The notes under the pieces were generated by a model. That model saw only the letters and a list, made by a program, of their open reading frames with translations, had not been told where the DNA came from and searched no databases. The translations under genes and the position numbers were made by a program. From contig JADJBL010000002.1 in the NCBI GenBank assembly GCA_016703765.1, positions 186,001-250,000 of the forward strand: 64,000 bases of DNA, in the 5' to 3' direction. Position 1 is the first letter of the stretch. Each line of letters begins with the position of its first letter. This DNA is from Saprospirales bacterium (lineage in GTDB: Bacteria; Bacteroidota; Bacteroidia; Chitinophagales; Saprospiraceae). Shown piece after piece: positions 1-64,000 of this stretch.

Positions 1-2
1 GG

Positions 3-110
3 GGCGAGCTGGATGTTCGCTTCCTGAAAACCCCGGAGGGATTTACCGATATATGGCTCTGCGGCCCGACCCAGCTCGTGTTTGAAGGAAGTTTCTCTCT
101 TCCGGGCTAA
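3..110 (+). CDS. dapF: Diaminopimelate epimerase, C-terminal end (partial)
   Basis: The window opens inside this gene. Only the last 35 codons are visible; the frame enters at base 3 and ends at a TAA at 108-110. The tail contains IWLCGPTQLVFEG, which resembles the final strand of DapF, where a GPA-like turn is followed by V(F/Y)xG. DapF interconverts LL- and meso-diaminopimelate in the cytoplasm for lysine and peptidoglycan synthesis. The catalytic cysteines lie outside the window, so the name rests on the C-terminal motif only. The gene converges on the minus-strand TPR gene with only 3 bases between the stops. Confidence 0.6.
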   Translation, partial: GELDVRFLKTPEGFTDIWLCGPTQLVFEGSFSLPG

Positions 111-113
111 GCC

Positions 114-440
114 TTACTCTTCAAAATCTTCTTCCGAAATCTCCATTTTCGCGCCCGACAGCTCGTTGTAAGCGTGGCGGTCTCCGGCCAGGTTGGCAAC
201 CTCCATGCCGGCCTTATAAACCGAAACGGCTTGGTCGATATCCTGCTTTCGCAGGTACAATTTTCCTAAATGGTAATACAGACCCACGTATCCCGGATTG
301 GATTCCCGGAGGGACAAATAGTATTCCAGGGCCTTGTCGTCGTTGCCCAATCCCTCATACTCTTTCGCCAACGCAAAAAGCAGGAAGGAGTCTTTGGGGG
401 AGGATTCGAGGAGCTGCAGGAGTTGATCGAGACGAGCCAT
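114..440 (-). CDS. Small tetratricopeptide (TPR) repeat protein
   Basis: A 108-residue soluble protein without signal peptide. Residues 15-85 form two clear TPR helix pairs: FALAKEYEGLGNDDKALEYY and LYYHLGKLYLRKQDIDQAV show the W/L-G-Y-A-x-P spacing of the family. The C-terminus is acidic (EISEEDFEE). TPRs bind partner proteins; the partner cannot be told from sequence. It lies downstream of the Tex gene on the same strand, but a 95-base palindromic repeat separates them, so co-transcription is doubtful. Length and composition match the short cytoplasmic TPR proteins common in Bacteroidota. Confidence 0.8.
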   Translation of the reverse strand: MARLDQLLQLLESSPKDSFLLFALAKEYEGLGNDDKALEYYLSLRESNPGYVGLYYHLGKLYLRKQDIDQAVSVYKAGMEVANLAGDRHAYNELSGAKMEISEEDFEE

Positions 441-442
441 TA

Positions 443-538
443 TTAAAGTTTAGAGGTTTAGTGGGTTTAGAAGGTTTAGAGGATTTAGAAAGGAAAGTAG
501 ACTAAACCTCCTAAACTTTCTAAACCTCCTAAACCTTA
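443..538. repeat. Palindrome of TTTAGA-type tandem words
   Basis: The left arm repeats degenerate words of the form GGTTTAGA; the right arm is its reverse complement (CTAAACCTC words), so the whole can fold into a long imperfect hairpin. It fills the gap between the Tex and TPR genes and reaches the Tex stop codon. The same word family recurs at 38803-38911 and 50849-50940. Confidence 0.85.
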
Positions 539-2661
539 AAGCGAAGCTTCCTTCATCGACAGATTCACCCGTTTTCTAGCCAGGTCCACGTCCAGCACTT
601 TGACCAGGACTTCCTGCTGGAGGGAGACCACGTCGGTCGGGTTTTTGACGAAGGTATTGGCCAGTTGGGAAATATGGACCAGTCCGTCCTGCTTGACGCC
701 GATATCGACAAACACGCCGAAGTTGGTAATGTTGGTGACGATGCCCGGCAACAACATGCCGGTGCGGAGGTCTTCGAGGGTGTGCACTTCCCTTGAAAAT
801 TCAAAGGTGCGGGCCTCGCCCCGGGGATCGAGCCCGGGTTTGGCGAGCTCCTTGAGGATATCGTTGATGGTGGGCAGTCCCACATTTCCGGAAATATACA
901 ATTTGGGGTCGATCTTGCGCTGGAGCTCCTTGCCGCCGACCAGCTCTTCGACGCTGCAGCCCAGGTCCTTTGCCATGCGCAGGACGATGGAGTAGCTTTC
1001 CGGGTGTACAGCAGTGTTGTCCAGAGGGTGCTTGCCCTCGCGGATGCGCAGGAAGCCCGCGCTCAGTTCGAAGGCCTTGTCGCCCATGCGAGGCACTTTT
1101 TTCAGTTCCTCCCGGGAGCGGAAAGCCCCGTTTTCGGAGCGGAACTGCACGATATTTTGGGCCAGCGCGGGCCCCAGGCCCGACACATAGGTCAGCAAGT
1201 GTTTACTGGCGGTGTTGACGTTGATGCCCACCCTGTTTACGCAGCTCTCCACCACCCGGTCGAGGCTCTCGCGGAGCTGCACCTGGTTGACGTCGTGCTG
1301 GTATTGGCCCACGCCGATGGATTTGGCTTCGATCTTGACCAGTTCGGCCAGGGGGTCCATCAAACGGCGGCCGATGGAAACGGCGCCGCGAACCGTGAGG
1401 TCCTGGTCGGGAAATTCCTCCCGGGCCACCTCGGAGGCGGAATAGATCGAGGCGCCGCTTTCGTTGACGAGAAAAACGGGAATGCGGGAGGCAAAGGAGG
1501 CGGTTCTCAGGAGCGAGATCGTTTCCCTGCCTGCGGTGCCGTTGCCCACGGCGATGGCTTCGAGTTGGTGTTTTTCGACCAGTTTTTCAATACTGGAAAG
1601 CGTCTCTTCCACCTTCAACTGGGGCGGGTGGGGATAGACGACGGAGGTGTGAAGCAGGTCGCCGAATTCATTGAGGACCACAACCTTGCAGCCCGTTCGA
1701 AAGCCGGGATCGAGCCCGAGCACCCGCTTTTGCCCGATAGGAGGGGCCATGAGCAGTTGGCGGAGGTTTTCGGCAAAAACGAGGATGGCCTCTTTGTCGG
1801 CTTTTTCTTTGGAACTATTCCGAAATTCCGTCTCGATAGATGGCGCCAGCAGGCGCTCGTAGCCATCGCGGATGGCCTCCTTCACCTCCGATGCGCAGGG
1901 ACTGATGGGCACGAGATACATCCGGTCGAGGGTAGACAGCGCTTCCTCCGGATCGGGTTCGATGACCAGGCGCAGGAAACCCTCCTCTTCTCCCCGGCGC
2001 ATGGCCAGCAGGCGGTGAGAGGGGCATTTCTGCAGGGGCTCCTCAAACTGGAAATAATCGCGGTATTTGGCGCCTTCCTCCTCCTTCCCCTGGCCACTTT
2101 GGAGCGGATGACCGCTCCCTTGCGGAAGTAATGGCGCACCTTGTTCCGGGCCCTTTCGTCCTCGTTCACCCATTCCGCGATGATATCGCGGGCGCCTTGC
2201 AGTGCGGATTCGATATCGGGTACGGCTTCGGTAATATAGGCCTTAGCCAGTTCGTCGGGTCTCGATTTGGTTTGTTTGAAAATGGCCTGTGCCAGGGGTT
2301 CGAGGCCCTTTTCGCGTGCCGTGTCGGCGCGGGTTTTCCGCTTCTTCTTGTATGGCAGGTAAATATCCTCCAGTTCGGTAGGGTCGTAGCATTGCTCGAT
2401 CCGCTTGCGGAGTTCCTCGGTCAGTTTCCCCTGCTCTTCGATAGATTGCAAGACAAAGACCTTGCGATCTTCCAGGTCCCGGAGTTTTTTCCATTGCTGC
2501 TGGATCTCGGCGATCTGCACTTCGTCGAGCGAGCCGGTGCGCTCCTTGCGGTAGCGTGCGATAAACGGAATGGTGGCTCCTTCTTCGAAAAGCAAAATGG
2601 TTTGCCGGACGGAAGATTCGGGGAGTTGGAGGGTTTGGGAGATAAGTTTGGGGATGATCAT
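536..2661 (-). CDS. tex: Tex-family S1 RNA-binding protein (frameshifted in this sequence)
   Basis: Two overlapping reading frames (1882-2661 and 536-2173) together encode one Tex protein of about 709 residues, close to the usual 700-780. The N-terminal part carries the Tex helical region (IPFIARYRKERTGSLDE). The second frame carries the YqgF/RuvC-like domain (VLGLDPGFRTGCK), a helix-hairpin-helix block (NTASKHLLTYVSGLGPALA) and a C-terminal S1 domain (GIVTNITNFGVFVDIG). Tex proteins bind nucleic acid and act in transcription and RNA metabolism in the cytoplasm. The frame changes near 2085-2092, after SKVARG; one missing base in the local GGGG-AA run restores continuity. The break is probably a sequence error. 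The gene lies 3 bases downstream of the E1 gene and may be co-transcribed with it. Confidence 0.88.
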
Positions 2662-2664
2662 TTT

Positions 2665-5060
2665 TTATAATTCCGGAAACCGCTTCGGCTCCGCCTCCCG
2701 CATTAAATTATAGATTGTTTCAAACACGTCTTCCGGATTGGGTTTGGAGAAATAATCTCCATCCGATCCGAAGGGGGGGCGGTGGGCTTTGGCCGTCAGG
2801 GTGACCGGCTGGGAGTCGAGGTAGCGATAGCCGCCCTGTACTTCGAGGACTTCGCGGAGCATATAGGCCGTGCCGCCGCCGGGCACGTCTTCGTCCATAA
2901 AGACGATGCGGCCGGTTTTTCGGAGGGATTCGACGATGGATTGGTTGAGGTCGAAAGGCAGGAGGGTTTGCACGTCGATCAATTCGACGGAGATGCCCGC
3001 CTTTTTGAGGAGCTCGATGCCCGCCTGGGCTATCCGGATGGAGGAACCGTAGGTGACGAGGGTCAGGTCGCTACCTTCCTGGAGGATTTCCGAAATTCCG
3101 AGGGGGACGGTGTATTCCCCCATATTGTCGGGCAGGGTTTCCTTGAGGCGGTATCCGTTGAGGCATTCGATCACCAGGCCGGGGTCGTCGGATTGTAGGA
3201 GGGTGTTGTACATGCCCACTGCCTGGACCATGTTTCTGGCACGCAGACGTACATACCGCGAAGTGCCCCGAGCAGCATCCCGATGGGGGAGCCGGCGTGC
3301 CAGATGCCTTCCAGCCTGTGGCCGCGGGTGCGGATGATGGCCGGCGCCTGCTGAATGCCGTTGGTGCGGTACCGGAGGGTGGCCAGGTCGTCGCTGAGCG
3401 GTTCGAGGCCGTAGATGAGGTAGTCGAGGTACTGGATCTCGGCGAGGGGCCGGAGTCCGCGCATGGCCATTCCGATGGCTTGGCCCATGATGGTCCACTC
3501 CCGGATGCCGGTGTCGAAGAGGCGCTCTTCGCCATATTTGGCCTGGAGGCCTGAAAATCCCTGGTTTACATCGCCGATCTTGCCCACATCCTCACCGAAA
3601 GCCAAAAATTCGGGGTATTTAGAAAAGGCGAAGTCGAAAAATGCATTCAGCACTTCGTATCCGTTCTTGTGGGGCGAGTTTTCGTTGAAAACGGGCGGCA
3701 CGACCGGTATGCGGAGCGCGGAGCGGGGGGAGCTGCTGTACAGATGGGTTTCGTAGCGGTTGGAGGCTTTTTGTCCGGCCTCTACCAGCCAACGTTTGAG
3801 TTCGTCGAGGGCAGGATGCTGCTCGCCCAGGGTGGCGAACACCACGCGCCTGGCATTTTGCACCACTTCGAAGAACAGGGGATTGAGCAGGTTTTTCAGC
3901 TCCTTGTGCAGGTGAGCAACCTCGGGAAAATCCATTTTGCCGTACAAGCCGTCGAGGTAATGAACAGCCTGCTGGACGGGCTCCATATAGGCTTTCCAGG
4001 CCTTGTCGCGGCATTGCCGGACGTATATTTTCGCTTCTTTCTCCAGTTCGTCCAATTGTGAGGCTCCGGCAAGCCCTTCCCGGATCATCCACTCGCGCAT
4101 TTTCAGGATACAGTCGTGGTCGCGCTCCCATTGCAGGCGCTGGGGAGATTTATATCGTTCGTGCGAGCCGGAGGTGGAATGCCCCTGTGGCTGGGTCAGT
4201 TCCTGGATATGGAACAGGGCCGGGATATGGGTTTGGCGGACTTTGGCCAGGCCTTTTTCGTACAATTCGCAGAGGGCGGTGTAATCCCAACCCTTGCACG
4301 TATATATATCCATGCCTTCTCCGTTTTCGTCGAGTTGAAAACCGGCAAGGGCCTTGGAGATGCTTTTTTTCACGGTTTGATAGTCGATGGGCACCGAAAT
4401 GCCGTACCCGTCGTCCCAGACCGAAATGGCCATGGGGACTTGCTGGACGGCGGCGGCGTTCATGGCTTCCCAGAAAACCCCTTCGGAGGTGCTGGCGTCG
4501 CCTATGGTGCAGAAACACACTTCATTTCCCTGGTGGGAGAAAGGGTTTTCCGAATGGAGGCCGGGGATGTTGCGGTATTTTTGGGAGGCCAGGGCCAGTC
4601 CGAGCGCCCGGGCCATTTGCCCGGCGGTGGGGGACATATCGGAGGAGATATTAAAGGAGTCGGTGTGATTGGTCCAATTGCCTTCGGGGTCGATGCTTGG
4701 GCTGGCAAAGTGGCTGTTCATCTGGCGTCCGCCGGAGAAGGGGTCGTTGTCGGGATCGGCGTAGAGCTGGGCGAAAAAGTCTTCGACGCTGCACAGGCCG
4801 AGGGCGAAGAGGAGGGTTTGGTCGCGGTAATAGCCCGAGCGCCAGTCGCCTTTGCGAAAGGCTTTGGCCAGGGCGACCTGGGGCACCTCTTTGCCGTCGC
4901 CGATGATCCCGAATTTGGCTTTACCGGTGAGCACTTCTTTTCGGGCGAGGAGGCTGGCTTCCCGGCTGATGCAACAAACGCGGTAATCGTGGATGACCTC
5001 CTGAATATAGGCTTCCTCTTTTTTCAGCCCGGAGGGCTTCGCAAGCGGGTTTTCCAACAT
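2665..5060 (-). CDS. 2-oxoacid dehydrogenase E1, fused alpha-beta subunits (frameshifted)
   Basis: Frames 3171-5060 and 2665-3498 join into one protein of about 799 residues. The alpha half has the thiamine diphosphate motif GDASTSEG...EAMNAA (about residues 188-205). The beta half starts near residue 470 ([20 protein letters not shown]) and ends with the transketolase C-terminal fold ([13 protein letters not shown]). Single-chain E1 enzymes of this length are common in Bacteroidota and decarboxylate a 2-oxoacid, passing the acyl group to lipoyl-E2; the substrate (branched-chain or other) is not clear from sequence. The frame breaks near 3237-3241 between VCVP and RNMVQAVG; one extra C in GTGCCAGAAAC repairs it, so a deletion error is likely. 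E2 and E3 are not in the window. Confidence 0.85.
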
Positions 5061-5128
5061 AACGGTGGTGATTATTGGATTTATTTGGCAGGGTATTTCA
5101 AAATTCCCGGCGAACCGGGATCATTCCG

Positions 5129-5154
5129 CAAATATAAGGGATAATCATTAACAA
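5129..5154 (-). promoter_or_regulatory. Candidate promoter of the E1-tex genes
   Basis: On the minus strand a TATATTTG (5136-5129) fits the Bacteroidota -7 element TAnnTTTG. A TTG at 5154-5152 lies 15 bases upstream, slightly short of the usual spacing. It lies 69 bases before the E1 start and faces the plus-strand promoter at 5208. Confidence 0.4.
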
Positions 5155-5207
5155 CTCATTAACCTCGCAGCTTATGGGAAGGGGTTCCATCATTCCTCAT
5201 AAAGCCG

Positions 5208-5215
5208 TACTTTTG
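5208..5215 (+). promoter_or_regulatory. Candidate -7 element for the DUF1573 gene
   Basis: TACTTTTG is an exact TAnnTTTG match 28 bases upstream of the start codon. No convincing -33 TTTG is seen at the usual distance, so support is moderate. Confidence 0.5.
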
Positions 5216-5242
5216 GAGCGTTGTTAAAAAACAAAAAATTAC

Positions 5243-5710
5243 ATGGTGATGAAAAAATTCCTTTCCGCTTTAACTTTTACGGTACTGGCTACTGTATGGA
5301 TGTCCGCTCAGGTTACCGTTTCGCCGACTCCTGCCCCTGTTGATGAGAACGGCCCGGTCATGACGCTGGAGACCACCGAGATCGATTATGGAAAGATCGA
5401 GCAGGGTGCAGATCCGTACCGCGTGTTCAAATTTACGAATACGGGCAAAGCGCCCCTGGTGATCGAAACCGCCAAAGGAAGCTGCGGCTGTACGGTACCT
5501 ACCTTTCCGAAAGAACCCATCTCTCCGAGCGAGTCCGGCGAAATCAAGGTACGCTACGACACAAACCGGGTGGGCAAATTCACCAAGACGGTGACCCTGA
5601 CCACGAACGAAGGCGTTCAGACGCGTACGCTGCGCATTTCGGGCGAGGTGACCGCCAAGCCGACCGAGCCGGATGGCGTGCCGGCCAGCACGGGTGGCTT
5701 CAATAACTGA
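5243..5710 (+). CDS. DUF1573 family exported protein
   Basis: 155 residues. A signal peptide (MVMKKFLSALTFTVLATVW, cut near SAQ) leads to an Ig-like DUF1573 domain: IDYGKIEQG, FKFTNTGKAPLVI, GSCGCTVP and VRYDTNRVGKFTKTVTL are the usual family blocks. Such proteins sit in the periplasm or at the cell surface of Bacteroidota; the biochemical role is unknown. The start could be either Met at 5243 or the MKK Met two codons on (5249). It has its own upstream promoter candidate and a strong terminator just after the stop, so it is probably monocistronic. Confidence 0.88.
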   Translation: MVMKKFLSALTFTVLATVWMSAQVTVSPTPAPVDENGPVMTLETTEIDYGKIEQGADPYRVFKFTNTGKAPLVIETAKGSCGCTVPTFPKEPISPSESGEIKVRYDTNRVGKFTKTVTLTTNEGVQTRTLRISGEVTAKPTEPDGVPASTGGFNN

Positions 5711-5730
5711 TCGCAAACCCAACAGCATAA

Positions 5731-5773
5731 AAAGAGAGCCCTGTCGCGCTGAGCGGCAGGGCTCTCTTTTTTT
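5731..5773 (+). terminator. Rho-independent terminator after the DUF1573 gene
   Basis: AGAGAGCCCTG and CAGGGCTCTCT form an 11-bp stem around a short loop and are followed by a run of eight T residues. Confidence 0.9.
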
Positions 5774-6312
5774 TACCCCAAAAAGAAAACCCTTGCTTCA
5801 GGGAAGCAAGGGCCTCTAACCCAAACAAATAAACACAAAAACTACTTTTTAGTACTGCAAAAATACGCAATTCCTTGAAAAAGGCAAACCGGAACCGAAA
5901 AAAAGAGGCGCTTCCCGACCGAAAAGGCTGGAAACCCTGACCCTCAAGGGGGTACCGGCATTTGATAAAGTATTCTTGCAATGTGTTCCCAGTAAGATGT
6001 TGATGGTCAAAATCATCCTTTTTTTGATTAGAAAAAGGGCGTTTTCCATCTATTGATTACAAAAAAGGGCCTAGTTGATTTATAAAAAAAAATATACGAC
6101 ATAGTAAATATCTTACATTTTCTCTTTGGGAAAAATTGCTGAACTTTGTAATCCTTCTCGCGCAATACGCGAAAATACTGCATTTTTTGCCATTAGAGCG
6201 GGGACGTCCGTTGAGGATTGACTCGCACTCCAACATCTTACTGATACATACGAGGTTACATCACACTAGACGGGTTTACTAGTGTATTTTTTCACCATTA
6301 GCATTATGGAGA
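5774..6312. other. AT-rich dnaA upstream region without a gene
   Basis: 539 bases with no credible coding sequence. A hairpin lies at 5789-5811 (CCCTTGCTTC / GAAGCAAGGG). The stretch 6000-6160 is AT-rich. I looked for DnaA boxes (TTATCCACA-like) and saw none, so no origin is claimed. A TTTG at 6125 and a GAACTTTG at 6141 resemble promoter parts but are too close together. Confidence 0.5.
6263..6292 (+). terminator. dnaA: Terminator-like hairpin in the dnaA leader
   Basis: ACACTAG (6263-6269) pairs with CTAGTGT (6279-6285) over a 9-base loop and is followed by ATTTTTTC. It ends 20 bases before the dnaA start, so it could act as an attenuator on dnaA rather than as the end of another gene. Confidence 0.45.
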
Positions 6313-7758
6313 ATGGTTAGGGACCATACTACCGTATGGGATAGTTGTCTGCACACTATCCGGAAGAACGTCAATTCGCAAAGCTTTAAAACCTGGTTTG
6401 AGCCGATCAAGCCCGTACGGCTCGTGGAGAATGCCCTGACCATACAGGTGCCCAACAAGTTCTTCTATGAATGGTTGGAAGAACACTACGTGTCCTTGCT
6501 GAAGATGACCATCCGCAAAGAGCTGGGCGACAAAGGCCGCCTGGAATACCAGATATTGATGAATCAGGCCGAAGAACGCCGCAAAGTCAGGGTTCAGGCC
6601 CCGATGGAAGTGGCTGCGGGCGTCGGCAACGGACAGCCGGAGGGCTATGCCCCGGGCATGGTGGATGCCCAATATATCAAAAACCCCTTCGTCATTCCGG
6701 GTATCAAAAAGATCAAGGTCGACCCGCAACTCAACCCCGCCTATACCCTCGAAACCTTTATCGAAGGAGATTGCAACCGCCTGGCGCGCTCGGCGGGCAT
6801 CGCCGTGGCCCGCAATCCGGGCGGCACGGCCTTCAACCCCCTGATCATCTTCGGCGATGTCGGCCTCGGCAAAACCCACCTGGCCCACGCCATCGGGAGC
6901 GAGGTCATGCAGAAGCACCCCGAAAAACAGGTGCTCTACGTGTCGTCCGACAAGTTTACCAACCAGATCATCGAGTCCATCCGCAACAACGCGGTGAGCG
7001 ACTTCGTCAATTTCTACCAGATGGCCGACGTCCTCATCGTCGACGACATCCAGTTTTTGTCCAACAAACTGAAAACCCAGGAGATCTTTTTCAATATTTT
7101 CAACCAAATCCACCAACAGGGAAAGCAGATCATACTCACCTCCGACCGTCCGCCCAAAGACATGGACGGGATCGAGGAACGGCTGATCTCCCGCTTCAAG
7201 TGGGGCCTGTCCGCAGACTTACAGATACCGGATTTTGAAACCCGCATGGCCATCCTGGAGGCCCGCATGGGCCGGGAAGGGGTGGACCTGCCGCAGAGCG
7301 TGCTCGAGTTCATTTGCTACAACATTCGCAACAACATCCGCGAACTGGAAGGGGTGCTCATCTCTATGGTGGCGCAATCCTCCCTCAACCGCCGCGAGAT
7401 CGACCTCGATCTGGCCAAAGAAGTGGTCAAGAACTTCGTCACGGAGATCAATAAGGAGATCACCATCGAGTTTATCCAGCAGCTCGTGGCCGATCATTTC
7501 AGCGTGCCCGTCGAAAAACTGGCCGGGGAGACCCGCAAGCGCCAGATCGTGATCGCGCGCCAGCTATCCATGTTCCTGGCCAAAAACCTGACCGACAAAT
7601 CCCTCAAAGCCATCGGCGAGCGCTTCGGCGGCCGCGACCACAGCACCGTCATATACTCCTGCAAAACCGTGCAGGACCTGCTCGACACCGACATGATCTT
7701 CAAGGAGACCGTGGCGGAGCTGGAGAAGAAGATCAGGCTGTCGTTGAATGAAAAATAG
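6313..7758 (+). CDS. dnaA: Chromosomal replication initiator DnaA
   Basis: 481 residues, usual length. Domain I starts at once (VWDSCLHTIRKNVNSQSFKTWFEPIKP). The AAA+ domain has Walker A GDVGLGKTHL (about residue 180) and Walker B VLIVDDIQFL (about 238). The C-terminal DNA-binding domain ends with the signature RDHSTVIYSCKTV. DnaA binds origin DNA with ATP and opens the duplex. The start at 6313 is the first Met after an in-frame stop (the earlier ATG at 6306 leads straight to TAG). A hairpin with a T-run precedes it and a palindromic repeat follows the stop directly. Confidence 0.97.
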   Translation: MVRDHTTVWDSCLHTIRKNVNSQSFKTWFEPIKPVRLVENALTIQVPNKFFYEWLEEHYVSLLKMTIRKELGDKGRLEYQILMNQAEERRKVRVQAPMEVAAGVGNGQPEGYAPGMVDAQYIKNPFVIPGIKKIKVDPQLNPAYTLETFIEGDCNRLARSAGIAVARNPGGTAFNPLIIFGDVGLGKTHLAHAIGSEVMQKHPEKQVLYVSSDKFTNQIIESIRNNAVSDFVNFYQMADVLIVDDIQFLSNKLKTQEIFFNIFNQIHQQGKQIILTSDRPPKDMDGIEERLISRFKWGLSADLQIPDFETRMAILEARMGREGVDLPQSVLEFICYNIRNNIRELEGVLISMVAQSSLNRREIDLDLAKEVVKNFVTEINKEITIEFIQQLVADHFSVPVEKLAGETRKRQIVIARQLSMFLAKNLTDKSLKAIGERFGGRDHSTVIYSCKTVQDLLDTDMIFKETVAELEKKIRLSLNEK

Positions 7759-7827
7759 TGATTGGTGACTGGTGACTAGTGACTGGTATTGTTACAAGTC
7801 ACTAGTCACCAGTCACCAATCACTAAA
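7759..7827. repeat. Palindrome of GTGACTGGT-type words after dnaA
   Basis: Repeated GACTGGT/GACTAGT words run for about 30 bases and are mirrored as their reverse complement (AGTCACTAGTCACCAGTCAC). The unit begins at the dnaA stop and could fold into a long hairpin. Related copies lie at 9884-9926, 10853-10928 and 33725-33873. Confidence 0.85.
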
Positions 7828-7874
7828 CCAAATCTTCCCATGGGTGTTCTCCTTCTCAAAATACCACCCATACC

Positions 7875-9131
7875 ATGCCTCTTCGCGCCTTTGCCTTCCT
7901 GGCTGTTTTCCTCGGGATTATTTTTGCCATCGATTGGTATGTCTTTCAGGGCATCCGGACGCTGACGGCGCCGATGCAGCCTGCCGCCTTGCGCAAGGGG
8001 CTGCGCTGGGCGTATTGGGTGATCAGTATCGGGCTTCCGGCGCTGATGTTTTTCGCCCTGTTTACCGCAGACCGCTCCAAGGGGATCACGCCGTTGATGT
8101 CCTATTCCGCTTCGTTTTTCATCACCCTGTTCGTCACGAAGCTGGTCTTCCTGGTGGTGTTGTTCGGAGGGGATATCGCACGGGTGGTGGAAGGGGTGGT
8201 TAACAGGATAAAAGGTCCGGCGGAAGAGACGGCTTTTCTGCCCGAGCGCCGGCGCTTTGTCAGCATGCTGGCCCTCGGTATCGCCTCGATTCCGTTTGCT
8301 TCCTTTTTATATGGCATTGCCAAGGGGAAATACCTCTACAAGGTGCACCGCCACACGCTGTTTTTCGACGACCTACCCACGGCGTTCGACGGTTTTACCA
8401 TTACGCAGATTTCCGACGTGCATTCTGGAAGCTTCGACGACCAGGAAGCCGTGCGCCGGGGCGTGGAAATGGCCCAGGCCCAGCAGTCCGACCTGTTCGT
8501 ATTCACCGGCGACCTGGTGAACAATGCCGCCATCGAATTCGAGCCCTACCTGGAGATGTTCAAGCAACTCCGGGCGCCCTTCGGGCAATTTTCCATTTTC
8601 GGCAACCACGACTACGGCGATTACACGCCCTGGCCCACAGAAGAGGACAAGGTTGCCAACCTGGATCGTTTGAAGGAATACCATCGGCAGGCCGGTTTCC
8701 GGCTGCTCCTCGACGAGCATGTGATGATCGAAAAGGACGGTCAGCAACTAGCCTTGCTCGGCGTGGAGAACTGGGGCGTCGGCTTCGGCAAGCGGGGCGA
8801 TCTGAAAAAGGCCTCCGAGGGCCTTCCGCAAGACACTTTCAAGATCCTCCTTTCGCACGACCCCACCCATTGGGACCACGAGGTCAAATCGTTCGACAAC
8901 CCCGTGCAGCTCACGCTTTCGGGCCATACCCACGGCATGCAGGTGGGGCTGGAGATACCCGGTTTTCGCTGGAGCCCCAGCCAGTACCGCTACCCCAAAT
9001 GGGCCGGCGTGTACGAGGAGGCCGGCAGGATGCTGCACATCAACCGCGGATTTGGTTTCCTCGGTTTTTCGGGGAGGGTAGGTATTTGGCCGGAGATTAC
9101 GGTGTTGGAGTTGAAAAAACGCGTGTCGTAG
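7875..9131 (+). CDS. Membrane-anchored metallophosphoesterase (YkuE/YaeI type)
   Basis: 418 residues. The N-terminal 150 residues hold about four hydrophobic segments (FAFLAVFLGIIFAIDWYVF, WVISIGLPALMFFALF, FFITLFVTKLVFLVVLF, MLALGIASIPFASFLYG). The catalytic domain follows with the calcineurin-like metal motifs ITQISDVHSG, TGDLVNN, FGNHDYG and SGHTHGMQ. It should hydrolyse a phosphomonoester or diester with two metal ions; lipid-linked substrates are known for relatives, but the substrate here is not visible. The gene stands alone between two repeats, one of which starts inside its stop codon. Confidence 0.88.
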   Translation: MPLRAFAFLAVFLGIIFAIDWYVFQGIRTLTAPMQPAALRKGLRWAYWVISIGLPALMFFALFTADRSKGITPLMSYSASFFITLFVTKLVFLVVLFGGDIARVVEGVVNRIKGPAEETAFLPERRRFVSMLALGIASIPFASFLYGIAKGKYLYKVHRHTLFFDDLPTAFDGFTITQISDVHSGSFDDQEAVRRGVEMAQAQQSDLFVFTGDLVNNAAIEFEPYLEMFKQLRAPFGQFSIFGNHDYGDYTPWPTEEDKVANLDRLKEYHRQAGFRLLLDEHVMIEKDGQQLALLGVENWGVGFGKRGDLKKASEGLPQDTFKILLSHDPTHWDHEVKSFDNPVQLTLSGHTHGMQVGLEIPGFRWSPSQYRYPKWAGVYEEAGRMLHINRGFGFLGFSGRVGIWPEITVLELKKRVS

Positions 9132-9240
9132 AGCCACGACACCTCGCGGCTCCGGTGCGGGTGAAGAAAACAGGAAAGCTTGACCCAAAGCGATAGGGCT
9201 CATTCACGAGGTCATTAGCCGCGAGGTGTCGCGGCTCTAC
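9128..9240. repeat. Inverted repeat with 24-base arms
   Basis: Arm 9128-9151 and arm 9217-9240 are reverse complements with a single mismatch; the spacer is 65 bases. The first arm contains the stop codon of the metallophosphoesterase gene. It is unlike the word-type palindromes nearby because the arms themselves are not tandem repeats. Confidence 0.8.
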
Positions 9241-9310
9241 GCGGGGTTATTGCTTCTTCCCCCAAATCCCGTATTTCTGGTGGTTAAGAAAGGGGAGCAG
9301 GTGAAGGGAG

Positions 9311-9378
9311 TTTTCGGTTTTCAGTGTTCAGTTTTCAGTTAATACAACTGAACATTGAAAACTGAAAATTAAAAACTA
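9311..9378. repeat. Palindrome of TTTTCAGT-type words
   Basis: TTTTCGG, TTTTCAGTG, TTCAGT and TTTTCAGTT follow each other, then the reverse complement (AACTGAACATTGAAAACTG). The hairpin lies between the metallophosphoesterase gene and the tRNA promoter. Confidence 0.8.
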
Positions 9379-9422
9379 ATGGGAACTTGTCGGCCCCCTT
9401 TCAAGTTTTTTCTCCGAAGCCC

Positions 9423-9453
9423 TTGCATAAGCTAAAGAGGATGCCTACTTTTG
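9423..9453 (+). promoter_or_regulatory. Promoter of the tRNA-Ser/tRNA-Pro unit
   Basis: TTG at 9423-9425 and TACTTTTG at 9446-9453 match the Bacteroidota TTG / TAnnTTTG promoter with a 20-base spacer. It ends 33 bases before the tRNA-Ser gene. Confidence 0.7.
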
Positions 9454-9486
9454 TCAGCCCAATCAAAAAAGTAGTTCAGCCAAACA

Positions 9487-9575
9487 GGTGAGATGGGTGA
9501 GCGGCTGAAACCAGCAGTTTGCTAAACTGCCGTACTGGGAAACTGGTACCGAGGGTTCGAATCCCTCTCTCACCG
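9487..9575 (+). tRNA. tRNA-Ser (anticodon GCT)
   Basis: Acceptor GGTGAGA pairs with TCTCACC. The anticodon arm CAGTTTGCTAAACTG presents GCT, reading AGC/AGU. A long variable arm (CGTACTGGGAAACTGGTACCG) and the T-arm GAGGGTTCGAATCCCTC confirm a class II serine tRNA. Discriminator G; CCA is not encoded. Confidence 0.95.
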
Positions 9576-9617
9576 CTTCTTTAGGCCGCCGAAGCATTAG
9601 CATAGGAGGCATCGTTT

Positions 9618-9692
9618 CGGGGTGTGGCGCAGTCCGGTTAGCGCACCTGCTTTGGGAGCAGGGGGCCACAGGTTCGAATCCTGTTACCCCGA
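9618..9692 (+). tRNA. tRNA-Pro (anticodon TGG)
   Basis: Acceptor CGGGGTG pairs with TACCCCG (one G-T pair). The anticodon arm CTGCTTTGGGAGCAG presents TGG for proline codons. T-arm ACAGGTTCGAATCCTGT. Discriminator A; CCA is not encoded. It follows tRNA-Ser by 42 bases, and a terminator lies about 70 bases downstream, so the two are probably one transcript. Confidence 0.95.
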
Positions 9693-9763
9693 CACCGGCC
9701 GCCGTGCTTAGCGTAGGCGGCCAAGCGATCGCCAAAGCTTTCCCAACGGCGATCGGAAGAGTT

Positions 9764-9796
9764 AAAAAGGGCCGGCAATTTTGCCGGCCTTTTTTT
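9764..9796 (+). terminator. Terminator of the tRNA unit
   Basis: GGCCGGCAA pairs with TTGCCGGCC over a two-base loop, preceded by A residues and followed by seven T residues. Confidence 0.9.
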
Positions 9797-9883
9797 GTTA
9801 CCCCCCAATAAAAAAAGGCCTCACGACCCTTCAGCCGTGAAGCCCCTTTAAAATTCACTATATCTAGAGAAAAGGTTTTGTCT

Positions 9884-9926
9884 AACCAGTCACCAGTCAC
9901 CAGTCACCAGCCACCAGTCACTATTA
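9884..9926. repeat. ACCAGTCACC-type tandem words
   Basis: Four to five degenerate copies of CCAGTCAC, the complement of the GTGACTGGT family, directly next to the stop of the lipoprotein gene. Here only one arm is present. Confidence 0.75.
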
Positions 9927-10757
9927 TTAGCACTGCGCATCCTGCAAATCCGTGCCCCAGCAATGCCAGTCGAGGTCTCCGAATTTTTCGAAATCGCGCA
10001 CCCGGCCGTGGCTGTCGATGCTGTTCCAGTTGATTTCGAGCAGGTTGTCGATGTCCGACTTGAAGACGTCGTAGGCGCGGTCGAACTCAGCGCTGGCATC
10101 GGCCGATTCGCGGTATTCGATGTAGCTTCCGTTGCCGGCGTCGCCGGGGATGACGTTGGTGTAGCGGATGGAGGCCTGGCCGGCGCCGTTATCCTTCAGG
10201 TATTCGATGGTGATGAAAGGCGTGGGATTGAAGGGATTGTAGTTCAGCGTCCAGCTTGCGTAGGACTGATCCCAGGCGGTGATGCCGCTGTACCAGAGCA
10301 CGTCGCTGAATGCGCCGTCCTTGGAGATGTACATATCCCATTTTACTTCGGAATTAACGAGGAGTTCGCCGTACAGTTTGGCGTGGTAGGTGCCGCTATT
10401 GTCGGACACGGTGTAGGCCCAGAGCCAGATCCCTCCGCCTTGATAAACGGCCTCGTGGTTGAATGATTCGTAGAAGGCAAGGACGGGGACAGCGGTATGA
10501 ACGGTCAATACCGTGTTCCAGAAAATCACGTTGGCGACGGAGTGTCCCCAGTTGTTGATCGTCCTTTCATCGGGGTCGGAGTTGGTGAATCCATCCTTGA
10601 ATTTTTGGTCGATGGGCAGGATGAAGGTCGCTGCGGCGGGCAGCTGCGGAGCTTCTTTCCCTGCGTGGGGATCGAGGGGCTCTTTCTGGCAGGATTGGAA
10701 TACGGAAACGGCAAGTACAAGGGCTGCAAATAATCCTAACTTTTTCATTGCTTTCAA
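9927..10757 (-). CDS. Putative lipoprotein of unknown function
   Basis: 276 residues. The N-terminus is a lipoprotein signal (MKKLGLFAALVLAVSVFQSC, lipidated Cys followed by QKEP). The start is either the Met at 10757 or the MKK Met at 10748. The mature part is rich in aromatic residues and Gly/Asn (GGGIWLWAYTVSDNSGTYHA, MYISKDGAFSDVLWYSG) and looks like a beta-rich domain; I do not recognise a family. It ends in a Cys, with only one other Cys in the mature domain. It lies downstream of the DUF4249 gene across a long palindrome, so it is probably a separate transcript. Confidence 0.75.
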   Translation of the reverse strand: MKAMKKLGLFAALVLAVSVFQSCQKEPLDPHAGKEAPQLPAAATFILPIDQKFKDGFTNSDPDERTINNWGHSVANVIFWNTVLTVHTAVPVLAFYESFNHEAVYQGGGIWLWAYTVSDNSGTYHAKLYGELLVNSEVKWDMYISKDGAFSDVLWYSGITAWDQSYASWTLNYNPFNPTPFITIEYLKDNGAGQASIRYTNVIPGDAGNGSYIEYRESADASAEFDRAYDVFKSDIDNLLEINWNSIDSHGRVRDFEKFGDLDWHCWGTDLQDAQC

Positions 10758-10852
10758 TCTTTTTGGTTAAAGAATCTATTCGTTTAATTTCGAATTCATC
10801 TTTAATACACCATTGTGAAAGCTTACCCTTAGTCGGAGGGAAAAAGTTTTTT

Positions 10853-10928
10853 AGTGACTGGTGATTAGTGACTGGTGACTAGTCCTGAAACCAGTCACCA
10901 GTCACCAGTCACCAGTCACCTAGTCACT
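10853..10928. repeat. Palindrome of GTGACTGGT-type words
   Basis: GTGACTGGTGATTAGTGACTG on one side and a run of CCAGTCAC copies on the other form a long imperfect hairpin immediately after the DUF4249 gene stop (minus strand). Confidence 0.85.
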
Positions 10929-11736
10929 ATTCTGCTATTAGGGTATCAGATATAACCGCACAAACCCCAAAAAAACCGTGCCCCCCATTGCTGATATTCG
11001 TCGGGAGGCTGCTGGAGGCCTCGTCAAAGACACCGCCCTGCCATTCGGTTTCCATCGCGAGGGCGCGCTGAAAGGCGGCGAAATCGGGGTTGAGGCTGTG
11101 CTTCCGTTCGATCACGATGCTCCCCTTCGGGAAAACCACCGTTTCCCGCGGCGGCCTGAACAGCTCGTTGACGTCGAGGGTCCTAAAAGTATAAAAGAAC
11201 ATTTTGGCGCGGGCGGAATCGGAATTCACCAAATGGGTCCAATCGATATCTATTTCGTACATCGCCTGCTCGTAAGGCAGATAAATGGGCGCTACCTCCC
11301 CGACGACGAGGCTGTCCGTAGCGCCGTAAGGGAGGAAATCCAGCCTTTTCATGGGGTAAACGGGCACCATCCTATTAGTAGCCAGGTAATTACCTCCATT
11401 CCATTGGATGTCAAGGGTATAATTGATCACCAGTTTGGCGGCAAAGGCCTCTTCGCTCAAATACCTCCCCGGCTGACCGGGGACCTCCTGAAACACATAA
11501 GTCTCGCCTCCGCCCGCGACCCGCAGCTCCGCGCCCGTGGCCGGCGCTGGTTGCCCGTTGAGATCGTCGTAGCTCAGCGACAGCAGGATCTCCTGGTTTT
11601 TCAACTCGTTGGTGATGATCGCCTCCACCACCAGGGCTCCGTTTTCGAGCGGCTGGAATTGCCAGTCGGTGGGTTCTTCGCAGGAGGGGAGGAGGGTGAG
11701 GGCCAGGAGTGCCACGGGGTGAGTGCGAAACATCAT
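10927..11736 (-). CDS. DUF4249 family outer-membrane lipoprotein
   Basis: 269 residues. A short signal with lipobox (ALLALTLLPSC, then EEP) anchors it to the outer membrane. The body fits DUF4249: ALVVEAIITNE, ILLSLSYDDL, GAELRVAGGGETYVF, YTLDIQWNGGNYLATN and the C-terminal GGHGFFGVCA. DUF4249 proteins pair with TonB receptors of the FecA/CarboxypepD_reg type and are thought to help substrate capture. Its ATG overlaps the receptor stop (ATGA), so the two are translationally coupled, which supports a joint complex. Substrate unknown. Confidence 0.85.
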   Translation of the reverse strand: MMFRTHPVALLALTLLPSCEEPTDWQFQPLENGALVVEAIITNELKNQEILLSLSYDDLNGQPAPATGAELRVAGGGETYVFQEVPGQPGRYLSEEAFAAKLVINYTLDIQWNGGNYLATNRMVPVYPMKRLDFLPYGATDSLVVGEVAPIYLPYEQAMYEIDIDWTHLVNSDSARAKMFFYTFRTLDVNELFRPPRETVVFPKGSIVIERKHSLNPDFAAFQRALAMETEWQGGVFDEASSSLPTNISNGGHGFFGVCAVISDTLIAE

Positions 11737-14357
11737 AACGTAAATTTATAAGTCAACGAAGGCAAAAACCTCACCAAATCGGCCTGGGTCGTTATCAGGG
11801 CGTGCTCTCCGATTGCGTTGGCCTGCACCACGGGGGCGCCGTTCGGGAGTATTTTATTGAAATTGACGGCCACGATGTTTTTGTGCGCCAGAACATTGAA
11901 AATGGAAAAGGTCAGGCTGTGCTGGTAGCGGCTTTCCGGATTCTTGTTCAGGGTAAATTTGAAGGCGATGTCGAGCCGTCGGTAATTCGGCAAACGGTCG
12001 TTGTTTTTTTCGCCGTAGATCGGCACAGTCACCTCGTTGAAGGTGTAAAAACCGGTGGGGGAGGAGAAGGCCGAGCCGGTGTAGGTGGTCCAGAACGCCG
12101 AAAAAAGGGTGCGGCGCGCGATATTGTAGTTGAGCATCAGCGAAAAATCGTGCGGCCGGTCCTGGAAAGCGGGGTACTCCCTTCCGCCGTTGACGCCGGG
12201 CGTTTGGCGCATGGTGCGCGACCAGGTATAGCCGATCCATCCGTTCAGGCGGCCCTGGTCTTTTTTTAGCAGAAATTCTACGCCATAAGACTCCATCTGC
12301 CCGAAGCGGAGCTCGCCCTCGATATAGGGATTCAGGAGGGTCTGGGCATGGTCCGCGTAGTCGATCTGGTTTTTCATCTTTTTGTAGAATCCCTCCGCGC
12401 TGAACTCCAGCCCCTGCTTCGGCAAATATTTCACGAAACCCAACGCCACCTGCTGCGCCGCCTGCGGTTTGATGTTCGGACTGCTGGGCAGCCACACTTC
12501 GAAAGAGGTAAAAGGGGACACGGAATTGGAGATCAACTGGATATACTGGTGGTAGATGCCGTAGCTGAGCTTTAGCGAGGAAGTGCTGTCGATGCTGTAC
12601 TGCACGCTGGTTCGGGGATCGAGGTTCCAATACGTCTTATAGGCGCCACTCGGGGTCGAAACGGTATCGATCAATTCGTGGTCCTCATCAAAGGTGTAAT
12701 AGGTAGCCGGGCCGAGGTTGGACCAAATGGAAAGCCTCGCCCCGGCATTGAGCCGCCATTTTTCGCCCAGGCGGTAATCGGCGTTGTAATACCACACGTT
12801 TTGCCTGGAATAATCCTGCTTGATGCTGGGGAAAAATGTTGCCAGCTGGCCGATCAGGATTTTTCCGGGATTGAAATAATAGCCCTGAATCTCCACCCCG
12901 AACTTGGTGGTGAGCCTCGAGCTGTTGTAATTGGTGAAATCCGATTTGAGGCTCAGGCTGGCGATGCCCGAATCCCAGGCGTCCTGGGTGGTGGACAGCT
13001 TGTATTGGTAATTCCCCGTGTGGATGATCGTGTTGGAAAATAATTTCGGGCTGAAAATATGGTTCCAGCGCAGCGTCATCGCGAAGTTATTCCACTGGAT
13101 TCCAGCCCGGCCGAGGGAAAACCCGCCGGCATTGTTCAGGATGTCCCAGCTATTGAGGAGTGTGAAGTACAGGCGATTATTGTTGTTGATCTTGTAGTTC
13201 AATTTAAAACTGAAATCCCCGAACCGCAGTTCGAGATCCGGGAAGGCGGCTTGATAAATCCACTGAAAATTGGACTGGCGAAAGGAGGTAAAAAACGAAC
13301 TTTTCTCCTTCACCAGCGGCCCTTCGAGCGAAAGGCGGTTGATCAGCGGATTGAGGGCCCCGCTAAATTCCAGTTTATTCAGGTTGCCGTCCCGGGTGCG
13401 CACGTCCACGATGGAGGAAAGGCGGTCGCCCAGGTTGACGGGGATATCGCTTTTATACATTTTGATATCCTTCGTAAAATCCGGTATCACCAGCGAATAA
13501 AAACCGAACAAATGCGCGGGATTGTATACCGGGGCGTCGTCGATGATGATCATGTTCTGGTCCTTTTCCCCGCCCCTGACATAGAAAAACGCCGATCCGT
13601 CGCTATGCGTTTTGACCCCCGGCAAGGCTTGCAGGCTTTTGATCAGACCCGACTCCCCGCCAAACTCGGGCATATTGTCGAGGTCTTTGGGCTTGAGCTC
13701 CAGCTTGCCCAACTGCCTTTTCTCCAGCAGATCGCTGGTCGGAATCTCCACGAGGATGCTCGGCAGGACCAGGGGGATATTCTGGAGCCGGACATCCCTT
13801 TTTTCGTCTTTCACCAGTTCCAGGCTTTCGACTTCAGGAGAAAATCCGAGGTAGGAAAATTCAAGGGTATATTTCCCCTTTGGCAGGCGGAGCGAATAAA
13901 AGCCGAATCCGTTGGCGCTCGTGCCGGAGGGCGTGCCCCTGGCGAAGACCGTCGCGCCGATGAGGCTTTCCCCCGAGGCCCGATCGACTACAAAGCCGCT
14001 GACGGTGAAGTATTCCGGCTCCTTCGGCCCTTCTTCTATCGGAATATTCCCGGACTCCCGGCGGTTCAGCACGATCTGATTTTCTACGATGCTATACTCG
14101 ATCGGAATTTTGGTAGCCAGCATCTTGAGGGCGTTTTCCAGGCTTCCATTTCTGATTCGAAAGGAGATCTGCCGCTTGGGATCGATGGCGCGGGGGTTGT
14201 ATGAAAACTGGGCGCCGCTCTGCCGAGTGATTTCTTTCAAGACTTCTTCCACACTTATTCTCGACCGTTGGAGGGTGATCTTCGGACCGGTAGTTTGGGA
14301 AAAGCCTGGAAAGATATATGTCAGAATAAGGAAAAAAATCAAAAAGAATTTTTTCAT
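11733..14357 (-). CDS. TonB-dependent receptor with STN and carboxypeptidase-regulatory domains
   Basis: 874 residues. Signal peptide 1-20 (FLIFFLILTYIFPGFSQ). Residues 27-100 form an STN (secretin/TonB N-terminal) domain that can contact the anti-sigma factor. Residues about 118-200 are a CarboxypepD_reg-like domain (SGFVVDRASGESLIGATV). A plug follows (MPEFGGESGLIKSLQALPGV, FYVRGGEKDQNMIIIDDAPV), then the barrel, ending in F-T-L. It imports a large ligand across the outer membrane using TonB energy. STN plus the adjacent FecR and ECF sigma genes indicate surface signalling as in the Fec system. The leader carries overlapping hairpins (14358-14465). The ligand cannot be told from sequence. 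Confidence 0.92.
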   Translation of the reverse strand: MKKFFLIFFLILTYIFPGFSQTTGPKITLQRSRISVEEVLKEITRQSGAQFSYNPRAIDPKRQISFRIRNGSLENALKMLATKIPIEYSIVENQIVLNRRESGNIPIEEGPKEPEYFTVSGFVVDRASGESLIGATVFARGTPSGTSANGFGFYSLRLPKGKYTLEFSYLGFSPEVESLELVKDEKRDVRLQNIPLVLPSILVEIPTSDLLEKRQLGKLELKPKDLDNMPEFGGESGLIKSLQALPGVKTHSDGSAFFYVRGGEKDQNMIIIDDAPVYNPAHLFGFYSLVIPDFTKDIKMYKSDIPVNLGDRLSSIVDVRTRDGNLNKLEFSGALNPLINRLSLEGPLVKEKSSFFTSFRQSNFQWIYQAAFPDLELRFGDFSFKLNYKINNNNRLYFTLLNSWDILNNAGGFSLGRAGIQWNNFAMTLRWNHIFSPKLFSNTIIHTGNYQYKLSTTQDAWDSGIASLSLKSDFTNYNSSRLTTKFGVEIQGYYFNPGKILIGQLATFFPSIKQDYSRQNVWYYNADYRLGEKWRLNAGARLSIWSNLGPATYYTFDEDHELIDTVSTPSGAYKTYWNLDPRTSVQYSIDSTSSLKLSYGIYHQYIQLISNSVSPFTSFEVWLPSSPNIKPQAAQQVALGFVKYLPKQGLEFSAEGFYKKMKNQIDYADHAQTLLNPYIEGELRFGQMESYGVEFLLKKDQGRLNGWIGYTWSRTMRQTPGVNGGREYPAFQDRPHDFSLMLNYNIARRTLFSAFWTTYTGSAFSSPTGFYTFNEVTVPIYGEKNNDRLPNYRRLDIAFKFTLNKNPESRYQHSLTFSIFNVLAHKNIVAVNFNKILPNGAPVVQANAIGEHALITTQADLVRFLPSLTYKFTL

Positions 14358-14465
14358 AGTGTCCTTTTTTTAGGACACTGATTGGTTAAGATTCATTATG
14401 ACTGCTTATGATCCACGCCGGAATGATCATAAAAAATCATAAATGGTCTTAATCAATCAGTGTCC
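14358..14465 (-). promoter_or_regulatory. Leader with two mutually exclusive hairpins before the TonB receptor
   Basis: Read on the minus strand, GGACACTGATTG..TTAAGA (14465-14447) can pair over about 19 bases, one mismatch, with TCTTAACCAATCAGTGTCC (14391-14373). The last bases of that second arm (AGTGTCC) can instead pair with GGACACT at 14364-14358, which includes the purine-rich AAAGGA and abuts the ATG. The first fold frees the start region and the second hides it. Confidence 0.55.
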
Positions 14466-14472
14466 ATAAAAC

Positions 14473-15474
14473 CTACTCGCACCCTTGCCCGGAGAATACA
14501 ATATCCTGGCCGTTTATTTCTGCTTTAAGACCCAAGGTCCGCTCGATGATCTTTACGATGGCTTCCAGAGAGTCTTGCTCATAGGTGGCGGTGATCTCGC
14601 AGGATCTCAATTCAGGGTTGGCGATGGAGATGTTGGAATGGAACCTTCGGTTCAGGTCGAACACCACGCTTTCCAGGTCGGCGGTTTCGAAGACGAGGAC
14701 GCCGGTTCTCCAGGCCATGTAGTTCAGGTCGTCGTTCGCCTTTTCCGTCAATACGCCTGTGGCCTTGTCGTAGACCGCGATCTCGTCGGCGCTGAGGATA
14801 ACCTGCTGGGTTCCGGCGCTCACCGAAACCGTGCCCGATTGTACGATCACCTGGATCTGGGGCTGGTCTTCGCGGGCGTCGACGTAGAAAGCAGTGCCCA
14901 GCACCTCGATCTCGATATCCTGGGCGGTGATGACGAAGGGGCGGGCCGTATCGCGCTGCACCTCGAAGAAAGCGTCGCCGGCCAGTTCGACGCGGCGGTA
15001 TTTTTTATCTGCTTTGGGCGAGAATTTCACCAGAGAGTATTGGTTCATGGCCACTTGCGAACCGTCGGGAAGGCGGTTGTCGGCGATGGCGTTTTCGGTG
15101 GCGAACTCCAAAGATCTGCCGCGGTTGAGGTATTGGAAGACCCAGACTCCCGCGATTACCAACACAATTGCCGCTGCTACGGCGCGCAGGTAAAAGCCGA
15201 TGCCGCGCTGTGGCCTGGCCTCCAGCGAAACCGTTTTGGCTTCCGGGAACAAAAGTCCCGCAGTGGCTTGCCATTCTTTCTCCGCGTCGATGCCAAGGGC
15301 CTGGTTTTTGATCCCCGACAGCATCCATGCCTTTTTGAAGGCGTTGAACTGCGCTTTGTTTTCGGGCGAAGACAATACCCAGTCCTCCAGGAGTTTTACC
15401 TCCTGGTCGGCTGCATTTCCACTCAGGTACCTGGCGATGAGTTGGAAATAGTCTATTTGGTTGTCTTCGGTCAT
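14473..15474 (-). CDS. FecR-family anti-sigma factor
   Basis: 333 residues. The cytoplasmic N-terminus (YFQLIARYLSGNAADQEVKLLEDWV) fits the FecR N-domain that holds the sigma factor. One membrane span follows near residues 88-111 (FYLRAVAAAIVLVIAGVWVFQYL). The periplasmic FecR domain has LPDGSQVAMNQYSLVKF and VELAGDAFFEVQRD, and the C-terminal DUF4974-like part has VVFDLNRRFHSNISI and ERTLGLKAEINGQDIVFSG. It relays receptor occupancy to the ECF sigma factor encoded upstream. Gene order sigma, anti-sigma, receptor, DUF4249 on one strand is the standard Bacteroidota arrangement. Confidence 0.93.
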   Translation of the reverse strand: MTEDNQIDYFQLIARYLSGNAADQEVKLLEDWVLSSPENKAQFNAFKKAWMLSGIKNQALGIDAEKEWQATAGLLFPEAKTVSLEARPQRGIGFYLRAVAAAIVLVIAGVWVFQYLNRGRSLEFATENAIADNRLPDGSQVAMNQYSLVKFSPKADKKYRRVELAGDAFFEVQRDTARPFVITAQDIEIEVLGTAFYVDAREDQPQIQVIVQSGTVSVSAGTQQVILSADEIAVYDKATGVLTEKANDDLNYMAWRTGVLVFETADLESVVFDLNRRFHSNISIANPELRSCEITATYEQDSLEAIVKIIERTLGLKAEINGQDIVFSGQGCE

Positions 15475-15538
15475 GTTATAGTTCTTCTCCCTCTTTATAC
15501 ACTTGAAGGGTCGCTTACCCTATGTGTGGTTTGGTTTT

Positions 15539-16129
15539 TTAATGAAAAAAAAATATAAGCCATAGAATCCGGACGTAGTCCTTCAAAAACTCCTTCAGTG
15601 TTTTCAGCGCCTTCGACATATGCGCCTCCACGGTTTTTTCGGAGATATCCAGTTCGAGGGCGATTTCCTTGTATTTCATTTCCTTGAAACGGCTCATTTC
15701 AAAGACCTGCCTGCATTTTTCGGGCAGGGCCTGAAGGGCTTCCGCCACTTTGCTTTCCAGGTCGGAATACTCCTGCGGGTCGTCTTCTTCGAAGGCGATC
15801 TCTATATCGTTGATTTCCAGGTCGAGCACCTGGCTGCGGTATTTTTTATGATCCCGGATGTAGTTGAGGCAACGGTTCCGGACGGAAGTATACAGGTAGG
15901 ATTGGATGGATTTTTGGGTGTCGATATTTTCGCGGCTCTCCCAGAGGTTGATGAAGACCTTTTGGGTGATGTCCTTGGCGCTGTCCGCATCTTGCACATA
16001 CTGAACCGCGTAGTTGCACAAGGGCGCGAAGTGCGTCTTGAACAGCTGTTCAAACAAGGCTTTGTCCAGCGTGGTATGTGCAGGCGGCTTTGACATGGCG
16101 ATGGGCAAAGCTATTGAATATTCATCCAA
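15539..16129 (-). CDS. ECF sigma factor (FecI-like)
   Basis: 196 residues if read from 16129; the Met at 16096 (MSKPPAHTT) is an equally good start and gives 185. Sigma-2 is FEQLFKTHFAPLCNYAVQYV and ITQKVFINLWESRENI; sigma-4 is LPEKCRQVFEMSRFKEMKYK followed by a helix-turn-helix (IALELDISEKTVEAHMSKAL). It should direct RNA polymerase to the receptor operon when FecR releases it. The gene ends with a hydrophobic tail (RILWLIFFFH), which is unusual for an ECF factor and might be read-through after a lost stop. A 14-bp-arm inverted repeat overlaps the upstream candidate start. Confidence 0.92.
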   Translation of the reverse strand: MDEYSIALPIAMSKPPAHTTLDKALFEQLFKTHFAPLCNYAVQYVQDADSAKDITQKVFINLWESRENIDTQKSIQSYLYTSVRNRCLNYIRDHKKYRSQVLDLEINDIEIAFEEDDPQEYSDLESKVAEALQALPEKCRQVFEMSRFKEMKYKEIALELDISEKTVEAHMSKALKTLKEFLKDYVRILWLIFFFH

Positions 16130-16140
16130 TAGCCTTGCCC
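16103..16140. repeat. Inverted repeat at the ECF sigma gene start
   Basis: GGGCAAAGCTATTG and CAATAGCCTTGCCC are 14-base arms with one mismatch around a 10-base loop. The repeat also contains CAAAGCTA (TAGCTTTG on the minus strand), a TAnnTTTG match. It could be an operator or promoter element of the sigma gene; it lacks the T-run of a terminator. Confidence 0.5.
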
Positions 16141-16166
16141 AAAGCGATCAAAAATCTTTCTGCGCA

Positions 16167-16553
16167 TCACAACCCCTCCACCACCTCCTTCAACATCCCC
16201 TCCACCACTCCGGCGAGGTCCTTGAGATGGGCATTGCGAATGGCGGTCATGGAAGCCACCGGGTTGACAGCGGCCACTTCCACTTTTCCATCTTCCAGTT
16301 CCTGGACAATGACGTTGCAGGGGAGCATGGTGCCGATCTTGTTTTCGGTTTGGAGGGCTTCAAAAGCATAGTTTGGGTTGCAGGCGCCGAGAATCTTGTA
16401 CGGACGGATATCCTTGTCCAGTTTGTTTTTGAAGGTGCTCTTCAGGTCTATTTCCGTGACGATGCCGAAGCCTTTTGCTTTTAAGGCTGCTATCGTGTGG
16501 TCTACCGCGCCTTGAAAATTCCGATCCAATACTTTGCTGAAATAGTAACTCAT
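16167..16553 (-). CDS. DUF302 domain protein
   Basis: About 128 residues from the Met at 16553 (MSYYFSKVLDRNFQGA); an upstream start at 16607 adds a low-complexity stretch and is less likely. The body is a DUF302 domain: ALKAKGFGIVTEIDLKSTFKN, YKILGACNPNYAFEAL, IGTMLPCNVIVQELEDGKVEV and a C-terminal helix. DUF302 proteins are small cytoplasmic alpha/beta proteins of unknown function, often near sulfur or metal stress genes. Two Cys (GACNP and LPCNV) are conserved positions in the family. It is on the same strand as the sigma gene but separated by an inverted repeat. Confidence 0.85.
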   Translation of the reverse strand: MSYYFSKVLDRNFQGAVDHTIAALKAKGFGIVTEIDLKSTFKNKLDKDIRPYKILGACNPNYAFEALQTENKIGTMLPCNVIVQELEDGKVEVAAVNPVASMTAIRNAHLKDLAGVVEGMLKEVVEGL

Positions 16554-16804
16554 GGTTCTTTTTTGTGCAAAGGTCGGCGGCTTGGTGCAAAAGGTCGGTG
16601 ATTGCAATTACACATGCCCCCTTCTGTAAAAAAAATCAAATCCTCTCCCGGGAAAAGTCATTGTACTTTACCTTGTTTATTCCAAATCTTGCCCGAAGGC
16701 TTTCATTCCGTATGAAGGGATGGATGTGTTGATTCTCCGAACAAAAAACCCACGTGGACACATAGACCTGAATAAGTGAAAGATCCATTCAAAATCCTGC
16801 CTTT

Positions 16805-19800
16805 ATGAAATTTCTGAAATCGCTGGCAAACAGAGCTTTTTCTACCTCTGCTGCCGGCTTGTACATTTTGCTATTTGCCATCGCTATCGCCGTAGCCACC
16901 TTCGTCGAAAACGACTTTGGCACCAGCTCGGCGCAAAAGGTAATCTTTAAGTCGCGGTGGTTTGAACTGTTGCTGGTCCTGTTTGGCATTACGTTGATCG
17001 TCAACATAATCCGGTTTCGGATGATCCAGAATAAGAAGTGGCCCCTGCTCACCTTCCACTCGGCTTTTGTCATCGTGCTGATCGGTGCGGGAGTGACCCG
17101 GTATTATGGCAGCGAGGGCATGATGCATATTCGCGAAGGCAGCGCCTCCAATTCGTTTTTGTCCGCCGAGTCCTATCTCCAATTCGAGGCGATCCATCAA
17201 GGGGAAAAATACGTCTTCGACGAACCGGTGCTCTTTGCCACCCTGGGGAATAACCATTTTAAAAAATCATACTTACTGGGCGATCGGGAAGTGCAGGTGG
17301 AGGTGATGGATTTTGTGCCCAATCCGGCGGAGGTGATGACGGAAGCAGCGGACGGCCTACCTACCTTTAAGGTCGTCGTTGGGGGTATGAACGGGAGGGA
17401 AGAGTATTTTGTCAAACCCGGCGACCGGGTTCCCATCAACGGCACGCTCTTCAATTTCGGCAACCCGGAAGAGGCGGGCGCCTTCAATGTGAAATACGAA
17501 GAAGGGAAGCTGTTTTTTAAAGCCGACGTTCCCTTTACCCAAATGCAGATGGCCACCCAAACCAGGGACACCCTTCTGCCCGGCGATTATCGCCCCCTGA
17601 TGCTGCGCAGTCTTTATTCCAGCGGCTCTCAGAGTTTTGTGATCGGAGATTTCAATTCAAAAGGGAAGGTGGAGCTCCGTTCTTCCTCCACTAAAATGAC
17701 CAGCGCAAGTCTAGGCGCCCTCCACATGAAGATCAGCCCCGGAGGCAAGGAGCAGGAGGTATATGTGGTCGGCAGCCAGGGCGTGAAAGGCCGGCCCAGG
17801 GTCTTGTCGTTTGACAATACCAGTTTTGCGGTATCCTACGGCTCCAGGGAGGTCTTACTGCCCTTTTCCATTCAATGCCACGATTTTATCATGGAGCGCT
17901 ACCCGGGCACCGACAACGCTTCTTCCTATGCCAGCGAGGTCACCCTGGTGGACCCCGGGGCAAACGTCCGCAAAGCCCAGCGGATCTACATGAACCATAT
18001 CCTGAACTACAACGGCTACCGATTTTTTCAATCCTCCTTCGACCAGGATGAACTGGGTACCTACCTGAGCGTCAACCACGATTTTTTGGGCACCTGGATC
18101 TCCTACACCGGCTATTTTTTGCTGACGCTGGGCATGATCCTGACCCTGGTCAGCCGCAATACCCGATTCCGGCAACTGGCTGAGAATATCAAGAAAATGC
18201 GGTTGGCGGAAAGCTCCTTTTCCATCCTGATCCTGGCCGGTTTGTTGGCCTCTCCGACCATTGGCCATACCGCCCCGCCCTACAACTTCAACCTGCCGAT
18301 GGTTAATAACGAGCATGCGGCCGAATTCGGAAAATTATGGATGCAGGACCACCGCGGGCGCATGAAACCCATGAATACTTACGCCGGCGAAGTGCTCCGT
18401 AAACTGTCCAGAAAGGAAACACTATACGGGCTGACGGCAGAACAGATCATCCTCGGCATGGCAGCCTCCCCGGGCGACTGGTACGATGTGCCCCTCATCA
18501 AGATCGGCAAACACGAGAAGATCAGAGATATCCTCAAACCTACTGGTGAGCTGGCCACGTACAACGACTTTTTCGATGAAAACGGCGATTATAAATTGAA
18601 AGAACTCGTCCGAAACGCCTATAACGCCCAGCCCAGAGAGCGCGGAGTCCTGGAGAAGGAATTGCTGAAACTGGATGAAAGGGTCAATATCACCAGCATG
18701 GTCTTCTCCGGATCCTTTATGCGGGTGTTTCCCGTGCCGGGCGACCAGACCAACCATTGGCAGGCGCCGGCTGAAAGCGGTCACACACACAATGCCAGCA
18801 GCAACAGCGCTTTTTCGGATAAATTTTATACAGCATACATCCCCACGCTCCAAAAAGCACTCGACAACAATGACTGGAACCTGGCCGATCAATTGATCGC
18901 CGAACTGGGCGTCTTTCAGCAAAAAAACGGAGGCGCCATTCTGCCATCCAAAGCCAAAGGGAATGCGGAGCTTTTTTTGAATACGCTCAACGTGTTCGGC
19001 AGGGCCGGCAAAATGTACGGCCTGCTGGGGCTCGCCTTTTTGGGGCTGCTTTTTACCTCTGTGTTTAAACCCAGCCTAAAGCTGAAATGGCCCAGCCGGA
19101 TCGCCTTCGGCCTGTTGGCCTTCACCTTTGCCGCGCACACGCTCGGCCTGGGGCTGCGTTGGTACGTTTCCGGCCGCGCGCCCTGGAGCAACGGATACGA
19201 ATCCATGATCTACATCGGGTGGACGACGGTGCTCGCCGGACTGATCTTTTCGAGAAAATCCATGGGAGGCCTTGCGGCTACTTCGGTGCTGGCCTCCACC
19301 ATCCTGATGGTTGCGGGGCTGAGCTGGCTCGACCCGGAAATTACCCCTCTGGTGCCGGTATTGAAATCTTACTGGCTGACCATTCACGTATCCCTGGAGG
19401 CCGGGAGCTACGGATTTTTGCTGCTGGGGGCGATCATCGGCGTGCTCAACCTGATCTTCATGATCCTGGCTACGCAGAATAACAAGAAGAACGTGTACAG
19501 GATCATAAAGGAGATGTCCTACATCAGCGAAATGACGCTGATCGGGGGACTGTTCATGGTGAGCATCGGCACCTATCTGGGCGGGGTTTGGGCCAACGAA
19601 TCCTGGGGAAGGTACTGGGGCTGGGACGCCAAGGAAACCTGGGCGCTTGTGACGGTGTTGGTGTATTCCTTCATCCTCCACATGCGTTTCATCCCCGGTC
19701 TGCGGGGCGTGTACGCCTTCAATGTAGCTTCGTTGTTCGGCCTGGCCTCGGTGATGATGACCTACTTCGGCGTTAACTATTACCTTTCCGGCCTGCATTC

Positions 19801-19921
19801 CTACGCCGCAGGTGACCCCGTTCCGATACCAACTTTTGTGTATTACACCGTAGCCGCGCTGCTGGCTATCAGCGCCCTGGCTTATTGGAGGTACAGGGCA
19901 GTTAGTAAGTTGATAAGTTAA
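16805..19921 (+). CDS. ccsBA: Cytochrome c biogenesis protein CcsBA (ResB-CcsA fusion)
   Basis: 1038 residues. The N-terminal ResB/CcsB half has membrane spans near residues 17-35, 53-72 and 82-102 (LTFHSAFVIVLIGAGVTRYYG) and a large periplasmic domain. The C-terminal CcsA half begins near residue 735 and carries the tryptophan-rich heme-handling motif WGRYWGWDAKETWAL (about 933-947) with conserved periplasmic histidines. CcsBA exports heme and attaches it to CxxCH sites in System II maturation; Bacteroidota carry this long fused form with an insert between halves. Its place beside the multiheme operon fits its role, since those cytochromes hold about 99 CxxCH sites. It converges on the operon across paired hairpins. 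Confidence 0.93.
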   Translation: MKFLKSLANRAFSTSAAGLYILLFAIAIAVATFVENDFGTSSAQKVIFKSRWFELLLVLFGITLIVNIIRFRMIQNKKWPLLTFHSAFVIVLIGAGVTRYYGSEGMMHIREGSASNSFLSAESYLQFEAIHQGEKYVFDEPVLFATLGNNHFKKSYLLGDREVQVEVMDFVPNPAEVMTEAADGLPTFKVVVGGMNGREEYFVKPGDRVPINGTLFNFGNPEEAGAFNVKYEEGKLFFKADVPFTQMQMATQTRDTLLPGDYRPLMLRSLYSSGSQSFVIGDFNSKGKVELRSSSTKMTSASLGALHMKISPGGKEQEVYVVGSQGVKGRPRVLSFDNTSFAVSYGSREVLLPFSIQCHDFIMERYPGTDNASSYASEVTLVDPGANVRKAQRIYMNHILNYNGYRFFQSSFDQDELGTYLSVNHDFLGTWISYTGYFLLTLGMILTLVSRNTRFRQLAENIKKMRLAESSFSILILAGLLASPTIGHTAPPYNFNLPMVNNEHAAEFGKLWMQDHRGRMKPMNTYAGEVLRKLSRKETLYGLTAEQIILGMAASPGDWYDVPLIKIGKHEKIRDILKPTGELATYNDFFDENGDYKLKELVRNAYNAQPRERGVLEKELLKLDERVNITSMVFSGSFMRVFPVPGDQTNHWQAPAESGHTHNASSNSAFSDKFYTAYIPTLQKALDNNDWNLADQLIAELGVFQQKNGGAILPSKAKGNAELFLNTLNVFGRAGKMYGLLGLAFLGLLFTSVFKPSLKLKWPSRIAFGLLAFTFAAHTLGLGLRWYVSGRAPWSNGYESMIYIGWTTVLAGLIFSRKSMGGLAATSVLASTILMVAGLSWLDPEITPLVPVLKSYWLTIHVSLEAGSYGFLLLGAIIGVLNLIFMILATQNNKKNVYRIIKEMSYISEMTLIGGLFMVSIGTYLGGVWANESWGRYWGWDAKETWALVTVLVYSFILHMRFIPGLRGVYAFNVASLFGLASVMMTYFGVNYYLSGLHSYAAGDPVPIPTFVYYTVAALLAISALAYWRYRAVSKLIS

Positions 19922-19937
19922 TAAGTTATTAAGTAAC
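19905..19937. repeat. AGTTAATAAGTT-type words at the ccsBA end
   Basis: Degenerate copies of AAGTTAATAAGTTATT begin inside the last ccsBA codons and run past its stop. The same words form a larger palindrome at 45714-45786. Confidence 0.65.
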
Positions 19938-19950
19938 AGGACAAAAATAA

Positions 19951-20025
19951 TTTAAAAAGTGCACGGCCTGCGGCCGCGCACTTTTTAAACAACTTTTGCC
20001 CGCCGCAGGCGGGCAAAAGTTGTTT
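19951..20025. terminator. Two back-to-back hairpins between convergent genes
   Basis: TTTAAAAAGTGC / GCACTTTTTAAA (19951-19989) is a bidirectional terminator-like stem with A and T flanks. It is followed by AAACAACTTTTGCCCGCC / GGCGGGCAAAAGTTGTTT (19987-20025), an 18-bp stem on a GCA loop. They separate ccsBA (+) from the cytochrome operon (-). The second hairpin and its flank recur before hypE at 54488-54548. Confidence 0.8.
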
Positions 20026-20048
20026 AATTAATTTTGTTAAAGAGCTTA

Positions 20049-20150
20049 ACTCAATCACTCAATCACTCAATCACTCAATCACTCAATCACTCAATCACTC
20101 AATCACTCAATCAACTCAATCACTCAATCACTCAATCACTCAATCACTCA
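20049..20150. repeat. 8-base tandem repeat (TCAATCAC)n
   Basis: About a dozen copies of the octamer TCAATCAC with one irregular unit in the middle. It ends in the last codons of the OB-fold lipoprotein gene. All units point the same way, unlike the palindromic word repeats elsewhere. Confidence 0.9.
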
Positions 20151-20908
20151 ATGTTAGCCCCTTCCATAATGACATCGTAGCGGTATCCCGCGCCGAAGTC
20201 TTTATTGAGGGCGATGGCGCCTTTAAGGGTGACGATGGAACCGAGGGGGACCACCTGATCTGTGGTCACGGTCAGGTCCGGGTTGCCGGCTGAGCCGTCC
20301 TGGAGGTGTACCCAGTTCCGGCCCATGATCATCGGGTTGACCTTGACGCATTTCCCGGTTATTTTGACGACTTTTCCCTCGTATTTTTTGAGGTTGGCCA
20401 TCAGCTCCGAAATTTTAATTGCGCCTTTGGAAGGCTCGACCTTGACCGGGCCTTCCAGCACGGCATTTTCTGCCTCCAGATTGGACAGGGTTTCCTCCAC
20501 AGCAGAGCCGCCTGCGCCAATGGGCTGGTCGGATATGCCGGAGACCAGATATAGGGTTTCGAATACCCTGTTGTATTCCCGGCTCAGAAAGTTCTTTTTC
20601 ATCAAGCCGCCCGCGTAGTAGTAGGTATTTCCAACCTTGACCTCCGATTTGGGAATGGCGATCCAGAATTCTTCTTCATTTTCCGTTACGCGGAGGTAGG
20701 TATATTTTTCGGTATCCAGGACCTCTTTCGCCACGACCTTGTGCTCCTGGTCTGGGGAAGGGTCCCCGGCCATATCTCCGGCCTGTGGGAACACCACGCC
20801 CGTTCCATCGGAAACGGATTGACCTTCAATCACTTCCGGCTTTGAATTACAGGCAGCCAGGAGGAGGCCGAACAGAAACAAGGCTGCAAAAAATACGGGG
20901 TTTTTCAT
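20144..20908 (-). CDS. NrfJ-like OB-fold lipoprotein of the cytochrome operon
   Basis: 254 residues. The lipoprotein signal ends LFGLLLAAC (Cys 20). Two similar small beta domains follow. The first (about residues 60-125) has TEKYTYLRVTENEEEFWIAI and GGLMKKNFLSREYNRVFETL, a pattern seen in NrfJ-related proteins near cytochromes. The second (about 170-250) is an OB-fold of the tRNA_anti-like type: GKVVKITGKCVKVN, NWVHLQDGS, VVPLGSIVTLKGAIALNKDF. It is the last gene of the multiheme operon, 21 bases after the barrel gene. A role in assembly or cofactor handling for the cytochromes is inference from the neighbourhood. Confidence 0.75.
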   Translation of the reverse strand: MKNPVFFAALFLFGLLLAACNSKPEVIEGQSVSDGTGVVFPQAGDMAGDPSPDQEHKVVAKEVLDTEKYTYLRVTENEEEFWIAIPKSEVKVGNTYYYAGGLMKKNFLSREYNRVFETLYLVSGISDQPIGAGGSAVEETLSNLEAENAVLEGPVKVEPSKGAIKISELMANLKKYEGKVVKITGKCVKVNPMIMGRNWVHLQDGSAGNPDLTVTTDQVVPLGSIVTLKGAIALNKDFGAGYRYDVIMEGANIE

Positions 20909-20929
20909 TTTCTTGAAATTGATTTCTTT

Positions 20930-22522
20930 TTAAAACCGCTGAATGACCTTTGTGTTGAACAAATGGTAAATTCTCTTTTCGTCATCGAGGGCGCCTTCGT
21001 AAAACACATAAAACCCCAGGTTGCGGGTGATCCGCAGGTTGAAGTCCACCCCTCCTATGTATTGGCTGGTGGTATATTCGTAATTCTTGTAATGGTAATC
21101 CACCATCCGCACGTACAAGTCCCCGCTCAGTTTGCCTTTGACGATCTCCCTGGAGATCCGCAACCCGAACATTTTGCTGTTGAGGTAACCCGTTTGGAGC
21201 AGGTTTGCAGTAAGGCTGGCAGAAATATTGAGCAAAGGGACCCTGCTGAAGGTCAGGAAGCTGTTGAGGTTCTTGGAATCGTTTTCCCCGCTTTTCTGAA
21301 ACCGCCAGCTGGCATTTACGCCCCAGGTAATCGTTTTGAAAGGCCGGAGGTTAAAGCCGACGCGCATGCCCTGGCGGGTTTCATCCTCGATGAGCTGGTC
21401 GATATAATTTTTATACGACTCGTAGTAAATGACGTTTTTCCTCGTGTCATAGGAGGAGGACAGGCTCAGTTTTTTGGAAACCCGATACTGCAGGGAGACG
21501 AACAAATTGGTGAGACTAAGGGTGTTTTTCGCTTCGTTATTGATATTCTCAAAGAGATCTACTTCAAACGAACTGAAAACGTTGAGGTTTTTTACCAGCG
21601 AATTGGAATGCTGGAAATAAATAAACCGCCTGTCGGTGAGGAAATGATTCCTTTGATCGACAATAGCCAGGGTGCTCTGATAAAATTTGTTCGGATTGGC
21701 CGATACGTGCCCAATGTAGGCGCCTGCCTGTAAAAGGTTGGGATCAAAGCTGTAGTCCTGATAATTCGGCCTTGCCCCGGCGATGGCGCCGACGAGAAAA
21801 TTTTTCTTAAAAGCCAGCTCAAACTGGAGGCCGTCGATGGCGCCCATGCTCGATATTCTGGAATTAATTTTCCTTCCAAGGCTCAGGCTCGAATTTTTGC
21901 TGAAATCGTACCGGACGGACAGGGAATACACCTTGAGTGCATTGTACAGATTATCCTGCACATCCGCCCATTCGCCGAGGGAATGGCGAAATGTGATATT
22001 GCATTCGGTGGAAAACCGCGAGTTTCCAATATGATTCCCTCGCATAGTAAAAGCATAACGCATCCGGTGTGACGGGCTTTCTTCCGACAAATGGCTGTAT
22101 GAGGCCGCGGAGACCCTCCCGCTAATGCGCTGCTTCAATTCTTCCTCCTCGTCCTGTGGGGGAGGAGCGGCTTCGGTAATTACCTCCACTGGCTTTTCCT
22201 CCTGGGGTTTTGCAACCTCGGCCCTTACCATCCTTTTGGCGGATACGACTGCCCCGACCTCCAATTTATCAAACACATCGAGCGGGGTACAGACACATGA
22301 AATGGAAGATTTATTGCTGACGAGCAGCGTAGGAACCATTTTTCCATCCCTGGCCACATAAAGGGTATCGCCCGATTTGATGGCTTCGGTGGTCCCGAAT
22401 TTCACGTACACATTTTGGGAAGAGATAAAGGAGACCGTCCCTTTGTCATACTTGATCTCGATCTGCGCTGTTGCGGAGAAGGAGATTAAGGCAAAAATGG
22501 CTATATTCAAAAGGCGTCTCAT
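20930..22522 (-). CDS. Outer-membrane beta-barrel, probable porin partner of the multiheme cytochromes
   Basis: About 530 residues from the Met at 22522 (MRRLLNIAIFALISFSATAQ, a clean signal peptide); an upstream Met at 22546 only adds eight polar residues. Residues 20-100 form a small beta domain containing a Cys pair (SCVCTPL). A charged, proline-rich linker (KPQEEKPVEV, PPPQDEEEE) follows. From about residue 135 to the end, alternating amphipathic strands (SLSVRYDFSKNSSLSLGRKI, LRITRNLGFYVFYEGA) and the final Phe indicate a barrel. It starts 26 bases after the stop of the 76-heme gene. By analogy with MtrB-type porin-cytochrome conduits it may let the cytochrome cross the outer membrane; sequence similarity to MtrB is not evident, so this is inference. 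Confidence 0.75.
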   Translation of the reverse strand: MRRLLNIAIFALISFSATAQIEIKYDKGTVSFISSQNVYVKFGTTEAIKSGDTLYVARDGKMVPTLLVSNKSSISCVCTPLDVFDKLEVGAVVSAKRMVRAEVAKPQEEKPVEVITEAAPPPQDEEEELKQRISGRVSAASYSHLSEESPSHRMRYAFTMRGNHIGNSRFSTECNITFRHSLGEWADVQDNLYNALKVYSLSVRYDFSKNSSLSLGRKINSRISSMGAIDGLQFELAFKKNFLVGAIAGARPNYQDYSFDPNLLQAGAYIGHVSANPNKFYQSTLAIVDQRNHFLTDRRFIYFQHSNSLVKNLNVFSSFEVDLFENINNEAKNTLSLTNLFVSLQYRVSKKLSLSSSYDTRKNVIYYESYKNYIDQLIEDETRQGMRVGFNLRPFKTITWGVNASWRFQKSGENDSKNLNSFLTFSRVPLLNISASLTANLLQTGYLNSKMFGLRISREIVKGKLSGDLYVRMVDYHYKNYEYTTSQYIGGVDFNLRITRNLGFYVFYEGALDDEKRIYHLFNTKVIQRF

Positions 22523-22548
22523 CGGTCTTTGACTTTGCACTGTCAATG

Positions 22549-25500
22549 TTAATTATCACCGTTTGGGTGACAGCTATAACAAGCAGTACTGGTGTATGAA
22601 TACCCCTGCACTCCCTGGTGGTCATTATTGACTTCGTTCTGGTTGTCGTGTTCGTGGCAATCTATGCAACTGAATATGGCATAATTGCCCGGTACTATAT
22701 GGCAATCGACGCACTGATCCCATTCTCCGTTGTGGTTTCCGCTGTAGATCGGGAAATATTGATCGTCGTGGTCCCAGGTCGATGGCGTCCAGGAGCTCTG
22801 TGTATGGCAATCCTGACAGGTGGTCGGGAATTGCGCCGACTGGTGGTCGGGGTCATTCGTGTTGTTATACTCGCTTTGGTGGCAACCGAAGCAGGTAGAG
22901 GGCGTATTGTTGTAATTGCCGTTGTGGCAGGCGTCGCAATCGTTTGCGATGGCGGCATGGGCCCCGATCAACTGGTAATAGTTATTGTGAATGGGGAATG
23001 TGGCCGGCATCCAGTCGGGGGCCGTGGTATGGCACATCGCACAATTGGTAGGTATCCCCAATGCCTGGTGGTTGGGATTGGTGCTTTGTGCATAATCCGC
23101 CGTATGGCAGCCCTGGCAGGTGTTGGGCGTATTATTGTAATTTCCGTTGATGTGGCATGCCGCACAGTCGTTGGCTATCGGTAAATGTGCCCCGGTGAGG
23201 GGGTAATAGATATTGTGGTTAAAACTGGAAGGCGTCCAGGCATTCTGGCTGTGGCAACTTGCGCAATCGGTAGGGAACTGCGCCACCTGGTGATCCGGGT
23301 CATTGGTATTGTTGTAATCGCTTTGGTGGCACCCGAAGCAGGTGTTTGGCGTATTGTTGTAATTGCCGTTGTGGCAGGCGTCGCAATCGTTTGCGATGGC
23401 GGCATGGGCCCCGATCAACTGGTAATAATTATTGTGGGTGGGGAAAGCGGCCGGCATCCAGTCGGGGGCTGTAGTGTGGCACATCCCACAATTTGTGGGA
23501 ATACCTAAGGCCTGGTGGTTGGGATTGGTGCTTTGTGCATAATCCGCCGTATGGCAGCCCTGGCAGGTGTTGGGCGTATTATTGTAATTCCCGTTGATGT
23601 GGCAGGCTGCACAGTCGTTGGCTATCGGTAAATGTGCCCCGGTGAGGGGGTAATAGATATTGTGGTTAAAACTGGAAGGCGTCCAGGCATTCTGACTGTG
23701 GCAACTCGCGCAATCGGTAGGGAATTGCCCAACCTGATGATCCGGGTCATTGGTATTGTTATAATCGGTTTGGTGGCACCCGAAGCAGGTGTTGGGCGTA
23801 TTGTTGTAATTGCCGTTGTGGCAGGCGTCGCAATCGTTGGCAATTGCTGCGTGCGCCCCCATCAGCACATAATAATTATTGTGGGTGGGGAAAGCGGCCG
23901 GCATCCAGTCGGGGGCTGTAGTGTGGCACATCCCACAATTTGTGGGAATACCCAATGCCTGGTGGTTTGGGTTGGTGCTTTGTGCATAATCCGCGGTATG
24001 GCAGCCTTGGCAGGTATTGGGCGTATTGTCGTAATTCCCGTTGATGTGGCAGGCCGCACAGTCGTTGGCAATAGGAATATGTGCCCCGGTGAGGGGGTAA
24101 TAGATATTGTGGTTAAAACTGGAAGGCGTCCAGGCATTCTGGCTGTGGCAACTTGCGCAATCGGTAGGGAACTGCGCCACCTGGTGATCCGGGTCATTGG
24201 TATCGTTGTAATCGCTTTGGTGGCACCCGAAGCAGGTGTTTGGCGTATTGTTGTAATTGCCGTTGTGGCAGGCGTCGCAATCGTTCGCGATTGTTGCGTG
24301 CGCTCCCATGAGCACATAATAATCGTCGTGGGTGGGGAAGGCGGCGGGCATCCAGCCTGGGGCTGTAGTGTGGCAGGTTGCACAGTTGGTGGAAATTCCC
24401 AAGGCCTGGTGGTTGGGATTGGCGCTTTGCGCATAATCCGCAGCGTGGCAGCCCCGGCAAGTGTTGGGGGTATTGTCGTAATTTCCGTTGATGTGGCAGG
24501 CCGCACAGTCGTTGGCAATAGGTATATGTGCTCCCGTCAGGGGATAAAAATTATCGTGGTCGAAACTGGAAGGAACCCAGGCGTTTTCCGTGTGGCAACT
24601 CTGACAATCGGTCGGAAATTGCGCCGCCTGGTGGTCGGGGTTGGTGGTTTGATTATAATCATTTAGATGGCAGCCTGCGCAAGTGCTTGGCGTATTGCTG
24701 TAATTCCCGTTATGGCAGGCCGCGCAATCCTCTGCGATGGCCGCGTGGGCGCCATTCAAGGCATAAAAATCATTGTGGATGGGGAAAGTCGCTGGCGCCC
24801 AGTCGGGGGCGGTGGTATGGCACATCGCGCAATCCATTGGCAGCCCGATCAAGCCATGGTTTGGATTGGTACTCTGGGAATAATCCGTGGCATGACAACT
24901 GGCACAAGTATTGGGCGTGTTGACATAATCCCCATTGTGGCAGGCGTCGCAGTCATTTGCAACGGCCGTGTGGGCCCCGTCCAGGGGGTAGAAGTTATCG
25001 TGTATCCCAAAAGTGGCAGGCTCCCAGCCCGGCGCCGTAGTGTGGCAGGAGGCACAATCCGTGGGAAGGCCTAGCATAACGTGGCTAGGGTTGAGTGACA
25101 AGTTGTAATCGTTGGAATGGCACGCATTGCAATCTGTAGGAGTGCCCTGGTAGCCGCCGGCATGGCAATCGATACAGTCCGCTAAGGTATTGGCGCCGGT
25201 CAGCGGAAAATTGGTGTTGTTGTGATCAAAATTTATATCGGAATCTCCCGTAGGGTGACAGGCAAGGCAGGCCGGACTATTGTATGAATAGCCGCCCACC
25301 CCGTTGTGCTGGTCATTGGTCTCGGGATTGGTATGACAGGTGGTACAGGTAAACACGGCATAATCCGAAGGATTGGTATGGCACTCCACGCATTGATCCC
25401 ACTCCCCGTTGTGCGACCCGCTATAGATCGGAAAATACATACCGTCGTGGTCGAAAGTGGATGGCGTCCAAGCATTTTCCGTATGGCAAGCGGCACAGTC

Positions 25501-28308
25501 GGTGGAAAATTGAGCCGCTTCGTGGTCGGGCTCAGCAGTCTGGTTGTATTCCGTGGAATGGCAGCCTACGCAGGTGTTGGGGGTGTTGTTGTAGTCCCCG
25601 TTGTGGCAGACGGCGCAATCGTTTGCGATGGCTGCATGGGCCCCATTCAGGGCATAGACGCTGTTGTGGTCGGCAAACATCGCGGGGTTCCAGCCCTGAA
25701 CGGTGGTATGGCAGGAAGCGCAATCATTCGAAAAACCCAAGGCATTATGGTTCGGGTTGGTCGTCTGGTTGAAGTTGCTTTCATGGCAGGCCAGGCATTC
25801 GGTAGGGGTGTTTTGAAACCCGCCTGAGTGGCATTCCAGGCAATCCGTCGTGATGTGTTCGCCCGTCAGGGGGAATCCGGTTGCGTTGTGGTTGAAATTA
25901 AAATCGGCATCCCCGGTAGGGTGACAGGCAAGGCAGGCGGGGCTGTTGTAGGAATAGCCATTCACCCCGTCGTGATCGTCATCTGTCTGCGGATTACTGT
26001 GGCAGGTAATGCAGGTGAACACGCTGTAATTCGATGGGTTGGTATGACAGTCCGTGCATTGATCCCACTCCCCGTCGTGTTTTCCGCTATATATCGGGAA
26101 ATATTGCCCGTCGTGGTCGAACGTGGAGGGCTCCCAGGCATTTTCCGTATGGCAACTTTCGCAATCGGTAGAAAATTGAAGCGCCTGGTGATCCGGATTG
26201 TTGGTGTTGTTGAAATCGGTCAAATGGCAGCCTACACAGGTATTGGGCGTATTGTTGTAGTTCCCGTTGTGGCAGGCTGCACAGTCGTTGGCGATTTGCG
26301 CGTGGGCTCCGTTGAGCTGGTAGAAAGTATTGTGGACCGGGAAAGTGGCCGGATCCCAATCCGGCGAAGTGGTATGGCACATCGCGCAATCGGTGGACAG
26401 ACCCAGCGCCTCGTGATCCGGGTTGGTCGTTTGGCTGAATTCGGTCGTATGACACGCCGCGCAATCCATCGGGGTGCCCTCGAAACCACCGGCATGGCAA
26501 GCGATACAATCCGTCGTGGTATGAGCGCCGGTCAGCGGGAAATTGGTGCTGTTGTGGTTGAAATTAAAATCCGCCTCCCCGGTGGGGTGGCAGGCCAGGC
26601 AAGCGGGGCTGTTGTAGGAGTATCCATTCACCCCGTCGTGGTCGTTATTCGTTCCGGGATTGGTATGGCAGGTGATACAAGTGAACACGCTATAGTCCGA
26701 CGGATTGGTATGGCAATCAGCGCATTGATTCCACTCCCCGTCGTGCTTCCCGCTGTATATGGGGAAGTATTGCCCGTCGTGGTCGAACGTGGCAGGCTGC
26801 CAGGCCGATTCGGAATGGCAACTGGCGCAATCGGTAGAAAACTGGAGGTCGCCGTGGTCCGGCTCTGTGGTCTGGTTGAAATCGTCTAAATGGCAGCCTA
26901 CGCAGGTGTTGGGGGTGTTGTTGTAATCCCCGTTGTGGCAGGCGGCGCAGTCGATTTGCGTGTGGGCTCCGTTGAGCTGATAATATTCATTATGGATATC
27001 GAAGGTGGCCGGCATCCAGCCGGGGTCGGTGGTATGGCAAGATGCGCAATCTGTGGGAAAGCCCAGGGCGACGTGGTCGGGGTTGTCGGTCTGGTTAAAA
27101 TCGCCCGTGTGGCAGGCCGCACAGGCGGTGGGCGTTCCGGCATACCCGTTTGCGTGGCATTCGATGCAATCGACGCCGATGTGGGCGCCCGTGAGGGGGA
27201 AATCGGTCGAATTATGGTCGAAACCTCCTTCGGCATCTCCGGTGGGATGACATACCAGACAGGCAGGGTCTTCGTAAACGTAGCCGCTCACACCGTCGTG
27301 GCTGTTGTTGGTTTCGGGGTTGAGGTGGCAATTGGTACAAGTGAACACGCCGTAGTCGGAGGAATTGGAGTGGCAGTCGGAACATTTATCCCACTGTCCC
27401 TGGTGTTTTCCACTGTAGATCGGGAAAAAACTGGCGTCGTGTTCCAAAAACTCGGCGGGCATCCACCCGGGATCGGTCGTATGGCAGGATGCGCAGTCGG
27501 TGGGGAAGTTAGCGCTTTGGTGGTTTGGATCGTTGGTATTATTGAAATCGGTCTGGTGGCAGGCCACGCAGGTATTGGGCGTATTTCCGAAATCTCCCGA
27601 AGTGTGGCACTGTGTGCAATCGGAGATATCGTGGCCCTTGGTAAGGGGAAAGAAATCGTGGTTGACCTGACTGGTAGTCCAGTCGAATTTAAACACGTCG
27701 TGGCATTCGCTGCAGTCTTTTGAAAAACCCGCCTCCTGATGCTTGGGATGGAGTGTGGCGGTATAATCGTCGAGGTGGCAATTGATGCAATCATTCCCGA
27801 TTCGGTCAAAGCGGAGTGCAGTTTCCGAGGTATGACATTCAAAACAACCCGCCGCGCTGTGGGCGCCCACCAGGGGGAATCCATTTTCGTAGTGCAGCTC
27901 GCTGATATTGTCTACCAGCCAGTTTTCGGAGTCGTGGCATCTGGCGCAATCAGCCCCCACGGTTTGCTGGTGCATGTCGGTATGGCAGGAAATGCATTCC
28001 GGACTGGCTTCGGAGAATATGAGGCTTTGGTGGCAGCTTCTGCAATCGACAGAGATATGTTGCCCAAGCAGCGGGTAATCCGTTTTATTGTGATGAAAGC
28101 GGGCCGTATCGGTGACCAGCTCCCAGCCGGTTGCAGCAGAAAACTTCGGTTTTGCCGGTGAGTTCAATTCCCAGGAATTATTGATAACCCACCCCTCTGT
28201 CGAATGGCAAGCGGCACAGTCGATCTTCAGATCGGGCCCGTGGGGCGACTGGGAAAGCAGGTTGACCGCAAGCCCGAGGAATACTATTATTTGTGACAGT
28301 CTGCGCAT
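22549..28308 (-). CDS. Giant multiheme c-type cytochrome, about 76 CxxCH motifs
   Basis: 1919 residues with a Sec signal (MRRLSQIIVFLGLAVNLLSQ) and no lipobox, membrane span or sorting domain; the chain ends CYSCHPNGDN. By hand count it has 76 CxxCH motifs, about one per 25 residues, with many extra His that could be distal ligands (NHN, TGAH, NPDH). The basic module is about 74 residues with three motifs: TxCxSCH..W.P..F.H...Y.L.GAH...DC.ACH.GNYNNTPNTC.GCH. Modules form longer repeats: 222 residues (nine motifs) in the N-terminal half and 149 residues (six motifs) in the C-terminal half. A periplasmic or surface electron wire is the natural reading (inference). It overlaps the 23-heme gene by 22 bases. 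The acidic, Asn/Thr-rich sequence suggests an exported, soluble chain. Confidence 0.92.
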   Translation of the reverse strand: MRRLSQIIVFLGLAVNLLSQSPHGPDLKIDCAACHSTEGWVINNSWELNSPAKPKFSAATGWELVTDTARFHHNKTDYPLLGQHISVDCRSCHQSLIFSEASPECISCHTDMHQQTVGADCARCHDSENWLVDNISELHYENGFPLVGAHSAAGCFECHTSETALRFDRIGNDCINCHLDDYTATLHPKHQEAGFSKDCSECHDVFKFDWTTSQVNHDFFPLTKGHDISDCTQCHTSGDFGNTPNTCVACHQTDFNNTNDPNHQSANFPTDCASCHTTDPGWMPAEFLEHDASFFPIYSGKHQGQWDKCSDCHSNSSDYGVFTCTNCHLNPETNNSHDGVSGYVYEDPACLVCHPTGDAEGGFDHNSTDFPLTGAHIGVDCIECHANGYAGTPTACAACHTGDFNQTDNPDHVALGFPTDCASCHTTDPGWMPATFDIHNEYYQLNGAHTQIDCAACHNGDYNNTPNTCVGCHLDDFNQTTEPDHGDLQFSTDCASCHSESAWQPATFDHDGQYFPIYSGKHDGEWNQCADCHTNPSDYSVFTCITCHTNPGTNNDHDGVNGYSYNSPACLACHPTGEADFNFNHNSTNFPLTGAHTTTDCIACHAGGFEGTPMDCAACHTTEFSQTTNPDHEALGLSTDCAMCHTTSPDWDPATFPVHNTFYQLNGAHAQIANDCAACHNGNYNNTPNTCVGCHLTDFNNTNNPDHQALQFSTDCESCHTENAWEPSTFDHDGQYFPIYSGKHDGEWDQCTDCHTNPSNYSVFTCITCHSNPQTDDDHDGVNGYSYNSPACLACHPTGDADFNFNHNATGFPLTGEHITTDCLECHSGGFQNTPTECLACHESNFNQTTNPNHNALGFSNDCASCHTTVQGWNPAMFADHNSVYALNGAHAAIANDCAVCHNGDYNNTPNTCVGCHSTEYNQTAEPDHEAAQFSTDCAACHTENAWTPSTFDHDGMYFPIYSGSHNGEWDQCVECHTNPSDYAVFTCTTCHTNPETNDQHNGVGGYSYNSPACLACHPTGDSDINFDHNNTNFPLTGANTLADCIDCHAGGYQGTPTDCNACHSNDYNLSLNPSHVMLGLPTDCASCHTTAPGWEPATFGIHDNFYPLDGAHTAVANDCDACHNGDYVNTPNTCASCHATDYSQSTNPNHGLIGLPMDCAMCHTTAPDWAPATFPIHNDFYALNGAHAAIAEDCAACHNGNYSNTPSTCAGCHLNDYNQTTNPDHQAAQFPTDCQSCHTENAWVPSSFDHDNFYPLTGAHIPIANDCAACHINGNYDNTPNTCRGCHAADYAQSANPNHQALGISTNCATCHTTAPGWMPAAFPTHDDYYVLMGAHATIANDCDACHNGNYNNTPNTCFGCHQSDYNDTNDPDHQVAQFPTDCASCHSQNAWTPSSFNHNIYYPLTGAHIPIANDCAACHINGNYDNTPNTCQGCHTADYAQSTNPNHQALGIPTNCGMCHTTAPDWMPAAFPTHNNYYVLMGAHAAIANDCDACHNGNYNNTPNTCFGCHQTDYNNTNDPDHQVGQFPTDCASCHSQNAWTPSSFNHNIYYPLTGAHLPIANDCAACHINGNYNNTPNTCQGCHTADYAQSTNPNHQALGIPTNCGMCHTTAPDWMPAAFPTHNNYYQLIGAHAAIANDCDACHNGNYNNTPNTCFGCHQSDYNNTNDPDHQVAQFPTDCASCHSQNAWTPSSFNHNIYYPLTGAHLPIANDCAACHINGNYNNTPNTCQGCHTADYAQSTNPNHQALGIPTNCAMCHTTAPDWMPATFPIHNNYYQLIGAHAAIANDCDACHNGNYNNTPSTCFGCHQSEYNNTNDPDHQSAQFPTTCQDCHTQSSWTPSTWDHDDQYFPIYSGNHNGEWDQCVDCHIVPGNYAIFSCIDCHEHDNQNEVNNDHQGVQGYSYTSTACYSCHPNGDN
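23181..24521 (-). repeat. Three near-identical 447-bp coding repeats in the giant cytochrome gene
   Basis: The same landmark (a GTAAATGTGC-like decamer followed by CCCGGTGAGGGGG) recurs at 23181, 23628, 24075 and 24522, exactly 447 bases apart. Each unit encodes 149 residues with six CxxCH motifs. Flanking units are more diverged. Confidence 0.9.
25418..27409 (-). repeat. Three 660-666-bp coding repeats in the giant cytochrome gene
   Basis: The landmark CCGCTAT/CCGCTGT followed by AGATCGGGAA-like sequence recurs at 25418, 26084 and 26750 (666 apart) and 27410 (660 apart; two codons shorter at HTQIDCAACH). Each encodes about 222 residues with nine CxxCH motifs. Confidence 0.88.
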
Positions 28309-30101
28309 TCGAAACTTTTGAACTTATACTGCACGATTATTTTTCCGTTGATTTCTGTGCCCTTATGACAGGCGCTGCATTCTACATTGACGTGTTTTCC
28401 GTCCAGCTTGAAAGCCGCCCGGTCGTGGTTGAATTTGCTGGCTTCCCATTTTTCAAATGCATGGCACTCCTCGCAACTGGTCACACCGTTCTTTTCAAAT
28501 TGGCGGTCATGCACATTGTCGTGGCACTGGGTGCAGGTTTGAGTAATTCCAATAAAATTTACTTGGTTTGGAGCCTCGTCTTTGACATGACATGCCGAAC
28601 AGTTTTGGCGGGCATGCGCACCTTGGAGCTGATAACCGGTCAGATCGTGATTGAAAAGGTTATCCTGCCAGGAGGTACTTTGATGGCAATTTTGACAAGT
28701 TTGGCCAGGGTAGAATTTGACGTCGAGGTGTCCTTCGTGGATGTCGTCGTGACAATCTACGCATTTTTCGCCAATCTTTCGGAAACTCCATTTAGCATTT
28801 TGCAGATGGCACTCAAAACAAGGCGTGGCGGCGTGTGCGCCGTCTAATTTGAATTTAGTCTTGTTATGGTCGGATAGCGTGAACAGGCTCAGTTGGAAGC
28901 CGTCGACCGAATGGCATTTTCCGCAATCGGGCGCCACGCCGTTCGTAACCAACTGGCCCTGGTGGTAATCAGTATGACAGGAGGAGCAGTATTTGTGGGG
29001 TAGGGGATCGGTAAACCTGGTTTTATGGCAGGCCTTGCAATCCACCGTCTTGTGCTTGCCCAACAATTGGAAATTCGTCAGGCCGTGGTTGAAACCCTCC
29101 ATGCCGCCCTGATAGCGGAAAGATTCTTCGTTGTGGCAGTCCGCACATTTGCTGCCGAACTTATTTTGGTGAACATCCTCGTGACAAGTGGCGCATTGCT
29201 GGGTCTGCACCCCGGACCTGTCGAGGAAGACGGTAACGGGGGTGGCGTCCGGTTTATGACATTCGAAACAATCCACTCGTTTGTGTTTTCCTTTGAGCGC
29301 GAATTTGGTCTTGCTGTGGTTAAACCGATTCATACCGGCAAACTGGGTAAAGGATTCCTCCGTGTGGCACTCCTTGCAATTGGAGAGCAGTTCGTTGAAA
29401 TGGACGTCTTCGTGGCAGCTGCTGCAATTGGAGAAGGGGACGTCGGCAAAGCGCTGGAATTCCGCCCCGTTCTTCGTTTCCTTCAGATGGCATTCAATGC
29501 ATTCGACGGTTTTGTGTTTTCCCGACAGGGCAAAAGCTGTTTTGTCGTGGTTGAATTTTCCGGCAGGGACAAATTTCTCCGTGGTGTGGCAACTGGCGCA
29601 GTCGGTCGACAGGGTCGCCTGGTGGTAATCCTGGTGGCAGCTGGCGCATTTTTGATCGAGTCCCAGGTACGTTTTGGGTTTCTTTTTCAACTCGCGGTCG
29701 CCGATGTAATCCGCTTTGTGGCATTCCCGGCAATCGGTGGTCTTGTGCGCTCCGGTCAGATCGTACCCGGTGAGGGTGTGGTTAAACAGGTCCTCGTTGA
29801 GGTGCACCATATCGAAATTGCGGCCGTGGTGGTCGCTATGGCATTCGGCGCATTCTTTTCCCCTGACTTCCTTGGAGGCGTGGTAACCCAGCTTTTTGTC
29901 CACCCGGCTTTTAATCTCCTTATGACATTCCAGGCACTTGTCGTTCGAAACCTTTTCGCCCAGGGTATGGCATTTGGTGCAATTCGACATGCCTTCCAAT
30001 GCAGCATGCGCCTTGGCCAGGTCGCCCGGAGATATCTGTGCCGATACCCGGAGGAGGCTGAAAAGGAGCAAAAAAGCAATTGGAAGTATGTTCGGTTTCA
30101 T
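28287..30101 (-). CDS. 23-heme c-type cytochrome
   Basis: 604 residues with a Sec signal (MKPNILPIAFLLLFSLLRVSAQ). Hand count gives 23 CxxCH motifs; the last lies at the very C-terminus (CADCHK). Modules of the form FNHxxTxFxLxGKHKxVxCxECHK alternate with CxSCHEDVHxxxF..C..CH, so the fold differs in detail from the giant cytochrome but follows the same plan. Lys-rich linkers make it more basic than its 76-heme neighbour, which would favour an electrostatic contact between them (inference). It lies between the membrane flavoprotein gene (20 bases) and the giant cytochrome gene (22-base overlap), suggesting a periplasmic relay between the inner membrane and the giant chain. Confidence 0.93.
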   Translation of the reverse strand: MKPNILPIAFLLLFSLLRVSAQISPGDLAKAHAALEGMSNCTKCHTLGEKVSNDKCLECHKEIKSRVDKKLGYHASKEVRGKECAECHSDHHGRNFDMVHLNEDLFNHTLTGYDLTGAHKTTDCRECHKADYIGDRELKKKPKTYLGLDQKCASCHQDYHQATLSTDCASCHTTEKFVPAGKFNHDKTAFALSGKHKTVECIECHLKETKNGAEFQRFADVPFSNCSSCHEDVHFNELLSNCKECHTEESFTQFAGMNRFNHSKTKFALKGKHKRVDCFECHKPDATPVTVFLDRSGVQTQQCATCHEDVHQNKFGSKCADCHNEESFRYQGGMEGFNHGLTNFQLLGKHKTVDCKACHKTRFTDPLPHKYCSSCHTDYHQGQLVTNGVAPDCGKCHSVDGFQLSLFTLSDHNKTKFKLDGAHAATPCFECHLQNAKWSFRKIGEKCVDCHDDIHEGHLDVKFYPGQTCQNCHQSTSWQDNLFNHDLTGYQLQGAHARQNCSACHVKDEAPNQVNFIGITQTCTQCHDNVHDRQFEKNGVTSCEECHAFEKWEASKFNHDRAAFKLDGKHVNVECSACHKGTEINGKIIVQYKFKSFECADCHK

Positions 30102-30121
30102 CGCAGGCCCTCTCTCTTACG

Positions 30122-31450
30122 CTAATGATGTTTTTTCATGGTGTAACCAAATCGCTTGGATATCTGTATGCCCGCTTTTTCCAGGAAACCGGTCGGCAAT
30201 TCGCCCCCGGCGAAAATGTAGACCAGGTCGTTCTTCAGGGTAAAATGACTTCCGCCTTCCTCGTGGGAGAGTACGGTTTGATCGGGTTCTATTTTTACGA
30301 GGTTCGTCTTGTACTTGATATCCACCAGGCCTTTTTCGACGGCGGCCTGCAGGTTTTCCCTGTTTTTGGGTTTCAGGCGGCTAAAGTTTTCCTGGCGGTA
30401 GGAGATGACCACCCGGTTTTGCTCCGACAGCGAAAGCGCCGCTTCGATGGCCGAATCGCCGCCGCCGACTACCACCACGTTTTTGCCGTTGATGTTTTCC
30501 GGTTCCAGAAGGCGGTAGGCTACTTTTTCGAGCGTTTCTCCGGGGATGTTTAATTTCCGGGGGCTTCCGCGCCTGCCGATGGCCAGCAATACGTATTTGG
30601 TCTTGAATTCTTCCCCTGTCAAGGTGGTGACTTTGAAATGTCCGTTTTCGAGGCGGATGTTTTCGACTTTCATATGCTCCCGGATCTCGATGTCGTTCCT
30701 GGAAAGTACGGTGTTCCAGAGATCGAGGAGTTCGGACTTGCTGGTATTGAACAGTTTCACCTTGCCATAGAGAGGCAGGTCCATGGGGGCGGTCATGACG
30801 ATCTTCGAGCGGGGAAAGGTAAAGACGGTTCCGCCGAGGGTGTCTTGCTCGAGGGTCACAAATTTTAGTTTGTGTTTTTTCGCGGTCAGGGATGCGGAGA
30901 TGCCGGCGGGGCCTGCGCCCACGATGACGAGGTCTAAGACGGAGGGGTCGTTCCGAATGCCGGCTTTTATGATGTGTTCCACTGCGGCCTGTCCCTGCTC
31001 TACGCTGTTTTTGATCAGGCCCATTCCGCCCAGTTCGCCGGCGATAAATATTCCGGGGATATTTGTCTCGAAATTTTCATTGATATGGGGAAGGTCTACG
31101 CCCCGTTTTTCCGTTCCGATGACCAGGGAAATGGCTTCCACCGGGCAGCTGTGGAAGCAGGCGCCGTGGCCCACGCAATGGGAGGCGTTGATCAGGGTCG
31201 CTTTTCCGTTCACGATCCCCAGGATATCCTGCTCCGGGCACGCGGCTACGCAAGCCCCGCTTTTAATGCAAGTATTCACATCAATGACCGGATGGAGCGA
31301 CACGGGTTCGAACAGGCCCTCCTGCTTTGCCTTCTCGATTTTTGACTCGACCACCCGGGAAGCCTTTTTCAGCTTTCTCAAATAAATGACTATGACTGCG
31401 AGGCAGGCCAAAAGGACGATTCCGTAGGTGATTGCTTTTTCCAAAAGCAT
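30122..31450 (-). CDS. Membrane-anchored ferredoxin-flavoprotein oxidoreductase
   Basis: 442 residues. One N-terminal membrane span (ITYGIVLLACLAVIVIYL, residues 7-24). Residues 55-115 form a two-cluster ferredoxin domain: CIKSGACVAACP (Cys 61, 67, 71) and CVGHGACFHSCP (Cys 92, 98, 102). In both motifs the usual second Cys is replaced, by Ser 64 and His 95. A thioredoxin-reductase-like flavoprotein follows: FAD motif LVIVGAGPAGISAS (about 173) and NAD(P) motif VVVVGGGDSAIEAAL (about 327), but no CxxC disulfide site. It probably moves electrons between NAD(P)H, FAD and Fe-S centres on the cytoplasmic face. The stop is 20 bases from the 23-heme gene and the start 9 bases from the membrane protein gene, so the operon link is strong. 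Confidence 0.85.
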   Translation of the reverse strand: MLLEKAITYGIVLLACLAVIVIYLRKLKKASRVVESKIEKAKQEGLFEPVSLHPVIDVNTCIKSGACVAACPEQDILGIVNGKATLINASHCVGHGACFHSCPVEAISLVIGTEKRGVDLPHINENFETNIPGIFIAGELGGMGLIKNSVEQGQAAVEHIIKAGIRNDPSVLDLVIVGAGPAGISASLTAKKHKLKFVTLEQDTLGGTVFTFPRSKIVMTAPMDLPLYGKVKLFNTSKSELLDLWNTVLSRNDIEIREHMKVENIRLENGHFKVTTLTGEEFKTKYVLLAIGRRGSPRKLNIPGETLEKVAYRLLEPENINGKNVVVVGGGDSAIEAALSLSEQNRVVISYRQENFSRLKPKNRENLQAAVEKGLVDIKYKTNLVKIEPDQTVLSHEEGGSHFTLKNDLVYIFAGGELPTGFLEKAGIQISKRFGYTMKKHH

Positions 31451-31459
31451 GTCAGAAAA

Positions 31460-32326
31460 TTAAAAGATCCATTTATACCCGAAGATTATGGTGATAATAA
31501 CATGTATTATCATGATAACCAGCATGATAATCGCAAACGGCAAATGCGCCACGTGCCAGTATTTGAATAGTTGCTGCATGGTTTGAAGCCGGTCGATCCG
31601 GTTATTCAACGCCATTTCGTTTTTGATCAGCTTGCTTACCTTGAGAACATCTGAGTTGGCAAGCCTGTTTCTTCGCAGAATTTCTTTAACGCCGGCGATG
31701 GTCCGTTGGTCTTCGAAATAATGTTTGACCATCCTGCTCAGTAAACTCCCCTCCTCCCGGATCTTGGCGCGGGTCGATTCCAATATGGCGTGATAGCTCT
31801 CCTGGTCCAGGCTGTAAGAATTTTGGAGGAGGGCGCCAATATTGATCTTCATTTCATGCACCTCGTGAAGGCTCAGTTCCCTGCCCTCGATCGTCCTGGG
31901 TATCTGAATGTAGATAAACCTGCCGATGATGCCGCTGGCCACCACCGCCACCATACTCCAAAAACTGATGGAGACAATGCCTCCAAACTTGAATGCCGTG
32001 TGAAACAGGATCATAACAGGCCCCAGGCTGCACAAAAAAATGTGAAACTCCAGCCAGTATTTCAGCCTGCCGAGCCGGGAGAGAAACCGGTAGCGTTTTC
32101 TGGCGATGTAGGAAAATACCCCGAAAATAATCAACAAGGTACCGACGATACCCAGGCCATGACCGAAAATCCCGCTGGGCTTGAACAGGTCGTGGTCGGG
32201 GTGGTAAAACCTTTCGACTATGCTGGTGCTGTAATAAGGAATGCCTCGGTAAAACAAATAGACCGTAGTCAGGACGACGACGGAGATAAAACTATATATG
32301 TAAAATCGGTGGGCCAGCTGGGACAT
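31460..32326 (-). CDS. Integral membrane protein, probable b-type cytochrome of the operon
   Basis: 288 residues with about five hydrophobic spans: 10-28, 53-72 (GHGLGIVGTLLIIFGVFSYIA), 92-110 (FHIFLCSLGPVMILFHTAF), 118-137 and 265-283 (HLPFAIIMLVIMIIHVIITI). Histidines inside or at the ends of spans (EFHIF, LFHTAF, WHVAH, MIIHV) are placed as in two-heme b cytochromes. Between spans four and five lies a helical cytoplasmic region of about 120 residues. I do not recognise a named family. As first gene of the operon it could exchange electrons with quinone and pass them to or from the ferredoxin-flavoprotein (inference). Confidence 0.7.
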   Translation of the reverse strand: MSQLAHRFYIYSFISVVVLTTVYLFYRGIPYYSTSIVERFYHPDHDLFKPSGIFGHGLGIVGTLLIIFGVFSYIARKRYRFLSRLGRLKYWLEFHIFLCSLGPVMILFHTAFKFGGIVSISFWSMVAVVASGIIGRFIYIQIPRTIEGRELSLHEVHEMKINIGALLQNSYSLDQESYHAILESTRAKIREEGSLLSRMVKHYFEDQRTIAGVKEILRRNRLANSDVLKVSKLIKNEMALNNRIDRLQTMQQLFKYWHVAHLPFAIIMLVIMIIHVIITIIFGYKWIF

Positions 32327-32434
32327 GAGAACACAATGTTATGAAAGAACAGAATGTTCGCATCGGGAAAGGCATAAATCTCGGGCAATCCCCGGGAATA
32401 CTTCATGCCCGTGTCCACTTCAGGTTAGTTTGGC

Positions 32435-32442
32435 CAAAGATA
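32435..32442 (-). promoter_or_regulatory. Candidate -7 element of the multiheme operon
   Basis: TATCTTTG on the minus strand fits TAnnTTTG and lies 109 bases upstream of the first operon gene. A TTTG 11 bases further up is too close for a standard -33 element, so this is tentative. Confidence 0.35.
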
Positions 32443-32468
32443 GTAAATTTTGACAAATGATCATATGA

Positions 32469-33527
32469 TCATTCTTCATACCCCTCCAACAATATCCCGG
32501 CGACCTTGTCGAGCGTATCCTCAAATCTCATGGCATTGGTCAAACCGGCCTGGTAGAGATTGTTCAGGTTTTCGTCGGAGACGTTGTCCATGCCGGAGTC
32601 GGCGGTGTACAGGTCCGGCATGATGCGGATGTATTGTTCCTTGCGGTTGATGGAGTCGTAGAGCTTTTTGAGCTGATAATCGACGGTTTCGGACACGGCG
32701 CTCATCATGATGTCGATGATGGGTGTCAGCCAGCTGACAATTCCCCAGTTTTCGGCTTTGCCATGCTTATATTGTTTGTTAATAGTACCCGTACCGATCG
32801 ACAGGATAAACATGTCGCTCGGGTTGAGCAGTTTATCGCCCTCGCCGAACAGCTTGAGCGACTCGATCACCGCGCACATCGTGGGGTTGTTGGCGAACAG
32901 ACCGCCGTCGATGGTATGGTAGATCAGGTCGTTTTCCGATTTTGCCGAACCGGGAGGGAAGAAGGTCGGCGCCGCAGAAGTGGAGCGGGTTACATCGCGA
33001 ACAAAGAAATCGTACATCCGGCCCTTCTTGATGGCGTCGTGCTGGGTAAAAAACACCGCCTTCCGCTTCTCGATGTCGTAGCTGGTGATCAGGCAGGGTT
33101 TGATGAGGTCGCTCATCCGGAGCTCCCCGAAATACTTGAGGAGGATGGCGTTCATATTGGTGCCTTTGTATTTGGCGCCGTAGAAAGCTGTGCCCATGGG
33201 GATACGTGCCGAAGTGGCCTTGGTGAATATGAATTGGCCGTTTTTCAGGTAGAGGTCTACCGCCTCATGAGCCGAATACTTCGGATAGGTTTTGTCGTCC
33301 GGATGCGGCGCCAATAAGGCGCAAGTGAGTATCCCGCCGGTGGAGGTCCCGGCCAGCAAGTCGAAAAACTGCGCGAGCCGCAGATGCCGCTTCGGTTCTT
33401 TGCCGGTCTTCTTCCGGTAATTTTCATTGAGTCTGTCCTCGAGGGCAGCTAAAATAGAGGCCGTAATGATCCCACGGATACCGCCTCCGTCTAGGCTCAG
33501 CAATCTGGTATTTCTATTCTTTTCCAT
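32469..33527 (-). CDS. Patatin-like phospholipase
   Basis: 352 residues, cytoplasmic, no signal peptide. All patatin motifs are present: the oxyanion loop SLDGGGIRG (residues 12-20), the nucleophile in LAGTSTGG (Ser in G-T-S-T-G, about 58-65) and the catalytic Asp in TIDGGLFANNP. It should hydrolyse acyl esters of phospholipids or other lipids. The sequence resembles stand-alone patatins of the CapV/plant type in length, but no nucleotide cyclase or other defence gene lies nearby, so a housekeeping or lipid-turnover role is as likely. The gene is monocistronic in appearance, with a long upstream gap. Confidence 0.9.
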   Translation of the reverse strand: MEKNRNTRLLSLDGGGIRGIITASILAALEDRLNENYRKKTGKEPKRHLRLAQFFDLLAGTSTGGILTCALLAPHPDDKTYPKYSAHEAVDLYLKNGQFIFTKATSARIPMGTAFYGAKYKGTNMNAILLKYFGELRMSDLIKPCLITSYDIEKRKAVFFTQHDAIKKGRMYDFFVRDVTRSTSAAPTFFPPGSAKSENDLIYHTIDGGLFANNPTMCAVIESLKLFGEGDKLLNPSDMFILSIGTGTINKQYKHGKAENWGIVSWLTPIIDIMMSAVSETVDYQLKKLYDSINRKEQYIRIMPDLYTADSGMDNVSDENLNNLYQAGLTNAMRFEDTLDKVAGILLEGYEE

Positions 33528-33654
33528 AACGTTCTATAAATAATAGCTTGAAATTGGGCTGTTAAATTAGAAAAAAATTCCCAAGCGTTACCTTTTACAC
33601 CGGGAGGCGTCTCACAAACGGTATTTTTACCATGAGTACACATCCTATGAGAAA

Positions 33655-33700
33655 AACAAAGCCCTTCCCGGATTTCCCGGGAGGGCTTTGCGCGTTTTTG
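33655..33700. terminator. Terminator-like hairpin upstream of the patatin gene
   Basis: AAAGCCCTTCCCGG and CCGGGAGGGCTTT pair with small mismatches (33658-33689), followed by GCGCGTTTTT. It lies 130 bases before the patatin start, in a gap between divergent genes, so which transcript it ends is unclear. Confidence 0.5.
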
Positions 33701-33724
33701 GGGTTAGCTTCAGGGGATTATTGC

Positions 33725-33873
33725 TGTGACTCGGGACGGTTGACGGACGGTGACTAGTCACGTTAGTCTTATACTTCATAGTGTAACGAGGAGGCAAAAG
33801 TAAACAAAAAAATAAAATTTTTTTACCGTCCGTCCCATCTCTAGTCACCAGTCACCAGTCCCGCCGTCCGCCG
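33725..33873. repeat. Composite palindrome of GACGG and GTGACTAGT words
   Basis: GGACGGTTGACGGACGGTGA on the left is mirrored by ACCGTCCGTC and CCAGTCAC words on the right around an AT-rich centre that contains CAAAAGTA, a possible minus-strand -7 element. Member of the GTGACTGGT family, mixed with a second word. Confidence 0.7.
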
Positions 33874-33910
33874 TTTTTTTCCTATCTTGGCGGGAACAAA
33901 AACCCCGCTC

Positions 33911-34357
33911 ATGCTCTACACCATTATCCAACACGCACATTCCGGCTGGCGCTGGGTCGTTCTGATCCTGCTGGTCTGGGCCATTGTTTCCGCCTTCGGC
34001 AAATGGAGGAGCGGAGCTTCTTTCACCGAGGCGGACAGAAAGCGCGCCTTTTTCGCCATGACGGCCACCCATTTGCAGTTGTTGTTCGGCCTGGTCCTTT
34101 ATTTTATCAGCCCCTATGTGAAATTTGCCGACGATACCATGAAAGATCCACTGCTCCGGTTTTATACCGTGGAGCATATCTTCATCATGGCCCTGGCCAT
34201 TTTCGTGATCAGCGGGGGCTACCGCAGATCGCTCGGCCGGGCAACCGATACCGCAAAATTCAAAACCCAGTTCTATTATTTCCTCATTGGTCTCTTGCTC
34301 ATATTAGCGGGTATTCCCTGGCCTTTCCGGGAAGGCCTCAGCGGCGCCTGGTTTTAA
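33911..34357 (+). CDS. Four-span membrane protein, possible b-type cytochrome-like
   Basis: About 148 residues from the Met at 33911 (MLYTIIQHAHSGWRWVVLIL); the earlier frame at 33887 lacks a good start. Four hydrophobic spans: WVVLILLVWAIVSAF, ATHLQLLFGLVLYFI, HIFIMALAIFVISGG, YYFLIGLLLILAGI. His residues near span ends (HAHSGWRW, THLQL, EHIFIM) recall small cytochrome b-type proteins of Bacteroidota, but heme binding is not shown. The next gene starts 24 bases downstream and also encodes a membrane protein, so they may be co-transcribed. Confidence 0.7.
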   Translation: MLYTIIQHAHSGWRWVVLILLVWAIVSAFGKWRSGASFTEADRKRAFFAMTATHLQLLFGLVLYFISPYVKFADDTMKDPLLRFYTVEHIFIMALAIFVISGGYRRSLGRATDTAKFKTQFYYFLIGLLLILAGIPWPFREGLSGAWF

Positions 34358-34381
34358 GACAGGTTCCTAAAACTTACCGAC

Positions 34382-34942
34382 ATGGAACGAATCACCAACT
34401 TTCTCAAATCGCTCGGAAAGTGGCCGAGCATCCTGTTGCTGCTTGCCACTTTCTTCGGGATCAACGCCTTCTTCTTTCCCTGGGCGGAGAAAAAACTCGC
34501 CGGTTTTGGAGGCCCCGGGACCAAGGTGCTGGACCTGCACTTCGGATTTAGCCCGGAGGAGGCCTATCAGTTTCTGGAAAAAATCGGCCCGGAAGGCAGG
34601 TCGCTCTACGGGCTGATCGAGGGGACGGCCGATATGATCTATCCCATCGTCTATAGCCTGTTGTTGGGGACCTTGCTGGTCCTGATCTGGAGAAGGATCC
34701 TTCCGGAAAACAGCCGCTGGCTCAGGCTCGGCCTGATACCCCTTGTAGCGGCCGTATTCGATTACCTGGAAAATATCTGCAACCTCATCCTGGTGCAGCG
34801 CTTTCCCCAGGCATCCGATGCGGTAGCTCAGGCTTCTTCTTTGATGGGAATGGGAAAATGGGTTTTCTTCGGTTTGAGCGCCTTGCTCCTTGTTGCGGGG
34901 CTGGTGATCTGGGGCGTAAAAGCGCTTTCCACCCGCAAATAG
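34382..34942 (+). CDS. Four-span membrane protein of unknown function
   Basis: 186 residues. Hydrophobic spans at about 15-32 (PSILLLLATFFGINAFFF), 85-105 (DMIYPIVYSLLLGTLLVLIW), 113-130 and 158-178 (WVFFGLSALLLVAGLVIWGV). Between spans one and two lies a soluble loop with LDLHFGFSPEEAYQFLEKIG. The pattern DYLENICNLILV in span three is typical of small uncharacterised Bacteroidota membrane proteins. I do not recognise a family. It follows the previous membrane gene by 24 bases and ends before a hairpin at 34968-34991 (CCTGCCAA / TTGGCAGG). Confidence 0.65.
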   Translation: MERITNFLKSLGKWPSILLLLATFFGINAFFFPWAEKKLAGFGGPGTKVLDLHFGFSPEEAYQFLEKIGPEGRSLYGLIEGTADMIYPIVYSLLLGTLLVLIWRRILPENSRWLRLGLIPLVAAVFDYLENICNLILVQRFPQASDAVAQASSLMGMGKWVFFGLSALLLVAGLVIWGVKALSTRK

Positions 34943-35013
34943 CCCGTCAGCCATGCTGTCAATTTGTCCTGCCAATCTTATCAATTTGGCAGGCTTCATG
35001 CCCGTTTTCGGGT

Positions 35014-35030
35014 TTGGCACTCCTATTGAT
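35014..35030 (+). promoter_or_regulatory. groEL: Candidate sigma-54-type promoter of groEL
   Basis: TTGGCAC then TCCTA then TTGAT resembles the sigma-54 pattern TTGGCAC-N5-TTGCW, with A for C at -12. The GGCACTC also resembles half of a CIRCE operator, but the second half is not recognisable. It lies 39 bases before groEL. Confidence 0.4.
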
Positions 35031-35053
35031 AGGGGAGGGTGGGATCACCATAA

Positions 35054-36706
<1,653 letters not shown>

Positions 36707-36725
36707 GCGAAAGCCGATTTAACAT

Positions 36726-36768
36726 AGAGGGCTGTGCTGCTATTTGTAGCACAGCCCTCTTTTTTTTG
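36726..36768 (+). terminator. Terminator after groEL
   Basis: AGAGGGCTGTGCT and AGCACAGCCCTCT form a perfect 13-bp stem over a 9-base loop, followed by eight T residues. Confidence 0.92.
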
Positions 36769-36815
36769 GTTTTTTATTGATAGGATTACTATTTTCGCCA
36801 AAATTCTATCCGCCC

Positions 36816-38129
36816 ATGTTCACATTGATGATCATCGTTTTCTTAGTCGGTTACCTGGCCATTGCCCTGGAACACCCTATCAAAATTGATAAATCGGCAA
36901 GCGCCCTTCTCACCGGCGTAGCCATCTGGACCATGCTCATCCTGGGACATGAGGCCTTTCAACCCGCAGATATAGCAGCGGCAGGACATGGATCGGGCTG
37001 GGTGGTCCACGAACTCGAGCACCACCTGGGAGAGATCGCGGCCATCGTCGTTTTTCTGCTGGGCGCCATGACCATTGTCGAACTGATCGACGTGCATGGA
37101 GGCTTTACGGTGATCACCGACAACCTGAAGAGTAAATCCAAAGTATCGCTACTCTGGGCATTGAGCATCCTGACCTTCTTTATGTCCGCAGTGCTGGATA
37201 ACCTGACCACCGCCATCGTGATGTCGGCCTTGCTACGGAAACTGGTTAAGGACAAGCACGACCTTTGGTTTTTTGCCGGGATCATCATCATCGCGGCCAA
37301 TTCCGGCGGCGCCTGGTCGCCCATCGGCGACGTGACGACGATCATGCTCTGGATCAACGGGCAGATCTCGGAAAACATCATCCGGCATATCTTTATTCCC
37401 AGCGCCGTGTCCCTGCTCGTGCCGCTGGCGATCGCCTCCTTTTTTATCAAGGGCGATCTGGAACGCCCGGAGGTGGAAAAAGAGGCTTTCGGCCACGGCT
37501 CCTTTGTAAGCTTGAAACAGCGCAGGTTTATCCTCTTTCTTGGAGTAGGTCTTCTGCTTTTTGTACCCGTATTCAAAACCGTCACCCATTTACCGCCCTA
37601 TATGGGTATTCTCCTCGCCCTTGGCGTCCTTTGGGTCGTGACGGAGATCATGCATAAGGGCAAATCGGAGGAAGAAAGCTCTCCCTCGACGCTCACCGTC
37701 GCCGCAGTAATCAGGCGCATCGACGTGCCCAGCATCCTGTTCTTTCTTGGAATTCTGCTCGCCGTAGCCGGCTTGCAAGCTGCGGGCCACTTGACCCTGT
37801 TGGCCGAAACCCTCGACCGTACGATTGGCGATATCTACGTCATCAATACGATTATCGGGGTTTTATCTGCCGTGGTCGACAACGTGCCCCTGGTGGCCGG
37901 GGCCATGGGAATGTATTCCCTGGAAACCTACCCAATAGATCACAAATTCTGGCAATTGCTGGCCTATTGCGCCGGAACCGGAGGGAGTATTCTGATCATT
38001 GGGTCGGCCGCCGGCGTGGCTACCATGGGGATCCTGAAAATCGACTTCATCTGGTACGTCAAGCGCATCAGCCTCCTGGCCCTTTTGGGTTACCTGGCCG
38101 GGGTGCTGACCTATTATTTCCTGGGCTAG
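36816..38129 (+). CDS. nhaD: NhaD-type sodium/proton antiporter
   Basis: About 437 residues from the Met at 36816 (MFTLMIIVFLVGYLAIALEH); an upstream start at 36777 would lie against the groEL terminator. About twelve hydrophobic spans, with NhaD hallmarks: EHPIKIDKSASALL, FFMSAVLDNLTTAIVM, AANSGGAWSPIGDVTTIMLW, and VLSAVVDNVPLVAGAMGMY with its buried Asp. The cytoplasmic loop after span seven is charged. It exchanges Na+ for H+ across the inner membrane and supports salt and alkaline tolerance, which fits a marine or saline habitat (inference). Single gene between terminators. Confidence 0.9.
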   Translation: MFTLMIIVFLVGYLAIALEHPIKIDKSASALLTGVAIWTMLILGHEAFQPADIAAAGHGSGWVVHELEHHLGEIAAIVVFLLGAMTIVELIDVHGGFTVITDNLKSKSKVSLLWALSILTFFMSAVLDNLTTAIVMSALLRKLVKDKHDLWFFAGIIIIAANSGGAWSPIGDVTTIMLWINGQISENIIRHIFIPSAVSLLVPLAIASFFIKGDLERPEVEKEAFGHGSFVSLKQRRFILFLGVGLLLFVPVFKTVTHLPPYMGILLALGVLWVVTEIMHKGKSEEESSPSTLTVAAVIRRIDVPSILFFLGILLAVAGLQAAGHLTLLAETLDRTIGDIYVINTIIGVLSAVVDNVPLVAGAMGMYSLETYPIDHKFWQLLAYCAGTGGSILIIGSAAGVATMGILKIDFIWYVKRISLLALLGYLAGVLTYYFLG

Positions 38130-38229
38130 AAATCCCGCTCGGAAGGCTTTTTTTCCCGTTCGGACCGAAATAACGGGCGGGGCACTGCTGCAATTTGCAC
38201 TTTTGAGGAAATCTGATAGATTTACCTCT

Positions 38230-38802
38230 ATGATGCTAAAAATTCCCTTTCGGGAGCTGGCCTTCTTCGGCCTGCTTTTTTTCTCCACCTCTTCATCCCT
38301 TTCCGCTCAGGCTATCTGGATCAATAAGAGCGGCAAGATCGATTTCAGGTCCGACGCACCGCTTGAAATCATTCAGGCCAGTTCCAATGTCTTGAAAGGC
38401 GCCCTGAACACGGAGGACCAAACCTTTGCTTTCAGCATTCAAATGGCTACTTTTCAGGGCTTTAACAGTCCCCTGCAAAGGGTTCATTTTAATGAAAACT
38501 ACATGGAAAGCGCCAGATATCCCGAGGCCACCTTTTCCGGCCGGATTATCGAGCAAATCGATCTGAGCCAACCCGGCGAATACCTGATCAGGGCGAAGGG
38601 CCTCCTCACCATCCACGGCGTGCCCGTCGAACGGATTATCAAGTGCAAAGTGATTATCCAGGGCCAGGGCTGCCGGTATTCGGCCTCTTTTTCGGTACCG
38701 CTCGTAGACCATGCCATCACGATTCCCAAAGTCGTCAACCAAAAGATTGCAGAAGAGATACAAGTCAGGGTGGAAGGGGAGTTGATGATGAAATCTAAAT
38801 GA
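38230..38802 (+). CDS. YceI-family exported protein
   Basis: About 190 residues from the Met at 38230; the upstream ATG at 38203 would extend a polar stretch before the signal. Signal peptide FGLLFFSTSSSLSAQ. The YceI fold is shown by KSGKIDFRSDAPLEIIQASS, FNENYMESARYPEATFSGRI, LTIHGVP and the C-terminal strand IQVRVEGELMM. YceI proteins are periplasmic lipocalin-like barrels that bind isoprenoid or amphiphilic ligands. It is a paralogue of the protein at 44129, but here no cytochrome neighbours are present. A TTTAGA-word palindrome follows the stop directly. Confidence 0.87.
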   Translation: MMLKIPFRELAFFGLLFFSTSSSLSAQAIWINKSGKIDFRSDAPLEIIQASSNVLKGALNTEDQTFAFSIQMATFQGFNSPLQRVHFNENYMESARYPEATFSGRIIEQIDLSQPGEYLIRAKGLLTIHGVPVERIIKCKVIIQGQGCRYSASFSVPLVDHAITIPKVVNQKIAEEIQVRVEGELMMKSK

Positions 38803-38911
38803 GTTTAGGAGGTTTAGAAAGTTTAGGAGGTTTAGTTTAGTACCCTCCAAATCCCTTTTAAACCCTCTAAACCTTCTAAACCTTCTAAACCCTCTAAACT
38901 CTCTAAACCTT
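38803..38911. repeat. Palindrome of TTTAGA-type tandem words
   Basis: GTTTAGGAGGTTTAGAAA-type words on the left and seven CTAAACCYTC words on the right. It fills the whole gap between the YceI stop and the sensor kinase start (38915). Confidence 0.88.
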
Positions 38912-38914
38912 CGA

Positions 38915-41633
38915 ATGCTCCTCCGCTCAATATATCCATTCTTCCTCCTTTTCCTCGCGCTCGGGCCAGCCATCACCCTGGCCCAAAAGCCCTTTTTTCG
39001 GGCCTTTTCTTTCCCGGAGGAATACCGGGACGTTCAGATCGACGAGTTGTTTCTTTCTTCGGCCGGATATATCTGGATCGGGGCCGACGGCGGCCTGTTC
39101 CGGTTTGACGGGCATTTGGCTTTGCCGGTCCAGGCTCCAGGCATAAAGGGCCCTTTTTCGGTTTCTTCCATTTTCGAAGACAACAAAGGCGTCCTTTGGA
39201 TCGGCCTGGAAAACGGGAGTATCTATTATATGGACGCTTCTGAAAAGCTCCATCTATGGGAGCCGGAAGAAGGCCTGCCTACTGTGGCTGTGACAGCCAT
39301 GGCCCAAGACCCGGCGGGTAATTTTTGGTTTTCCACCTATGGGGAAGGTCTGTATTGCCTGAAAGGGAAGCGCCTCTATCACTTTGGAGAGGACGATGGA
39401 CTGAGCGGGGACGAGATTTACGACATGACCATCGACTCTTTTGGATACGTCTGGTGCGGAACCGACAGGGGGATCGATGTAGTCGGCTGGGAAGGCGATA
39501 AAAAATCCATCACCCGGATCGGCCTGGAGGAAGGGCTGCCGGACGAGATTGTGCGCTTCCTCGTTTCGGACGAACACTGCGGTATATGGGTCGGCATGCA
39601 CGATGGAGGACTCTGCCGGATCGATCCCAAAACCAGGAAAGTGGAATTTATGGTTTCGGATTGGGACCTGGGGCCGGTGACCTCCATCGCCTGTTTCCAT
39701 AATAAAGAAGTCTGGATCGGGACCGAGGGCAAAGGTCTGTTCAGGTTGGATATGCCCTCCGGAAACCTGGAAAACCTCAGCCCGCCCAACAACAGGCCCG
39801 GAAAGAAGATCCATGCTCTCCTGCGCGACACGGAAGGCGGCGTGTGGATTGCGAGCAATGCACCGGGGTTCTACGCCGCTAACAGGCAATTTGAAGTGGT
39901 GAGCCGTTCTCCGGAAGATATTCAGGCCGTACTGGCCGACCAACATGGAGGCGTATGGCTGGGCGCCCAAAAAGGACTTTTTCACAAGCCGGCATATCGA
40001 GACACTTTTTTGCTCATCCTCCCCAAATTGGGGCTGAATGTGATCAGCCTGTTCGAAGACCATTACGACAATATCTGGATCGGCACCTACGGCGACGGGC
40101 TTTATTGTTATCGCAAAAAAGATGGCAAATTTATACACATTGGAGAAGGGCCATTGCTGGGAAACGGCAGCATCCTGTCCATCGGAGGAAAGGATTACCT
40201 GGTTCTGCACCGACGGGAAAGGCCTGAGCGTACTGGAAGACGGGGTATTTACCACCTATACCCATGCCGACTCCATACCCTTGAAAGCTGTATATTCCAT
40301 TGCGGAGGACGGCAAGGGCAATATCTGGTTCAGCACCCGCGATCAGGGCATTCTCAAGTTCGACGGAAAAAATTTTACCGGCCTTACCCTCAAGCAGGGC
40401 TTGCGCAATCTCTCCATCTCCGGCCTCGCCGCCACCTACGACGGCCAACTGCTGGTCATTCACCGCAGCGGCATAGACCTGCTCACGCCGGAGACCGGCC
40501 ACCTGATATACTACGACGCAGAAGTGGGTGTCCCGGATGCCGAACCCAACCTCAACGCCATGGATTCAGACGGAAAGGGCAATGTCTGGATCGGGATGCC
40601 CGGTCATTTGATCCGGTTCACCACCCTGGAACAGCCCTTGCGGATACACCCGGAAACCCGTCTGGAAAAAGTATCCGTAATGCTGGCCCCTGTGAACTGG
40701 TGGGAAAAAAGCGAGTTTGGACACCGGGAGAATTTCCTGGCTTTCGATTTTGTGGGGATCTGGCTTACGGACCCGGAAAGCGTGACCTACCGCTACAAAC
40801 TGGAGGGGTATGACCAGGACTGGAACTACGCCCGGGACCGCCGCAAAACGTATTCGCATCTTCCCCCCGGGAATTACGCCTTTCACCTGAGTTCCAGCGA
40901 GAACGGCGCATGGCTCGACGAACCTATAATGAGCTACCATTTCAAGATCAGGGCCCCGCTTTGGCAAAGGCCCTGGTTTATCGCCCTTTCCATTATTGGT
41001 TTGGCAGCATTGAGTTACTACCTTATTAAAAATAGGGAGACCCGGATGCGCCGGATTGAAAAGTTGAAACGGGATTCCATCCGCAGTCAATACGAGACGC
41101 TCAAGAGCCAGATCAATCCGCATTTTCTGTTCAACAGCTTTAACACCCTTCTGGCCTTTATCGAAGAGGACCCGGCCCTCGCCGCGGAGTACGTCGAAAA
41201 GCTGTCCGATTTTTACCGCGTGATCCTGGCCTATCGGGAAATGGAGAAGATCCCCCTGGAGGAAGAGCTAAAGCTCACGGAAAATTTCGCCTATTTATTA
41301 AAAAAACGCTTTGGAGAAAATTTCTCCCTGGACATTCGGGTCGACTCCCGGTCGAATTATTTCGTGGCGCCGCTCGCCCTTCAGATGCTGGTGGAAAACG
41401 CGGTAAAACACAATGTGGTCGGCAAATCCAAACCCCTGAAAGTGTCGATCGAGCGCCTGGAAGGCGATTATCTCCTGGTGACGAATAACTTACAACCAAA
41501 AATGACGGCAGACCCTTCGACCGGATTTGGGCTCAGCGGTATCGTCAACCGCTATGCCATGCTGACCGACCGGCCTGTGTTGGTAGAGAAAACGGAAAAC
41601 GAGTTTCGAGTAAAAGTTCCTTTGCTAAAATAA
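38915..41633 (+). CDS. Propeller sensor histidine kinase, LytS-like (frameshifted)
   Basis: Frames 38915-40813 and 40122-41633 join into about 905 residues. Signal peptide (IYPFFLLFLALGPAITLAQ), then a periplasmic two-bladed propeller made of many two-component-regulator repeats (YIWIGADGGLFRFDG, VLWIGLENGSIYYMD, NIWIGTYGDGLYCY), a Y_Y_Y domain (YRYKLEGYDQDWNYA), one membrane span (PWFIALSIIGLAALSYYLI) and a His_kinase/HATPase pair with the phospho-acceptor block INPHFLFNSFNTL. The frame changes near 40180-40186: removing one G in ATCGGAGGAAAG restores SIEERITWFCTDGKG. Such kinases sense an extracellular or periplasmic signal and phosphorylate the LytTR regulator encoded 7 bases downstream. 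Confidence 0.87.
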
Positions 41634-41640
41634 ACGAACA

Positions 41641-42396
41641 ATGAACGTCCTGTTGATCGAAGATGAAGAAGCCGCTGCCCGGCGACTGACCAAAATGGTG
41701 CAGGAAGCCCTGCCAGGCGCCAACATCCTGGAGTGTCTGGACAGCATCGAACAAAGCCTCAACTGGCTGATCAATAACCCCCCGCCCGACCTTATTTTGA
41801 TGGATATTCACCTGGCCGACGGATCGAGCTTTGAGATCTTTCAGCACGTCAAGATCCAGAGTCCGGTCGTCTTTATCACGGCTTTCGACCAGTATGCACT
41901 CCAGGCCTTTAAGGTGAATGCGGTCGATTACCTGCTCAAGCCGGTCAAGCGCGAGGAGTTGGACCAAGCCCTGGAGCGGATCGGGCGCTGGAAGAAAATG
42001 GAGGGGATGGGCTCTTATGACCGCCTGGCCAAAACCATGCAGCAGGGCGGCTGGAACAAGCGCTTCCTCATCCGGCTGGGACAGAATTTCCGGGTGGTGG
42101 AGCTCAAGGAAGCCGCCTATTTTTACACCCAGAACAAAATCACTTTTTTGATCTCCCACAACGGGAAACGCTTTCCGCTAGAGTATTCCATGGAAAAACT
42201 GGAGGAAATGCTCCCGCTGGAACAGTTTTTCCGCATCAACCGGCAGTTTATCATCGGTCTGGAGTCGATTAAGGATATGTATTCCGTGTCCAAGTCGAGG
42301 GGCAAGCTCCGTCTGGAGCCCTCTACCGATCTCGATACCATTGTCAGCACCGAGCGCTCCCCGCATTTTAAAAAGTGGCTGACCGGTCACCAGTGA
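41641..42396 (+). CDS. LytTR-family response regulator
   Basis: 251 residues. Receiver domain 1-120 with the acidic pair (IEDEEAAARRL), the phospho-accepting Asp in LILMDIHLADG (about residue 56), the conserved Thr/Ser region VVFITAFDQYA and Lys in VDYLLKPVKRE. The LytTR DNA-binding domain occupies 140-250 (FLIRLGQNFRVVELKEAAYF, FFRINRQFIIGLESI). It pairs with the propeller kinase 7 bases upstream. Targets cannot be inferred, but the pair precedes the cytochrome/YceI/DUF5777 cluster, whose promoter lies in the gap after it. Confidence 0.93.
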   Translation: MNVLLIEDEEAAARRLTKMVQEALPGANILECLDSIEQSLNWLINNPPPDLILMDIHLADGSSFEIFQHVKIQSPVVFITAFDQYALQAFKVNAVDYLLKPVKREELDQALERIGRWKKMEGMGSYDRLAKTMQQGGWNKRFLIRLGQNFRVVELKEAAYFYTQNKITFLISHNGKRFPLEYSMEKLEEMLPLEQFFRINRQFIIGLESIKDMYSVSKSRGKLRLEPSTDLDTIVSTERSPHFKKWLTGHQ

Positions 42397-42483
42397 AAAG
42401 GGTTCCAAATCCGTTTATTCCCGTTCGGGGTGGTATTCTTCCCGTTCGGTAGTCACAACCTAGGGACCTCCCCTCCACCCCCC

Positions 42484-42491
42484 TATCTTTG
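42484..42491 (+). promoter_or_regulatory. Candidate -7 element of the cytochrome/YceI/DUF5777 cluster
   Basis: TATCTTTG matches TAnnTTTG. Transcription from it would start near 42498, which excludes translation starts before 42509 and supports the ATG there. No good -33 element is seen. Confidence 0.45.
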
Positions 42492-42508
42492 ATGAAAATA
42501 TACGACCT

Positions 42509-43262
42509 ATGGGCCGGACCCTTTCCGCTTTTGCAATCGGAGGCTTTTTTTCTGCTGCAAATAATAAGCGCACCTTCATGTAAGCATTTTCCCCTGGAGG
42601 ATATCATCCCCGATCCGGGCGATACCATCGTAATTGTACCGCCTCCTCCGGACGATACCCTCGGTACGCCCTGCGACCCGAACCTGATCTATTTTACGCA
42701 GCAGATATTGCCCATCCTGCAGTCGAACTGCGCCATGTCGGGCTGTCACGATGCGGCATCCGCACAGGACGGGGTGGTATTGACCAGCTATGAATCCGTG
42801 ATGAATACGGCGGAAGTGGTCCCCTTTAATCCCGGGGAAAGTGAATTATACGATGTGCTGGTCGAAGACGATTTCGAAGACCGCATGCCCCAGCCGCCGG
42901 TAGCCCCGCTGAGCGCCGAGCAGATCGGCCTTATTTCGGCCTGGATTCAGCAGGGCGCCAAAAATTTGAGTTGCGATCCGGATTCGGGCGGCTGCGATAC
43001 GAACAATGTGGGCTTTGCCGCCTACGTCTTCCCCGTGATCCAAAGCTATTGCCTGGGATGCCACAGCGGAGGATCGCCTTCCGGAGGGATCAACCTGAAC
43101 AGTTATGCCGGGGTACAGGCTGTTGCTCAGAACGGACAGTTGTACGGCGCCATCTCCCATGCGCAGAGCTACTCGGCCATGCCGCAAAATGGCGCGAAAT
43201 TGTCAGATTGCCGGATTTCCAAGATCAAGTCCTGGATTGACGCCGGCGCGTTAAACAATTAA
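42509..43262 (+). CDS. Cytochrome c-like lipoprotein, probable frameshift in the signal
   Basis: The Met at 42509 starts MGRTLSAFAIGGFF in one frame; the main frame then gives LLQIISAPSC, KHFPLEDIIPDPGD. Dropping one T from the T7 run at 42545-42551 joins them into a good lipoprotein signal. Without the repair, the main frame has only a weak TTG start at 42489, inside the promoter. The mature protein has two repeated halves: the first with CAMSGCH (CX4CH) and the second with CLGCH (CxxCH), each followed by GGI/DGVVLxSYxxV and a RM/AMPQ strand. This is the small cytochrome-like domain found in planctomycete-type and Bacteroidota lipoproteins. It heads a five-gene cluster. Confidence 0.75.
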
Positions 43263-43303
43263 ATTGGGATTTCGTTTGTGATTGAAGTACAACTGACTAA
43301 AAG

Positions 43304-43683
43304 ATGAAAATCCCTAAAATGAAATCCCCAATTCCCTTTGCCGCAATATGCCTGGTTCTTTTGTCGGGCGGATGTTATTACGATATAGAAGAGGAGCTTT
43401 ACCCGGATACCGGCTGCGCCACCGATAGTATTACGTATTCGGGATTCATACAGCCTTTGCTGGAAGATAATTGTTACGTCTGCCATAACGCGGTCAGTCA
43501 GGAGGGGGTATTGTCCTGGAAGGGTACGACCACGTGTTGGTCAGGGTCACCGGAGGAGATTTGATCGGGGCGTTGAAGCACGAATCGGGATTCTCGCCTA
43601 TGCCTCAGAACCAGCCCAAGTTGGTCGATTGCCAGATCGAGAAGATCGAAGCCTGGATAGCGGAAGGCGCGCTGAATAATTAA
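43304..43683 (+). CDS. Cytochrome c-like lipoprotein, one domain (frameshifted)
   Basis: The first frame gives a lipoprotein signal (PFAAICLVLLSGGC, then YYDIEEELYP) and a heme motif DNCYVCH, then leaves the family sequence after NAVSQEG. With one more G in the G5 run at 43506-43510 it continues GIVLEGYDHVLVRV...SPMPQNQPKLVDCQIEKIEAWIAEGALNN and stops at 43681-43683, closely matching the C-terminus of the preceding gene (SDCRISKIKSWIDAGALNN). So this is a one-domain paralogue of about 126 residues, and the break is a homopolymer error. It starts 41 bases after its neighbour. Confidence 0.8.
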
Positions 43684-43694
43684 CCCCGATCACT

Positions 43695-44108
43695 ATGAAA
43701 CCATATTTGAAATACATATTCGTGGGGATTGCCGCCGTGGTCATATTCGGCATTTACCTGTTCAACAAGCCCCATAAAAACGTCTCCCGGGCAAAGCCCG
43801 ATTACACGATGGAAGCCAAGGCCCTCTTCACCGAGTTTGAAGAACGGGAGGAGGAAGCGAATACGAAATACCTGGATAAAGTCCTTCAGATCAGTGGAAC
43901 GGTGAAGGAAGTTACGGCGGATGACGAGGGAGGATTAAGCGTCACGCTGGATACCGGCAACGATTTTTTCGGCGTTGTCTGTGAATTGCAGGAGTCCTCA
44001 AAATGGACCAGGGAAGATTTTAAAGCGGGACAGGAGGCAACTTTCAAGGGCCTGTGTTCCGGAATGTTAATGGACGTCGTGCTCGTGCGCTGCGTCCGGA
44101 TTGAGTAA
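43695..44108 (+). CDS. Membrane-anchored OB-fold (tRNA_anti-like) protein
   Basis: 137 residues. One N-terminal membrane span (YIFVGIAAVVIFGIYLF) followed by a helical stretch (YTMEAKALFTEFEEREEEAN) and an OB-fold: YLDKVLQISGTVKEVTAD, LSVTLDTGND, FFGVVCEL, GQEATFKGLCSGMLMDVVLV. This combination is the tRNA_anti-like family of small envelope proteins in Bacteroidota; no nucleic acid role is implied outside the cytoplasm. It starts 11 bases after the cytochrome-like gene and 20 bases before the YceI gene, so it belongs to this operon. Function unknown. Confidence 0.82.
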   Translation: MKPYLKYIFVGIAAVVIFGIYLFNKPHKNVSRAKPDYTMEAKALFTEFEEREEEANTKYLDKVLQISGTVKEVTADDEGGLSVTLDTGNDFFGVVCELQESSKWTREDFKAGQEATFKGLCSGMLMDVVLVRCVRIE

Positions 44109-44128
44109 ACCAAAAAATGACATATCCA

Positions 44129-44845
44129 ATGAAAAGAGTAATTGTTGTTCTCAGCCTCGCATTTGCCCTGTTAGGCGCAAACCAGGCCTCGGCCCAGAAG
44201 TTTTTTACCCGGGAGGGGAAGATCTCCTTCTTCTCCGAAACGCCGGTTGAAAATATCGAAGCGCACAATCAAAAGGCCACCAGTGTGCTGGAAACCTCTA
44301 CGGGCCAAATGGAATTCGCGGTCCTCGTCAAGGGGTTTCAATTCGAAAAAGCCTTGATGCAGGAGCATTTCAATGAAAATTACCTGGAAAGCACCAAATT
44401 CCCCAAAGCCATCTTCAAAGGGACCATCCAGGAGATCGCCAAGGTGGATTTTGAAAAGGACGGAACTTACCCCGTCGTGGTTAAAGGCGATATGACCATC
44501 CACGGCGTCACCAAGCCTGTCACAGCCAACGGCCAGATCACGGTGAAGAACGGCGCGATTTCGGCCAACTCCACCTTCAACCTGGCGCCAGAAGATTTTG
44601 ACATCAAAATCCCGGCCGTCGTGCGGGATAACATTGCAAAGAGCGTGAAAGTGGTCGTCAAGGCCGACTTTCAGCCCTATACCAGCAGTGGATCTAGTAA
44701 AGATCGGGCGGTCGGAGACCGCCCGATCTTTTTATTCTTAAAAACTTTACCCCATGAGAAACCGTATACTATTGCTCCTGTTTTTGCTCTGGCAAATTGC
44801 CCCTTTAGCGGCCCAGGAAGACGATCTCCTTTCGCTCCTGGATGA
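44129..44845 (+). CDS. YceI-family exported protein (stop probably lost)
   Basis: Start at 44129 gives MKRVIVVLSLAFALLGANQA, a clean signal peptide; 44117 is an alternative. The YceI domain is complete (KISFFSETPVENIEAHNQ, FNENYLESTKFPKAIFKGTI, MTIHGVTKPVTANGQI, VKVVVKADFQPY). The open frame then runs on through a strong terminator (44701-44734) into the next gene, adding about 50 residues (SSGSSKDRAVGD onwards) that resemble no YceI protein. TAG and TAA lie side by side at 44694-44699 in the adjacent frame, so a one-base indel just before them probably removed the true stop. The protein likely ends near 44699. Confidence 0.83.
   Translation: MKRVIVVLSLAFALLGANQASAQKFFTREGKISFFSETPVENIEAHNQKATSVLETSTGQMEFAVLVKGFQFEKALMQEHFNENYLESTKFPKAIFKGTIQEIAKVDFEKDGTYPVVVKGDMTIHGVTKPVTANGQITVKNGAISANSTFNLAPEDFDIKIPAVVRDNIAKSVKVVVKADFQPYTSSGSSKDRAVGDRPIFLFLKTLPHEKPYTIAPVFALANCPFSGPGRRSPFAPG
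44701..44734 (+). terminator. Terminator between the YceI and DUF5777 genes
   Basis: AGATCGGGCGGTC and GACCGCCCGATCT form a perfect 13-bp stem on a three-base loop, followed by TTTTTATT. The DUF5777 gene starts 20 bases later, so partial read-through or a second promoter is needed for it. Confidence 0.88.
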
Positions 44846-45650
44846 AGAAACGGAGCTGGAGGAAACAGAGTATGTCACCGCCAGTTTCAAGACCAACCGG
44901 GTGATCAACCTGCATTCCCTGGAATCTACGGCTGCGGGCGTGTTCGATTTCAAGATATCGCACCGATTCGGGTTTTTGAACGGAGGGCTTTACGAACTCT
45001 TTGGCCTGGACAATGCCAGCATGCGTTTGGGAGGCGATTTCGGGATCACCGACCGCCTCACAGTGGGGGTAGGGCGCAGTACTTTTGAAAAGACCTACGA
45101 CGGTTTTCTGAAATATAAATTCCTGCGCCAGAGCAAGGGCAAGGTGAATATGCCCCTTACGGCGGCTTTCCTGAGTACGGCGGCGATCAAGTCGATCAAA
45201 TGGCCGAACCCGGATCGGGAGAATTACTTTTCCTCCCGGATGTATTATACGTTTCAGTTGATCCTGGGGCGAAAGTTCAGCGAACGGCTGACCCTGCAAG
45301 TATCGCCCACCCTGGTGCACAGGAACCTGGTGACCACGAAACTGGAGGAGAACGATGTGTTTGCCGCAGCATTCGCAGGAAGGATCAAGATCAGCAGCCG
45401 GCTGGCCATCAACGCGGAATACATCTACGTGCTCCCCGACCAATTGGCGCCGGGCTTCAAGAACTCCCTTTCCATCGGGTTCGACATCGAAACCGGCGGC
45501 CACGTGTTCCAACTTCATTTTACCAACTCCACGGCCATGGTCGAGCACGGGTTCATTCCCCAGACGATCGGCGACTGGCTCGATGGTGGGGTGCACTTCG
45601 GCTTCAACGTGTCCCGGGTTTTCACCGTGGTCAGGCCGAAGTTCGAGTAA
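44754..45650 (+). CDS. DUF5777 family outer-membrane beta-barrel protein
   Basis: 298 residues. Signal peptide (LLLLFLLWQIAPLAAQ). An acidic stretch (DDLLSLLDEETELEETEYV) precedes FKTNRVINLHSLESTAAGVF, the diagnostic DUF5777 start. Barrel strands follow (FDFKISHRFGFL, GDFGITDRLTVGVGRS, LTLQVSPTLVHRN, IGFDIETGGHVFQLHFTNS). DUF5777 proteins are found with YceI, OB-fold and small cytochrome genes in many Bacteroidota; the shared role is unknown but an outer-membrane site is clear. A bidirectional terminator follows the stop. Confidence 0.87.
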   Translation: MRNRILLLLFLLWQIAPLAAQEDDLLSLLDEETELEETEYVTASFKTNRVINLHSLESTAAGVFDFKISHRFGFLNGGLYELFGLDNASMRLGGDFGITDRLTVGVGRSTFEKTYDGFLKYKFLRQSKGKVNMPLTAAFLSTAAIKSIKWPNPDRENYFSSRMYYTFQLILGRKFSERLTLQVSPTLVHRNLVTTKLEENDVFAAAFAGRIKISSRLAINAEYIYVLPDQLAPGFKNSLSIGFDIETGGHVFQLHFTNSTAMVEHGFIPQTIGDWLDGGVHFGFNVSRVFTVVRPKFE

Positions 45651-45669
45651 GCAACCAATCGAAAACAAT

Positions 45670-45715
45670 AAAAAAAGGCCCCCCTGGCAGATATGCCGGG
45701 CGAGGGCCTTTTTTT
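45670..45715. terminator. Bidirectional terminator after the DUF5777 gene
   Basis: AAAAAAAGGCCC and GGGCCTTTTTTT flank an inner CTGGCAGATATGCCGGG stem. A and T runs on both sides suit termination of the plus-strand DUF5777 gene and the minus-strand DksA-like gene. Confidence 0.85.
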
Positions 45716-45786
45716 AGTTATTAAGTTTTTAAGTTAATAAGCTATTGACTTTTAATAACTTATAACCTTAATAACTCAAAAACTTG
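45714..45786. repeat. Palindrome of AAGTTAATAAG-type words
   Basis: AGTTATTAAGTTTTTAAGTT words on the left, then ATAACTTATAACCTTAATAA on the right as approximate reverse complement. Same family as 19905-19937. Confidence 0.75.
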
Positions 45787-45790
45787 AACT

Positions 45791-46495
45791 TTAATAGTCT
45801 TCCTCCGGTTCCTCTTCTCCGCTGCTGATGGTATCCGGATCGATCATGGGATCGGGGAAAGAGTCTTCCTCTTCTTCGAATTCCATGCCTTTGTATAGTT
45901 CGAAATCGTCGTCCTCCTCGCCTTTTGGAGCGGAGGGTTTCTTGGGAGCGGAGCTGTTGGAGGATTTGCGGATCACCTTGTCGATGATAATCGGGGTGGT
46001 GGGCCGGGATTTTTTCGAGGGAGAGGCAGGTGCATCGGAAATATCTGCCACATCGCCCATTTCGGCGTCGCCGGAATCCAGGGAGGAAGAGGAGGAGGTA
46101 CTCGGTTTTTGAGGCTGGGGCTTGGCCAGTTCGGCGTTTTTGGCCGCGATGCTCTTGGTGGTGGTGGGTACGGCGAGCAGGCGTTTTTTGTCGATCAATT
46201 CACCCGATACGACGCAGATCCCGTAGGTCTTGTTCTTGATCCGGACCAGGGCGTTTTCGAGGTCCTGAATGAATTTGCGCTGGCGGATCGCCATGTCGTT
46301 CAATATCTCGATCTCGTTGTTGATGCTGCTGTCGTCCATCCAATCGCTTCCGTATTCGTCATCGCTGTTCTCCGTGATTTCGAATATCTGGCTTTGCAGT
46401 TGTTCTAATTGAACTCTTGCCATATCCAGTTTCTCTTGGATCAGAACTCTGAATTCCTCCAATTCCACATCTGAATATCTATTCGTGCTGGTCAT
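45791..46495 (-). CDS. TraR/DksA-family protein with a long acidic tail
   Basis: 234 residues. Residues 5-85 are the coiled-coil region typical of DksA-like proteins (FRVLIQEKLDMARVQLEQLQ). The zinc-finger position reads YGICVVSGELIDKKRLLAVP followed by TTTKSIAAKNA, which matches the Bacteroidota form but keeps only one of the four Cys, so zinc is probably not bound. The second half (120-234) is low complexity, with Ser/Pro/Lys stretches and a strongly acidic end (GEEDDDFELYKGMEFEEEED). DksA-type proteins enter the secondary channel of RNA polymerase and modulate initiation. It has its own promoter candidate at 46575-46608. Confidence 0.85.
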   Translation of the reverse strand: MTSTNRYSDVELEEFRVLIQEKLDMARVQLEQLQSQIFEITENSDDEYGSDWMDDSSINNEIEILNDMAIRQRKFIQDLENALVRIKNKTYGICVVSGELIDKKRLLAVPTTTKSIAAKNAELAKPQPQKPSTSSSSSLDSGDAEMGDVADISDAPASPSKKSRPTTPIIIDKVIRKSSNSSAPKKPSAPKGEEDDDFELYKGMEFEEEEDSFPDPMIDPDTISSGEEEPEEDY

Positions 46496-46574
46496 GAATC
46501 GGGTTTTTTGTTACGCACCTTCCAATGCGTAAACCAGTTAAAAATACATCGCCTTGCTTCCGGCGATTGAACCG

Positions 46575-46608
46575 CAAAAATAAGGGAAGAATTCCCATTC
46601 CCTCCAAA
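46575..46608 (-). promoter_or_regulatory. Promoter candidate of the DksA-like gene
   Basis: On the minus strand TTTG (46608-46605), a 22-base spacer and TATTTTTG (46582-46575) fit the Bacteroidota promoter. It lies about 80 bases before the start. Confidence 0.5.
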
Positions 46609-46730
46609 TTTTTTTTCAAAATAGGGCATTTGCGGAGCAACAAAGGCAAGTAAACGGGGAGTTTGAAATAATATTGCAGCGAGGCCTGGAATTGTTGAGT
46701 TTTGTTTGGATTCGGAAGGCCTTTCGGCTC

Positions 46731-47195
46731 TTAGTTTTGGTAGGTTTCAATGCGTTCATCGAGGAGCTTGCCCCCCACGTCGAGGGTCAACTCCAGCAAG
46801 CCATGGGGGAGGTCGAGGTTGACGCGGTAGAGGACTCCCCGGGCGGGGGTTTCCACCCGGCAAAGGACGCTGGGCATTTCCATATGCGGATAACGGCGGT
46901 TCAGAAAATCGCGGACGGCTTGGGGCAACTCGCTTAGTTCCACGTAGGTGTTCACACAGACCCATTGCCCCGTTTCGGCAAACTGAATCTCCCTGGAGAG
47001 CCCGTTCTCAAAAAAGGAAGCGCGGAAACCATCCTTCCAGACCTCCCAATAAACCTCCTCCGCCCTGGGGTGAACCTCCTGGAATAACTGTTTCACGCCA
47101 AGGGGCACCACGCACAGCGGTTCATCCGCCTCCTGGGCCCAAACCCCTGAAAAGTTGCCCGCCCATATAGGGATGAGGAAAAGCCAAAGTCTCAT
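46731..47195 (-). CDS. PepSY-like exported protein
   Basis: About 154 residues from the Met at 47195 (MRLWLFLIPIWAGNFSGVWA, signal peptide); a longer reading to 47246 lacks a signal at its end. The mature part looks like the PepSY-like (DUF2874) fold: VKQLFQEVHPRAEEVYWEVW, GFRASFFENGLSREIQFAETGQW, ELSELPQAVRDFLNRRYP. Such periplasmic proteins of Bacteroidota have no known enzyme role. The two Cys are not arranged as a metal site. Single gene, preceded by a 420-base gap. Confidence 0.72.
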   Translation of the reverse strand: MRLWLFLIPIWAGNFSGVWAQEADEPLCVVPLGVKQLFQEVHPRAEEVYWEVWKDGFRASFFENGLSREIQFAETGQWVCVNTYVELSELPQAVRDFLNRRYPHMEMPSVLCRVETPARGVLYRVNLDLPHGLLELTLDVGGKLLDERIETYQN

Positions 47196-47618
47196 ATTGA
47201 AAATAATTCTATAAGAACGCCATCCCAGCCGCAGGCCGGGATGCAAGTATAAGACAACTCAAGTTGCAGAAAATGTAACTTGTTTCAAACCAATTTGAGC
47301 TGAAAATTCTGAATAGTTTTGAATAATACTAATGAAAAAGTGTTCCAAACTCCATGGTCTTGGAACACCTTTGATTAGAGATGACTAAACAGCCCTCTCA
47401 AATGGAGAGGGTCCTCCCTAATTATTACCCATTTTCCTCATTGCCTTGGTTGTTTGCAAAGGAAGAGTTTTTATTCTTCCTTTTCCACGCAGACAAAGGA
47501 AATCCCTTGTCGCTGAAATTGCAATGATTATTATCATCCCCGTCGCTGAATCTGCGGAAATTGAGGTATTTTACAGTCCTTTAAAAAGAACTACTTCATT
47601 CACACAAACCAGTCGTCT
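47196..47618. other. Intergenic region with two hairpins
   Basis: 423 bases without a gene between divergent genes. GTGTTCCAA / TTGGAACAC (47340-47368) is a 9-bp stem. CCCTCTC / GAGAGGG (47393-47411) is a second. Neither has a clear T-run. No credible promoter match was found for the membrane protein gene at 47619. Confidence 0.5.
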
Positions 47619-48479
47619 ATGTTAAATGTGATCATCGGGCTGCTCCTCATATTTCTGCTCTATAGCCTGTTTGCCACCACCATCCTGGAATTGCTCGCCG
47701 CCTTTCTCTCCTTCCGCGGACGCAACCTCGAAAAAGCCATCTCAAATATGCTGGACCCCGACAACCCGGATCTGTTCAGGGAGTTTAAGGAAAACCCGGT
47801 CTACAAACAGCTGGCCGGCCAGTTTATCGGCAAAACTTCGCCGCCTTCCTACCTCAGCTCGGAAAAATTCCGCTCCATCCTCTTCCAGGTCCTCGGCCGG
47901 AACCAGGAAGGCGACAAAGTGGAGGAATGGGTAGGAAAATTGCCGGAAGGCCCCCTGAAATCGACCCTCGGCCAATTGTTGCAAGATGCCCGGCAGGACA
48001 AAGAGGAGTTCAAGCAAAAAGTGGAAATGTGGTTCAACGATGTGATGGACCGTGCCTCGGGCTGGTACAAACGCAATATGCAACGCATCCTCATCATGAT
48101 AGGCATGGGCATCGCCATCTCCTTTAATGTCGACTCCCTGCAGGTTTACGGCCAGCTGTCGCGCGATCCGGATGCAGCCAACAAAATGGCCCTGGAAGCC
48201 GCCAAGGTGGTAAGCACTGCCGAACCCGGCCAGGAACAACCCGCAGAACTGAAAAAGGAAGTTTACAGCCTGCTGGCGGAAAACCTCGAAGTACTGAAAA
48301 GCCCGCTTGGCATTGGTTGGGAAAAGGTGGATCTGAACACCTTGTCTCTCGTCGACTGGATGGCTAAACTGTTTGGATGGGTCGTGACGGCCTTCGCCAT
48401 CTCCCTGGGCGCGCCCTTCTGGTTCGACCTGCTGAAAAAACTGGTCAATATCCGGTCTTCGGGCAGCAAGCCGGCCTAG
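47619..48479 (+). CDS. Membrane protein with two terminal spans, unknown function
   Basis: 286 residues. An N-terminal span (VIIGLLLIFLLYSLFATTILELLAAFL) is followed by a long soluble helical region (NLEKAISNMLDPDNPDLFRE, EFKQKVEMWFNDVMDRASGW), a second span near 165-182 (ILIMIGMGIAISFNVDSL) and a C-terminal span (LFGWVVTAFAISLGAPFWFDLL). The motif FWFDLLKKLVNIR at the end is typical of a group of uncharacterised bacterial membrane proteins. No enzyme motif is seen. FdhD begins 62 bases downstream on the same strand. Confidence 0.7.
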   Translation: MLNVIIGLLLIFLLYSLFATTILELLAAFLSFRGRNLEKAISNMLDPDNPDLFREFKENPVYKQLAGQFIGKTSPPSYLSSEKFRSILFQVLGRNQEGDKVEEWVGKLPEGPLKSTLGQLLQDARQDKEEFKQKVEMWFNDVMDRASGWYKRNMQRILIMIGMGIAISFNVDSLQVYGQLSRDPDAANKMALEAAKVVSTAEPGQEQPAELKKEVYSLLAENLEVLKSPLGIGWEKVDLNTLSLVDWMAKLFGWVVTAFAISLGAPFWFDLLKKLVNIRSSGSKPA

Positions 48480-48541
48480 GGACAAAGCTAAAACCTTGCC
48501 CTCTGCGCCGCTGTTTACTGGATTAGAAATCAATACGAACC

Positions 48542-49387
48542 ATGGCCTTGTCGTCGAAACCGATCTGGAAACTGGAAGATGGCTCGCTCAGCCGGCAAAG
48601 CGACCAGCTCGCCGTCGAAGAGCCCCTGGAGATCCGGGTGGCCTTCGGCCAGGGTACCGACCGCAGGCAGGAGCCCCTGGCCGTCACCATGCGAACCCCT
48701 GGCGATGATCACGAGCTCGCGCTGGGCTTCCTCTTTACGGAAGGGATCATCAGCGCCGCTTCCGATGTCATCTCCCTTCGCTATACCGGCGAACAATGGG
48801 AGGAGGACATGCAGTACAATTCCCTCACGGCCGAGCTCGACCCGAAAATCGCCTTCGATCCTCAACAATTGAGCCGGCATTTCTACACGGCGACCAGTTG
48901 CGGGGTTTGCGGAAAAGGGTCTATCGAATTGGTGAAAACCCATACCTGCTTTTTCCCCATCGAAGACAGGCCCACGATTTCCGCTGCAACCCTGGCCTTG
49001 CTATCAGAGCGGCTGCGTCAATCCCAAAAGCTCTTTTCATCCACAGGCGGTCTTCATGCGGCCGGCTTGTTCGACCGGGAGGGAAATCTTCAATTGCTCC
49101 GGGAGGACGTCGGCAGGCATAATGCACTAGACAAGCTGATCGGCGCCTCCCTGCGCTCGGGCGCCGTGCCCCTGCGCGACAGCGCCCTTATGGTCAGTGG
49201 CCGGGCCAGCTTCGAATTGGTGCAGAAGGCCCTCATGGCGGGTATTCCCATCCTGGTGGCCGTAGGAGCCCCCAGCAGCCTGGCCGTCGAATTGGCCGAA
49301 GAGTACGGCATGACCCTGGTGGGGTTCCTCCGGGAACGAGGTTTTAATATCTATTGTGGCAAAAACCGGATCCTATTCGATCCTTAA
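48542..49387 (+). CDS. fdhD: Formate dehydrogenase accessory sulfurtransferase FdhD
   Basis: 281 residues, usual length. Family blocks: VEEPLEIRV, VTMRTPGDDHELALGFLFTE, the active-site loop TSCGVCGKGSIE with both Cys (about 121-124), FSSTGGLHAAGLF, REDVGRHNALDKLIG and VSGRASFELVQKALMAG. FdhD transfers sulfur from a cysteine desulfurase to the molybdenum cofactor of formate dehydrogenase. No formate dehydrogenase lies in the window, but hyp genes 2.4 kb downstream suggest that formate and hydrogen metabolism may be linked in this organism (inference). Confidence 0.95.
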   Translation: MALSSKPIWKLEDGSLSRQSDQLAVEEPLEIRVAFGQGTDRRQEPLAVTMRTPGDDHELALGFLFTEGIISAASDVISLRYTGEQWEEDMQYNSLTAELDPKIAFDPQQLSRHFYTATSCGVCGKGSIELVKTHTCFFPIEDRPTISAATLALLSERLRQSQKLFSSTGGLHAAGLFDREGNLQLLREDVGRHNALDKLIGASLRSGAVPLRDSALMVSGRASFELVQKALMAGIPILVAVGAPSSLAVELAEEYGMTLVGFLRERGFNIYCGKNRILFDP

Positions 49388-49397
49388 ATACCCTTCT

Positions 49398-49772
49398 ATG
49401 AAACTGCGCTGCTCTTCGGGCAACATCCGTATTCGCGTCCTTCGGTCCGACATAGCCACCCTGGGACAAACCGGGCGTATCGCCGAACAAATCGAGCTCC
49501 CCGCCGGAGGATCGTTCGGGTTCTCCCTTTCGCTCGCCGAAGGTCAAAACCAACTCGGCGCAGCCTGGGATGACGGCGTGCTGCACATCACCCTGCCCTC
49601 CGGCCCCGCCCGCGATTGGATGAACTCGGAACAGGTGGGGATGGAAGAAACCTTCGAATTGAGCGGAGGCGGCAAGCTCTCGCTGCTTGTGGAAAAGGAT
49701 TTTCCCTGTCAGCACCAGCCGGGTTCCAACCCCGGCGAAACCTTCCACGAACTGGTCCCACCGAATTCCTGA
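49398..49772 (+). CDS. DUF7009-like small protein
   Basis: About 124 residues from the Met at 49398 (MKLRCSSGNIRIRVLRSDIA), 10 bases after the fdhD stop; a longer reading from 49356 would overlap fdhD. The plan is MKLRxxxxxIRxRxxxxDxxxL, an IAEQIELPAGGSFGFSLSLA strand pair, HITLPSGPARDWMNSEQVGM and a C-terminal EKDFPCQHQ. This matches what I recall of the DUF7009 family, cytoplasmic beta proteins of unknown role. Tight coupling with fdhD suggests a function near the molybdenum enzyme (inference). Confidence 0.6.
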   Translation: MKLRCSSGNIRIRVLRSDIATLGQTGRIAEQIELPAGGSFGFSLSLAEGQNQLGAAWDDGVLHITLPSGPARDWMNSEQVGMEETFELSGGGKLSLLVEKDFPCQHQPGSNPGETFHELVPPNS

Positions 49773-49793
49773 AATACGCCAAATCCATCAACC

Positions 49794-50846
49794 ATGAAAA
49801 CACGTCTGTATTTTGCTCTCCTCCTTCTTTCCGGAATGAGTTTGCAATCGTGCATGCAAACAACCAGCCTGCAGGTCCTGCAACCTGCCGATATGCGCAT
49901 TCCCGACCACATCGGCACGATTGCCACTATTGATCGCAGCAAACCCGCCAGCGGATTTCTCAATGTTCTGGAAGGCCTGTTTACGGGCGAGTCGATCGGT
50001 CAGGACAAGCGGGGCCGGCTCAAAGCCCTCGACGGCCTGACCCATTCCCTGACACGCACCCCCCGCTTCCAGGTCAAGCCCACCGACGTAGAACTGGAAG
50101 GAACCAACGCCGGGGAAAATATGGCGCAGCCGCTTTCCTGGTCGGAGATCGAAACCATGTGCAAAATGTACGACGCCGACGCGGTACTGGCCATCGAAAG
50201 CTATGACAGTGATGTCATGGTCACGACGAGCTCCTACCTGGAAAAATACAAGGACAAAGAAGGCGTGGAACGCACCCGGACCAAATATCGGGCCACCGCC
50301 AACCTCGACGTGACCATAGGCTGGCGCCTCTACGACCCCAAAACCCGGATCATCGAGGACGAGTTTTCGGTGCACCTCGACGAATCTTATTCCGCTACCG
50401 GAGATCAGGAGAGTCGGGCCAAAAGCAGCCTCTCGGACCCGGTGTACCGCGCTTTCGAGCTGAGCTACCGGGCCGGGCAGCGTTACGGCATGCGCATCGC
50501 CCCCGTATTTGTGAATGTCAGCCGATCGTTTTTTTCGAAGGGGAAAGGGCTATACAAGGACAAGATGAAACAGGCCGCCCGCCTGGCTGAATCCGGCAAT
50601 TGGGAGGAGGCGTCGGCCATCTGGACGCAACTGCTTTCGGATGCCGACCAAAAAACCGCCGGCCGCGCCGCCCACAACCTCGCCGTGGCCAGCGAAAGGC
50701 TTGGCCGGCTCGAAGAAGCCCTGGCTATGGCAGAACAGGCCTGGACCAAGTACGGAAATAAAACCAGCCGCAATTATATCGGCATACTCAACCAACGCAT
50801 CAACGACGACCGCAGGGTCCGGTCCCAGCTGCCGTCCCGAACTTAA
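49794..50846 (+). CDS. DUF6340 family lipoprotein with TPR-like C-terminus
   Basis: 350 residues. Lipoprotein signal MKTRLYFALLLLSGMSLQSC, then MQTTSLQVLQPADMRIPDHI, the DUF6340 start. An alpha/beta domain follows (LSWSEIETMCKMYDADAVLA, LDVTIGWRLYDPKTRIIEDE). The C-terminal 100 residues are helical and TPR-like (KQAARLAESGNWEEASAIW, AHNLAVASERLGRLEEALA). It is outer-membrane anchored; function unknown. It starts 21 bases after the DUF7009-like gene and is followed by a palindromic repeat. Confidence 0.8.
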   Translation: MKTRLYFALLLLSGMSLQSCMQTTSLQVLQPADMRIPDHIGTIATIDRSKPASGFLNVLEGLFTGESIGQDKRGRLKALDGLTHSLTRTPRFQVKPTDVELEGTNAGENMAQPLSWSEIETMCKMYDADAVLAIESYDSDVMVTTSSYLEKYKDKEGVERTRTKYRATANLDVTIGWRLYDPKTRIIEDEFSVHLDESYSATGDQESRAKSSLSDPVYRAFELSYRAGQRYGMRIAPVFVNVSRSFFSKGKGLYKDKMKQAARLAESGNWEEASAIWTQLLSDADQKTAGRAAHNLAVASERLGRLEEALAMAEQAWTKYGNKTSRNYIGILNQRINDDRRVRSQLPSRT

Positions 50847-50848
50847 TT

Positions 50849-50940
50849 TTTAATCGTTTAGAAAGGTTTAGAGGGTTTAGGAAGTTTAGTTTTTAATTAT
50901 CTAAACTTCCTAAACCCTCTAAACCTCCTAAACCTTCCGG
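50849..50940. repeat. Palindrome of TTTAGA-type tandem words
   Basis: GTTTAGAAAGGTTTAGAGGG words on the left and CTAAACTTCC / CTAAACCYTC words on the right. It fills the gap between the DUF6340 stop and the hypF start at 50944. Confidence 0.88.
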
Positions 50941-50943
50941 AAA

Positions 50944-53241
50944 ATGAATACCACACTGTTTATCCGCATAACCGGACAGGTTCAGGGGGTCGGATTCCGG
51001 CCCTTTGTGTACCAGCTGGCAATCAAGCACCAACTGTCGGGCTGGGTGAATAATTCCCTGGAAGGGGTACATATTCTCGTATCGGGAAAGGAGGAGGCGC
51101 TCGATGAATTCGTGCAAGAACTGAAAACCGAAAAACCCGCCATCGCCTGGATCTCCGAATTTTCGGTGGAGCCGGCTCCTTTCCAGGATTTTCCCGACTT
51201 CCGGATCGTGAAAAGCAACCGGGAGGGAAGCGGGCAACTCGTATTGACGCCCGACCTGGCGATATGCCCTTCCTGCCGGGCGGAACTGCGGGATCCGGAA
51301 AACCGCCGTTACCGCTATCCTTTTATTACCTGCAATTACTGCGGCCCCCGCTATTCTCTCCTCCGCGGCCTTCCCTACGACCGCGAACGCACGAGCATGG
51401 AACCCTTTTCCATGTGTCCGTCCTGCCTGGATGAATATACCCGGCATACCGAATGGCGCTTTTTCTCCCAAACCAACTCCTGCACCCAGTGCGGGATGTC
51501 AGTGGCTCTGTACGACCGGGATTTCCATCTGTTGCAATCCGAGTACGAACCCTGCATCGGCCAGGTAGTCGAGGCTTTGGAGCAGGGGAAAATCGTCGCG
51601 GTGAAAGGGATAGGAGGTTACCTGTTGCTTTGCGATGCAAACCACAGAGAAGCCTTAAAAACCCTGCGCGAACGAAAAGGCAGGGCCCGCAAGCCCTTTG
51701 CCCTGATGTACCCAAGCCTGGAGGCAGCGGCGCTCGACGTTCAGTTGGAAGAGCCCCACAGGAAGGCCCTGCTTGGCGCGGCCTCGCCCATCGTGCTGGC
51801 CTTTATCCGGCCGGAACACAATCCCCGGCTGTGCCTGGACCAAATCGCACCCGGACTGGACCAATTGGGAGTCATGATCCCCTACGCCCCTCTTTTCGAA
51901 CTGATACTGGGCGGGTTTGGACGGCCCGTAGTGGCCACCAGCGCCAACCGGAGCGCTTCGCCGATTGTGTACAAAGACGGGAAAGCCCTGTATGAACTGT
52001 CGAAAATGGCCGACCTGATCCTGGTTCACGACCGCGAGATCATCATGCCGCAGGACGACAGCGTGCTCCGATTTTCCAAAAAACACCGGCAATCCATTCT
52101 TGTGCGCCGCTCCAGGGGCCTGGCGCCGGCCTTTATCCATCCGCCCTTCGATGGCTTGTCGGAAACCATAGTGGCCATGGGCGCAGATATGAAAAGCGCA
52201 TTCGGTTTTTTGCACCGGGGTTTTGCCTACATCAGCCAGTATTTCGGCGACCTCGACAGCTTCGACACCCAGGAGCGGTTCAGGCAGTGCAGGGAACATT
52301 TTACGGGGATGTTCGAAGCCCAGCCGGCAAGGGTGTTGGTGGACCGCCACCCGCAATATTTTTCTACCCAATTGGGCCTGGAGCTGGCCCGGGAAAAGAA
52401 CATTCCCCTCGTCGAAGTGCCCCACCACGAGGCCCACTTTGCGGCTGTGCTGGGCGAAAACCATTTGCTCGAAGACCCTTCCCCGGTGCTCGGGGTCATC
52501 TGGGACGGCACGGGCATGGGCAACGACGGACAAATCTGGGGAGGCGAGTTTTTTATCTTCGAAAAAGGCGTTTTTTCCCGAACCGGACACCTCGATTATT
52601 TCGACCTGATACTCGGGGACAAGATGCCCAAAGAACCCCGGATAACAGCCTTGTCTGTTACCCGGGGCATACCTGGGGCGGAAGGTATTTTGCGGCCCAA
52701 ATTCAGCGATTCGGAGTGGTATATCTATGAAAAGCTCCTCTCCAGAACCAACAACCTGAGGACTTCGAGTATGGGCCGCCTTTTCGACACCGTGGGGTCC
52801 CTCCTCGGCATCCTGGATGTGGCGGAATACGAAGGCGAGGCGCCCTTGTATTTGGAGCAGGTTGCCAGGCGCTGGTTTGAAGAGCAGGGGCTGGGTTTTT
52901 CGGGAACTTATTTTTTCGGAGACTTGAAGACCGGTAAGATCCACACCAAATCTCTTGTGGCGGAAATCGTAGAAGATATCCTGAACGGAGAACCGACGGG
53001 AAAAATAGCCGCAAAATTCCACAATACCCTGGTAGAATCCGTCCGGCAGCTGAGCCGGCACAGGGGCGTTTCCCGTCTGGCCTTCAGCGGAGGGGTTTTT
53101 CAAAACGAGTTATTGATAGACCTGCTTATCGAGCGACTGGGAAAGAGCCATCAATTGTTTTTTCACAGCCAGCTATCGCCCAACGACGAGTGCATCGCCT
53201 TTGGGCAGTTGGCCTGGTATTATTTGATAGTCCGTACATGA
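50944..53241 (+). CDS. hypF: Hydrogenase maturation carbamoyltransferase HypF
   Basis: 765 residues, full length. Order: acylphosphatase domain (RITGQVQGVGFRPFVYQLA, 7-25), two zinc-finger blocks (CPSCRAEL ... CNYCGPRYS and CPSCLDEY ... CTQCGMSV), YrdC-like domain (IVAVKGIGGYLLLCDA) and Kae1-like domain with the metal-binding VEVPHHEAHFAAVLGENH and a closing GGVFQNELL. HypF makes carbamoyl-AMP and passes the group to HypE, the first step in making the CN ligands of [NiFe] hydrogenase. It is 108 bases upstream of hypD, separated by a 22-bp-arm hairpin. Confidence 0.97.
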   Translation: MNTTLFIRITGQVQGVGFRPFVYQLAIKHQLSGWVNNSLEGVHILVSGKEEALDEFVQELKTEKPAIAWISEFSVEPAPFQDFPDFRIVKSNREGSGQLVLTPDLAICPSCRAELRDPENRRYRYPFITCNYCGPRYSLLRGLPYDRERTSMEPFSMCPSCLDEYTRHTEWRFFSQTNSCTQCGMSVALYDRDFHLLQSEYEPCIGQVVEALEQGKIVAVKGIGGYLLLCDANHREALKTLRERKGRARKPFALMYPSLEAAALDVQLEEPHRKALLGAASPIVLAFIRPEHNPRLCLDQIAPGLDQLGVMIPYAPLFELILGGFGRPVVATSANRSASPIVYKDGKALYELSKMADLILVHDREIIMPQDDSVLRFSKKHRQSILVRRSRGLAPAFIHPPFDGLSETIVAMGADMKSAFGFLHRGFAYISQYFGDLDSFDTQERFRQCREHFTGMFEAQPARVLVDRHPQYFSTQLGLELAREKNIPLVEVPHHEAHFAAVLGENHLLEDPSPVLGVIWDGTGMGNDGQIWGGEFFIFEKGVFSRTGHLDYFDLILGDKMPKEPRITALSVTRGIPGAEGILRPKFSDSEWYIYEKLLSRTNNLRTSSMGRLFDTVGSLLGILDVAEYEGEAPLYLEQVARRWFEEQGLGFSGTYFFGDLKTGKIHTKSLVAEIVEDILNGEPTGKIAAKFHNTLVESVRQLSRHRGVSRLAFSGGVFQNELLIDLLIERLGKSHQLFFHSQLSPNDECIAFGQLAWYYLIVRT

Positions 53242-53296
53242 ACCGCAAAGGCGCTAAGGACGCAAAGAAAATTAGCGTTCTTAGCGCCTTTGCGGT
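53242..53296. repeat. Inverted repeat with 22-base arms after hypF
   Basis: ACCGCAAAGGCGCTAAGGACGC (arm 53242-53263) is mirrored at 53275-53296 with one mismatch around an 11-base loop. It touches the hypF stop. The CGCAAAGGCGCTAAG word is a recurrent intergenic palindrome in many bacterial genomes (from memory). Confidence 0.88.
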
Positions 53297-53349
53297 AAAT
53301 TATTCAAGATTGGGTGCAGTGGCTAATATCAGTTATGTAATTTTATAGC

Positions 53350-54450
53350 ATGAAATTTTTATCGGAATACCGCGACCCCGAACTCGTTCGGGAATACATC
53401 CGGGAGATCGGGAAGATCACCACCCGCGATTGGGCTATAATGGAGGTGTGCGGAGGCCAAACCCACAGCCTGGTGAAAAACGGGATACTGGGCCTGCTTC
53501 CGCCACAGATCCGGATGATCCACGGTCCCGGTTGCCCGGTCTGTGTGACCCCTTTGCACCTGATCGACCACGCCATTCATCTGGCGGAAAAGGAGAGGGC
53601 GATCCTCTGCTCATTTGGCGATATGCTCCGGGTGCCGGGCTCGGAAAAAAGCCTTTTACAGGCAAAGGCGGAGGGCGCCGATGTCAGGATATTATATTCC
53701 CCGCTGGAAGCGGTGAGCCTCGCCAAAGAAAACCCCACGAGGCAGGTGGTTTTCTTCGCCGTGGGCTTCGAGACCACGGCCCCGGCCAACGGACTGAGCG
53801 TGGTTCACGCCGCAGAGCTCGGCCTGAGCAATTATTCCATTCTAACCTCTCACGTATTGGTGCCGCCCGCCATGGAAGCGGTGCTCGACGACGAAGAAGC
53901 ATCGATCCAGGGCTTTCTGGCCGCAGGCCACGTCTGCACGGTAATGGGTACGGCCGAATACGGCCCGATTGCCGCAAAATACAAAGTGCCCATCGTGGTC
54001 ACCGGTTTTGAGCCGGTGGACTTGCTGCAAGGTATCCTGATGACGGTCAGGCAGCTGGAAGAGGGTCGTTATGAGGTAGAGAACCAGTACAGCAGGGTGG
54101 TTCGCCCCGAAGGCAATCCGGGCGCCAGGAAAGTCCTGGAGCGGGTTTTCGAGGTGAAGGATAGAGACTGGCGGGGACTTGGGACCATTCCGATGAGCGG
54201 CTACGAATTGCGGGAAGAATACGCCGCGTTTGACGCAAAGCGAAAATTCGAAGCCCCCGAGGGCAAAGCCGAAGAAAGCTCTCTATGCATGGCAGGCCAG
54301 GTCCTGAAGGGGATCATCAAACCGCAGGAATGCCCTCAGTTTGGCAAGGCATGCACTCCTTCCAACCCACTGGGCGCGCCGATGGTGTCTTCCGAAGGGG
54401 CTTGTGCCGCGTATTATCACTTTTATCACGTCATGGAGGAGACTAAATAA
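53350..54450 (+). CDS. hypD: Hydrogenase maturation factor HypD
   Basis: 366 residues, usual length. The iron- and HypC-binding sites are intact: [15 protein letters not shown] (Cys near 34), [12 protein letters not shown] (Cys near 61 and 64), the [13 protein letters not shown] block and the C-terminal 4Fe-4S cysteines ([40 protein letters not shown]). With HypC, HypD builds the Fe(CN)2CO unit. hypC, normally next to hypD, is not present in the gaps on either side or elsewhere in the window. Confidence 0.97.
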
Positions 54451-54487
54451 TTTCATGGGACATAAGTGCCAAGACAAAATATTTAAG

Positions 54488-54548
54488 GCGGGGCGTAACT
54501 TTGCCCGCCGCAGGCGGCAAAGTTGTTTGATTAATTTTGTTAAAGAAC
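54488..54548. repeat. Dispersed hairpin repeat upstream of hypE
   Basis: AACTTTGCCCGCC / GGCGGCAAAGTT hairpin on a GCA loop followed by GTTTGATTAATTTTGTTAAA. Hairpin and flank match 19993-20044 almost base for base, although the two sites are 34 kb apart and in unrelated contexts. Confidence 0.8.
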
Positions 54549-54560
54549 ATAAGCAATCAA

Positions 54561-55613
54561 ATGGAGACCAATAAAAAATCCCTTCACTGGGAATGCCCGA
54601 TGCCGGAACTGGATTTTGACGTGATCACCCTGGGGCACGGCAGCGGAGGGCTTTTGACCAATAAATTGCTGGACAGCGGCGTGTTCGACCTCCTGTCCAA
54701 CGAATACCTCGATAAAAGACACGACGGCGCTTTTCTGCCGGGTGGGCTCGCGTTCACGACCGACAGCTTTGTCGTTTCCCCCATTTTTTTTCCGGGAGGA
54801 AATATCGGCGAACTGGCCATAAACGGTACGGTGAACGACCTGGCCATGTGCGGAGCGGTCCCCAAATTCCTGTCCTTGAGCTTTATCATAGAGGAGGGAT
54901 TACCGGTGACCAGGTTTTGGGATATCCTCGTCTCGATCCGCAACGCCTGCGCCACGGCGGGTGTGGTTGTGGTAACCGGCGACACCAAAGTGGTGGAGCG
55001 CGGGAAAGGGGATCAGATTTTCATCAACACCACCGGGATAGGTTACACCCATCCGAAGGCCAAAATTGATTCGCGGCGCATTGGGGCGGGCGACAAAATA
55101 ATCCTGAGCGGCAACCTGGCTGCGCACGGGGTGGCCATTTTATCGGTGCGGGAAGGCCTGGCTTTTGAATCGGATATCCTCAGCGATACCAGGGCGCTCA
55201 ATCGCCCTGTCGAGGCCCTGATCGAGCGCTTCGGCGAGGGAGTAAAGCTCCTGCGCGACCCGACCCGGGGCGGAGTGGCCACCGCGCTCAATGAAATAGC
55301 CCGGGATACCAGGCTTGGAACGGAGATCCGCGAGGATCAATTACCGATTGCCGAGCAGGTAGCCGGCGCTTGCGAGATCCTGGGGCTGGATCCCCTGTAC
55401 GTTGCAAACGAAGGGATATTTCTGGCCTGGGTCGATGCCTCCATTGCGGACGAATGCCTGGCCTTCCTGCGCCAAACCGACGAATGCGCGGAGGCTGCCT
55501 GTATCGGCGAAATGGTGGAGGAGCATCCCGGAAAAGTAATCCTCCAAAGCAGCATTGGAGGCCGAAGAGTAGTCAATATGTTACCGGGCGAACAATTGCC
55601 CCGGATATGCTAG
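54561..55613 (+). CDS. hypE: Hydrogenase maturation factor HypE
   Basis: 350 residues from the Met at 54561; an upstream TTG frame from 54537 lies inside the hairpin repeat. The AIR-synthase-like fold is clear: LGHGSGGLLTNKLL, FTTDSFVVSPIFFPGG, INGTVNDLAMCGAVP, VTGDTKVVERGKGDQ and LLRDPTRGGVATALNEIA. The chain ends PRIC, with the C-terminal Cys that is carbamoylated by HypF and dehydrated to thiocyanate. The stop overlaps the convergent arginyltransferase gene by 4 bases. Confidence 0.97.
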   Translation: METNKKSLHWECPMPELDFDVITLGHGSGGLLTNKLLDSGVFDLLSNEYLDKRHDGAFLPGGLAFTTDSFVVSPIFFPGGNIGELAINGTVNDLAMCGAVPKFLSLSFIIEEGLPVTRFWDILVSIRNACATAGVVVVTGDTKVVERGKGDQIFINTTGIGYTHPKAKIDSRRIGAGDKIILSGNLAAHGVAILSVREGLAFESDILSDTRALNRPVEALIERFGEGVKLLRDPTRGGVATALNEIARDTRLGTEIREDQLPIAEQVAGACEILGLDPLYVANEGIFLAWVDASIADECLAFLRQTDECAEAACIGEMVEEHPGKVILQSSIGGRRVVNMLPGEQLPRIC

Positions 55614-56674
55614 TTCTTTGATTTTTGATGGGCGATGATGCCCGCTATTTCTTCCGCCGATTGGGATTCTGCGATCAGGCCATCCTTGATGAGCAATTCC
55701 AGTTGAAGGGGCATGGCTGAGGAAGCTTCGACCATACTTCCATGGAAAAAGTCGGAGAGGTCGTCGTAGACCGAGCAGAGGTAGAGGCGGTATAGATCGC
55801 GAATGGAGTCGAAGGCGAGGATCGTGCGGGTGGGTTCGATGGAGGTGCCCGTGCATTCGAGGAGCATGGGGTATTCGAGGTAGTCGAGGATCCAATACCC
55901 GATCAGGTTGGCTTCATAGGGCGGATAAAGGACCAATTTATTGGGAATACCCCATTGATCCAGGTATTTTTTGACCTCTTTCAGCTGTTTTTCCATCCGC
56001 TGGGTGGGCAGGTTGTCGAAGGGATATTGCGCCCTGGGGGTCCAAAGCTGGTTTTTTTCCTCAAAACATTCGACGTCGCCGATCCGGGTTTTGTAATCGA
56101 ATTTAGGATAACCCGGAACGATGTAGCCTGGATAGTAATGGGTATAGCCGTGCTCCAGGCCGAAGGAGATCTCCGCGAGCATCGTGAAAAAACCCAGGCT
56201 GTTCTTTTTATAATCGGGATGGTACACCCCCATGATGCTGGCGATGCTCTCCTTGCCGAGGTCGAAAAAGCTGAAGCCCACGAGATCCTGACCGTTGTAA
56301 ATACAGGTTTCGTAGGTGTTGAAGAGGTTGAAATTCCCGTCGTCGAGCAGGGATACTTTGAGGGAGGGCGCCAGACGGCCCTGGAAATTTTTCCGGTACT
56401 TTTGATACAGGCGTTCCTTTTCCATATTGATCTTCCCGGGTCGGGTCACCACCTGAAACTGTGCGGAATTGCGGGTGAAGAGCTTGCGCTGCCTTTTGGT
56501 CATCTCAAAGCCGGTCAGCGGAAGGCGGACCCAGACGGCGGGATATAAATGGCCCTGGAACATGAGAAACCTGCATGTGAACATCGATTGCCCCATACGG
56601 TACCACCCCTTGGCGAGGTAATGGTCCAGCAAGGCCGGGGGTAGATGATCCAGGTAGAGCTTCTCTGTGAACAT
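55610..56674 (-). CDS. Arginyl-tRNA--protein transferase (Ate/Bpt-like)
   Basis: 354 residues, cytoplasmic. The GNAT-type C-terminal domain has the family core: YKKNSLGFFTMLAEISFGLE, HGYTHYYPGYIVPGYPKFDY and KTRIGDVECF. The N-terminal part (LDHYLAKGWYRMGQSMFTCR) corresponds to the Cys-containing N-domain, but the usual CxxC is not obvious. Such enzymes attach Arg or Leu to protein N-termini to mark them for degradation (N-degron pathway). A clpS gene is not in the window. The gene converges on hypE with a 4-base overlap. Confidence 0.82.
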   Translation of the reverse strand: MFTEKLYLDHLPPALLDHYLAKGWYRMGQSMFTCRFLMFQGHLYPAVWVRLPLTGFEMTKRQRKLFTRNSAQFQVVTRPGKINMEKERLYQKYRKNFQGRLAPSLKVSLLDDGNFNLFNTYETCIYNGQDLVGFSFFDLGKESIASIMGVYHPDYKKNSLGFFTMLAEISFGLEHGYTHYYPGYIVPGYPKFDYKTRIGDVECFEEKNQLWTPRAQYPFDNLPTQRMEKQLKEVKKYLDQWGIPNKLVLYPPYEANLIGYWILDYLEYPMLLECTGTSIEPTRTILAFDSIRDLYRLYLCSVYDDLSDFFHGSMVEASSAMPLQLELLIKDGLIAESQSAEEIAGIIAHQKSKN

Positions 56675-56691
56675 AAGGTTCTATGATAGGG

Positions 56692-56699
56692 CAAAATTA
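56692..56699 (-). promoter_or_regulatory. Candidate -7 element of the arginyltransferase gene
   Basis: TAATTTTG on the minus strand matches TAnnTTTG, 18 bases before the start; no -33 element is seen. Confidence 0.35.
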
Positions 56700-56817
56700 G
56701 CGCATTACAGCTAATTTGCACGAGGATTAATACTTATTGGAATGAATTGGCGTTTCAAAATGAAATTTTGGCGGGCGCCCGCTGAAAGACGAATAAAGCA
56801 ATATTAAACTCTTTTCT

Positions 56818-57240
56818 ATGAAAATGACTACACTTTCCCTTTTGTTTATGCTGTTCATCGGCGCGAGCCTGCAAGCTCAAACCACGACTTCCGGCCGGGA
56901 CCAAATGCACCGGGAGCAGACGACCACGGATGTCAAGCGCCTCCAAATGCAGGATCTGGATGAAAAACGGCTTCGTCTAGAAGAAGCCATCTCCGACGCA
57001 GACCTGGAAAGCGCCGAAATTATGAAACAAGAAATAGCAACCGCAATGGAGCGGCAAATTGCCTCGGGGTTGCAATGGCAGGCACAAAGCCAGCAGGCTT
57101 ATCCGCCGCTGGAGCAAATGAAAAGCATCCTGGACCGCTTTTCCTCCCTGAACCTCGAAAGCCTTGGGTTGGAGAAGGCCCGCGAGGCCGGCAATATGGT
57201 CTCCGAATTTGCCGCCTTAATGGGGAGAGCTGCTTTTTAG
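56818..57240 (+). CDS. Small exported helical protein of unknown function
   Basis: 140 residues. Signal peptide MKMTTLSLLFMLFIGASLQA; the Met at 56824 is an equally possible start. The mature part is predicted helical, rich in Glu/Gln/Met (VKRLQMQDLDEKRLRLEEAI, ADLESAEIMKQEIATAMERQ), with heptad-like spacing that suggests a coiled coil. No Cys and no known domain. It probably forms its own unit with a weak terminator at 57308-57331; the next gene encodes an envelope protein too. Confidence 0.7.
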   Translation: MKMTTLSLLFMLFIGASLQAQTTTSGRDQMHREQTTTDVKRLQMQDLDEKRLRLEEAISDADLESAEIMKQEIATAMERQIASGLQWQAQSQQAYPPLEQMKSILDRFSSLNLESLGLEKAREAGNMVSEFAALMGRAAF

Positions 57241-57307
57241 TTAAGATTGCTTCAGCAAGCAACTTGATCTATGTTTTCCGGTCTTTGGCCTAATTCTTTT
57301 TGATTTT

Positions 57308-57331
57308 GATGGCTAAAGAAGCCATTTTTAG
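57308..57331 (+). terminator. Weak terminator-like hairpin
   Basis: ATGGCT / AGCCAT (6-bp stem) followed by TTTTTAG, in the gap before the next envelope gene. Confidence 0.4.
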
Positions 57332-57358
57332 CCCTATCATTCATCAAATCATAAAACC

Positions 57359-57946
57359 ATGAAAACTTTTGCACTAGCCCTGGGCTTAATCCTGGGGTTA
57401 ACGTCTGTAGCCTCGGCGCAGGATGAAACCCTTTTTGACAACGCCAGGGTAGTCGGCGCATTTGGAGGCCCTTTTGTAGAGTATCACCAGATCCTCGGCG
57501 ATGAAGGCCTGATGGTCGGCGGCGGCGGGGCTCTTCAATTCAAACGCTTCTTTTTGGGAGGTTACGGAGTCGGAACCCACTTCCCGGAAACCCTTGTCAA
57601 TTCTGAGCGCTACGTCGTCAATATAGGGCACGGCGGTTTTTGGCTGGGATATACCATCCCCTCCCACAAGCTGTTTCACCTCTATGTGAGCGCCAAACCG
57701 GGCTGGGGACAGATCCGGTTCAAAGAAGACCGGGACGATAAGGACCGCGATGCCATATACGCCGACCGCATTTTTGCGTTTACTCCTGAGATCGGCCTTG
57801 AGATCAACGTGACCGACTTTTTGAGGATTGCCGCCACCGGCGGATACCGCCTCGTCGCCGATGTGGACAACCTCCCCGAAGCCTATTCCGATGAGGATTT
57901 TAGCGGTTTCATGGGGGCGTTGACTTTCCGGTTCGGTTCCTTCTAG
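57359..57946 (+). CDS. Small outer-membrane beta-barrel-like protein
   Basis: 195 residues. Signal peptide (ALALGLILGLTSVASAQ). The mature part alternates amphipathic strands with short turns: VVGAFGGPFVEYHQI, LMVGGGGALQFKRFFLGGYG, HGGFWLGYTIPSHKLFHLYV, FTPEIGLEINVTDFLRIAAT, and ends with a strand closing on Phe (FMGALTFRFGSF). This is typical of 8-strand OmpA/OmpX-type barrels in Bacteroidota. No specific family is recognised. A terminator follows. Confidence 0.75.
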   Translation: MKTFALALGLILGLTSVASAQDETLFDNARVVGAFGGPFVEYHQILGDEGLMVGGGGALQFKRFFLGGYGVGTHFPETLVNSERYVVNIGHGGFWLGYTIPSHKLFHLYVSAKPGWGQIRFKEDRDDKDRDAIYADRIFAFTPEIGLEINVTDFLRIAATGGYRLVADVDNLPEAYSDEDFSGFMGALTFRFGSF

Positions 57947-57986
57947 GTATAAAGAGGTTTTTTCATACTAGTTCAGTTTTGATGCA

Positions 57987-58013
57987 GGCAACTCCAATGG
58001 AGTTGCCTTTTTT
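57987..58013 (+). terminator. Terminator after the barrel gene
   Basis: GGCAACTCC / GGAGTTGCC, a perfect 9-bp stem on a three-base loop, followed by TTTTTT. Confidence 0.85.
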
Positions 58014-58019
58014 CTTTGT

Positions 58020-58027
58020 TACCTTTG
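58020..58027 (+). promoter_or_regulatory. folC: Candidate -7 element of folC
   Basis: TACCTTTG matches TAnnTTTG; 23 bases before the folC ATG and just after the previous terminator. A TTG 15 bases upstream is slightly close. Confidence 0.5.
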
Positions 58028-58050
58028 CCCGCGGACGTAAACCAATTCCC

Positions 58051-59358
58051 ATGACGGGTTTTTCTGCCCTGTATAAAGATACGCTGCGTTACCTCGAGGA
58101 AAAGCTCCCCATGTTTCAAAGGATAGGGCCCGCAGCGATCAAAAAGGACCTGACCAATACCCGCACCTTGATGGCGCACCTAGGGCACCCGGAAAAAACC
58201 TATCCCACGATTCATATTGCCGGCACCAACGGAAAGGGCTCCACCGCGCACATGATCGCGGCGGTCCTCCAGGCCCACGGCCTGAAAACCGGGCTCTATA
58301 TTTCGCCCCACTACAAAGATTTCCGCGAGCGGATCAAGATCAACGGCCGTTTTATCACCAGCAAAGAGGTGGTCGAATTCGTGGATCGGCAACGGGAACT
58401 GATCGAACAGATACAGCCCTCTTTCTTCGAAGTCACCGTAGCCATGGCCTTCGACCACTTCCGGCGGCACGAGGTTGACGTGGCGGTGATCGAAACCGGT
58501 TTGGGCGGAAGGCTGGACTCCACCAATGTCATTAAACCCCTCTTGAGCATTATCACCAATATTGGCTACGACCACATGAGCCTGCTCGGCAATACCCTTC
58601 CGGAAATTGCGGGAGAAAAAGCCGGGATCATAAAACATACTGTTCCCGTGGTGGTAGGCGAGCAGGATCCGGAGACCCGCTCCGTATTCGAGAAAAAAGC
58701 CAGGCAGGAAAAGTCGCCGCTTTTTTGGGCTTCGCAGAACTACCGTGCGGAAGTCCTAAGATCGGACCCCTTTTCCAGCGTGTTCGACGTGTGGGAAAAC
58801 GAAACCTTGAAATACCCGGCCCTGGAACTGGAAGCCGGCGGACCCTATCAGTCCAAAAACCTGGCCACCGTGTTGCAGGCCTTTTCCGTCCTCCGGATGA
58901 CCTGGCCGGCTGTGCGCTGGAACGAGGAACAGCTTCGGGAAGGCTTGAAAAACCTGAAAAGGAGCACCTATTTTATCGGCCGCTGGCAGCAGCTCGGCGA
59001 GCGCCCCATCATACTTTGCGACAGCGCCCACAACCCCGACGGGTTAGAAACTATCCGGGAACAACTCCTGGCCATGCCCTACCGGAAACTCCACCTGGTG
59101 CTCGGTTTTTCGGCAGATAAAGAGATTGGCAAATTGCTTGCCTATTTCCCGAAAGACGGTATTTACTATTTTGCCAAAGCCAATATCCCCAGGGGGATGG
59201 AGGCGCATACATTAAAGGAAAAAGCCGAAACAACAGGCCTGAAGGGCAGGGCCTATACTTCGGTGCGCAATGCCTTCCGGGCCGCCAAACGCCATGCCGC
59301 GCCGGAGGATGTGATCTTTGTCGGCGGCAGTATTTTTGTGGTGGGAGAAGTGCTTTAA
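58051..59358 (+). CDS. folC: Folylpolyglutamate/dihydrofolate synthase FolC
   Basis: 435 residues from the Met at 58051 (MTGFSALYKDTLRYLEEKLP). The frame opens earlier, but that stretch covers a terminator and the promoter, so the 58051 start is preferred. Mur-ligase fold: P-loop AGTNGKGSTAHMIAAVL (about 56-72), SPHYKDFRERIKING, VAVIETGLGGRLDSTNVI, NIGYDHMSLLGNTLPEIAGE, and the C-terminal CDSAHNPDG. FolC adds glutamate to dihydropteroate or folates in the cytoplasm. The membrane protein gene starts 12 bases later. Confidence 0.95.
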   Translation: MTGFSALYKDTLRYLEEKLPMFQRIGPAAIKKDLTNTRTLMAHLGHPEKTYPTIHIAGTNGKGSTAHMIAAVLQAHGLKTGLYISPHYKDFRERIKINGRFITSKEVVEFVDRQRELIEQIQPSFFEVTVAMAFDHFRRHEVDVAVIETGLGGRLDSTNVIKPLLSIITNIGYDHMSLLGNTLPEIAGEKAGIIKHTVPVVVGEQDPETRSVFEKKARQEKSPLFWASQNYRAEVLRSDPFSSVFDVWENETLKYPALELEAGGPYQSKNLATVLQAFSVLRMTWPAVRWNEEQLREGLKNLKRSTYFIGRWQQLGERPIILCDSAHNPDGLETIREQLLAMPYRKLHLVLGFSADKEIGKLLAYFPKDGIYYFAKANIPRGMEAHTLKEKAETTGLKGRAYTSVRNAFRAAKRHAAPEDVIFVGGSIFVVGEVL

Positions 59359-59370
59359 AAACAGCTATTC

Positions 59371-60681
59371 ATGGCCGGATACTCAAAAAGGAAGTTCGCC
59401 TATGCCATCTTTGGGATCGCCCTGTTCCTGGAATTGGCAATGCAGACGTTTTGGAGAAACCAGTTCGGCCCCTACTGGAGCCCCGCAGTTTGGCTGATCG
59501 CCGGACTGTCGGTTGCCGGGGCGGCCCTTTGGCTCTTTTCCGGTACCAACCATGCCCCCGCGCTCCCCGCAAAGGCGCCCATGCTGCCATTTTGGGGCCA
59601 ATGCCTGGCGATCGCGGTCCTGTTCCTGGCCTGTTGCACCTTCGTGCTGTTTCAGATCTGGCCGGTCTTCGACGAATTTCCCATCGACCCCCTTCAATCG
59701 GACGTGATCCCCTCGATGGAAATTTATGTAAAACGGTTGTTGGGCGGTGAAAAGGTGTACAGAACCCTGCATTTTCCGGGTTGGGACGTAGAGCCCACCT
59801 ATTTTACCATGAACTGGCTGCCCTATGTCGTCCCGGAACTATTGAAGATCGATTACAGGTGGCTCCCGCTGGGTATATTTTACGGCATGACGGGCATTTT
59901 TGTGGGGAGGATGTTGTGGCAGCGCAGGCCCATTGGGGAGGTGGCCCTTAAAACCGTCCTGCCTTTCGGGGCGCTCTGGCTCCTGATCCGGGAGGACCGG
60001 CATATTTTCGGGCATTCGGTCGAACTGACCGCCGTGGGCTTTTATCTATTCCTGGCCCTGACCCTGTTTCACCGGAGGACCTGGCTCATGGCGCTCGGCA
60101 TTGTGCCTTGCCTGCTTTCCCGCTACGCTTTTACGTTTTGGCTGCCCGCCTATTTCGCCATGATCTGGATCGCGAAAGGCTTTGGGCCCGCTTTCCGCAC
60201 CGGGCTATACACTTTGCTTGGGGTGGTGCTTCTGTATATCATTCCATTCTGGATGAAAGACCCCGGGATTCTGACGCGGGGATTGGATTATTACGAAAAA
60301 ACGGCGATAGGTCAGTGGCAGACCCAACCCTGGCAGGAGCCGGGGCAAAAGCCCTTCCACCTGAACAGGGGCCTGAGCTTTTCCCTCGTATTTTTCGACT
60401 ATTGGCCCGGCGCGCTGGAGGATAAGATCGCCGCTGCCCGAAAGGTGCAATTCTGGGTTTGCCTGATCGCCGCTGCCGGCATGCTGATCGGGTTTTATTT
60501 TTGGAAAAAAAGAGGGCTCAAGCCCGAACACTACGGCCTCGTTAGTTTAAAGGCCTATCTGGTCCTGTTCTACGGATTTTTGCACGTACCTTTTTCTTAC
60601 CTGTTTTTGGTGCCCCTGTTCATGTCCCTCCCCTTGCTTTTCGAAGTGGGCAGGGAAAAGTCTAATCTTCCCCCCGGATGA
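59371..60681 (+). CDS. Polytopic membrane protein, GT-C glycosyltransferase-like
   Basis: 436 residues with about eleven hydrophobic spans (FAYAIFGIALFLELAM, CLAIAVLFLACCTFVLFQI, LYTLLGVVLLYIIPFW, LVSLKAYLVLFYGFLHV). A loop after span three contains WPVFDEFPIDPLQSDVIPSM, with an acidic pair near the membrane like the catalytic Asp of GT-C enzymes, and a later EPTYFTMNWLPYV. The pattern resembles DUF2029/mannosyltransferase-type proteins, but the family is not certain. It should act on lipid-linked sugars at the inner membrane if so. Its end overlaps the convergent CotH gene by 20 bases. Confidence 0.65.
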   Translation: MAGYSKRKFAYAIFGIALFLELAMQTFWRNQFGPYWSPAVWLIAGLSVAGAALWLFSGTNHAPALPAKAPMLPFWGQCLAIAVLFLACCTFVLFQIWPVFDEFPIDPLQSDVIPSMEIYVKRLLGGEKVYRTLHFPGWDVEPTYFTMNWLPYVVPELLKIDYRWLPLGIFYGMTGIFVGRMLWQRRPIGEVALKTVLPFGALWLLIREDRHIFGHSVELTAVGFYLFLALTLFHRRTWLMALGIVPCLLSRYAFTFWLPAYFAMIWIAKGFGPAFRTGLYTLLGVVLLYIIPFWMKDPGILTRGLDYYEKTAIGQWQTQPWQEPGQKPFHLNRGLSFSLVFFDYWPGALEDKIAAARKVQFWVCLIAAAGMLIGFYFWKKRGLKPEHYGLVSLKAYLVLFYGFLHVPFSYLFLVPLFMSLPLLFEVGREKSNLPPG

Positions 60682-63600
60682 GCCGCTCCCCGAGTTGCAG
60701 GGTGCATCCCTTTTGAACGGTATACAGGCGCTCCACATCTGTGCTTTTGTGGTTTCGAACGACCAGCCGGGCCGGACCGTATTCGGGTTTTTTCTGAAAC
60801 AGGACAAAGCCGGCGGCGCAGTCCGAGAGCTCGATGTGGTCGGCGATGGCTACCGAATGGTCTTTCACCGCCAGGCCGGTTGGGCTCCGTTCGATCCGGA
60901 TGTCGAAACAGGCCAGGTCAGAGCGCTCGCCTACGCTGATCCCTTTTTCGCCGCAATCTTCAAAGGCGCTGGACTCCAATCTGAGTCGGCTCCCCGAGAG
61001 GTCCAGGCCGTCGTTGGCGCATTTCTTAAACGAGGACCCCCGGATCTCGCCTGTACAGAAATCGCAGTCAAATCCATCGGAAGGCGTGTCGAGGAAAAGG
61101 CATCGGTCCATGTCCACTTTGCATTGCACCAGGTTGAGGGCATCTTCGCTATTTGTGAAACGGAAAATACAGTCTGCCAAACGCACCTCTGCGCCGGAGA
61201 AGGTGACCGCGCCGGTCTGCGTCCAACCTTTCCATTGAAGGGCGCGGAGGCGTTCAAAAACGACGTATTCGAGACTGGAAGCCGCGTTGGGCGCCAGCAC
61301 GGTAAACCCATTGCCGCTCCCGTCGCTGCTGGTGATCAGAACGGGCTCCTCCGGCCTGCCGGAAAGATGAACCGGCGAGGCGCTCAGCAGGCCCCCGCCG
61401 GATATAAAATCCAGGGTCGTGCCGGTGCCCGCTTCCAGGGTATAGCCCTCCGGGACGACGATCATTTCTGCGATGGCGTGGCGTCCTTTCAAAAGCGGAT
61501 GCTTCGGCCCTGGACCTGCCATTTGGCATCGCTTCGGGGCAGGGGCCGGTCAAATAATTCCTGACGGGGGGTGGTGGAGACAGACGGAGGAGAAGATGTG
61601 AGTTTTTGGCGAAAAACAGGGTCGGAACCCGGGAGGCGGTAAACCAGCCAATTCGCACCGGCGGGAAGCTCCGCCAAGCCCGGCTCTGCCCAGCCATTTC
61701 CTGAGACCAGAGCGCCCGATTTCCCGTGAAAATTTTCCAGATCAGCCCAGGCGCCGCTGCTATCCCTGCCCGTTTCCAAAAGAAGCGGGCGGTCTGGCGC
61801 CGCCGGAAACCAAATGGGGGCGGGTAGGGGAGTCCAGGGGCCGTTTTTCTCCCTTGCATACCCCAGCAGTTGAAGAGGGAAATAATGGAGGTTCCGAAGC
61901 CGCCAGGTTCCGGTTTTGGGCGCCCGGTCCGCCACCCAGGAGTAGTTTTCCTGGGGAAGCAACATGGCCCGTTTGTACTGGACCGAGCGGGTGAACTCCT
62001 GTTCCCGGAACGAATACTGGGGGTATTCGCGCAGGAGCGCCAATTCGCGGGGAAGGCGTTCGGCGGAGACAGATTCGAAGAAAGAGCTCAGGAAATCGGG
62101 GCTGGAATACCGGTTCAGGTAGCCGAGGTAGGAGGCCACGAAAGCGGTATCCCGAAAAAGAAGGTCTTGGAGCTCGGCGGGTTTTCGTCCGTCGGGCCCT
62201 GTGTAGCCCTGGATCATAAAAGCAGTCCGGTTGGATGGCCCCGTACCGTATCCGTCAAATCCGACCGGCTCTAAGCGGTCGGTTATGGGGTTGTAGTAAA
62301 AGCGGAGGTTATGCCAGGCGGTGCTGTGGTGGGCATCCATCACATCGGCGATGGCGAAAAAACCTGGCCAGGCGATCGAGGTCAAACAGATTCGAGGCCG
62401 GGCGTAGCCCTTGCCGGAATTGCTCGATCAGGGAGCCGGCCCGCAGGCTCATGGATGCCAGTTCGGGGTTTTCGGCGGTTTTGTCGGGGTCGAAGGGCTC
62501 GATGGCCGCGTTGTTTATGTTGGAAGATTGCAGCCGGATTTCCGGCGACACGGCGCCTGCCAGATCGATCTGTTGCTTGAGGCCGTCCCAAAAGCCGGCT
62601 TCGTCGAGCTTCAGGATGGGCCCTTCCCGCCGGCCCTGGCGTTCGACCAGGTATTTTTCGAAATGCTCTTCCACGGCGTACAGGCCGAGCGATTCGCCGT
62701 TCAGGCGCAGCTCGGCAAAGTCGTATCCGGTGGTAAGCACGCCCTCCTGCTTCCAGCATTCGTGCAGGAGCCATTCGTGGAGGAAGTACCGCGTGCCGGG
62801 GTGCTGGAGGGAGAAGGTTTGCATGCCGTTCCAGAATCCATCCCCGGTAAGGGCCACCCGGAACGACCATTTCCCCTGGTTGAGGTGGTCTAGCCAGTCG
62901 CCTTTGAGCCGCACGCGAATGGGAGCTGGGCTTTCGTTTTCTTTCCAGGTCAATTTCCCTTTGACCCAATCCTCCGGACCGGTTTCCAGCAGCCCGGTCT
63001 GCAGGGCCTCGGCCCGTTTTTTCTCCAGTTTTTCGAGGGAGGGTTTATCAATATAAAGGTCCAATACGGGGAGTTCGAACTCGCTTTCCTGATAGCTCCG
63101 CAGCAGGCTGACTTCGAAATCGTCGAAATAAACGCTGTCCCGGCCGTCGGAAAAAACGTAGACCTGCGTGAACGCCGGCAGATCGCGAAAGGGGATGAAA
63201 AATTGCAGTCTGAGCTGCTCCCAGCCGTTTTCGTCCCGGTGGTAGGAAAAGGGCTGGGTCAGGTAAAAGGGATCATCTCCCCCTTCCGAGCGGGCAGCGA
63301 GGTAGCTGCGATCGCGCGGGCTGCTGAAGCGCCATACGCTGGCCTCGTATAAACTACCGGGTTTCAAATTTTCGAGGCGCACCCCGATGCCGAATTGCAT
63401 TTCCTGGCCTGGCAATAGGCGGCAGGAATACCTTCCGGTGCGGGCGCGTTGGGGGCTTTGGGTATCGCCGTTGTCGAAGAGATAGGCGCCGTCGCGGAAA
63501 AATTTGCCCTCCCGGTATTCGGCCCCGCAAAAGGGCAGGTCGGGGCTCTTCATGCCCGCCCGAAGCCAACTTGATTGCAGAGCTCGGAAGATTGGCAGCC

Positions 63601-63685
63601 CCAGGAACGCGAGGGAAAGCAAAAGGATGGCGGCGAGCCATACGAGGGGCAGCCGCTCTTTTTTTCTGCGGTCTGTCAGGATCAT
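60662..63685 (-). CDS. CotH-like protein fused to a right-handed beta-helix (two frameshifts)
   Basis: Three frames (62309-63685, 61489-62385, 60662-61522) join into about 1007 residues. Residues 20-40 are a membrane anchor (LPLVWLAAILLLSLAFLGLP). A carbohydrate-binding-like beta domain follows, then a CotH kinase-like domain: PVLDLYIDKPSLEKLEKK, IRVRLKGDWLDHLNQGKWSF, ELRLNGESLGLYAVEEHFEK, FFAIADVMDAHHSTAWHNLR, LEPVGFDGYG. The last 290 residues form a parallel beta-helix (SLEYVVFERLRAL, RCLFLDTPSDGFDCDF, GLDLSGSRLRLESSAFEDCG). The frame changes at the T6 run 62358-62363 (one T too many) and at about 61487-61490 (one T too few). CotH-type proteins phosphorylate coat proteins in spores; here an extracytoplasmic role is inferred from the anchor. 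Its start overlaps the upstream gene (ATGA). Confidence 0.8.
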
Positions 63686-64000
63686 ACCATGAGCTCGGGT
63701 TGGTCTACGATGGAAATCCGGGATCCCGGCGCGTATTGCAGGAGTTTATCCTTCACCTCCGACAATTGATCGATGGAGTCGGCCTGGCAGAGGAAGGAAA
63801 GGTCCAGGCCGGGGTCCATGGTGTCCATCCTCTTGAGCTCTACGAAGGGGAACACGGCGCTCAGTATGCCCGATATCTCTACAAGGTCGGTCTTGTCGGT
63901 GTGGAAATTCAGGTAAACAGCTCCGGATCGCCGGGAGGGACCTTTTTCCGATAGGAGATTCTTTGCAAAAAAAAAAGCAGGGCTAATATCAGGACAAAGG
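63682..64000 (-). CDS. DUF4956-like membrane protein, C-terminal part (partial, frameshifted)
   Basis: Cut by the window end. The visible C-terminus reads KTDLVEISGILSAVFPFVEL, MDTMDPGLDLSFLCQADSID, LLQYAPGSRISIVDQPEL, the ferredoxin-like cytoplasmic end of DUF4956 proteins, which sit next to CotH and VTC-domain genes. Upstream of 63950 a membrane span (FVLILALLFF) is read in another frame; adding one base to the A10 run at 63967-63976 (T10 on the minus strand) joins span and domain. Its stop overlaps the CotH start as ATGA, so the two are coupled. Confidence 0.6.
   Translation of the reverse strand, partial: LCPDISPAFFFAKNLLSEKGPSRRSGAVYLNFHTDKTDLVEISGILSAVFPFVELKRMDTMDPGLDLSFLCQADSIDQLSEVKDKLLQYAPGSRISIVDQPELMV

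Follow-up and report, generated by a model that had tools for sequence, protein, structure and literature searches.

Can a member of the Saprospiraceae pass electrons from its cytoplasm to the outside of the cell along a line of proteins encoded in a single operon? The question is raised by six consecutive open reading frames, here called A to F, which are read on the minus strand from position 32326 down to 20144 of the window, the 64,000 nucleotide stretch of a Saprospirales genome that was analysed as a whole (Table 1). An earlier note had proposed that these genes form a complete trans-envelope conduit, and its description of the layout proved accurate: the six frames lie where it had placed them, on a common strand, with the small overlaps or gaps of 9-26 bases that it had claimed (A/B 9, B/C 20, C/D an overlap of 22, D/E 26, E/F 21), the D/E figure taking the ATG at 22522 as the start of E, although the listed frame begins upstream at a TTG at 22546. 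C and D contain 23 and 76 CXXCH motifs, as it had counted. Chance reading frames can be ruled out, as 80 related loci exist, and there was no excess of promoter-like sites of the kind that separate promoters for the parts might produce (12 found, against 12.0 expected from shuffles). Two of its labels require changing, "His-rich" for A, which is very probably of the diheme cytochrome b type, and "OB-fold" for F. The interpretation preferred here, with a probability of about 0.65, is that the operon exports electrons fed from NAD(P)H through both membranes, by way of a single-chain wire of variable length and with no MtrB homologue.

Table 1. Features of the operon and its surroundings, in window coordinates
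Feature	Position	Strand	Description
Gene A, 288 aa, inner-membrane protein with five helices	31460..32326	-	predicted diheme b-type cytochrome, His pairs 95/109, 261/275
Gene B, 442 aa	30122..31450	-	hydrophobic anchor at the N-terminus; two Fe-S motifs and an FAD/NAD(P) domain
B aa 53-108, ferredoxin-like	31127..31294	-	three Cys per cluster motif
B aa 121-162	30965..31090	-	similar to the FAD motif at the C-terminus of YpdA/TrxR
Gene C, 604 aa, 23 CXXCH	28287..30101	-	multiheme cytochrome, size almost constant; start resembles a signal peptide
Gene D, 1919 aa, 76 CXXCH (3n+1)	22549..28308	-	signal peptide-like start; repeat-built multiheme cytochrome
Tandem DNA repeat in D, 447-base unit (149 aa, six hemes)	22822..24833	-	4.5 copies, 87% matches
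Gene E, 530 aa	20930..22522	-	start resembles a signal peptide; N-terminal beta domain at aa 22-99, predicted beta-barrel
Barrel part of E, aa 132-529	20936..22129	-	22 strands in model (own count), plug domain absent
Gene F, 254 aa	20144..20908	-	lipoprotein-like N-terminus (invariant C20), GW/SH3-like domain; optional
Terminator-like hairpin, 20 pairs	19985..20027	.	between operon end and convergent gene
CcsB/CcsA-type cytochrome c maturation protein, 1038 aa	16805..19921	+	convergent neighbour; TIGR03144 173.7 bits, cut-off 187.6

The six genes are a conserved module in which F is optional. In all 80 related loci the gene after A, on the same strand, is B, and the order A-B-C-D-E recurs among them, so that the locus is far from a chance arrangement. 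Of the 49 loci that have at least 8 kb after A, 39 have E downstream; the ten others comprise seven that end within a multiheme gene, one that ends 198 bases past such a gene, one with E upstream and one (L017) in which C is present and neither D nor E was found within 10 kb. In L028 D-E-F is placed upstream of A-B, and nine of 47 loci contain another multiheme gene between D and either E or the locus end. The position of B varies among 12 further loci, being after E in six (L081, L082, L087-L090), between A and C in three (L086, L091, L092) and apart from A in L085; B was not seen in the fetched stretches of L083 and L084, and a protein of about 190-215 residues follows A in seven of the 12. 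When 296 Bacteroidota genomes were searched, with few candidates scored per genome, a strong match to A was found in 29 and E in 25, all of which also carry A; the hypergeometric probability of this co-occurrence is 2e-32, kinship being ignored and scoring per genome limited. The remaining four A-carrying genomes have a diverged E adjoining cytochromes, and A and E are separated in two of the 29 carriers, by different contigs in G090 and by about 20 kb in G302. The co-occurrence expected of a true unit is thus strongly positive for A and E; of the claim that all six parts form a set, what does not stand is F as a constant member and, in distant relatives, the order of the genes. The cultured Emticicia oligotrophica (strain DSM 17448) carries the gene set together with a maturation gene on a plasmid, pEMTOL02, where the gene preceding A encodes a protein 54% identical to the CcsB/CcsA-type protein of the window. 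E was found in four of nine Labilibaculum genomes, L. euxinus and L. antarcticum being the species names seen among the best 120 matches. Two Labilibaculum genomes (5.2 and 5.3 Mb) lack E, and we would guess from these sizes that they are the metal-reducing type strains of PMC5760507, in which case metal reduction in the genus need not use E. Labilibaculum manganireducens was considered as proof of metal reduction by the operon and rejected on account of E being present in just those four of the nine genomes.

The heme number of C is mostly 23 or 20 across loci, the gene at its position having 26 motifs in L042, 15 in L053 and 16 in L085. That of D spans 10 to 85 in the loci examined (76 in the window, 40 in Emticicia) and equals 3n+1 in 42 of 47 complete copies, or in 46 if CX3-4CH motifs are counted, as well as in 11 of the 12 further loci; exceptions are L057, with 15 (one short), and L090, with 38. 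Heme number in D would therefore seem to change mostly three at a time between species. Histidines outside the motifs number 27 in C and 78 in D, enough to provide second axial ligands for all hemes, and among 140 proteins with at least 13 motifs, cut ones included, the surplus of His over motifs has a minimum of 0 and a median of 4, which fits bis-His ligation. Repeats of the c7 triheme type are indicated by PF14522, which is over its cut-off in nine stretches of C and 14 of D, by the three-heme periodicity and, for C, by a profile match to the Geobacter dodecaheme cytochrome GSU1996 (3ov0) at 4e-11; a PDB sequence search with D gave no match at 0.001. Both proteins also pass PF22113, the MtrC/MtrF heme domain (C 42.3 and D 130.8 bits, Pfam cut-off 30), matches that may be a reflection of CXXCH spacing. 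The claim that no part closely resembles the known Mtr, Omc or Pcc proteins is supported as regards MtrB/PioB by the barrel E, which has no PF11854, and is weakened at the domain level for C and D. The more specific families were not reached, whether nanowire_3heme of NCBIfam (TIGR04257; C 17.1 and D 25.2 bits, cut-off 40), the MtrA/DmsE-type decaheme TIGR03508 (C 38.4 and D 36.8, cut-off 192.2) or the lone-standing decaheme TIGR03507 (D 20.5 of 209.3 bits). D was also considered as a type IX secreted protein and rejected, a sorting-domain match being absent at E up to 0.1.

Proteins of this kind might serve for electron storage, C and D forming a periplasmic heme capacitor that is charged by A and B through oxic-anoxic swings, with E and F having a linked but separate function in the outer membrane. 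Geobacter repeat cytochromes of the GSU1996 type, to one of which the profile of C matches, are termed periplasmic reservoirs or capacitors in PMC10138318, a capacitor role was speculated for heme-rich secreted Saprospiraceae proteins in PMC11495043, and a variable heme number would suit the purpose. The presence of COX1-family proteins in carriers is also in favour; they are encoded in all 29 carriers tested and in 45 of 47 non-carriers, and the module is therefore no hallmark of strict anaerobes. However, E is genetically linked to the cytochromes, lying within 50 bases of the preceding one in 35 of 42 pairs, and a plugless barrel without an occupant would presumably leak, so that we regard storage as unlikely.

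The inner end of the proposed line is formed by A and B. The sole four invariant histidines of A among eight divergent proteins (down to 21% identity) are H95, H109, H261 and H275, which form two pairs spaced i+14 in two helices (modelled helices 88-110 and 224-281), an arrangement characteristic of diheme b cytochromes. These conserved residues make it very probable that A is a diheme cytochrome b, and its charges would put the His pairs across the membrane. With the limit set at E 10, the A family matches DUF4405 weakly, in 48 of 50 sequences (best 8.9e-6; the window copy scores 11 bits against a cut-off of 26.7), and Ni_hydr_CYTB in 10 of 50 (best 0.012). A PDB sequence search with A gave just chance-looking matches and Foldseek with its model nothing at E 0.001, the VIA-align rows being apparent long-helix look-alikes among which there was no convincing solved relative by fold; that a known cytochrome b is missing from the fold matches is no evidence for a new fold. 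In B the fourth position of the cluster motifs is taken by S/T64 or by an invariant H95. Residues 1-265 of the 316-residue YpdA profile match B aa 173-434 (of 442), leaving eight residues after them, and the profile end (268-311), for which there is no room there, matches aa 121-162 instead (E 0.005), so that B is likely to be circularly permuted, its FAD motif apparently standing ahead of the FAD/NAD(P) domain; B residues 109-155 were likewise aligned to 237-283 of PDB chain 5nii_A. The TrxR order with a terminal FAD motif was not found in B, which scores 163.4 bits with YpdA against a cut-off of 339.9. A thioredoxin or bacillithiol disulfide reductase was rejected as an identity for B, there being no CxxC in the window copy and scores far under the equivalog cut-offs.

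Enzymes of the NOX and FRE families have a cytosolic FAD-NAD(P)H unit supplying two transmembrane b hemes. By analogy A and B would also be a flavin unit feeding two transmembrane b hemes; unlike NOX and FRE they are separate proteins, B is of TrxR type, apparently permuted and with Fe-S motifs, and the presumed acceptor is a cytochrome c. An A-like protein was found in two non-Bacteroidota records, from Sphingobium and Alteromonas (hhalign probability 96 and 98), lying in the former between an FAD protein (TrxR order, plus Fer4) and a multiheme c cytochrome and in the latter between an FAD_binding_6/NAD_binding_1/Fer2 protein and a multiheme c cytochrome. That the flavoprotein is exchanged while the pair of cytochromes stays constant speaks for a path from flavin to b heme to c heme. 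Electrons might instead be taken up, with Fe(II), a cathode or a partner cell as their source and quinone or NAD(P) as the end point, and according to PMC8258643 known conduits can work in both directions; given that the inner end has an FAD/NAD(P) protein, it is outward flow that should be downhill, and uptake appears improbable.

The outer end would be provided by E, which in the structure model (mean pLDDT 88, pTM 0.70) is predicted to be a plugless 22-strand barrel preceded by just a small beta domain and a linker. The model is nearest to the barrels of TonB-dependent receptors, followed closely by ushers and OprD-type porins, and MtrB (6r2q_B) stands at Foldseek rank 33; since receptor, usher and porin barrels are all close, the fold by itself does not indicate a conduit. 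On likeness to the OmbB-type barrel of the Geobacter Pcc systems (OmbB/OmaB/OmcB), NCBIfam and Pfam, used with no dedicated OmbB model, gave no match for window E; a PDB sequence search yielded one unlikely match at 0.15, and PF11854 (MtrB/PioB) is over its cut-off somewhere in the genome in only two of 29 carriers. That E takes up heme, siderophore or polymer as a receptor or porin, with the cytochromes reducing imported metal, is very improbable, given the plugless model, window E without a Pfam match at E up to 0.1 (PF11854 included), the absence of PF11854, TonB and plug families among those listed (25 of 35) for 63 E sequences, ushers and porins within two Z units of the best barrel match, and a 76-heme protein that would be oversized for assimilatory reduction. 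As for F, a GW/SH3-like domain was matched in 14 of 14 sequences (best 1.3e-6; window copy 19.5 bits, cut-off 21), the OB-fold PF01336 in just one (E 0.16), and nothing in a PDB sequence search. Among the 80 loci, a set in which many are cut, F occurs in 16, standing after E in 11 and divergent upstream of A in five. It occurs in one of the 12 further loci, and was rejected as an invariable sixth gene.

Taken together, the idea of a trans-envelope conduit is partly upheld: the co-occurrence of A and E, the promoter result and the lack of MtrB speak for it, and the known cytochrome domains, the receptor-like fold, the optional F and COX1 against. From the sequence we infer the direction and function of the electron line, and extracellular electron transfer itself. 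In the export scheme B, at the cytoplasmic face, would pass electrons from NAD(P)H to FAD and on to two Fe-S clusters, the sites being visible in the protein and the donor presumed, and A would carry them over the inner membrane via its two putative b hemes, the pair being akin to a split NADPH oxidase or ferric reductase. A variant of the scheme has quinol at A as donor rather than NAD(P)H at B. C would bridge the periplasm and D, with three-heme repeats between constant ends, would relay electrons while held inside or beside the plugless E in the outer membrane, as linkage and model suggest; in another variant D might be wholly periplasmic. The final acceptor would be extracellular (minerals, humics, other cells or a distant oxidant), and the repeat number of D may set reach or charge capacity.

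MtrCAB, PioAB and MtoAB resemble this locus in having multiheme cytochrome genes beside an outer-membrane barrel gene and are thought to carry electrons over the outer membrane. The MtrB barrel has 26 strands, and inner-membrane entry in the Mtr system is by CymA; here E lacks PF11854 and is modelled with 22 strands, entry would be by a diheme b protein and an FAD/Fe-S protein, and D has up to 85 hemes in the loci examined. The GSU1996-type "nanowire" cytochromes of Geobacter (12 and 27 hemes) also have heme domains repeated by threes, but in GSU1996 each domain has one heme with His-Met ligation (PMC10138318), whereas D has mostly 3n+1 hemes and His counts compatible with bis-His ligation throughout. 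The cytochromes here differ further in standing in a conserved operon with a barrel and an inner-membrane module. Filaments of OmcS, OmcE and OmcZ hold closely packed hemes in long chains. They are polymers of small subunits (the OmcS filament is the subject of PMC6584659), whereas D would be one covalent chain of gene-encoded length. Closer in taxonomy are the heme-rich secreted Saprospiraceae proteins of PMC11495043, whose account there includes no such operon, and the Bacteroidetes_1 cluster from an anode-enriched MAG in PMC8258643; both are from Bacteroidota and very heme-rich, with over 100 motifs in some, and the latter, as described, is another gene set of seven genes, six multiheme ones plus a barrel. 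Among the papers listed in literature searches none was seen to describe the A-F operon, and the main text of PMC11475568 has none of six Bacteroidota-related terms.

A bolder version of the export reading, which we offer tentatively, is that Bacteroidota possess a mobile and largely self-sufficient "electron line" cassette, with a maturation gene in some copies, in which a one-polypeptide wire, threaded through a plugless barrel or docked at it, extends beyond the cell. Its length would be set by tandem gain and loss of three- (or six-)heme units, allowing reach to be tuned over short evolutionary time, and at its inner end there would be a split NAD(P)H oxidase, its flavin fold permuted and its Fe-S sites unusual in having three Cys. 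If export is correct, about one in ten Bacteroidota (29 of 296 in an even draw) would have an apparently uncharacterised electron route from the cytoplasm to the outside, several parts of which are unlike Mtr. The 3n+1 heme rule would be a simple and testable construction law for a protein wire, and a covalent wire of selectable length would be of bioelectronics interest. There are cultured carriers, one with the full set on a plasmid, which makes the role of the giant Bacteroidota cytochromes directly testable.

The six-gene, single-strand operon that the earlier note read as a trans-envelope electron conduit is present in the window, with open reading frames A to F all found in the order described (table), and its heme counts hold, at 23 CXXCH motifs in cytochrome C and 76 in cytochrome D, every cysteine of both proteins lying within such a motif. 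A terminator-like hairpin of 20 pairs lies directly beyond F, and promoter-like sites on both strands of 19800-32700 showed no excess (12 observed, 12.0 in shuffles). A cytochrome c maturation gene of the CcsB/CcsA type (CcsBA) is encoded on the opposite strand and ends 222 bases past F. Among named homologues, those nearest to A and E are from Saprospirales and Saprospiraceae MAGs, which makes it very probable that the window belongs to this group. Elsewhere in the window, a HypF-type hydrogenase maturation gene at 50944-53241 (plus strand) suggests that the organism has a NiFe hydrogenase, and a FecR-type regulator and, after it, a protein of 874 residues that has STN and carboxypeptidase-like domains (11733-15474, minus strand) look like a TonB/FecR signalling pair.

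Positions of the operon genes in the window and of two related gene sets on plasmids
Feature	Record	Positions	Strand	Description
A	window	31460-32326	minus	ORF; diheme b-type membrane protein (predicted)
B	window	30122-31450	minus	ORF; Fe-S flavoprotein
C	window	28287-30101	minus	ORF; multiheme cytochrome
D	window	22549-28308	minus	ORF; multiheme cytochrome
E	window	20930-22546	minus	ORF; barrel; probable start ATG at 22522
F	window	20144-20908	minus	ORF; lipoprotein-like
L095	Alteromonas macleodii pAlt83_a	3974-8690		A-like protein between FAD_binding_6/2Fe-2S protein and c3-type cytochrome
L094	Sphingobium sp. TomTYG65 plasmid	3302-8492		three-gene set

A to E form a conserved module. A single scan with A as query against GTDB genome contigs yielded 382 relatives, and the records of the best 80 of these, which were kept, are labelled Bacteroidota except for one Chlorobiota. 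B directly follows A on the same strand in all 80 loci (median gap 9 bases), and the recurring order is A, B, C with 20 or 23 hemes, another multiheme D and the barrel E. Where 8 kb or more of sequence follows A (49 loci), E lies downstream of it in 39; seven of the remaining ten stop inside a multiheme gene (L004, L007, L010, L012, L025, L070 and L076), one stops 198 bases past such a gene (L016), one has E upstream of A (L028) and one has C with neither D nor E seen (L017). With proteins of at least four heme motifs left out, five families occur in over six of the 80 loci: B, A, E, F and CcsBA, the last in 8, or in 9 when the window copy is the query, one being a 71-residue match. Co-occurrence across genomes, proposed in the earlier note as a check, bears out the pairing of A and E: among 296 evenly drawn Bacteroidota genomes, which include the seed genome G001 (an A carrier too), A was found at strong scores in 29 (two further weak matches were left uncounted) and E in 25, all of them among the A genomes (hypergeometric value 2e-32, kinship ignored). 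At most eight candidates per genome were scored for A and four for E, so that diverged copies elsewhere can be missed. The four A-only genomes (G024, G180, G227 and G298) have a diverged E beside cytochromes in the fetched loci (E-values 7e-20 to 2e-6, small ORF set), missed because so few candidates were scored, and the A-to-E link is thus 29/29 in that direction. Of twelve divergent module versions, seven (L081, L083, L084, L086, L089, L090 and L091) have, directly following A, a protein of about 190-215 residues with a hydrophobic N-terminal stretch. Often a separate 13-heme cytochrome adjoins D or E (L044:15898-16935, L047:15497-16522, L052:17824-18891 and others), as if D were divided between two proteins, one short and one long.

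The two cytochromes differ in how their size varies. Complete copies of C have 23 motifs in 39 cases and 20 in 22 (61 in total), a near-fixed size that is partly a matter of definition since C was identified by these counts; spacing is nearly constant in 14 aligned sequences, the 20-heme form being without one three-heme block, and other genes in the C position have 26 (L042), 15 (L053) and 16 (L085). The overlap between C and D is exactly 22 bases at 26 of the 47 loci, 19 bases at 8 and 25 at 3, suggesting that their translation may be coupled. When D was taken as every complete multiheme gene no more than 400 bases directly after a 20/23-heme C (47 loci), 42 copies had 3n+1 CXXCH motifs (13, 16, 19, 22, 25, 28, 31, 34, 37, 43, 46, 49, 61, 64, 67 or 85), for which the probability on a one-in-three chance is 2e-15, kinship not corrected. 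Four of the other five become 3n+1 if CX3CH or CX4CH is counted, and L057 is one short. The rule was obeyed in 11 of 12 further loci (34, 22, 64, 19, 34, 43, 10, 37, 28, 43 and 22), the exception having 38. Spacings at the start of D are nearly constant (16, 16, 34, 19, 25, about 32, 16, 25), as are those at its end, and units have therefore probably been inserted in the middle of the protein. Lengths of D in close relatives differ by whole units: pairs with A 95%, 94% and 93% identical have 49 and 34, 28 and 22, and 19 and 16 hemes respectively, and a pair whose A proteins are identical has 49 in each. The D of the window contains a tandem repeat of a 447-base, six-heme unit (4.5 copies, 87% matching), suggesting that the gene has grown through recent tandem duplication.

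Diheme b cytochromes such as that of bc1 characteristically have two helices that each bear a pair of histidines spaced by 14 residues, and an alignment of eight A proteins, ranging from that of the window to those of Sphingobium and Alteromonas, with identity down to 21%, has twelve invariant columns in which the only histidines are H95, H109, H261 and H275. The A family matched the Sphingobium and Alteromonas proteins by hhalign with probabilities of 96.1 and 97.8, the latter over the first 120 columns only. With an E limit of 10, DUF4405 matched 48 of 50 A sequences weakly (best 8.9e-6). An AlphaFold2 model (mean pLDDT 78) places helices at 3-32, 53-78, 88-110, 117-141 and 224-281, and the charges suggest an internal N-terminus, a big cytoplasmic segment ahead of the last helix and one heme by each membrane face. 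Both non-Bacteroidota relatives examined sit between a flavoprotein, of two other types than B, and a multiheme cytochrome. The Alteromonas set, a related electron module, adjoins NiFe hydrogenase genes, a 407-residue protein without Pfam match following the c3-type cytochrome ahead of them; that of Sphingobium has three members, namely an FAD protein of the TrxR type that also carries cyclic-nucleotide-binding and Fer4 domains, a cytochrome b resembling A, and a multiheme protein of the c7 type whose start is FHA-like.

The N-terminal hydrophobic stretch of B is trailed by positive charges; a dicluster ferredoxin region comes next, then an FAD/NAD(P) domain. The usual ferredoxin cluster motif has a second cysteine, in place of which 20 aligned B sequences have Ser/Thr 64 and an invariant His 95, three cysteines being kept per motif (61, 67, 71 and 92, 98, 102); the clusters may be either 4Fe-4S with a non-cysteine ligand or 3Fe-4S. 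The main domain (residues 173-434 of 442) matches positions 1-265 of the 316 of YpdA, and YpdA positions 268-311 match B residues 121-162, ahead of that domain, the same swap being seen with the solved thioredoxin reductase 5nii_A. The matches to 121-162 have weak E-values (0.002-0.005 for the best four models, 0.09 for the fifth), and because they agree, circular permutation relative to TrxR/YpdA is the likeliest reading. With its three-cysteine motifs, this apparently permuted TrxR/YpdA-like protein (region concerned 30965-31294, minus strand) may represent a distinct oxidoreductase class.

When plasmids were searched by tblastn with A, 12 records were found, the best being pEMTOL02 of Emticicia oligotrophica DSM 17448, an organism described as aerobic, in which CcsBA-A-B-C-D-E-F lie on one strand with 37-62% identity to the window for A to F and 54% for CcsBA, and in which D has 40 hemes. 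Beside this cassette, on the opposite strand (L093 5905-9953), are Rieske, YceI, DUF5777 barrel, second barrel and cytochrome-domain proteins. E is present in named isolates such as Labilibaculum euxinus, L. antarcticum and Sunxiuqinia sp. sy24, and the locus also occurs in Labilibaculum sp. K2S and Aureitalea sp. L0-47. Labilibaculum is reported to reduce Fe(III) and Mn(IV), the pathway put forward being no more than speculative, e.g. an NrfHA-like cytochrome (PMC5760507, PMC9765461). Cytochromes with more than 100 motifs are reported in some Bacteroidota; among secreted proteins of sewage MAGs, the 50 richest in heme come predominantly from Saprospiraceae, and roles in electron transfer or as capacitors are speculated on (PMC11495043). 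An anode-enriched Bacteroidetes MAG has six multiheme genes and a barrel (PMC8258643), as described there a gene set different from A-F. Neither the operon nor the 3n+1 rule was found described in the open-licence papers searched.

At the level of sequence, the linkage, the cofactor motifs, the three-heme rule and the barrel model are shown. In the proposed working, NAD(P)H would be the electron donor, electrons would pass from B to A, C and D, D and E would lie together in the outer membrane, and flow would be outward. COX1-family proteins, which may include nitric oxide reductases, occur in 29/29 carriers and in 45 of 47 non-carriers (taken from 267), and for this reason the system would be expected to be a facultative outlet for when oxygen is short or distant, as in flocs, sediments and biofilms, rather than an obligate anaerobic respiration.
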